Below, one piece after another: positions 1-29,562 of a stretch of 29,562 nucleotides of DNA. Within the stretch, counting starts at the first letter, position 1, and each line of letters opens with the position of its first letter. Source of the DNA: a virus; the IMG/VR virus record IMGVR_UViG_3300015366_000121, positions 1 through 29,562 of that record. One strand, written 5' to 3'. The translations under genes and the position numbers were made by a program. Under the pieces are notes generated by a model, which saw only the letters and a list, made by a program, of their open reading frames with translations, was not told where the DNA came from and ran no database searches.

Positions 1-1
1 G

Positions 2-382
2 ACCGTATCGCTGACCGACAGCACGAATTGGCAAGCCATCGGTGATTATGCTGAAACAAAGGAAGAAAACGCTCGCCTCAATAATTATATCGAAAGGCTA
101 GAGGTCAGGAACGCTGTACTTGTGCCAGAGAACGCCTGCCTCAAGGCCGATTGCAAGGACTGGCGTGCAATCAACATCCGAATGATGTTCACCCAAGTCG
201 AGCGGAGCAACGAGACCATCAGCCTCAAGGCCGAGGTCGAGCGACTGGACACCCTCTGCAAGCAACTGGGCAAGCAACACTCCGACATCTCCTGCGAGAA
301 CATCATGCTCCGCAAGGCGAATGACTCTTTGGCTAGAGTGATTGACCAACTAAACGCCGCCAAGGAGGGCAAGAAGTCGTGA
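2..382 (+). CDS. Coiled-coil protein, 5' truncated by the window edge
   Basis: This frame is open from the first bases of the window, so the gene starts to the left and only its last 126 residues are visible. The visible part is charged and heptad-like, with repeated Leu/Ile at a/d spacing (for example EENARLNNYIERLEV and SLKAEVERLDTLCKQLGKQ), which indicates a long coiled coil; no catalytic motif is seen. A GTG at 122 could be an internal start, but the coding pattern continues upstream without a break. GC is about 53% over 1-360 by hand count, clearly above the metallophosphoesterase gene that follows. The stop overlaps the next start (GTGA, 379-382), so the two genes are probably translated together. 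Function unknown; it may be a small phage structural or accessory protein. Confidence 0.7.
   Translation, partial: TVSLTDSTNWQAIGDYAETKEENARLNNYIERLEVRNAVLVPENACLKADCKDWRAINIRMMFTQVERSNETISLKAEVERLDTLCKQLGKQHSDISCENIMLRKANDSLARVIDQLNAAKEGKKS
362..368 (+). promoter_or_regulatory. Strong Shine-Dalgarno for the metallophosphoesterase
   Basis: AAGGAGG lies 10 nt before the GTG at 379, inside the end of the upstream coiled-coil gene. It supports the GTG start and is notable because most minus-strand late genes in this window have no such motif. Confidence 0.6.
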
Positions 383-1119
383 GCAAATTAATTAAATTCG
401 TAGCAGTTGGTGATAACCACGGAGACATGGTAGACAAAGATGTTGCCAAAGAGTTTTATAAGTTTTTAAAGAAATTCAATCCGCATGAAATCGTGCATCT
501 TGGAGATAACTGGGACTTCCGTTCTATTAGGCGTGGTGCTGGTGCAAGAGAGGAAAATGAATCACTAGTTGCTGATGTAAAGGCTGGCAAAGAATTTATA
601 AGCCGTGTAGAACCTACAGTTTTTTTAAATGGAAACCATGACGATAGGTTAGACCAGATTATTGAGGGAAGCACCATTGGTATGATGCAAGATTATTGTA
701 TGGATTTAAAACAAGATATTCGTAATCACTTAAAGAAACATGGTTGTAAAAAGATTTACGATTATCATGCTGAAACAGGAGTTCATCGTATCAATAAAAT
801 TGCCTTTGTGCATGGCTATACTTGTGGTGTTCGTGCGGTAGAAGAACACGCTATTCATTACGCAGAGCCAGAGGGTGCTGTCATCATGGGTCATATCCAT
901 AGCATTCAGCAAATTAACGCCAGAAAGCATTTAGGGGCTGTTGGATTCTCTGGTGGATGCCTATGTCAAAAAAAGGCAATTGGCTACGCTAAAAATCGCC
1001 TAGCCACCTCAAAATGGGGGTCTGGCTGGACTTATGGGTTCGTCCAAGGGAAAGACTGGAAAGTGTGGCAAGCCCATAGGGTGGGAAAAGAATTTATCTA
1101 TTCTATTAAAGGACTATGA
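379..1119 (+). CDS. Calcineurin-like metallophosphoesterase
   Basis: A 246-aa protein with the ordered metal-binding motifs of the calcineurin-like phosphoesterase family: D12 and H14 (GDNHGD), D43 (LGDNWD), N86-H87-D88 (NGNHDD), H145 (FVHGY) and H172/H174 (GHIH). These would bind two divalent metals to hydrolyse a phosphomono- or phosphodiester. The substrate cannot be told from sequence; phage members of this family include DNA- and nucleotide-processing phosphatases. The GTG start has a good ribosome site and a 4-nt overlap with the preceding gene, and the stop overlaps the next ATG (1116-1119). No signal peptide is visible, so it is probably cytoplasmic. It belongs to the plus-strand block that converges on the late operon, so it may be an early or metabolic gene. 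Confidence 0.85.
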   Translation: MSKLIKFVAVGDNHGDMVDKDVAKEFYKFLKKFNPHEIVHLGDNWDFRSIRRGAGAREENESLVADVKAGKEFISRVEPTVFLNGNHDDRLDQIIEGSTIGMMQDYCMDLKQDIRNHLKKHGCKKIYDYHAETGVHRINKIAFVHGYTCGVRAVEEHAIHYAEPEGAVIMGHIHSIQQINARKHLGAVGFSGGCLCQKKAIGYAKNRLATSKWGSGWTYGFVQGKDWKVWQAHRVGKEFIYSIKGL

Positions 1120-1364
1120 ATAATTGTAAACTTAAAAAACTTCAAACACTTGTTAATAAATTGCAAGTTGAAACTCCAGATAAAAAATTTTATACTGCTC
1201 GTCAGTTGGGTAGAATGTGGAATATCAATGGAAGAACTGCATTAACAAGAATCCAGCGTTGTATTGAAGCAGGCACAATTGAAGTAAAGAATTTTAGAAT
1301 TAAGTCTGGCATGGTTACTAGACCTATTCCGCATTATAAAATATATGAAACACTTAGAAAGTAA
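1116..1364 (+). CDS. Small basic putative winged-helix/HTH protein
   Basis: An 82-aa, Lys/Arg-rich protein that begins inside the metallophosphoesterase stop (ATGA). Residues about 25-60 (YTARQLGRMW followed by RTALTRIQRCIEAGTIEV) look like a helix-turn-helix with a recognition helix and a beta-wing, in the style of small phage DNA-binding or decision-type proteins. The first 20 residues are an amphipathic Lys/Leu helix. No family is recognised with certainty. It could be a regulator of the plus-strand block or a DNA-bending factor. Confidence 0.6.
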   Translation: MNNCKLKKLQTLVNKLQVETPDKKFYTARQLGRMWNINGRTALTRIQRCIEAGTIEVKNFRIKSGMVTRPIPHYKIYETLRK

Positions 1365-1539
1365 TCATCTAGTCTGTACTAAATGTAATACCATTTTGTC
1401 AGCCCCAGACGGTGAAAATCAAAAGAATCAATGCAGATGTTCTAATCGTGCTTGGATTCGGAAACTTCCTGAGAAGAGTCTATGGGCTTATGGAGCATTA
1501 GACCCTCAACAGATTCAGCGTGTAAAGAAGTTGTCTTAA
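1345..1539 (+). CDS. Small zinc-ribbon-like protein
   Basis: A 64-aa protein with a CxxC knuckle (C11, C14) and a CxC pair (C30, C32) 15 residues later, followed by Trp/Arg-rich residues. This is the layout of a small zinc-binding domain. The ATG lies 20 nt inside the end of the preceding gene. The 3' end overlaps the minus-strand lipoprotein gene by 98 nt, so the two transcription units converge here. The cysteine spacing supports a real protein despite the overlap. Function unknown; nucleic-acid or protein binding is typical for such ribbons. Confidence 0.55.
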   Translation: MKHLESNHLVCTKCNTILSAPDGENQKNQCRCSNRAWIRKLPEKSLWAYGALDPQQIQRVKKLS

Positions 1540-2215
1540 ATGAAGTTAATACAGTGTAAACTATATCACATATAACTATTACAACAGCAGAACCTATTAC
1601 CCATTGAAACCAGAATGTATCAAGTATCCAGCAAGATGACACAGCAAGTCCTCCACCTATTGACAATACAAACCCTCTGAACTTCCAAGTAACTGGTGCA
1701 AAGGAAATTATTAACAATCCAAGTACAGCAACTCCAGCACCAACACATGATATCATCCATAGAATTTTATCTTTTATTTCCCTTTGATTATTAGCCTCAA
1801 CGATTTGCAAGGATATCTTTGCCTTATTGAGTTCGGAATCCTTTTGTATTATTACAGACCTAAGTTTTTCAGTATCATGATTTACTTCAATCGCTTCTTT
1901 TCTGTCTTGTTTGACGGCAAAGATGTTATCTGATGACAATATCTTTTTAAATCTCTCTGTCGTTTCGACAGATGGCTTTGAGATGGCTGACAATCTTTCG
2001 ATTTGATTTTCGACAAGCCCTTTAGGAATTCCTTCAGGTAAGGTTTGAACAACCGCAACAAGGGCTGACACAGATTCTGAAACTTCTTTTTCAATCTTGT
2101 TAATGTATATATCTTTTTCATTATTTTCAAGTATGATAGTAGTTGGTGCAGGAATAGAAGTGCAACCAATTAAAGTTACAAAAGAAAAGAGTATTATCAG
2201 TTTTTGTAAATTCAT
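1442..2215 (-). CDS. Lipoprotein with three C-terminal membrane segments; candidate unimolecular spanin
   Basis: A 257-aa protein. Residues 1-17 are a lipoprotein signal (hydrophobic LIILFSFVT then lipobox L15-I-G-C18), predicting lipid attachment at C18. A helical, charged stretch follows to about residue 148, with coiled-coil character at 100-148. Three membrane segments follow at about 151-173, 181-198 and 203-225, then a polar tail. A lipid-anchored N-terminus joined by a periplasmic helix to C-terminal membrane segments is the arrangement of one-piece spanins (phage T1 gp11 type), which fuse inner and outer membranes at lysis; those usually have one membrane segment, so three is unusual. 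It is the last gene of the late operon, two genes after a holin, and its start overlaps the preceding stop (ATGA). Alternative: a virion or superinfection-exclusion lipoprotein. Confidence 0.6.
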   Translation of the reverse strand: MNLQKLIILFSFVTLIGCTSIPAPTTIILENNEKDIYINKIEKEVSESVSALVAVVQTLPEGIPKGLVENQIERLSAISKPSVETTERFKKILSSDNIFAVKQDRKEAIEVNHDTEKLRSVIIQKDSELNKAKISLQIVEANNQREIKDKILWMISCVGAGVAVLGLLIISFAPVTWKFRGFVLSIGGGLAVSSCWILDTFWFQWVIGSAVVIVICDIVYTVLTSFKTTSLHAESVEGLMLHKPIDSSQEVSESKHD

Positions 2216-3357
2216 TTTAGAAATGCAGGAACATAACCTTGAGCAAAAGCCTTTAATGGTTCAATGTTTCCATGAATAAGATTATAAGGAACTGAAGAAA
2301 TAGGATTACGCATTTGAAATTCAGGGTCTGAAACCCTATCATTCATTGCTTTCCAAGAATCAGAATATTTTTGTCCATTCATTATTTTAGACAAAGCAAA
2401 ATCATACATAGGACGAATAGATAAAGGGTCAGAATCTCCATATTCTCTATCCATAATATTGCTTTTATTTAATGCATTTATTTGCATTCCAATTTGAATT
2501 GGAGTCATTATCGCACCAGCAGTTAAAGCAGTAGCCTTAGCCGCACCAGATATTCCAGACATAGAACCTAAACTTAAAGGATTAGTACTTAAAGGTCTTG
2601 TTTTTGCAGCATTAAAAAATATATTTCCTTCAACATTTGCATTTGATAAATGAGTAGAAATTGGTCTTTCTAAAAAAGGAGTTATTCTGTCATATACTAT
2701 TTTTGATTGTGGTTTTATATTTGTTGTAACCTTTGCTTGTGGAAAGTTTGAAGGAGAAGTTGAACCTTCTGGATAATTTAATTTAACATCACCAGTATAT
2801 CCTCCAGTTATTTTTAAACCTTTTCTATTATTTGGATTTATAACATTACTAAATGATTGTAAATCTGTTTTATCAACAGTTGTTGATTCATTTGGAGAAA
2901 TAACCCAATATCTTGAACCAATAGTTCTAGAATCTCCAGATGGTAATTTAGAATCTCCAACAGTGCTATATATGCGATGGTATAATGGATTATTATTTTG
3001 AGAAATAGGAGTAAAAAAATCTTCATTTCCTTGAATAACATAATTATATGGAATAACTTTATCTTCTCCATATGCTGAGATTAATTTTTGTCTTTGATTA
3101 ATTGTATTTGCATTGTGCCAATAATATGAATAGTCTGGTGCATTGTGATTAAAATAAGCCTCTCCATTAAATGAGCCGCTACCTCTTATTGCACCAGTTT
3201 TGTAAAAATCATTTAAAGCAATATTTGCATCTTCTTTATTTTCTGCTCCTATTATTCTAAATATATCATTGCTTAAATTATTAGTATCTCTTCCAGTATC
3301 TGAAATTGGCATTTCATACCAATCAACTCCAGATTTATTTAAAAAAGGTTTATCCAT
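2212..3357 (-). CDS. Unrecognised 381-aa late protein
   Basis: No family is recognised. The protein is Asn/Ser/Tyr-rich in its first 200 residues (for example FNHNAPDYSYYWHN) and has a small-residue hydrophobic stretch near 265-290 (GISGAAKATALTAGAIM) that could be a membrane-active segment. The C-terminal part is polar. There is no signal peptide or cysteine motif. It lies between the holin (1-nt gap, TAATATG) and the lipoprotein (ATGA overlap) and so is expressed with the lysis genes. Its position directly downstream of the giant ejected-type protein also leaves open a virion role. It is markedly AT-rich, like its neighbours. Confidence 0.7.
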   Translation of the reverse strand: MDKPFLNKSGVDWYEMPISDTGRDTNNLSNDIFRIIGAENKEDANIALNDFYKTGAIRGSGSFNGEAYFNHNAPDYSYYWHNANTINQRQKLISAYGEDKVIPYNYVIQGNEDFFTPISQNNNPLYHRIYSTVGDSKLPSGDSRTIGSRYWVISPNESTTVDKTDLQSFSNVINPNNRKGLKITGGYTGDVKLNYPEGSTSPSNFPQAKVTTNIKPQSKIVYDRITPFLERPISTHLSNANVEGNIFFNAAKTRPLSTNPLSLGSMSGISGAAKATALTAGAIMTPIQIGMQINALNKSNIMDREYGDSDPLSIRPMYDFALSKIMNGQKYSDSWKAMNDRVSDPEFQMRNPISSVPYNLIHGNIEPLKAFAQGYVPAFLK

Positions 3358-3358
3358 A

Positions 3359-3664
3359 TTATTTAGTTTGTTTAATAAATTTTCTTTTTATCCACTCAAA
3401 TATGTCTGGGGCTAACGCACCAGCAGAGGAATATATAATGCCCTTATAAATTGCATCTATGGGAGCATGGTTGATGGCGAAGTAAATCAGCGTACCAACT
3501 ATCGAGCCAGCAATAACCTTACGGACAAAGACAACTGCTTGCCATTTTTCTTCTGTAATTATGAATCTAGCAATAGCACCCAATGCTCCTAGGACAGCAA
3601 CCACCCAACCGCCCTTCTTAAATTCTTCTGCTGTCTCAATAAGCGTTGGGTCTACAGGACTCAT
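3359..3664 (-). CDS. Putative holin, three membrane segments
   Basis: A 101-aa protein with three predicted membrane helices at about 18-36 (GGWVVAVLGALGAIARFII), 46-64 and 72-90, and a short Lys/Arg-rich tail (WIKRKFIKQTK). Size, topology and the basic C-terminus fit class I phage holins; the GALGAIAR segment resembles the LydA-type holin group, though this is a recollection and not a search result. It would form the inner-membrane lesion that releases endolysin. Its start overlaps the stop of the 2281-aa gene (ATGA at 3661-3664), and the candidate spanin lies one gene further downstream. Confidence 0.7.
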   Translation of the reverse strand: MSPVDPTLIETAEEFKKGGWVVAVLGALGAIARFIITEEKWQAVVFVRKVIAGSIVGTLIYFAINHAPIDAIYKGIIYSSAGALAPDIFEWIKRKFIKQTK

Positions 3665-6600
3665 CGTTTAGGTTCCTCCCTTTGAACTCTACGCTTGGCT
3701 TGCTCTTCATCTTTATAAATACCCATCAATTGTTTGTAAGGATTATATACTCTAAAGTTGCCATTCTGTTGCATGATTATCCAACCTAACGCATTGCTTA
3801 AACTTGAACCATTGCTATATGTTTCAGTCTTCCAAGAACGCCATACACTGATATCAGCCTTAGTGTAATCACGCTTAGGCATTGGTACAGGAGGCTTAGG
3901 AACATTTGGAGTAGGAACTACAGGGGGAACTTTAGGTTGAATTACAGGAGGAACCTTAGGTTCAACTACAGGAGGAATTTTAGGAGGTACTATTTTAGGT
4001 TTACCTGTTTCTGTATCAATAATAGGTTTTTTATTTTCATCTACTTCAATCTTATTACCTTCAGTATCTATTATATATTTAGTTCCATCTTCTTCTATAT
4101 AAATCTTTTGTCCATCTTCAGTAACTTCATGAGTTCCTGTTTCTGTATCTACAACTGGTTGATGCACTTCTTCTTGTATTTCTTCCTGTACAGGATGTTC
4201 ATCACCAGTAATAAGTTCATATCTTTGGGTGTTTTCATTCCACATTCCAGCAGTAACTGGATTTCCTTTATTTGTAAGTTGAGGACTTGGAGGAACTTTT
4301 TTAATATCTCTTTTTAATCCACTAACATTTGAAACACTTTGTACAGATGTTTCTTCTATAGACTTAGGTTTCATTACACCTATTTTAACTGAATTCATTC
4401 CTTCAAAACCTGTTTTAAGTTTCTTCCATATTTGCCAATCTGATAATCCTTCAAGTGGGCTTTTCTTATTATTTTGAATAGCCCATTCATTCATTTTTTC
4501 TCTCCATTCATTTACATGAATCTTTTCATTTGAATTAAGATATCCTACAGGTCTTTCTGGCAACCTGTCATTAATACCTCTTTCGTTTTGTAAATCTGTC
4601 AAAAGAATGTCATTTGGGCTTCTTCTTCCAGCATCAAGAACATTTGTTATTTCATTTATTAATTGATTAAGTATTGTTTTGGTAGGCTTTCCTTCTGAAG
4701 TTACAAATTGAGATACTGCTTCTGAAACTTGATAATTTAAATCACTTATGTTAGGAAGTAGACCAGCCTTTGTTTCTGGAGTTTCAAGTGCTTTAAGCAA
4801 TTCTGGGTGTTCAGGAATAAGTGACCACTGACCCATTAACTGTGGGTCATTAAATAATGCTATTTGAAACTCAGCAGTAGATATAAGCCTATATACACTT
4901 CTTAATTTTAATTCAGGTGATTCAAGTTCAAATCCTTTTGTATTAAGAAATTGATTCAAATATGAATTAGTTGCTGGTGCATTTGCAGAACCACCAGTTC
5001 TATTACTAGACATTGCTTGCCTTGCATAATCCCAAGGAGAAGCAACAACATATCCTTTTTCAACAACACCTCTATTTGAAGAAGGTTTTCCTTTTTCAGT
5101 ATGAGTAGCCTTATTTAATACAACTCCTTTTGAAGTCCAAGCAGGTTCTATAGCACCAGTTTTTTCATTTTTAATAAATGTATTCTTAAGCATCCATTTT
5201 TGCAGTGCAAGTATTCTTGCAAATGCAACTTCTGATTTTGGAAGAGTTATTCCATTTGCAATTCTTAATTCAGTTCTAGATATAAATGCATCAACCCCTC
5301 TTGCCCATGGTTGTCCTTTAAGGTTAGAACCAGCGTCAGGATTATCATTATAAGTTAAAAGAAGATTTTTAAGTTCTGGATTAGCACCAATTGCATGTTG
5401 TTCAGCCTGAGCCAATAAAGAATGACCCATTTCTTCAAGTGCTGTTCCTTCAAATGAATGACCAGATAAAGCCTGAACTCTTCTTTGATATTCACTTCCA
5501 GAATAGTCTCCTATGTTGTATTGTCTTTTTTGTGCAATCCAAGCCTTATCAATTAACTGTGCTAGATTAAGATGAAGCGGTTGATGGCTTTTTCTTTCAG
5601 TTACTACAATTTGAGGAAATCTAAATTTAGCATCTTTCTGCTGTTCTTGTTCAACACCATCTTCTTCTTCTTCATCTCCACGAAAGAGTTTGGAAATATC
5701 CTCTTTTTCTTTTATTTCTTTTATTCCCTTTTTGCGTCGTTCAATTTCTTTTTTAAGATTTGCTGCTTCTCTTATTGATTCTGGGTCTATTGATTTTACA
5801 AGTTGTGCATATCTTTCCTGAAGTGTTGCTTCTCTGGTAACCCTTGCTTCATATTGAGTACCTACTGCAATATCATTGATTCCTCCATGCCAAGTCTTAC
5901 CAGCATTAATATGAACAGGAAGATTTAACTGATTATCTTCAGCCATAGCCATAAGATATTTTGCAATCTTGCTATGATAATCATTTGCAACATTAGGATG
6001 AATAGAATCACCCATGTCTGTAATATATTTTAATATATCTTTAACAAGTACAGTTGATTTTTTCTTTTGATGATAATCTAAATACTGCCAAAGATTATTA
6101 ATTCTTGGATTAGGAACTGTTGCAAATGGGTCTTTAGTTCCTCCAGCATGTCCAACTAAACTTTCAAATAAAGTAGGGTCAAACTGCCTTGGCTCCATCT
6201 GTGAAGGAAGGTTGTATTTTTCGTAAGTTTTAAATGAATCTTTAAATGTTTTATATTCTAAACTATCTGGAGAAAGCATTGCTTCTTCACCTCCAGCCTC
6301 ATGCGGAGAATAACGAGTATTAGGGTCTAGTTCATTTCTAACAAAAAGAGAGTTCTGTTGTTCTCTAAGTCTATGTTCCATTACCATTCTATCTACAGAT
6401 ACCTTATTTTTTGCCGCAAGTTGTTCAGCCTGAAATCTTGAAAGTCTAGTAAGGTCTGGAAGCGTATAATATTTATCTCCTCTTATTGCTTCATTTGGTA
6501 TAGACGCAGGAATTGTTTCAAAAGATTTTTGTCCTACTTCATCTTCAACTTCTCTCATTAATGAACCAAACATCTTTCTTCTTATACCAATAGGCTCTCT

Positions 6601-9600
6601 TCCAACAAGCATTCCATCCATATATTTAACATTACTAGCCCTAAGCCTTTCAGCCATTTCAGAATAAAGAAGTTTACCAAAACCTTTTCCTGTAAACTTA
6701 GGATTATCAACTGTAGAAAATCCAATAGTTGCGGCATCTTTAAAACGGTCTATATTTGCAGATATTGTAGCAAAAGAACTTCCATTGCTTCCATCCATAT
6801 CAGGATGATGAAGTTCTATCTTTAATCTATAAAGAGAATTTTGAGCAAGTTTAAGAGTAAGTTTTCCGTCTGGGTCTATCTTGTCTTTATTTAATTCATG
6901 AAATTTTCCTAAAAATGAACTTTTCCATTCACTTGATGCTAAATCATATTTGCGTCCAAATTCACCTGTTTTATCTCCATCATTCATATTAGATGCAAGA
7001 AGAACACTTGAAGGTTGTTTCAATGCTCTCTTACGCATTGCTTCAGCCGCATCATGAGATGTAGGGAATCTACCTATTTTATTTCCGTCTTCATCAAATG
7101 CATCAGTTTGTCCACCTTTGTATTGAATAGCCCTAAATCCAGAAGGATGCCAGAATGTTCGTCCATTAGATGTTTCTTCACTGTGCATCTCATTTGGTGA
7201 CCAGTTACGAACTAAATCTCTATAAGCATTGGAATGAGTATAAGGAAGGCTTTGTGACCTAACACGAACATTTGTCATTCGGTTAAGGCTAAAATCAAAT
7301 ACGCTAGACATTGAATTTCTTTTAATTTCAGCAAGAGGAGAATTCAAAAATGTATCAGAATCTCCTTTTGCAAGACCAAGAGCCTGATGCATTACATTTC
7401 TTCTGTCTTCACCTAGTCCATCAGTCCAAAGTTGTGCAGACGGAACCCTGTCAGCATTAACAGTACCATCAGGATTGAATGCATTTTTAGATGCATTTTC
7501 AAGATATCTATAAAAGTCAGCCTTAAATTCTGCAGTGTTTCCATTCCAAAGTTTCTGAGTATTAGGGTCAGCCCACATATTATTTAAACGCAGTTCAATG
7601 ACTTTATAATCAAGCATGTTAGCCTTGAATGTATAATCTCCATCTTTGCTAATGGCTATATCAAGACCGTACAATAATCCAGTCCTAGATTTAAATGGCA
7701 CATTCTTTCCCCACATTCTTGATGGGTTATTAACATCTCCAGCCCTTTCAGCAGTAACTCCAATACCACCAAAATCAATTAGATTACCTTTGATATCTCC
7801 AGAAATAACTTTCTGAGCCATCTTAAGTTTGTTTCCAAACTCTCTGCTCATGTGTCCAGAGTTAATCATTTGGTCAACAAGTTCATCACTAAATGGCCCT
7901 CTTATTACTCCTTCACCATCAGTAGTAAATGTACGAAGATTATCAGGAACACCCATAAGCATCTTATAGATATTCTTTCCTTTAATCTTATTTTCTTTAG
8001 CAATCTGTGCTTCTGTATTATGCCTATAAGTTCCGTCAGGCTGTTTTGAAAACACTCCATCAAGTCCATTACCATCTATAAATCTTTGTCTGGCATCTTT
8101 AGACAAAGCATTGATATCAAAAACTCCAGTTTGATTTACATGCCTTTCAATTTTAAGCATGTCTTTAAAGAATCGTTCCATAGCAGGATTGATAACTCTG
8201 CTACCCCTATAAGGTTTGAATACTTCATCAATAGGAACAAGTCTTTCTATGCCATCTTTATCAGTATATGTTCTGTTAAAATCAAATTCAGGATGACTGA
8301 AGTTCATTCTATCTCTCCAATATTCAGTCCAAGAAAGATTTACATTTTCTAAAACTCCACGAATTCCTGGCAAATCTCCAGCATGATATAGCCAATCTAT
8401 TGGCTTATTCATTACTAGGTGAGAGAAATAATATGCACCAAATTCTTCTGCAAGATGTTCAAGAAGCGGTCTTCCACCAAGTTCAGCATCAGCAATCATT
8501 TGGCCTCCTTCAGTCCACTTATCTTGAGCCATCTGAAGACGCTTTAAAGCATCAGTATGTGCTTCAGGATTTTGACTAAATTCAGCGTCAATGTATCTTC
8601 TGAACATATCATTAACTTCATTCTGTTTTATAACGCCTCTTTGGATTTCATTGCCAGCGTTATCCCTTTCTCCAAGAATTCTGCTTTTAAGTTCAGAAAC
8701 ATAATAATCTTTCATTACGCTTGTGCGTAAAATTGAATGCAAAATTTCGTGAGGAAGAGTAGCCCTAGATGCATTGTCTGCATTGATATGTATTTGCACA
8801 GAACCGTTAGCACTGTTTTCAACTACATATCCATTATTGTGTTCAAATGTTTTCTGGCTTAATGGCATATCGCCATCAGGAAGAATAGTCATTCCATCAT
8901 ACTTTTCAGGGTCAAGTCCTTTGCTAAGAAGAAATTCTTTGTTTCCTTCATTAGAACGAAGATTAATAGATGTATCAGGATGTACTATATCCTTAGCGGC
9001 AAGAATTCCATCAAATGAAAATCCTTTTGCATTAGCCCATGTTTCTGCATTTCTCCACATGTTAGCCTGAGCAGGAGCAGTTTCATCAAGACCTCTAAGT
9101 ACAAACTGTGCTTCAATGTTAGTACGCATCTTACGAGTAGCACCAAAAGCATCAGAAACCAATCGTCCAGTAGTAGCACCAATAGAACCTAAAGCCAGAC
9201 CAGCACCAGCACCAGCGGCGGCTCCCTCAGTTCCTTCACTCCACCAACCAAGACCAGCACCAATAGCAGAACCTGTAAAAGCACCTTCTGCTACATGTGT
9301 TCCGTAATCTATAAGTGGGTCAAATCCATTTACAAGTTTAAGCAAGGCTCTTGCCTGAGGAGATATTGCAACACCACTTCTGGCTGTCTCGTTTAATGCT
9401 CTTTTAGCATATGAAGCCAAACCACGCTCTCCCTGAAGAATCTGGTCACCAACAAGACCAACAGCCTCTCCTATGCCAGAAGCGGCTACAGATGCCCCAT
9501 AGGTGGCAGTACCAATTCCTACAGTCGCAGAAGCATATGGTATGCTATGTCCTAATGCAGAAGCACTAAGACTGCCTACTCCAGCGGCTTTAAGGCCATT

Positions 9601-10506
9601 CCTGAAGTCATCTTTAGATACTCCAGCAATAGCCTCAAATCCTTGACCAGCCTTCTCAGCCGCATAATCAAGAGTTCCTCTTGTTGCTTTTCCTACAAAT
9701 TCAATAGGAAATCCAACTCCATATTTAAGTCCACCACCAACAACAAGAGCCTTAAGACCCTCTATTTTAGCAGATACCATCATAGCCTTTTCACCAAGAC
9801 CAACAGCATGTGCGGCTCCGCTTGCAATACCTCCAAATGGAATAAACCAAGAAGGGTCAGCAACATAAGAAGCGGCCTGAACTACATCATTATTAAGAAG
9901 GTCTTTATCTTTTATAATAAGACTTGTTTCACCTTTTTCAAGTTGTCTTCCTTCTCTTAAGAAGTTTCTAGCATCAAGAAATTCACGATAAGCCGCATCG
10001 CTATTTTCTTTAACTCCATTTAATGCATTAAAAAATCTACTTTGAGGTGATGTTGAATTAGCACTTTGTGCAAGAATACCATACATCATTCTTGTTGATT
10101 GACCAAAAGCCTCAACAACGCTAGGTGCTAATTTATTGGTTATATCTGATGGATTATCAGCAAGCGAACTTCCTGCTTTTGCAAATTGTTTATATATACT
10201 TCCAGCCGCACCAGATAAAGAATCAAATATATCTGTCTCCTTTGTTTTATAAAAATCATTTAACTTCATCCAATCCTCTTTATTAGGGTCATATACTTGT
10301 CCTGCTTCATCAGCGTCAAGCATATCTCTATGGATTTCTTCACCGCTTTTAGGTGCAGTTATTTTATCATAAGCATCTTTTCTTTCTTCCTCTGGAAGAG
10401 AGTTTATGTAAGAATCAACATCTGGATTTCCAGTAAAAACTTGTCCTCCAATGTTATTATTATTTACAGGTGCTTCACCCTGAGGACTAGCATATATTTC
10501 AGCCAT
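3661..10506 (-). CDS. Giant multi-domain ejected-type virion protein with zinc-protease and GNAT motifs
   Basis: A 2281-aa protein in the position of T7 gp16. A Gly/Ala-rich hydrophobic, glycine-zipper stretch occurs at about 402-461. A zincin motif HEILH lies at 586-590, with a possible third ligand in EHLAEEFGAYY (E687/E688), suggesting a metallopeptidase. An acetyltransferase-like motif A (TGKGFGKLLYSEM, about 1272-1284) suggests a GNAT domain. A highly charged helical region lies at about 1570-1630. The C-terminus has a Pro-rich linker (about 2170-2210) and a short terminal domain. Polyvalent proteins of this kind are known from phages and mobile elements and are often packaged and injected with DNA. 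No lytic transglycosylase motif was recognised. The start fuses to the preceding stop (TAATG at 10506) without a Shine-Dalgarno. Being injected and modifying host proteins is inference from family knowledge and position. Confidence 0.8.
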   Translation of the reverse strand: MAEIYASPQGEAPVNNNNIGGQVFTGNPDVDSYINSLPEEERKDAYDKITAPKSGEEIHRDMLDADEAGQVYDPNKEDWMKLNDFYKTKETDIFDSLSGAAGSIYKQFAKAGSSLADNPSDITNKLAPSVVEAFGQSTRMMYGILAQSANSTSPQSRFFNALNGVKENSDAAYREFLDARNFLREGRQLEKGETSLIIKDKDLLNNDVVQAASYVADPSWFIPFGGIASGAAHAVGLGEKAMMVSAKIEGLKALVVGGGLKYGVGFPIEFVGKATRGTLDYAAEKAGQGFEAIAGVSKDDFRNGLKAAGVGSLSASALGHSIPYASATVGIGTATYGASVAASGIGEAVGLVGDQILQGERGLASYAKRALNETARSGVAISPQARALLKLVNGFDPLIDYGTHVAEGAFTGSAIGAGLGWWSEGTEGAAAGAGAGLALGSIGATTGRLVSDAFGATRKMRTNIEAQFVLRGLDETAPAQANMWRNAETWANAKGFSFDGILAAKDIVHPDTSINLRSNEGNKEFLLSKGLDPEKYDGMTILPDGDMPLSQKTFEHNNGYVVENSANGSVQIHINADNASRATLPHEILHSILRTSVMKDYYVSELKSRILGERDNAGNEIQRGVIKQNEVNDMFRRYIDAEFSQNPEAHTDALKRLQMAQDKWTEGGQMIADAELGGRPLLEHLAEEFGAYYFSHLVMNKPIDWLYHAGDLPGIRGVLENVNLSWTEYWRDRMNFSHPEFDFNRTYTDKDGIERLVPIDEVFKPYRGSRVINPAMERFFKDMLKIERHVNQTGVFDINALSKDARQRFIDGNGLDGVFSKQPDGTYRHNTEAQIAKENKIKGKNIYKMLMGVPDNLRTFTTDGEGVIRGPFSDELVDQMINSGHMSREFGNKLKMAQKVISGDIKGNLIDFGGIGVTAERAGDVNNPSRMWGKNVPFKSRTGLLYGLDIAISKDGDYTFKANMLDYKVIELRLNNMWADPNTQKLWNGNTAEFKADFYRYLENASKNAFNPDGTVNADRVPSAQLWTDGLGEDRRNVMHQALGLAKGDSDTFLNSPLAEIKRNSMSSVFDFSLNRMTNVRVRSQSLPYTHSNAYRDLVRNWSPNEMHSEETSNGRTFWHPSGFRAIQYKGGQTDAFDEDGNKIGRFPTSHDAAEAMRKRALKQPSSVLLASNMNDGDKTGEFGRKYDLASSEWKSSFLGKFHELNKDKIDPDGKLTLKLAQNSLYRLKIELHHPDMDGSNGSSFATISANIDRFKDAATIGFSTVDNPKFTGKGFGKLLYSEMAERLRASNVKYMDGMLVGREPIGIRRKMFGSLMREVEDEVGQKSFETIPASIPNEAIRGDKYYTLPDLTRLSRFQAEQLAAKNKVSVDRMVMEHRLREQQNSLFVRNELDPNTRYSPHEAGGEEAMLSPDSLEYKTFKDSFKTYEKYNLPSQMEPRQFDPTLFESLVGHAGGTKDPFATVPNPRINNLWQYLDYHQKKKSTVLVKDILKYITDMGDSIHPNVANDYHSKIAKYLMAMAEDNQLNLPVHINAGKTWHGGINDIAVGTQYEARVTREATLQERYAQLVKSIDPESIREAANLKKEIERRKKGIKEIKEKEDISKLFRGDEEEEDGVEQEQQKDAKFRFPQIVVTERKSHQPLHLNLAQLIDKAWIAQKRQYNIGDYSGSEYQRRVQALSGHSFEGTALEEMGHSLLAQAEQHAIGANPELKNLLLTYNDNPDAGSNLKGQPWARGVDAFISRTELRIANGITLPKSEVAFARILALQKWMLKNTFIKNEKTGAIEPAWTSKGVVLNKATHTEKGKPSSNRGVVEKGYVVASPWDYARQAMSSNRTGGSANAPATNSYLNQFLNTKGFELESPELKLRSVYRLISTAEFQIALFNDPQLMGQWSLIPEHPELLKALETPETKAGLLPNISDLNYQVSEAVSQFVTSEGKPTKTILNQLINEITNVLDAGRRSPNDILLTDLQNERGINDRLPERPVGYLNSNEKIHVNEWREKMNEWAIQNNKKSPLEGLSDWQIWKKLKTGFEGMNSVKIGVMKPKSIEETSVQSVSNVSGLKRDIKKVPPSPQLTNKGNPVTAGMWNENTQRYELITGDEHPVQEEIQEEVHQPVVDTETGTHEVTEDGQKIYIEEDGTKYIIDTEGNKIEVDENKKPIIDTETGKPKIVPPKIPPVVEPKVPPVIQPKVPPVVPTPNVPKPPVPMPKRDYTKADISVWRSWKTETYSNGSSLSNALGWIIMQQNGNFRVYNPYKQLMGIYKDEEQAKRRVQREEPKR
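3932..3979 (-). repeat. 24-nt tandem repeat encoding Pro-rich linker
   Basis: Two nearly identical 24-nt units (each beginning TTAGGTT on the + strand) encode the PPVxxPKV repeat near the C-terminus of the 2281-aa protein. Degenerate PP units continue on both sides. It probably forms an extended spacer before the terminal domain. Confidence 0.7.
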
Positions 10507-13500
10507 TATTTTCTAAGATTTTGTAGATAGCGTTCTCTTGCCGCCATTATGTCGGAAGATTTATCTTTAGGAAGAATTACAGTCAAACCAAAAGCCTGAG
10601 GCTTTGTAACAATCTTTTGTAAAACATTATCACGCAATTGATTATATTTAGCCCTTGTTGTACTTTTAAGAGAGAAAAAATCAGTAGGATTTTGAACTAT
10701 ATCTTCAAGCAATTTTTGCTCATAATCAGATACATTACCAACACCAATAAGTTCTTTTCTTAGATTGCCAGCAAGTTCTCTTGTTAATTGTAATGCTCTG
10801 CCTCTTTGCTCAGGACTTAAAGAAGCAAATTGAGTTTCATTAATTTTTTCAAGTTTATCAACAATTGAAGTAGCATTCAATATATGTGCATATTCTTCCC
10901 TAAACTTGGTAGCGTCAGCAGGAGAACCAAAAGAACCAAGACCACCTATTTTAACTGGACTTGTAGATATAAACTGTGTAGGGACATAATCTCCATTTGG
11001 AGTAAGTTGACCAAACTGAACAGCCTTATTAGCGGCTATTTCATGAGGTTGCATACCAGCATGGCTCATTTGTTTCCATTCCTTGCCATCAAAGAACAAT
11101 GCACCATAGGGAGTATTTCTAAACTGCAAAGATTCTTCAGGATACATCTGCTTATACATATCATTAAACGAAGCAGGAAGATACCCAAACTTTTTAGTAA
11201 GATATTGTTTAAGTTGTGTTTTCTTTTCTTCAGCACTTAAAGTTTCTGGAATCTGTACACTTCCTAGTGTTTGAGGTTTAACATAAGTATAATCGCTTAC
11301 ACCAGTTCCAGAATCAACAGTGTTATTTTCAGAAGGTTTTTTATAAGCAGGATTTATTGTAGAATCTTGACCAGCAAGAACCTTTGGATAAATGTCGTTA
11401 AGAAGCATATCATGATTAACAAGTCTTGATTTTAACTGCTGTTCAATTCCAGAAAACCCCTGTTGTCTAGATTTCATATCGTTAATCTTGTTATCAAGAG
11501 TAGCCATGATTCTAGATTTTTCAAGAGAAGTCATATCATCCTTAGCACCTAGTTCTGTTGCAAAAGGAATTCCTCCAGCAAATCCATATCCAGTTCTTAG
11601 TTTTCTTACATCAGTAAGTGCAGAATTTATTTCTGTTCTTATTGTTGCATCATAAATATTGTCAGGAACATCTTCTTTTCCACCCTTAACCATTCCATTA
11701 ACAAGAGCAGTCCAGAAAGCACCTCTTGACGCTTGAGTTCCAACTTTTGCAACAAGGTCAGCCTTTTGAGCCGCAGTAAGACTTGCTTTAATAAGTCCAC
11801 CTTCACGAAGTGCAGAATCAATGGCATTTCCAAGAAGTTCTTTTTTCCCAGCAGATGAAATAGTATCATTACCAATTTCAGCAACTTTAAGATATCCATC
11901 GTATTCCTTCTTTGCATTAGCGGCAAGTTGAGCAATTCTAGTTTCTTGTGCCATTCCTTTCATTCCTTGAATTGCCTGAACTCCTTGCTTTAGTCCTCCA
12001 CCAAGTTTAGCACCAGCACCAAACCAAAGCAAAGCCGCATCAGCACCTACTTTTGCAGCAATTGCAATATCAGGATGCATCATTGCAGATTGACCTATGG
12101 TGTTATAATCAACCATAGATGAATCTCCTTTTGCAACAGAATCTCTCATTGCCTGCAAATACCCAATAGCAGGCTGAATAGAACGCTTTTGCGAATCAAT
12201 ATCACTTAGTCTTTCATATGTGCTGTCTTTTGCTATACTGATTTTTTCTTGTTCAGGTTTCGTATAAGAACTAATAGGTTTCTGTGCAGACACTTCAGGA
12301 AGTTTAGCACCAGATGCAACAGCACTAGCCTGATTACCCATAGCAAGTCTACTAGGAGTATTTACTGGAAGTATGTTAAGAGGAACCTGTGTTGCATCAT
12401 CTTCAGAATCAACAACTTTATCTGGAGCAATTTTGCTCGCATTTATTTCTCCATTATAATGTATATTTCCCTCTGAATCAGTAGTATATTTATTTATATC
12501 TTCTTCACTTGGGGTAGATGCATCTGATGTATCTTCTGTTTCATTTGCTGGAACTGAAACATCATATGGACTTGGTGGAACTACCTCTCTATCACTAGGG
12601 TCAATTTCATTTTTGTTTTTATTTCTAGGTTTAAGAACCTGAATTCCCTTTTTAGGTTTAGCAACTTGTCCTCCAATTCCATCTACAGATAGGTCTATTT
12701 TAGTACCAACTTTAATAGTATTAGGATTGTAACCTTGTGCAATCATTGCTTTTGCAACCCACATAGTACTTCTTCCTGTTGCATTTGCAATCATAGCAGG
12801 AGTATCCCCTTTTTTAATTGTATACAAAGAACCTGAATTTTCAGAAGTTGATTCAGGAGCATTAAGATTACCAACTAAAGAAGGAGGTGCTATATTAGTT
12901 CTTATCTGTTGATTTGGGTCAACATATGCTCCACTTTCAGCAAGCACTCTACCAAGTTGAGTTCTTTTTGTTATAAGAGATTTAAGAAGAGAAACATCAG
13001 ATTCATCCTTTACTCCCCATTGTCTTGAAAGTTTATCTTGAAGAGCAATTGCTTGAGAATTTGTTTTCTTAAATTCATTGTACAATTGCAAACTTTGTTC
13101 AGGACTAAACTTAGGAGCAGGAGCCTGTGCTGTAACTGCAGATGCACCTAAATTAGTAGGAGTTCCTTCCTGTTGAATTGTTGGAAGATTAATGTCAGGA
13201 AGTCCTGTTTGAGCCGCAGGGTTTCCTTGATAAGCAGTAGCACCAGTTCCAGAATTAATAGCACTAGCAGGAGCAGGAAGTCCAGCAGGAGCAGGAAGTC
13301 CAGCAGGAGCAGATTGAGGAGAACCTTGTCCTTGAGCCCATTCATCATCTCTTGCATTTGAATAATATCTATCAAAAATTGCCTGAGGATGATTTGACAA
13401 TTCATCATTATTAAATGAGTCAACAGCATTGACATTTCCAATCAAATCTAAGGAATAAGCCTTAGCCTGAGGACTCATTTTGTCATTTGAATTAATAGCA

Positions 13501-14117
13501 TCAGGAAGATTACGCTTCCAATTATCTACATATTCCTGCTCGGCAATAGGTTTAGCACCAGCAGGAAGTTTAGATACTTGATTGCGATAACTATTTCTTA
13601 CAGATTGTTCATTGTCATTATATGACATTCCATTGCTCCATCCTTCAGTCTGACCCATTGCAGATATATTTTGAACACCAGTTTGAGGGTTAAATTCAGC
13701 AATTGCTCGTCTTTGCTGACTTCCTTTAATTTGTTCATACACACCTAAATCTCTATTAAATTCACCCCATGTAGCCTTAGCCTGATTTAAAATTCCAAGT
13801 CTTGCAGAAAGACCCTTTGTTTTAATAGAAGAAAGGTCATCAACAAGAGGGTCTAAGTGATGTGCAAATGGAGCATATTCTGGGTCTGACAAAAGCATCT
13901 GTTGCATTGAAGCAACATGATGAGACATGGCATCAGCATCAGCAAGAGACTGGTCATTAAGTGCTGAATTTTTATGATATTCTTTAATTCCTTCAGCAAG
14001 ATTTGCACCAAAAGACTGTATTCCTTGCTGATAATTTCTGCCTATATTAGCACCAGCCTCAGACATTCCTGAGACTGGCTGAACACCATTAGTATACTGT
14101 TGGAAGTTAGAAGCCAT
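10506..14117 (-). CDS. Internal (ejected-type) virion protein with LysM domain
   Basis: A 1203-aa protein in the position of T7 gp15. A LysM domain (YTIKKGDTPAMIANATGRS through KVGTKIDL) spans about residues 432-476 and would bind peptidoglycan. It is preceded by an Ala/Pro-rich linker with a PAGLPA repeat and followed by a disordered acidic segment (about 500-600). A Gly/Ala-rich hydrophobic segment lies at about 679-706, and a helical C-terminal domain includes GVGNVSDYEQKLLEDIV. No hydrolase catalytic motif was recognised. A LysM domain in a large virion protein fits a factor that contacts the cell wall during DNA entry. The stop fuses with the start of the 2281-aa gene (TAATG), linking expression of the two giant proteins. 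No Shine-Dalgarno precedes the ATG. Confidence 0.75.
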   Translation of the reverse strand: MASNFQQYTNGVQPVSGMSEAGANIGRNYQQGIQSFGANLAEGIKEYHKNSALNDQSLADADAMSHHVASMQQMLLSDPEYAPFAHHLDPLVDDLSSIKTKGLSARLGILNQAKATWGEFNRDLGVYEQIKGSQQRRAIAEFNPQTGVQNISAMGQTEGWSNGMSYNDNEQSVRNSYRNQVSKLPAGAKPIAEQEYVDNWKRNLPDAINSNDKMSPQAKAYSLDLIGNVNAVDSFNNDELSNHPQAIFDRYYSNARDDEWAQGQGSPQSAPAGLPAPAGLPAPASAINSGTGATAYQGNPAAQTGLPDINLPTIQQEGTPTNLGASAVTAQAPAPKFSPEQSLQLYNEFKKTNSQAIALQDKLSRQWGVKDESDVSLLKSLITKRTQLGRVLAESGAYVDPNQQIRTNIAPPSLVGNLNAPESTSENSGSLYTIKKGDTPAMIANATGRSTMWVAKAMIAQGYNPNTIKVGTKIDLSVDGIGGQVAKPKKGIQVLKPRNKNKNEIDPSDREVVPPSPYDVSVPANETEDTSDASTPSEEDINKYTTDSEGNIHYNGEINASKIAPDKVVDSEDDATQVPLNILPVNTPSRLAMGNQASAVASGAKLPEVSAQKPISSYTKPEQEKISIAKDSTYERLSDIDSQKRSIQPAIGYLQAMRDSVAKGDSSMVDYNTIGQSAMMHPDIAIAAKVGADAALLWFGAGAKLGGGLKQGVQAIQGMKGMAQETRIAQLAANAKKEYDGYLKVAEIGNDTISSAGKKELLGNAIDSALREGGLIKASLTAAQKADLVAKVGTQASRGAFWTALVNGMVKGGKEDVPDNIYDATIRTEINSALTDVRKLRTGYGFAGGIPFATELGAKDDMTSLEKSRIMATLDNKINDMKSRQQGFSGIEQQLKSRLVNHDMLLNDIYPKVLAGQDSTINPAYKKPSENNTVDSGTGVSDYTYVKPQTLGSVQIPETLSAEEKKTQLKQYLTKKFGYLPASFNDMYKQMYPEESLQFRNTPYGALFFDGKEWKQMSHAGMQPHEIAANKAVQFGQLTPNGDYVPTQFISTSPVKIGGLGSFGSPADATKFREEYAHILNATSIVDKLEKINETQFASLSPEQRGRALQLTRELAGNLRKELIGVGNVSDYEQKLLEDIVQNPTDFFSLKSTTRAKYNQLRDNVLQKIVTKPQAFGLTVILPKDKSSDIMAARERYLQNLRK
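13266..13312 (-). repeat. 18-nt tandem repeat (2.6 copies) in LysM protein gene
   Basis: An 18-nt unit is repeated about 2.6 times and encodes the PAGLPA repeat upstream of the LysM domain. In-frame repeats of this kind can vary linker length by slippage. Confidence 0.8.
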
Positions 14118-14123
14118 AAATTA

Positions 14124-15071
14124 TTAATTTTTGTAACTCATTCCATATTGACCTAAGTAAGAAGAAGGAGTGCTTGAAAGCCCAGCACCTATAGCACCAC
14201 CAGCAACTGTACTACCGCTAGTACCTCCTAGTATAGAGCCTAGTGCTGGATTTCCAAGAAAAGCACCACCAATTGTTCCAGCCATACCAAGTAAACCACC
14301 CATCATTGCAGAATTAGCCTGAGCATTAGCCATACTTGCTTGCATTTGGTTTTGCTGATTAGCAGAAATAAGCGAAGCGTTGTATTGAGATTCTGGCTGA
14401 AATAGCATTCCTTGATTTAATGCACCATAACTAGAAGATGCTTGATTCATAAGACCATTAGCAGAAATAGAATTCATTTGATTCATCATAGGAACACCAT
14501 ATTGACTCATGGCATTTCCTTGTTGAGCAACTCCAAGATTATAAGCAGAGCCAGCATTTGCAAGGGCAGTTTGCTGACGCTGTTGACCCATGTTATAAGT
14601 GTTCAACATTTCACCGAGAGCCGCTTGATTACCAGAAAGACCTCTTGCTTGCATAGCCGCCCTAGCCGATTGCTGTGCTTGCTGGGTTTGACTTGCCGTT
14701 AAATTAGTTCCAGCATTAAGTTGATTTTGAGCAGTCTGTTGAATTCCGTTGTATAAGTTATTAGTACCAGCACCTAGGCTATTTGAATAAGTCTGACCAG
14801 CGGCCTGTCCAAGATTATTATATATAGCATTCTGAGAACCAAGCATTTGGTTCTGTAAACCTTGAGATTGATTAATAGCCTGACCATACATGGTTCCAAC
14901 AGAGCCCATTTGTCCCATAAGACCCTGCTGTTGCATCTGTTGGTACTGAGGAACATATTGTCCCTGAAGACTAAGAAGTTGATTTTGAATGCCTGCCTGT
15001 GCATTTAAAGCAGAAGACATTTCCTGTCCATAATCTCTAGACGGAGGAGGGGTAATAGATGATTTTCCCAT
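14124..15071 (-). CDS. Gln/Asn/Ala-rich internal virion protein with C-terminal glycine zipper
   Basis: A 315-aa protein in the position of T7 gp14. Residues about 20-240 are dominated by Gln, Asn, Ala, Ser and Met and are predicted helical (for example LTASQTQQAQQSARAAMQAR). Residues about 245-300 form a hydrophobic glycine-zipper stretch (MMGGLLGMAGTIGGAFLG), typical of membrane-inserting ejection proteins such as T7 gp14 or P22 gp7. The first 15 residues (SSITPPPSRDY) are extended. Role inferred: smallest of three ejected proteins, possibly forming the outer-membrane part of the DNA channel. The start lies one nt after the preceding stop (TAACATG), with a weak AAGGA about 10 nt upstream. 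Confidence 0.65.
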   Translation of the reverse strand: MGKSSITPPPSRDYGQEMSSALNAQAGIQNQLLSLQGQYVPQYQQMQQQGLMGQMGSVGTMYGQAINQSQGLQNQMLGSQNAIYNNLGQAAGQTYSNSLGAGTNNLYNGIQQTAQNQLNAGTNLTASQTQQAQQSARAAMQARGLSGNQAALGEMLNTYNMGQQRQQTALANAGSAYNLGVAQQGNAMSQYGVPMMNQMNSISANGLMNQASSSYGALNQGMLFQPESQYNASLISANQQNQMQASMANAQANSAMMGGLLGMAGTIGGAFLGNPALGSILGGTSGSTVAGGAIGAGLSSTPSSYLGQYGMSYKN

Positions 15072-15072
15072 G

Positions 15073-15504
15073 TTAAGAGATTCCTTTTAATGTTTTCATA
15101 TAATGATTTGTAAGTTGTTTTGGTTTATCAAAGCGTACCATCCATTTGTCTTGTTTTTCCCAGTTAGGAAATCTTTCCCAAAGTTTGGACACTATAAATT
15201 CTGTTGATTTTTTTGTTTTGGAAATCATATCCATTACACATATATCTAAAATTGCTTCTTGTTCTTTTGTGAATCTTTCTAACGAAGGAACTAAATTCAT
15301 TATATTGTTATTAAATTTATTCTGCAATGCATAACATATACATACACCAGAAATACCATTTTCATCTGATGCAACTATAAGATAGTTGTTGTTAAAAGAC
15401 CATATTAGGTAATCAAGAAGTTCTCTGTCGGTTAATGTAAAAGGTTTTCCCCTGCCAGCGTATCTGTTTTGTTTTATAAAATCTGATAAATCAGTAAGAA
15501 ACAT
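15073..15504 (-). CDS. 143-aa protein at the T7 gp13 position, possibly GNAT-fold
   Basis: A small protein with a pattern of an N-terminal helix, a central hydrophobic strand pair (YLIVASDENGISGVCICYAL, residues about 41-60), a long helix (about 78-105) and a C-terminal strand. This recalls degenerate GNAT-fold proteins found just upstream of the gp14-like gene in T7-type phages (gp13). The CoA-binding Q/RxxGxG/A motif is not obvious, so it may be catalytically dead. Its start is fused to the fiber stop (TAATG at 15504), and the next gene begins one nt after its stop. The assignment rests on position and approximate fold only. Confidence 0.5.
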   Translation of the reverse strand: MFLTDLSDFIKQNRYAGRGKPFTLTDRELLDYLIWSFNNNYLIVASDENGISGVCICYALQNKFNNNIMNLVPSLERFTKEQEAILDICVMDMISKTKKSTEFIVSKLWERFPNWEKQDKWMVRFDKPKQLTNHYMKTLKGIS

Positions 15505-16577
15505 TAGGTGCTAAATATGCAAACATAAACTTCTGTGGAATCATTTCTAGAAACTGCTGTTCCACCAATAGTCATTGTGGCAATTTGAAGTTGTGTAGTT
15601 GTTTTAGTTGCAGTAGAAGCACCTCCGCTTAACACATTATCATATCCAAGACCTTTAGCACTTCCAATTACACAATAATTGTTATTTGCCATTGCTGTTG
15701 TAAATGTAATTGTGTAATCTCCAACACCATTTCTTGTAACGCTTGTTACATTGTATGAATTAGTAATTGTGCCAGTAGCACCAGCAAACACAACCCATGC
15801 CTTGCTAGTTGCCTTAGAACCACTATCTACATAGCCTTTTGTAGCCGCTTGTAATGTAGTTGTTGGTGCAGTATCTAAAGTAAAAGTTTTTCCAGTACCA
15901 ATAGTAACATTACCATTAAATGTTGTATCTCCAGTTATACCGCTTGCAAACTTTGTTACACCATTAAATGTTGTATTTCCTAGTGCAGTCAATGTTCCTC
16001 CAACAATTAATCCAGAAGTAATGTATTCATAACCATTAATATTAACAACTCCTAGTTTTGTATAAGATACAGTACCACTAGATGCAGTAGAAACTGGACT
16101 TATAGTATATGTAAATAAATCAACAGAAGTTACCGTAATTACATAAACACCACTAAATGCTGTATTAGAAGATGTAAAAGTAAGAATTTGACCAGTAGTA
16201 AGACCATGAGCAGTCGAAGAAACTGTAACTAAAATACCATCAACTGAAGCCCAAGCCTTTCCAGTTACAACCGTTCCAGAATTAGGAGTAATAACTATAT
16301 CTGAATTGCTTTGACCTATAATTGCAGATGTAGTAAGGGTTGTTACATTAGCAGTAGTTGCACTATTAAGAATATCCGTAATGCTTGCTTTGCGTAAGGC
16401 TGTTGCCGTTTGGTCGTATAGCAACACTAGGTCTGCACCATCAACAGAGCCAGAAAGGGCAGTCTGTTCGGTTATAGCACCATTAAGTAGGGTGGCGGCA
16501 TCAACAAGTTGATTGAGCGTAGTTCCAGTAACTTGGTCACCATTGTTGAAAGTTTGTCCTTTAGAGATTTGAGCCAT
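15504..16577 (-). CDS. Tail fiber / appendage protein
   Basis: A 357-aa Thr/Ser/Gly-rich protein. The first 75 residues (ISKGQTFNNGDQVTGTTLNQ, then DLVLLYDQTATALRKASITD) are of the type that attaches short-tailed phage fibers to the virion. The middle is beta-rich with repeated TTFNG/TTLTA units (about 205-250). A conserved-looking transition follows (TTTLQAATKGYVDSG). The C-terminal 95 residues (AWVVFAGATGTITNSYNVTS, GDYTITFTTAM, STEVYVCIFS) match a tip-domain pattern common in phage fibers. It probably forms trimers and contributes to host binding. It starts one nt after the nozzle gene stop. Confidence 0.75.
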   Translation of the reverse strand: MAQISKGQTFNNGDQVTGTTLNQLVDAATLLNGAITEQTALSGSVDGADLVLLYDQTATALRKASITDILNSATTANVTTLTTSAIIGQSNSDIVITPNSGTVVTGKAWASVDGILVTVSSTAHGLTTGQILTFTSSNTAFSGVYVITVTSVDLFTYTISPVSTASSGTVSYTKLGVVNINGYEYITSGLIVGGTLTALGNTTFNGVTKFASGITGDTTFNGNVTIGTGKTFTLDTAPTTTLQAATKGYVDSGSKATSKAWVVFAGATGTITNSYNVTSVTRNGVGDYTITFTTAMANNNYCVIGSAKGLGYDNVLSGGASTATKTTTQLQIATMTIGGTAVSRNDSTEVYVCIFST

Positions 16578-16578
16578 G

Positions 16579-18201
16579 TTATTTCTTGGAAATGAGGTTT
16601 TTGACCTTTTGGGTAGCGTATATAAAAGCAGAACGAATAGAAGGTCTTAAATTGTCTACTATAAATCTTAATTGCATTGAAGTCCCATATTTTCTAATAG
16701 GGACTCGTCTAGTTTCGTCATTATCAATTGGAGAACCATAATTGTCAATATGTTCAATGCTATCTATATTAGATACATCAGCATATGTCTGAACATGGCT
16801 TCCAGCAGTAAAATTGTAATTTATTTCTGCGTTAGTAAAACGCTTATCGCTGTACGAATTAAACACATAACTTCTTGTTTTAAGAACAGCATTAATTTGA
16901 TTAGTTTTAAAGGCTGTTGCGTTTAATTTAGCAGGAAGATAAAACGGCAAAATAGGACTTCCAGTAGCAACACCATATTCATCCCAATCTAACTCTTCCA
17001 TCAACATCACGCCTTCATCGTTATCAATACAAAATAGTCTCCTTTGGTTATCCTTCTTTGCTATGACAAGATTTAATATATCAAAACCAGATGGATACAC
17101 ATCTACCGATTCCCATTGCTTAAGGATGAAATTAAACACCAGCACAGCATTGTTAGCAGTCGAATTGTCCAAAGGAACGGCAAGGTAATAGCGGCTGTTC
17201 CAATAGGTAGCAACAGCACGATAAGCATAATTTCTGTTGATTCGTTGGATAACATCATTAATTGGGGCTGATAATGGGTCTGCTTTAGTCAATAGTCGCA
17301 TAGACTCATTAGAACCTACCTCAGAGGGAGTCATAAAATAAACTCCGTTATCAGAAAGAAATAATACCCCACCGTTTGCTTGAACTACGCTTTTTTTAGC
17401 CATGCAACCTATGTCGCTGACCAGCGTTTTTACAAAAGATTCACTACCAAGTGGGTCGCTATAGGCATATCTTCCAAGTCCAATATTTGTGTAATAAATG
17501 CTATTACGCATAAACACAACAAATTCATTAAGAGTCCAAGGAGATACAGAAACTACTTCATCATTACTACCTTGATTGAAAGTAAATGCATCTGAAATGT
17601 CCCAGTTATCAAAATCTAAATAATTGCTTACGCATACAGTATCTCTTACTCTAGGATGACCAGCGGAAACATATCCATTGTTGTGGTCTTGTCCTATGGC
17701 AAGCATTCGATTGCAATAATAAATAAGTCCTATGCAATTAGGAAAAGCATTTCCTGTACCAGATGTTGGAAAAGCAGTAATTGTAGTTGCTAAATCCCAT
17801 TTTAATGGACGCTTATCATGTCCACGACTAATATAGACATTATCTACAGCACTTATAACATCACATCCAACAGAGGTTGTAATAGTCTCTCCAGAAGGAA
17901 AGTTTATTTTTGAAGAAAGCGTTTCAGTCTGAGGGTTATAAGTATAAAGTCCGTTAGTAACTACAAATACTATTATTTCCTGTCCTGTTGAATCTAAATA
18001 TACTCCAGAACCGTAAACCTGCTGTCCAACAAGGACTGAAGAAGTTTTACGCTGAAGTCCTTTTCTTACCGTAGCAACTCCACGGTCAAGACGAAAGTTT
18101 TGAGATTGACTGACTACCCCTTTAGGCAATGCGGCAGGGTTATCACGGCTATTAAGCCCGATAAATGCCATATCTCCATCCTGTTGGTAGTCATTAGCCA
18201 T
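16579..18201 (-). CDS. Tail nozzle / tail tubular protein B-like protein
   Basis: A 540-aa protein placed after the connector genes and before the fiber. The N-terminus (GLNSRDNPAALPKGVVSQSQ, NFRLDRGVATVRKG) is the typical opening of phage proteins that form the distal tube or stabilise the tail tip: 'points of interest' around a list of values, then beta-propeller-like repeats (LFLSDNGVYFMTP, LVFNFILKQWESVDVYPSG). Length is somewhat shorter than T7 gp12 (794 aa). The C-terminus is basic (YATQKVKNLISKK). The start is fused to the stop of the 34-aa membrane peptide (TAATG at 18201), with AGGA a few nt upstream. Confidence 0.65.
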   Translation of the reverse strand: MANDYQQDGDMAFIGLNSRDNPAALPKGVVSQSQNFRLDRGVATVRKGLQRKTSSVLVGQQVYGSGVYLDSTGQEIIVFVVTNGLYTYNPQTETLSSKINFPSGETITTSVGCDVISAVDNVYISRGHDKRPLKWDLATTITAFPTSGTGNAFPNCIGLIYYCNRMLAIGQDHNNGYVSAGHPRVRDTVCVSNYLDFDNWDISDAFTFNQGSNDEVVSVSPWTLNEFVVFMRNSIYYTNIGLGRYAYSDPLGSESFVKTLVSDIGCMAKKSVVQANGGVLFLSDNGVYFMTPSEVGSNESMRLLTKADPLSAPINDVIQRINRNYAYRAVATYWNSRYYLAVPLDNSTANNAVLVFNFILKQWESVDVYPSGFDILNLVIAKKDNQRRLFCIDNDEGVMLMEELDWDEYGVATGSPILPFYLPAKLNATAFKTNQINAVLKTRSYVFNSYSDKRFTNAEINYNFTAGSHVQTYADVSNIDSIEHIDNYGSPIDNDETRRVPIRKYGTSMQLRFIVDNLRPSIRSAFIYATQKVKNLISKK

Positions 18202-18305
18202 TACTTTCCTGTGATTGCGTGTAGCAACTCTCTGAGCATTTCAGCCCATCTAGCACCTACATAAACACCACCAAGAAAAGAAATTATGAAAAGAAGTATA
18301 GTCAT
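18201..18305 (-). CDS. 34-aa single-span membrane peptide
   Basis: A tiny ORF encodes MTILLFIISFLGGVYVGARW and a short amphipathic tail ending in HAITGK. Residues 2-18 form a membrane segment with a GGVYVG small-residue patch. Both ends are exact TAATG fusions: its ATG sits in the stop of the 89-aa gene, and its TAA overlaps the nozzle gene start. It fills the gap between those genes perfectly, which strongly supports translation. Function unknown; a membrane peptide among tail genes could aid lysis or be a minor virion component. Confidence 0.65.
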   Translation of the reverse strand: MTILLFIISFLGGVYVGARWAEMLRELLHAITGK

Positions 18306-18574
18306 TAGATATTAGGGGTAGGAGCAATAATAGGAGCAGGAGCAGAACTAATCTTAGGAGTAGGATTAACAGCAGAAACTTTGCATTCAATGCCAAGTTT
18401 AGTCAATTCAGATTTAAGATTATCTTCTGTGTCCGAAGACAAAATGGAAAGAAGAGTTGTAGCCTTGCCGCCATTAGGAAACTGAGAATAACCAATAGTC
18501 TTCTTAAGTTTAGAATCATAAAAGGCAGACCAGCCAGCAGGGATTTCGATTGTTGTTGTATTAGTGTTAGACAT
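18305..18574 (-). CDS. Unrecognised 89-aa protein
   Basis: A small protein with an N-terminal compact part (IEIPAGWSAFYDSKLKKTIG, then a helix at about 48-62) and a Pro/Ala-rich C-terminal tail (SSAPAPIIAPTPNI). No family is recognised. It lies six nt after the repeat-fiber gene, and its stop is fused to the 34-aa peptide start. The fusion on one side and tight spacing on the other support expression. Confidence 0.6.
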   Translation of the reverse strand: MSNTNTTTIEIPAGWSAFYDSKLKKTIGYSQFPNGGKATTLLSILSSDTEDNLKSELTKLGIECKVSAVNPTPKISSAPAPIIAPTPNI

Positions 18575-18580
18575 AAATTT

Positions 18581-19759
18581 TTAGGATAAAGAATAATAAA
18601 CTCCATAATTACCATCACAATAATAATAAAGCATAATAGAAGTTCCATTATTATCTGTAAATAGAACTGATGTTATAAATTGTCCGTAAGGATAAGAAGA
18701 ACCATAACCAGTATAATAATAACCACAATATCCATCATTGAAATAATCATAACTATATGAACCTATAGGATATTGATTTCCAGATATAGTAACTAAATTA
18801 TATCCGCTATCTGTATATGCAAATGACCCATACGGAGGACATGGAGGGGGAGTAGGATTTGAGTACCAACCACCACTTCCATCACTATAATAATCGTAAT
18901 CTATAGAAAATTCAGCACTACAAGTTCCTATATATGTTCCCCAAGGAGCCCAATTGTCACTTACAAAGTTGGAGTAATAACCACCATTTCCATCAGCAAA
19001 ATTTTCATTATAATAACTTCCTATTCGCCAGTCTCCGCATCCAACATTTATATAACGATTTAAATTATAGTCACAAATACCATAACTTGTACCCATATTT
19101 TCATATCTTTGATTTTCATTAGTTATATAACTTCCACCAGCACCATCTGCCCTAGTTACAACATCATAATATGAAGTATATCCTTGAACGCCACATCCAA
19201 CATCAAAATCATCATGTGCAGGATAAGAATCTAAAATATAACCATAATTATACCAAAAATAAGTTGAACCATAAGATTGATACATAACACTTCCATTAGT
19301 TGTATAACCAATTACAGTTCCTGTAGCATAATATTCAGCACTATATTGATAATGATAACTTCCACCAGCCCCATCTGACATATGAACATCATATGCGTAA
19401 GCAAAATCAAATGATACATTTGTTCGGTCATCCCAAGACCAAAGTAATGAATAAACTGTATCATATCCAGAAATTATAAAACCATAAGGATAAGAACATG
19501 GAATTATTCCTAGATAAAGAGGGTTAGATAAAAACCATCCAGAACTTCCTCCCTGTCCATCTGCTTTTTCAACCCATATATCTAATGAATAACCATCCCA
19601 TTGTTGACCTAACGCATCAAAATAAGTCTGTGTTCCCCCCAATGAATCACCATTACCACAAGCCAATGCAAGAACACTTCCAGCCGCAGGATATCTTGAA
19701 AAAGAGTTTTGTGAAAGCCCTTTTCCTACACTTAAATTATGGTTAACTCTTGTAAGCAT
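18581..19759 (-). CDS. Tyr/Gly/Asp-rich repeat protein, putative fiber or receptor-binding protein
   Basis: A 392-aa protein (from the ATG fused to the preceding stop, TAATG at 19759; a longer reading from TTG at 19774 is possible but unnecessary). It has seven DG-x-x-G units, most with the form [AS]DGxGGxY, at residues about 67, 129, 205, 256, 293, 342 and 382. Each is preceded by a tyrosine-rich strand and a [YP]xG-x-x-[IF] turn. Cysteines occur in several units (C34, C88, C189, C229, C241, C280, C307, C345, C381). Composition is extremely rich in Tyr, Gly, Ser and Asp with very few Lys. A repetitive beta structure is likely. Among tail genes it is most likely an adhesin or side fiber. No named family is recognised. 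Confidence 0.7.
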   Translation of the reverse strand: MLTRVNHNLSVGKGLSQNSFSRYPAAGSVLALACGNGDSLGGTQTYFDALGQQWDGYSLDIWVEKADGQGGSSGWFLSNPLYLGIIPCSYPYGFIISGYDTVYSLLWSWDDRTNVSFDFAYAYDVHMSDGAGGSYHYQYSAEYYATGTVIGYTTNGSVMYQSYGSTYFWYNYGYILDSYPAHDDFDVGCGVQGYTSYYDVVTRADGAGGSYITNENQRYENMGTSYGICDYNLNRYINVGCGDWRIGSYYNENFADGNGGYYSNFVSDNWAPWGTYIGTCSAEFSIDYDYYSDGSGGWYSNPTPPPCPPYGSFAYTDSGYNLVTISGNQYPIGSYSYDYFNDGYCGYYYTGYGSSYPYGQFITSVLFTDNNGTSIMLYYYCDGNYGVYYSLS

Positions 19760-20076
19760 TAAACTTCCGACCAAGCAAGATGGATAGGAGTAGCATCAAC
19801 AGAAGCATTAGCACGAATAGCACCGTTATAATTATCCACAGAAATCAACTGACCAGCGGCAACTTGCAAGCCTTGGTCACCAGTAGCATTAAAAATAACC
19901 TGTATGGTAGCACCAATTGTAGACTGATTTTGAATAACAACAAGAATACGCTTTGTGCCAACAGAAGAAGGACTAAGAATTTCTGTGCTTGTAGTACTTG
20001 TAGCAAGAGTATCTATTGTTCCACTTTCGTGAAAAAAACTACGAAGAAACGGAGAGGATGTTTGAATTATCGACAT
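19759..20076 (-). CDS. Small beta-rich putative virion protein
   Basis: A 105-aa protein rich in Thr, Ser, Ile and Val, with strand-like segments (KRILVVIQNQST, ATIQVIFNATGD, GQLISVDNY, DATPIHLAWSEV). The pattern suggests a compact beta-sandwich, as in small phage decoration, head-completion or fiber-base proteins. It lies between the connector-like gene and the repeat fiber, with which it shares a TAATG stop/start, so the two may assemble together. Function not recognised. Confidence 0.6.
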   Translation of the reverse strand: MSIIQTSSPFLRSFFHESGTIDTLATSTTSTEILSPSSVGTKRILVVIQNQSTIGATIQVIFNATGDQGLQVAAGQLISVDNYNGAIRANASVDATPIHLAWSEV

Positions 20077-20080
20077 AAAA

Positions 20081-20875
20081 TTAGTAAGTTTGGGTCATAT
20101 TTATTTTGCCAAACTGAGCCTGTTGGCGTAGGAATTTATCGTACTCAAGGTCAATTACTTCCTTGGCTTTTGCCTCTAATGAGGCGGCTTCTGTAACAAG
20201 AGTTTCAGATACAAACCAATTAGCCGCTGAACCCCAAGCCATATACATACCAAAAATATAAGGAATGTTTATCTTAGTCCAAGAAGAAGGATAATTTGTT
20301 GGATTTTGTCCAGCCTGTGTTGAATTAGCGTTACAAATATAAAAATTACCGCTGTGAGGTTTTCCAAGGACAGGCATTAAAGCACCTGTTCCAGAACCAG
20401 AGTCAAAATAAATTTGAGACCCTTGATAATAGACCACAGTAGGGTCATAAGGGTCACCAGTAAGTGCAGGAACAGGTAATCTGTATAAATACCATCCTTC
20501 TTTAATTATGCTCATAACGATGACTTTTTTTGTTGTTCCATCATCATACAATGTGTATCCAAGGTTAACTGCCCTTGTAGAATCCATCGGGTTTCTATTC
20601 CAAACTCCAAGAACTTCACTAGCATCTGGGTCTTGTATAAAATAGGTTATGCCTGTATCGCCTACGCTGATTGTTCCTTGAGGAGCATCAGTCTGTGTTG
20701 TAAAATACTTCAATCTGACTACATCAGTCCATTGGTTTGATTCCCAAGCCTCACGAAGTCTAAATTGTGCGAAATCTCTGAATTGAGCAAAAGTATCAGC
20801 AGTTATGTTATTCCTATCGTTGCCAGTAAATTGTACTGCATCGAATAGAACTTGGCTGAAATCAACTGTTCTCAT
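20081..20875 (-). CDS. Putative head-tail connector (tail tubular protein A position)
   Basis: A 264-aa protein in the place of T7 gp11. The first 50 residues are helical (FAQFRDFAQFRLREAWESNQ), followed by a beta-rich middle (SVGDTGITYFI, RAVNLGYTLYDDGTTKKVIV) and a helical C-terminus (TEAASLEAKAKEVIDLEYDK). The helix, beta insert, helix arrangement fits adaptor proteins that sit under the portal and join it to the nozzle. It starts within the stop of the preceding gene (ATGA at 20872-20875). The assignment is from position and fold pattern only. Confidence 0.5.
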   Translation of the reverse strand: MRTVDFSQVLFDAVQFTGNDRNNITADTFAQFRDFAQFRLREAWESNQWTDVVRLKYFTTQTDAPQGTISVGDTGITYFIQDPDASEVLGVWNRNPMDSTRAVNLGYTLYDDGTTKKVIVMSIIKEGWYLYRLPVPALTGDPYDPTVVYYQGSQIYFDSGSGTGALMPVLGKPHSGNFYICNANSTQAGQNPTNYPSSWTKINIPYIFGMYMAWGSAANWFVSETLVTEAASLEAKAKEVIDLEYDKFLRQQAQFGKINMTQTY

Positions 20876-21237
20876 TTAGTAAGAAATCCGTCTGCGGTGA
20901 ATATATGACCATTCACCACGGTCTTTTTGGCATAGTTGCGAACTGCCGTTTCTGGGTTATCTCTTAGGAATTCTTTCAGAAAGGTGTCATCCTCCCAGCA
21001 TTCATATCCTAGTCGATGGCCCCAATAATGCCACGATGTAGCAGGAATTTTCGCTATCGGTCTGCCGATGCCATCGACAGCCTTATGTTCATTAAATCTA
21101 TCAAAATGACCGCTTTGTTTAGCAGTCTTTCTAGCATCAACTTCTTGCATTCTCCAACCATGGAGGAGTTCCTCCTTAACCCTATTTCTAAGGTCGGGAG
21201 GAACTGCCTCTGCCAGACTTTCGATAAAGTCTGACAC
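20872..21237 (-). CDS. Unrecognised 121-aa protein after the capsid gene
   Basis: The frame stays open back to a TTG at 21312 inside the capsid gene, but the GTG at 21237, seven nt after the capsid stop, is the more economical start. Residues about 1-45 are helical (SDFIESLAEAVPPDLRNRVK), followed by a Trp-rich part (PATSWHYWGHRLGYECWEDD) and a C-terminal NYAKKTVVNGHIFT. No family is recognised. Placement between capsid and connector genes suggests a head-completion role. Its stop overlaps the connector start. No clear Shine-Dalgarno. Confidence 0.6.
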   Translation of the reverse strand: MSDFIESLAEAVPPDLRNRVKEELLHGWRMQEVDARKTAKQSGHFDRFNEHKAVDGIGRPIAKIPATSWHYWGHRLGYECWEDDTFLKEFLRDNPETAVRNYAKKTVVNGHIFTADGFLTK

Positions 21238-21244
21238 GGATTGG

Positions 21245-22282
21245 TTAGGCCGAGAAGTTAAACACGCCGAATGCCAAAGGATTGTAGACGCAAAGCCCAG
21301 CAACCGCTTCAATCATTCTTGCTTCACCGCCGCCATAGTTCGGGAGAGCAGTCACGCCAGCAACATTGCCACCGTAACGAATTTCCAGAAGGTCGAAGGG
21401 GATAACGAAACCCTTGTTCACATCGCCAATACCAGAACCATCGATATTGATGAAATGCGAAGGGTGGAGTCTCAACTTACCGAAATCGCCCTCAAACACA
21501 TCAACAGACGAGATGTAGGACGAAGCATCGGATTCACGATTCAGAGTGCGGATAGCAGACTGGGTGTTTGTAGAACCAGAAGAAGGAGTTGTGTAAGCAA
21601 GATTCGTGAAGGCTCTCTTAAGGGCAGAACCGCAAACGAGGTCAAAGTCACGGAACTGACCAGTCTGTGTATAGATGCCTGTGAGGACATTCTGAACAAC
21701 AGTTTCAGTAAGAGCCGCTGTGCCGACAGTCGAAATGTTGGCAGTAGGTGTCTGGAAGGCGGTAGGAATCGGGTGAACTGTATCCTGAGAGCCGCTACCA
21801 GCCGCTGTGAGCCACTTACCAAGACCTCTGGTGAGATAGGGGTTTGTGCCATCATCGGCTTGCATACCATTGCTGGAAGCAACGGTGCTTTCCATGTCAC
21901 GCTTAAGTCCCTGAATACCCTTAGCAACATTGTTAGCGAGTTCATCACGGACACCAGCAACAACAGCGATATCCTGAGTAAGAGGAGACACACGGACTGC
22001 TCTACGGAAAATCTGAATGAAGTTGCTCAGTTCAGCACGATAGACAGTAGAACCATCCTTGACATAGTTTTCATAGGAAGTAACATCCGTACCATCGACT
22101 GTACCAGTTGTTCTGGGAGTCGGGAGACGGTCTGCCTGCCATCTGAAAAGAGTATTGCCAGGTTTGCTACCCTTCTTCGCCATGGAAGTGATTGGGGTGT
22201 CTTTTGCATCGACCATCGAGATAAGGTCTGCGAGTTCTTCTCTCTTACCAGACGAGAAGGAGGGTTCTGTTAGATTAGCCAT
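21245..22282 (-). CDS. Major capsid protein (SU10/DUF5309-like)
   Basis: A 345-aa protein directly after the scaffold. The opening (SGKREELADLISMVDAKDTP, then ITSMAKKG and NTLFRWQADRL) and the later IQIFRRAVRVSP and GLKRDMEST stretches match the pattern of DUF5309 / SU10-type capsid proteins with the HK97 fold, as recalled from the family. The end (GEARMIEAVAGLCVYNP) is also typical. GC is about 50% by hand count at 21841-21960, well above neighbouring late genes, which fits the codon choice of a very abundant protein. There is no Shine-Dalgarno; the 20 nt before the ATG are A/T-rich. Confidence 0.8.
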   Translation of the reverse strand: MANLTEPSFSSGKREELADLISMVDAKDTPITSMAKKGSKPGNTLFRWQADRLPTPRTTGTVDGTDVTSYENYVKDGSTVYRAELSNFIQIFRRAVRVSPLTQDIAVVAGVRDELANNVAKGIQGLKRDMESTVASSNGMQADDGTNPYLTRGLGKWLTAAGSGSQDTVHPIPTAFQTPTANISTVGTAALTETVVQNVLTGIYTQTGQFRDFDLVCGSALKRAFTNLAYTTPSSGSTNTQSAIRTLNRESDASSYISSVDVFEGDFGKLRLHPSHFINIDGSGIGDVNKGFVIPFDLLEIRYGGNVAGVTALPNYGGGEARMIEAVAGLCVYNPLAFGVFNFSA

Positions 22283-22303
22283 AGTATTATATAGGTTTGT
22301 AGA

Positions 22304-23314
22304 TTACAGGAATCGGTTTGCAATTATAGATGAAAGGTCATCTCTGTTACCAGAATTCAGAAAACGCTTCTGAGCCGTATTCGACTGAACTTGCTTTTCA
22401 GTAAGTCTAGCGGGTGAGGCTGAAGCCCTAGGTTGTAGCGGTGCTTTTGCTGTAGAGCCTTTTGTATTGCTCTTTATTGAAGCCTCTCTGGATTTTACTC
22501 CTCGGATATAATCTCCAAGCACCATCTTATAGTCAGGAAATCTTTGTATCTCTGGGAAGTGCTTCATGAATGTCTCTGCGATTTGTCTCTCAGTAGAACT
22601 CCTGTCCTTCCACCATGGATACTCTTTGTTAGCGACTTGTTCAATCTGCATAAAGTTATTCAGGTAATTCATTCTCTTAGGAAGATGCTCTTCAAGGGCA
22701 TCCATCGCTTTGATTTTGATTTTCCGAACTTCTTCAGCAGTATATTCAACTTCGTCACCATCATTTTTCCTGACAACAGCACCATCGGGGTTCATTTCGC
22801 ACCATCTGCGAATCTGTTTGGCTTGTTCAGCCTCACGATTCACTTCATCAGGAGTTGATAGGTTAGAATAAGGATTATCTCTAGTTGGAACCTGTGCTGG
22901 CTTTACAGCCTCTTGGCTCAGTCGTTCCATTTCGTTTTTAAGCCTTTCAACCTCAGCCTCTGCTTCTCTCCGTTTTGCGGTGAGTTTGTCGATGCGTTTC
23001 TTTACACCCTTTGGCAATCCCCTCTCAAAATCATCATCTTCGGACTTGGTTTCTTCGGTTTCCTCGGAGTCCTCGGTCTGACTTTGTTCGGGTTCTGTTT
23101 CTGTTAACTTTGAATGAACATCACCATTATCGGAGTCTGCGGACTCCGCTTCAGAATTTTGGGAATCTGAAGGTTCCTCACCCTCCTTGCCTCCTAGGAG
23201 CGTCTCGCTAATAATTTCAGCGAGTTTATTGTTATCAAATCTCTGGGCGGGAGATTCGTTCTTCGTGGGGTTATTTGATTCCGTCCCAAGGTCGGATGAT
23301 TCGTTGTTTTCCAT
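22304..23314 (-). CDS. Scaffolding protein
   Basis: A 336-aa protein between portal and capsid. The first 100 residues are acidic and Ser-rich (EEPSDSQNSEAESADSDNGD, TEDSEETEETKSEDDD). A charged coiled coil (KKRIDKLTAKRREAEAEVER) follows at about 105-140, and the last 60 residues are basic (REASIKSNTKGSTAKAPLQP). An acidic N-terminus with a coiled coil and basic C-terminus is the classic scaffold composition; the basic end usually binds the capsid protein. It is preceded by the only sizeable gap among the head genes and followed 21 nt later by the capsid gene. Confidence 0.75.
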   Translation of the reverse strand: MENNESSDLGTESNNPTKNESPAQRFDNNKLAEIISETLLGGKEGEEPSDSQNSEAESADSDNGDVHSKLTETEPEQSQTEDSEETEETKSEDDDFERGLPKGVKKRIDKLTAKRREAEAEVERLKNEMERLSQEAVKPAQVPTRDNPYSNLSTPDEVNREAEQAKQIRRWCEMNPDGAVVRKNDGDEVEYTAEEVRKIKIKAMDALEEHLPKRMNYLNNFMQIEQVANKEYPWWKDRSSTERQIAETFMKHFPEIQRFPDYKMVLGDYIRGVKSREASIKSNTKGSTAKAPLQPRASASPARLTEKQVQSNTAQKRFLNSGNRDDLSSIIANRFL

Positions 23315-23340
23315 TAGATAAAGGTCTAAAGTCCTATATT

Positions 23341-23349
23341 ACTATAGCA
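23341..23349 (-). promoter_or_regulatory. Candidate extended -10 promoter before scaffold/capsid
   Basis: On the minus strand TGC-TATAGT reads as an extended -10 element (TGnTATAAT, one mismatch), about 27 nt before the scaffold ATG. No good -35 is seen 16-18 nt upstream. It lies in a 121-nt gap in an otherwise gap-free operon, just ahead of the two genes that need the highest expression. Inference only. Confidence 0.35.
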
Positions 23350-23374
23350 GGGTTTTTTGGATTAGTCCCAGAAC

Positions 23375-23399
23375 TAATTGCAGTTAAAACCGCAAATTA
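23375..23399 (-). promoter_or_regulatory. Inverted repeat (hairpin) in the scaffold leader gap
   Basis: A 25-nt imperfect inverted repeat (TAATTTGCGGT / ACTGCAATTA arms with one bulge and one G-T pair) can fold with a short loop. No U-run follows on either strand, so it is not a standard intrinsic terminator; an operator or RNA-processing hairpin is more likely. Confidence 0.4.
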
Positions 23400-23415
23400 T
23401 AAAAAAGCAAATTAT
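23392..23415. repeat. 9-nt direct repeat in scaffold leader gap
   Basis: GCAAATTAT occurs twice with a 15-nt period, separated by AAAAAA. It overlaps one arm of the hairpin and could be paired binding half-sites. Confidence 0.45.
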
Positions 23416-23435
23416 TTCTTTAAAAAGCCAATTTC

Positions 23436-23687
23436 TTACGAACCACCCTCAGGAGGTCTTCCTTGGTCAATAAGTACTTCATTTCTAGTATTCATAAGAA
23501 CATCCTTGAATGCCATAAGAGCGTCAGCCCTTCCAGCATGCCACGCTCTATCTTCTCCTTTGTTTTCCTTAGATAAGGCAGTGGCAACTTCTGACTCAAT
23601 AGATGCATCTAGAATCATGTGAATAGCCTTCCATGTAATATGGTTAGTTTCAAAGGCAAAACCATGTATAATTTCTTGTGGTAGCAT
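23436..23687 (-). CDS. Unrecognised 83-aa protein between portal and scaffold
   Basis: A helical, charged protein (KAIHMILDASIESEVATALS, then WHAGRADALMAFKDVLMNTR) ending in a Pro/Gly tail. The start is fused to the portal stop (TAATG at 23687). No family is recognised. The position suggests a minor head-assembly factor made with portal. The 121-nt gap after its stop holds candidate regulatory elements. Confidence 0.6.
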   Translation of the reverse strand: MLPQEIIHGFAFETNHITWKAIHMILDASIESEVATALSKENKGEDRAWHAGRADALMAFKDVLMNTRNEVLIDQGRPPEGGS

Positions 23688-25885
23688 TATTGCTGCTGAG
23701 GTTGCTGTTGGTCAGCCTGTTTAATTTGTCCCTGCATTTGCTGTGCCGCCTGTTGTGCTACTGGAGTTACCCCAGTTTTGCCAATTTGCTTGTTTTGCTG
23801 TTGCATAACAGACATTTGAAGATTCTTTACATAGTTCTCAAGTAAAGCCCTAAAATGTTGGTCAGATTGCATCTGTTGCTGTGCTTTTGGGTTTTTGCTC
23901 ATAATATCTTGCAAATACTGTAGTTTAGTAGGTGCAGATGGGTCATTTTCAACATAATTAGCCTCATTTCCAAGCATCATTAGTCCAATATCAGATTGTG
24001 TATCTTTATACATCATTTGAGATGCTGTAGCACTTTCAACAATCAAGTCCTTGGCTTTATCTGGGTCAATAGCCTCAATAGCCGCCTTGACAAGTTTAGT
24101 CTTATCAATAACGCCAGCAGAATCAAGTGGCATAACAAATTGCATGATGGCTTTTAGTTTTTCCATTACAAAATCCGTATCAAGTTCACGAACATCATAT
24201 TTAACCTGAAAATCGTATTGATTAGATATGCTAGAAAGATTTTGAGGAACAGGTTTGTTTGTGATATTTTGAATTTCAGCAGAATCCATGTACTGAAGCA
24301 TCAAACTAAATATCATATTAAATGTTTCACTCCAAACATCAAGCCAACCATTAACAACAAACTGTTGTGTAGTTTGTGTTTTTGCTGGCATCACATTAGG
24401 ATGATACATTCCAAAATAAGAAGCATGATTTTGTTCAACTCTTTCAATTAAAGCAAAAGCCGTTGTTGTATCTCCAGTAGGAGTAGGCATGAATCTATAG
24501 TCATCAGGAGAAGTAACAGGCAGATGAATTCCTGGCCCTATTTTATTAATTCCACCAAGCCTTTTCTTAACAAGAATTGGAGGCATTGTTGTGAACGCAG
24601 TTCTATCACGAATTGAATCATGCTGTGCTTTAATTTCTTCTTGGTCAGTGACAGCAACTTCTGGAACGCTTCTAGATTCCTGAATAGGTCTACGAATACG
24701 CTCTCTGCGATAAATAATGAAAGGATATTCGTTGTGAGCATAACCTAGAAGTTTATGACTAGCAAAAATTTCGCTTCCAGCCCTAGGACAAAAGATAGTG
24801 CAATAAACTCCTTGAACATTGTCTTCATCAAGCAATTTAGAATATGCATATACAATTTCAATCATATGCATCTGACGATTAATCTGATAATTAATTAAAG
24901 AAGCCGCAGGAAGTATGTTTGGGTCATGAAAGTTAGAACGAAGACCAGCAACACTTACTGCTTCCTGAACAAACTCATCACTCCAGCCTTCTTTTTCAGC
25001 CATGGAACGAAGTTCCATTTCAGACATAAAACACCGTCTAAAAATAACTCTAGCATCCTGAATTTCAATTGTTTCAGGAGGAAAAGAAATTTCATCAAAA
25101 GGCTTTAATGCACTTATTGCAGGAAGATTCTTAGATTGATAAACTTCAGGAATTTGACATTTGCCAGTTTCACGAAGGTCTATTACTGCTTTAATTATAT
25201 CTTTTTGTTTAATTGTGCTAAGGAATGATTCAATAAGACTTACCGCAAAATCCTGTTGAGCAGGGTCAAGAATAGCCGCTGGCAAAGCCTTCATCAAACT
25301 ATTAGGATTCTGTTGAATAATAGTCTGAACCATTTGATTGATATCATCTATAGTAGTAGTCTGATATCTAATTGAATCTTCCTGCTCCCAAATTACATGC
25401 AATCCAGCCCAGCCATATTGCATTGTGTATTGTGCAAGAAGTTCGGCTTCATTTCTGATTTCTTTTCTTTTCTTAGACTGAGTATACCACTCCATGAGTA
25501 TATTTGCTGAACTAGCAAAATCATAATCATCAAATATAGTTCCCTTAACCTTAACCTTACATCTATCAAATGTAGTCATGAGCATGGAAACCATGTCATT
25601 AATTGTTCTATCAATTATTCTAACACGAACATCAGATGCTCCTTCAAATGGGAAAGCCCCATCTCCTTCCATTCTATTTTCACTATGTTTCTTTCCGTCT
25701 CTTGTCTGACCAGTCCATCTAGAAAGACGAATATCATCATTTTCCATGATGTTAGCGACATTTCCACCATTTTGAGTAGAGCGATTATATTCCTGAAAGA
25801 GATATCTTACATCTGGAACATCAGTAGCATAAACCAGTTTATCTTGACTGGAATTATACTTAGTGTAATCAATATATTTTGACAT
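23687..25885 (-). CDS. Portal protein
   Basis: A 732-aa protein directly downstream of TerL and before the scaffold. An early motif (GDGAFPFEGASDVRVRIIDR, about residues 74-93) is a hallmark of portals from short-tailed environmental phages. Long helices follow, an extended segment lies near 380-420 (YPFIIYRRERIRRPIQESRS), and the C-terminus is Gln-rich and probably disordered (MQGQIKQADQQQPQQQ). Twelve copies would form the DNA channel at the head vertex and dock terminase and connector. It begins 17 nt before the end of the overlapping HTH gene, with no Shine-Dalgarno. Confidence 0.8.
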   Translation of the reverse strand: MSKYIDYTKYNSSQDKLVYATDVPDVRYLFQEYNRSTQNGGNVANIMENDDIRLSRWTGQTRDGKKHSENRMEGDGAFPFEGASDVRVRIIDRTINDMVSMLMTTFDRCKVKVKGTIFDDYDFASSANILMEWYTQSKKRKEIRNEAELLAQYTMQYGWAGLHVIWEQEDSIRYQTTTIDDINQMVQTIIQQNPNSLMKALPAAILDPAQQDFAVSLIESFLSTIKQKDIIKAVIDLRETGKCQIPEVYQSKNLPAISALKPFDEISFPPETIEIQDARVIFRRCFMSEMELRSMAEKEGWSDEFVQEAVSVAGLRSNFHDPNILPAASLINYQINRQMHMIEIVYAYSKLLDEDNVQGVYCTIFCPRAGSEIFASHKLLGYAHNEYPFIIYRRERIRRPIQESRSVPEVAVTDQEEIKAQHDSIRDRTAFTTMPPILVKKRLGGINKIGPGIHLPVTSPDDYRFMPTPTGDTTTAFALIERVEQNHASYFGMYHPNVMPAKTQTTQQFVVNGWLDVWSETFNMIFSLMLQYMDSAEIQNITNKPVPQNLSSISNQYDFQVKYDVRELDTDFVMEKLKAIMQFVMPLDSAGVIDKTKLVKAAIEAIDPDKAKDLIVESATASQMMYKDTQSDIGLMMLGNEANYVENDPSAPTKLQYLQDIMSKNPKAQQQMQSDQHFRALLENYVKNLQMSVMQQQNKQIGKTGVTPVAQQAAQQMQGQIKQADQQQPQQQ

Positions 25886-26051
25886 AAATTAGTTTTAATA
25901 GGTCATCACGAAAATAACGCTTGTGTCCGCATTTTGTGGTTATTGTCTTAACCTTTTCTATTTTAATAATACTTTCAAGTTTATTTCTGCTAAATCCAGT
26001 AAAGGACATGGCTTTTTTTCTAGATAAAAATGTAGGATAGAAGATTTCCAT
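25869..26051 (-). CDS. 60-aa excisionase/MerR-like helix-turn-helix protein
   Basis: A small basic protein with the pattern of an HTH_17-type domain: FLSRKKAMSFTGFSRNKLES (helices 1 and 2) then a wing CGHKRYFRDDLLKLI, where GH-x-R-x-F-x-x-x-x-L is characteristic. The chosen ATG is fused to the TerL stop (TAATG at 26051) and has GGAGGA seven nt upstream, one of the few good ribosome sites in the late block. The frame is open upstream inside TerL, but that extension is not needed. The end overlaps the portal start by 17 nt. It could bind DNA or RNA near the packaging or head genes, or regulate the late operon; the sequence does not say which. Confidence 0.65.
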   Translation of the reverse strand: MEIFYPTFLSRKKAMSFTGFSRNKLESIIKIEKVKTITTKCGHKRYFRDDLLKLIYVKIY

Positions 26052-27658
26052 TAGTAACTTCCTCCACCCCAACTCTTCATTGCTGAGTTTCCTTGATACT
26101 GTAAGTCCATGACCATTAAGTACCTCAAGCAATCTATTGGGTCTTTTGTTGCTCCCTTTTCGCCATCTTGACCTGTCCACTCTTTCAGTGAGTATATTAA
26201 ATTTTGACATTGTTCGCTAATATATAGTTTAGGTTTATTTTCTTCAGATAGGTCTTTAGCCATATCAAATGCAAATCCGTCATTAATCATAGCAATTCCT
26301 TGCTCTATTCGGATTCCAGCAGAAGGCTGAAAATGCATTGGTATTTCCCCATCGTCAAGCATATCTATTAGGGTTACTCCACCCTCGTCTGTTACAGCCT
26401 TTGTTCCTCCAGCCCTAGGGTCAATATAACGCTCCCAGATTTCTTCTCCACGCTCAAGTGTTAATATAAGTTCTTTATATTCATGCAAACTTCGTCCTGC
26501 GTTATTACGCTGGGCTGTTCCAGCCTTACCATCTGCATCAGATGAAGGAATTGCCCACTCACCTTCACTCTCATCTGGGAATTCACGATATATATACATA
26601 CTGCCATCTTTAGTAACTCGCATCCAAAGCATAAACCAATTTCTTGCTCCAGCAGGGTCAACTACCATGTAGTTAGTTCCTTCCTCTGGTATTTTATCAG
26701 CAGATACAATATTAAGTTCAGGACTAAATCTTGGAAATTGATTACCACTTACATTATCAGCCCAACCATATGCACGAATTTTAATTTCATATGGTTTCTT
26801 TCCAGCCAACATCTTTTTTAACTGATTAAATGGGTTGTATGGATTCAGTTGGCTATGAAACCACATCACTGCATGACTTCTGGTGCTTCCTTTGGCCTTA
26901 TATGGCATATGCCCTCTAGGACAACCCATGACATTAATCATATCTGGCAATAAATCACTTTGCTTTGTTTCAATAAACTTAGAATTACTTACATAATCTT
27001 TAACTACTGGAGTATATCCAGAAATAGGAGTAAATGTTATAAGTAATTTTCCCATTCTAGTAACAATACGATATCTTAGAGTTTCAATCCAATCCATTGG
27101 TACAAGTTCATCGCACCAAATAAAATCAACCTCACCGCCTTCAATAACATCACGCTTTTGAGCGTAGTTCATAAAGAAACACTGACTTTTGTTGGGAAGA
27201 ATAAAAGTATTGTCGCTGAATCCATTCTTTTGAGTGTACTGCACATTCTGAATCTTATTCTTTTTAAGTTCTTTATATTCACTAGGAAGATACTTATAAA
27301 TCACATTCTGTTGCATCTGAATACTTGATTGATTAGTAGTATGCAAACACCATATTCTTGCATCCTTGATATTAATCAAAGATTGAACAACTCTTTTAGC
27401 GGCCCATTCTGTTTTAGACGCTCTGTTACCTCCAAGAATTAACAACTCATTATTTTCTTTAAGTAATTCGTCTGCTTCTTTCCAATGTGGAAGGTCAAAT
27501 CCATGTCTATATGGGTCAAGTTTTTCTGCTAGGATTTTGTCCTCACGCAGATTAAGCAATTCCATAACTTTATGCTCACCGTGTTTTTCAACTAAAGTTT
27601 TTAATTCATCCTGATTAGGTACAATCAGAATAGGATGAGGCGTAGGCTCAAAAGACAT
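26051..27658 (-). CDS. Terminase large subunit (TerL)
   Basis: A 535-aa protein with the ATPase and nuclease parts of TerL. Walker A is GGNRASKT (76-83), Walker B VDFIWCDE (177-184, catalytic E184) and a coupling motif lies at LITFTP (206-211). The nuclease domain has acidic residues D334 (VVDPAG), D413 (YIDPRAGG) and D506/D509 (KDPIDCLRYL). It cuts concatemeric DNA and powers packaging into the prohead through the portal. Length fits short-tailed phage terminases. The start lies 17 nt after a tRNA-Thr, and the stop is fused to the HTH gene. No Shine-Dalgarno precedes the ATG. Confidence 0.92.
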   Translation of the reverse strand: MSFEPTPHPILIVPNQDELKTLVEKHGEHKVMELLNLREDKILAEKLDPYRHGFDLPHWKEADELLKENNELLILGGNRASKTEWAAKRVVQSLINIKDARIWCLHTTNQSSIQMQQNVIYKYLPSEYKELKKNKIQNVQYTQKNGFSDNTFILPNKSQCFFMNYAQKRDVIEGGEVDFIWCDELVPMDWIETLRYRIVTRMGKLLITFTPISGYTPVVKDYVSNSKFIETKQSDLLPDMINVMGCPRGHMPYKAKGSTRSHAVMWFHSQLNPYNPFNQLKKMLAGKKPYEIKIRAYGWADNVSGNQFPRFSPELNIVSADKIPEEGTNYMVVDPAGARNWFMLWMRVTKDGSMYIYREFPDESEGEWAIPSSDADGKAGTAQRNNAGRSLHEYKELILTLERGEEIWERYIDPRAGGTKAVTDEGGVTLIDMLDDGEIPMHFQPSAGIRIEQGIAMINDGFAFDMAKDLSEENKPKLYISEQCQNLIYSLKEWTGQDGEKGATKDPIDCLRYLMVMDLQYQGNSAMKSWGGGSY

Positions 27659-27674
27659 TATTGTTAGTTATAAA

Positions 27675-27749
27675 TGGAGCCTTGAATTGGGATTGAACCA
27701 ATGACCTACGGTTTACAAAACCGTTGCACTACCACTGTGCTACCAAGGC
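27675..27749 (-). tRNA. tRNA-Thr (anticodon UGU)
   Basis: A full 75-nt cloverleaf: acceptor GCCTTGG/TCAAGGC, D stem GCAC/GTGC, anticodon stem ACGGT/ACCGT with loop TTTGTAA (anticodon TGT), T arm ATTGG-TTCAATC-CCAAT. The 3' CCA is encoded. It decodes ACA, a codon favoured by AT-rich genes. It sits between endolysin and TerL on the same strand, so tRNA processing would cut the late message here. Confidence 0.93.
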
Positions 27750-27755
27750 AAATGT

Positions 27756-28298
27756 TCATTGTGCTTCTTGATGAATCATAAAATCAGTATCATCTGGCGG
27801 TCTAATCTTATTTTTCTTAAGCCAGTCTATACGATTTTGAGGATTTCTGTCTTTAGGAGCCAAAGCCTTATGAACATCAGCAAAATTATGATATCCCTTG
27901 CCTGTATCTCTGTCGCTAAAATAAGCGGCAGTAAGTGCTGGGTTAACATCAGGATTTTTATACTCTGCTGGATTAAAAAGATTAACTGGTCTGCCTAGCA
28001 TTTTAGTAAGTTTTTCGCTGTACTGTTTCTTATTAATATCACCAGTTAATTGAATAGCACCCATTCCACTGCCTCCACCTTTTTGCATAGCAGTTCCCTT
28101 TCCACCACTTTCAGCCATTATACTCCAAAGTATATTTTTAATCTCATCATTTTCAAAACCATGATTTTGAAGAGCAGTAATATATGGAGATGACCAAGCA
28201 TACCTATCAACCTCTTTTGGATTATCAATCCAATCAGCCATTTTAAAAGCAGGCTCATTTTCTCCTGATTTTTGAAACTCTTGATTGTCAGATTCCAT
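27756..28298 (-). CDS. GH19-like endolysin (peptidoglycan glycosidase)
   Basis: A 180-aa protein. NILWSIMAESGGKG (55-68) with E63 matches the 'HESGG' catalytic segment of GH19/lysozyme-like phage endolysins, and GMGAIQLTG (78-86) with a later NPDVNPALTAAYF (about 115-127) matches the second conserved part. It should cleave glycan strands once the holin opens the inner membrane. There is no signal peptide, so holin-dependent release is expected. It lies in the packaging cluster, far from the holin and the candidate spanin. An alternative is a virion-associated lysin. Confidence 0.75.
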   Translation of the reverse strand: MESDNQEFQKSGENEPAFKMADWIDNPKEVDRYAWSSPYITALQNHGFENDEIKNILWSIMAESGGKGTAMQKGGGSGMGAIQLTGDINKKQYSEKLTKMLGRPVNLFNPAEYKNPDVNPALTAAYFSDRDTGKGYHNFADVHKALAPKDRNPQNRIDWLKKNKIRPPDDTDFMIHQEAQ

Positions 28299-28377
28299 AA
28301 AGAAATATAAATTCTATCGGGTTAGGGTACTCTTCGTCCTCTGCCTCATCATCGGGGTCTGGAGTCCCTGTTGACAC
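28288..28377 (-). CDS. 29-aa acidic peptide ORF
   Basis: A GTG one base after the stop of the 77-aa gene area (TAAGTG) opens a frame encoding MSTGTPDPDDEAEDEEYPNP and a hydrophobic end (IEFIFLYGI). Its TGA lies within the first codons of the endolysin gene. It fills the gap between the two genes and is compositionally protein-like, but it is short and starts with GTG, so it remains tentative. Confidence 0.4.
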   Translation of the reverse strand: MSTGTPDPDDEAEDEEYPNPIEFIFLYGI

Positions 28378-28611
28378 TTAGAAGTTCTTGCCTTTGTAAT
28401 TCTTCTTTCTAATACCACCACGACCAGAAGGCATACCACGCATAGGCATAGGAGGAGAACCTTCACTCATTTCATTATCAGGAGCAGTTTCTCCTGCCTC
28501 TTCAGAGCCACCCTGAGCCTGCATCATCTGCTGAATAGCCATTGGGTCAATGGGCATACTTCTATTACTAGAAACGGTTTTCTTTGCATGATTAATTTTC
28601 TTTTTACGCAT
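28378..28611 (-). CDS. Unrecognised 77-aa disordered protein
   Basis: A small protein with a basic N-terminus (RKKKINHAKKTVSSNR), a Met/Gln helix (DPMAIQQMMQAQGG), an acidic Gly/Glu stretch and a Met/Pro/Gly/Arg-rich tail (PPMPMRGMPSGRGGIRKKNY). It looks intrinsically disordered. It begins one nt after the preceding stop (TAATATG). Function unknown; proximity to terminase may mean a packaging or scaffold-like helper. Confidence 0.55.
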   Translation of the reverse strand: MRKKKINHAKKTVSSNRSMPIDPMAIQQMMQAQGGSEEAGETAPDNEMSEGSPPMPMRGMPSGRGGIRKKNYKGKNF

Positions 28612-28612
28612 A

Positions 28613-29011
28613 TTAGTATTTATTAGGAAATCTTGGGTGTCTCATAATGCACCATCGAATTCCGTCCCATTTAATCTTGACTTCCATTCCGATGCTGAAT
28701 TTTGAACTATCACGACAAATGACATGGTTTTTAATTCCGTCAATTAGAACTTCTAGGACTTTAGGATTTTTAAACTTACTGCAAACAGTTCCAGTTTTAA
28801 CATGAGGAGTTACAATTTCTTTTACATCCTTGATTCCTAAGTTCTCTTTAAGTTTAAAGATTCCTTTATCAGTCCAATTAACTTCCCAAAGAATCTTTGG
28901 TTTCTTAGACTCAACCCTTAGCCAATCAGTCCCCTCAAGATAAGAGGTTCTTATCTCCTTCATAAAATCTCTTGATAGACCAAGAGCGATGCATAATTCC
29001 TTTTCTTTCAT
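28613..29011 (-). CDS. 132-aa putative DNA-binding protein at the small-terminase position
   Basis: The N-terminus (KELCIALGLSRDFMKEIRTS, then EGTDWLRVESKK) resembles a helix-turn-helix with a following wing, and the C-terminal half is beta-rich (KVLEVLIDGIKNHVICRD, GMEVKIKWDG). It is the first full-sized gene after the tRNA pair and lies upstream of TerL, where a small terminase subunit often sits, but no TerS family is recognised. It could be a DNA-recognition packaging factor or a late regulator. The start lies 14 nt after the tRNA-Met. Confidence 0.55.
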   Translation of the reverse strand: MKEKELCIALGLSRDFMKEIRTSYLEGTDWLRVESKKPKILWEVNWTDKGIFKLKENLGIKDVKEIVTPHVKTGTVCSKFKNPKVLEVLIDGIKNHVICRDSSKFSIGMEVKIKWDGIRWCIMRHPRFPNKY

Positions 29012-29025
29012 AATAATATAGTAAG

Positions 29026-29098
29026 TGGGTGCGGCTGGATTTGAACCAGCGTTTCTTCCGTTATGAGCAGAGTGTTCTTACCTTTGAACTACACACCC
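29026..29098 (-). tRNA. tRNA with CAU anticodon (Met or Ile2)
   Basis: A 73-nt cloverleaf: acceptor GGGTGTG/CGCACCC, D stem GTTC/GAAC, anticodon loop CTCATAA (CAT), T arm GCTGG-TTCAAAT-CCAGC. The anticodon stem has one C-A mismatch at its base. CCA is not encoded. The CAU anticodon may be an elongator Met, or Ile decoding AUA if modified to lysidine. Confidence 0.88.
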
Positions 29099-29102
29099 TA
29101 AT

Positions 29103-29174
29103 TCGACCCTCAAGGAATCGAACCTTGATAACCCGCTTAGAAGGCGGGTGTTCTATCCGTTGAACTAAGGGTCG
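29103..29174 (-). tRNA. tRNA-Arg (anticodon UCU)
   Basis: A 72-nt cloverleaf: acceptor CGACCCT/AGGGTCG, D stem GTTC/GAAC, anticodon stem CCCGC/GCGGG with loop CTTCTAA (TCT), T arm CAAGG-TTCGATT-CCTTG. CCA is not encoded. It decodes AGA, matching the AT-rich codon choice of the late genes, and lies 4 nt from the tRNA-Met. Confidence 0.92.
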
Positions 29175-29202
29175 TAATTGAACTGGGTTAAGGAATTGCA
29201 CC

Positions 29203-29334
29203 TTAAATATCCTCATAAGGCATTAGTAATAATGCTTGGAACGGCTTATTCGGAGTATCTTTCTTAATCGAAAGCCCAGCAAATTCAATGAACATTTGTA
29301 CTGTGCTACCAATTAACGACAAGTCAACTTCCAT
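29203..29334 (-). CDS. 43-aa small ORF upstream of the tRNAs
   Basis: An ATG-started ORF encodes MEVDLSLIGSTVQMFIEFAG followed by a short charged/hydrophobic end (LLLMPYEDI). No Shine-Dalgarno is seen, as for most late genes here. It is the first minus-strand gene visible at the right edge and leads into the tRNA pair. No family is recognised; it is supported only by frame quality and packing. Confidence 0.4.
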   Translation of the reverse strand: MEVDLSLIGSTVQMFIEFAGLSIKKDTPNKPFQALLLMPYEDI

Positions 29335-29514
29335 TTTAGGATATTAATAATTACTTATGTCTGCTATTAGAACTACTACTACCCTAAACATTCAGAAGAC
29401 AACGACTTGACAACTTTCATCCCGCCCCCCTAATAACCCCCCTGTCGCTCCTTGCAGTCGCTCCTTTTTCAAAGCAGTCTGAATTGTCTTTTTGGTGAAA
29501 AACAAATCCCTGAG
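29335..29514. other. Noncoding right-end region, possible control region
   Basis: About 180 nt without a convincing gene. It contains two C6 tracts and a CCCG stretch (29421-29442), a TTGACA on the + strand (29407-29412) and a GTCGCTCCTT direct repeat. A 13-codon minus-strand reading frame also exists but is not persuasive. It is the likeliest place for the promoter of the minus-strand operon, though no clear promoter is visible. Confidence 0.4.
29444..29466. repeat. Direct repeat GTCGCTCCTT x2
   Basis: A 10-nt sequence occurs at 29444-29453 and again at 29457-29466, a 13-nt period, next to the C-rich tracts. Possibly paired binding sites. Confidence 0.6.
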
Positions 29515-29562
29515 CTGTCTCTTATACACATCTCCGAGCCCACGAGACGCTACGCTATCTCG
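29515..29562 (+). other. Nextera sequencing adapter (artefact)
   Basis: The last 48 nt are library adapter: the 19-nt transposase mosaic end CTGTCTCTTATACACATCT (29515-29533), then CCGAGCCCACGAGAC (29534-29548), an 8-nt index GCTACGCT (29549-29556; from memory, index N709) and ATCTCG, the start of the P7 sequence. This is untrimmed read-through, so phage sequence ends at or before 29514. Confidence 0.97.

Follow-up and report, generated by a model that had tools for sequence, protein, structure and literature searches.

A 29.6-kb IMG/VR virus record (IMGVR_UViG_3300015366_000121; "the window" denotes this whole stretch of 29,562 nucleotides) encodes a 392-amino-acid (aa) protein that is probably an exchangeable tail-fibre adhesin of a podovirus with an SU10-type capsid, built from β-hairpin repeats and served by a dedicated small partner. 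The evidence, computed directly, comprises the DGxxG repeat itself, its position in the genome, the fibre-like proteins that take its place in related phages, DG-like fusions in other lineages, the co-occurrence of the small gene p89, and the predicted hairpins.

Repeat structure of the 392-aa protein

The open reading frame (ORF) lies on the minus strand, beginning with an ATG at 19759 and ending with a stop codon at 18581, and its start codon is overlapped by the stop of the upstream p105 gene (..TTTAATGCTT..). Seven DGxxG motifs are spaced 62, 76, 51, 37, 49, and 40 residues apart (Table 1), within the 37 to 76 residues given in an earlier sequence-only reading of this DNA. That reading described seven tyrosine-rich DG-x-x-G units with almost no lysine, and the composition agrees: 60 residues are Tyr (15.3%), 9 are Cys, and 2 are Lys. 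In 100,000 same-composition shuffles the number of DGxxG motifs never rose above 5, and DGxGGxY, present four times in the protein, never occurred more than twice. The proposal that the units share [AS]DGxGGxY and a PxG turn held in part: [AS]DG is found in five of the seven motifs, the exact DGxGGxY in four, and a P-x-G or P-x-x-G turn in five units, but in units 3 and 4 the proline of the turn is missing.

By summed pairwise scores, the seven units are more alike than their shuffled counterparts (Z = 7.1). Removing the motif lowers Z to 2.7, and the observed score is then surpassed by some shuffles. Similarity between units is therefore mostly the motif itself and is weak outside it, which points to a repeat that is either old or evolving fast. 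When a unit HMM was trained on relatives alone (see below), it matched the 392-aa protein with E = 7.6e-5 in a search set that included 1000 of its shuffles, none of which was reported, placing its DGxGG hairpin units in the same family; most of the score came from unit 6.

Table 1. Features of the window discussed in the text.
Feature	Coordinates	Strand	Description
Second tail-fibre-like gene, p357	15504..16577	-	357 aa; PHROG 11355 "tail fiber protein", E = 5e-18
Nozzle (tail tubular protein B) candidate	16579..18201	-	540 aa; PHROG 3287 and 578
p89, small partner gene	18305..18574	-	89 aa; downstream of DG gene; relatives 60-78 aa
DG-repeat fibre protein (probable)	18581..19759	-	392 aa, seven units; N-terminal segment of ~20 residues precedes first unit
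Unit 7, DGNYG	18602..18616	-	residues 382-386; C-terminal hairpin
Unit 6, DGYCG	18722..18736	-	residues 342-346; turn, strands 328-341 / 347-355
Unit 5, DGSGG	18869..18883	-	residues 293-297; turn, strands 287-292 / 298-303
Unit 4, DGNGG	18980..18994	-	residues 256-260; turn, strands 242-255 / 261-270
Unit 3, DGAGG	19133..19147	-	residues 205-209; five-residue turn, strands 196-204 / 210-219
Unit 2, DGAGG	19361..19375	-	residues 129-133; low-confidence stretch of model
Unit 1, DGQGG	19547..19561	-	residues 67-71; low-confidence stretch of model
p105	19759..20076	-	conserved small protein directly upstream
p264, putative adaptor (head-tail connector)	20081..20875	-	assigned by position and appearance only
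SU10-type major capsid protein (MCP)	21245..22282	-	PF17236 SU10_MCP, E = 9e-47, above curated cut-off; PHROG 1328

Functional annotation was examined using Pfam (E <= 1), PHROGs (E <= 1), and NCBIfam (E <= 0.1), none of which supplied a family, and PDB sequences gave no match at E <= 10. The protein thus remains of unrecognised family, as had been remarked from its sequence, and found no place in a known non-repeat family of the three libraries. Profiles of the collagen and phage tail repeat families likewise gave no match at curated cut-offs. MORN, choline-binding, and RHS/YD repeats, which the protein suggests by appearance, were set aside because Pfam returned no family at E <= 1. A literature search for the DG motif returned nothing.

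Predicted fold

AlphaFold2, run on a single chain with the family alignment, modelled residues 196-392 with mean pLDDT of 72-95 over ten-residue blocks, and residues 68-188 with low confidence. The relative L102 was modelled full length at a mean pLDDT of 90.8. In the confident part of the window protein all five DGxxG motifs (residues 205, 256, 293, 342, and 382) are predicted to form five-residue turns between antiparallel strands, as are all five in the L102 model (79, 138, 189, 237, and 268), so that the monomer prediction contains a repeated fold of β-hairpins, in the C-terminal half here and throughout in L102.

Foldseek against the PDB found nothing at E <= 0.001, and the best matches of a second structural comparison with the PDB (Z = 3.1 and 2.2) were both fibronectin type I fragments. 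Failure to match a predicted model in the PDB does not prove that its fold is new. Significant matches in BFVD were uncharacterised phage proteins, one of which contains collagen. Among BFVD entries, A0A6J5QYY7 from an uncultured Caudovirales phage matched the L102 model with E = 1.3e-14 and 41% identity; it is a member of the family, itself uncharacterised, and adds no function. PDB "fucose-binding lectin" matches at E = 0.24-0.28 were not counted as evidence of glycan binding.

Genome context and exchange at the fibre position

Scanning IMG/VR with the window's major capsid protein yielded 80 related loci. Gene order is conserved: MCP, p146, p264, p105, a slot of variable content, in some a small gene, nozzle, and p357. 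The 392-aa protein fills the slot here. By profile search the nozzle candidate was also linked to PDB 9k09 ("Tail tubular protein B", E = 3.3e-7); searches of PDB sequences returned no relative for p264 and nothing for p89 or p105. In phage SU10 the adaptor is gp11, the long-fibre proteins are gp12 and gp13, the short-fibre protein is gp16, and the nozzle is gp17 (PMC9509320). Because the fibres of SU10 are numbered between adaptor and nozzle, the slot corresponds to the place where the tail module of a podovirus carries its fibres, and the adaptor end of the slot is set by the position and appearance of p264 only.

The slot is exchanged wholesale between close relatives. The phage of contig L002 has an MCP 95%, a p105 71%, and a nozzle 80% identical to those of the window, and its slot protein, of 603 aa, is unrelated to the 392-aa protein and carries Fibritin_C above the cut-off, as does the slot protein of L018. 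These fibritin-type fibres share the p105-to-nozzle site with the DG proteins; the Fibritin_C domain is theirs, and none of the DG proteins scanned contains it. Further non-DG occupants matched tail-fibre PHROGs, or Laminin_G_3 below the cut-off; the latter was not counted as evidence of glycan binding.

That the protein is a head fibre, or decorates the capsid, and uses p105 as its base for capsid binding we considered very unlikely. The two genes do lie close behind the capsid genes, p105 overlaps the slot gene and is kept regardless of the slot's occupant, and some slot occupants match "virion structural protein" PHROGs of the head category. The DG gene, however, lies beyond the putative adaptor and adjoins the nozzle gene, the PHROG labels of the other occupants are mostly tail, and the fusions found elsewhere involve tail-fibre-type domains.

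Downstream of the nozzle, p357 would be the main host-recognition protein if the DG protein decorated the tail or neck or acted there as a structural spacer, with a hairpin chain that stiffens or fills. p357 matches a tail-fibre PHROG, and in many relatives its tblastn matches reach no further than about residue 100, as one would expect if the fibre binds a receptor; this pattern suggests a second exchangeable host-contact protein. Even for an adhesin at the slot, p357 may be the main receptor binder instead. We nevertheless judged a spacer unlikely: the wholesale replacement seen in L002, where the MCP and nozzle are conserved and the slot protein is unrelated, fits host recognition better, and the fibres of L191 and L238 bear DG-like repeats at their C-termini.

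Elsewhere in the window, a 2281-aa ORF (3661-10506) had no Pfam or PHROG match. A candidate calcineurin-like phosphoesterase (379-1119, plus strand; Metallophos_2, E = 2e-5, just under the cut-off) is encoded on the other strand from the structural genes, and there are three tRNA genes (Thr-TGT, 27675-27749; Met-CAT, 29025-29098; Arg-TCT, 29103-29174).

Relatives of the DG-repeat protein

IMG/VR contigs contain about 40 relatives; almost every one sits in a single slot, flanked by the putative adaptor and nozzle genes, in genomes of related podoviruses. They were sought with sub-alignments and DNA patterns because the full-family alignment was too variable for a pattern search. Searching 2.9 million viral contigs with the DNA pattern for YWDGxGGYY gave 37 stretches, bordered by the genes that flank this slot, and a p89-like gene came next in most. 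Additional relatives from profile scans also sit in this slot. The closest relative found, L225, occupies this slot and is 32% identical over residues 1-211 (E = 8e-18). Among stand-alone DG proteins the shortest has 174 aa (L229) and the longest 417 aa (L225); motif counts run from about 3 to 10, so that unit number does differ among related phages.

Family members share an architecture in which a variable N-terminal peptide of ~15-30 residues precedes a conserved first unit, [FY]P-x-x-GT ... DGxGG-x-Y. Middle units are variable, EVPSGSGNYYxNG being frequent among them, and the proteins usually terminate in a final hairpin. In L035, two DG-repeat proteins stand in tandem in one slot (10285-10893 and 10871-11764) with near-identical N-terminal segments, possibly a recent duplication.

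Outside these contigs, tblastn of the protein and its relatives against 50,697 phage records (INPHARED) gave no convincing match, although the low-complexity filter may hide some, and a collection of bacterial and archaeal genomes contained no DG relatives. A single-sequence scan of IMG/VR with the 392-aa protein also found none. Manatee Spring matches to L038 (E = 0.4) were to a 1.7-kb hypothetical ORF in a differently arranged genome and were dropped.

The partner gene p89 and other phage lineages

Across the 59 distinct loci that have both p264 and nozzle, p89 was present in 28 of 34 DG loci and in none of 25 non-DG loci (Fisher p = 5e-11, a value uncorrected for shared ancestry). In the other 6 of the 34 DG loci it was undetected. 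Small genes from slots that hold no DG protein showed no similarity to p89 in comparisons of shallow profiles.

A similar pair of genes recurs in other phages. A p89 relative directly adjoins a DG protein in the contig fragments L191, L194, L218, L238, and L250, in which the window's capsid and tail proteins have no tblastn match, and in the first four of these the next gene reads, by inspection, as a terminase. In L191 and L238, Collagen and/or Phage tail repeat domains are followed at the C-terminal end by DG-like repeats, and in L218 a collagen tail fibre is followed by the DG gene. Of all the evidence, this placement after fibre domains speaks most strongly for a distal fibre module. Together with the genome position and the alternative slot occupants, these fusions support the fibre-like character proposed from the sequence. 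Since matches to the 392-aa protein were weak (L191, E = 1e-5; L194, 6e-6; L238, 0.07; in a small set), these three are counted as members by their motif, their layout, and the p89 gene next door.

A Cys-containing DGxGG repeat

A second repeat of similar layout, GTxLxxxC...YADGSGGxY...NSxxCGYxPP, was observed in one to eight copies in many different proteins of viral contigs (L171-L290; for example L240, L178, L215, L189, and L267), with no named family in the libraries searched. The YADGxGGxY pattern occurred in at least 120 stretches, and among the 120 listed, 59 carry PxxGTxL-C-YADGxGGxY-NSxxCGY-P units in varied proteins. In L205 (1983-3629), L172 (6136-7701), L176, and L184, Cys-type units precede a long C-terminal part; the L205 protein has a lipoprotein-like start and metalloprotease matches that are sub-threshold only, and these proteins look cellular or prophage-borne rather than like fibres.

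The Cys-repeat proteins L240, L178, L215, and L189 share the GTxL...DGxGGxY layout with the window's units. Unlike the window protein, they have two conserved Cys per unit and are not Tyr-rich. The DG proteins might be a divergent, Tyr-rich branch of this repeat (GTxLxxxC...YADGxGGxY...CGY), a general-purpose module for binding or for stalks that is not confined to fibres, which we regard as possible while leaning against it. Layout and motif are held in common, unit 5 of the window protein retains both Cys positions, the relative L086 scored 20.9 bits with the Cys-unit HMM (best shuffle, 12.5), and the family HMM, searched against 55 proteins, matched L240 with E = 1e-7. The 392-aa protein itself scored 13.0 bits against 12.5 for its best shuffle, within reach of chance, so its likeness to the Cys repeat, as judged from sequence, is suggestive and homology is not established. 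Such an origin would be compatible with the fibre reading and alter only the family relation.

Proposed role and comparison with known systems

For a tail-fibre adhesin, we infer that the protein is present in the virion, perhaps as a trimer, where its N-terminal segment would anchor it near the adaptor, possibly with p105, and a chain of β-hairpin modules would project from that anchor. Each unit would be an antiparallel sheet in which DGxGG forms the tight turn joining two strands, with PxG as the junction to the next unit in most cases. Receptor binding is plausible, and host contact would be carried by the Tyr-rich strands and loops. p89 would be a partner dedicated to this protein, probably a cap or a chaperone for its assembly. 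Repeat gene and p89 would thus form an exchangeable cassette at the host-recognition position, the adhesin being altered by gain, loss, and divergence of units. Tentatively, the pair could be an undescribed mobile two-gene adhesin cassette that couples a hairpin receptor-binding fold, free of solved relatives, to a dedicated chaperone and serves unrelated podoviruses, in some as a fibre by itself and in others as the tip of a conventional fibre.

The tips of phage fibres set which host is infected, and in environmental phages most of them escape recognition by sequence. The recognisable motif, the predicted modular fold, the fixed slot, and the partner gene allow candidate host-recognition proteins to be found and compared in a group of uncultured podoviruses, and the role of p89 to be tested directly.

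Among known phages, the arrangement resembles that of SU10 (Kuravirus), which also has its fibre genes between adaptor and nozzle and has the capsid family PF17236 in common (PMC9509320). It differs in that the long and short fibres of SU10 showed no sequence similarity to the 392-aa protein in the searches made, and in that both are trimeric (PMC9509320) whereas the 392-aa protein is a predicted hairpin chain. A fibre with its cognate chaperone held in common by distant phages has a documented precedent in Alteromonas phages A5 and V22 (PMC10579305). By comparison with their chaperone, p89 and its relatives are only 60-90 aa long and the chaperone role is putative; like the DG gene and p89, the A5/V22 fibre and its chaperone cap travel together between distant phages (PMC10579305).
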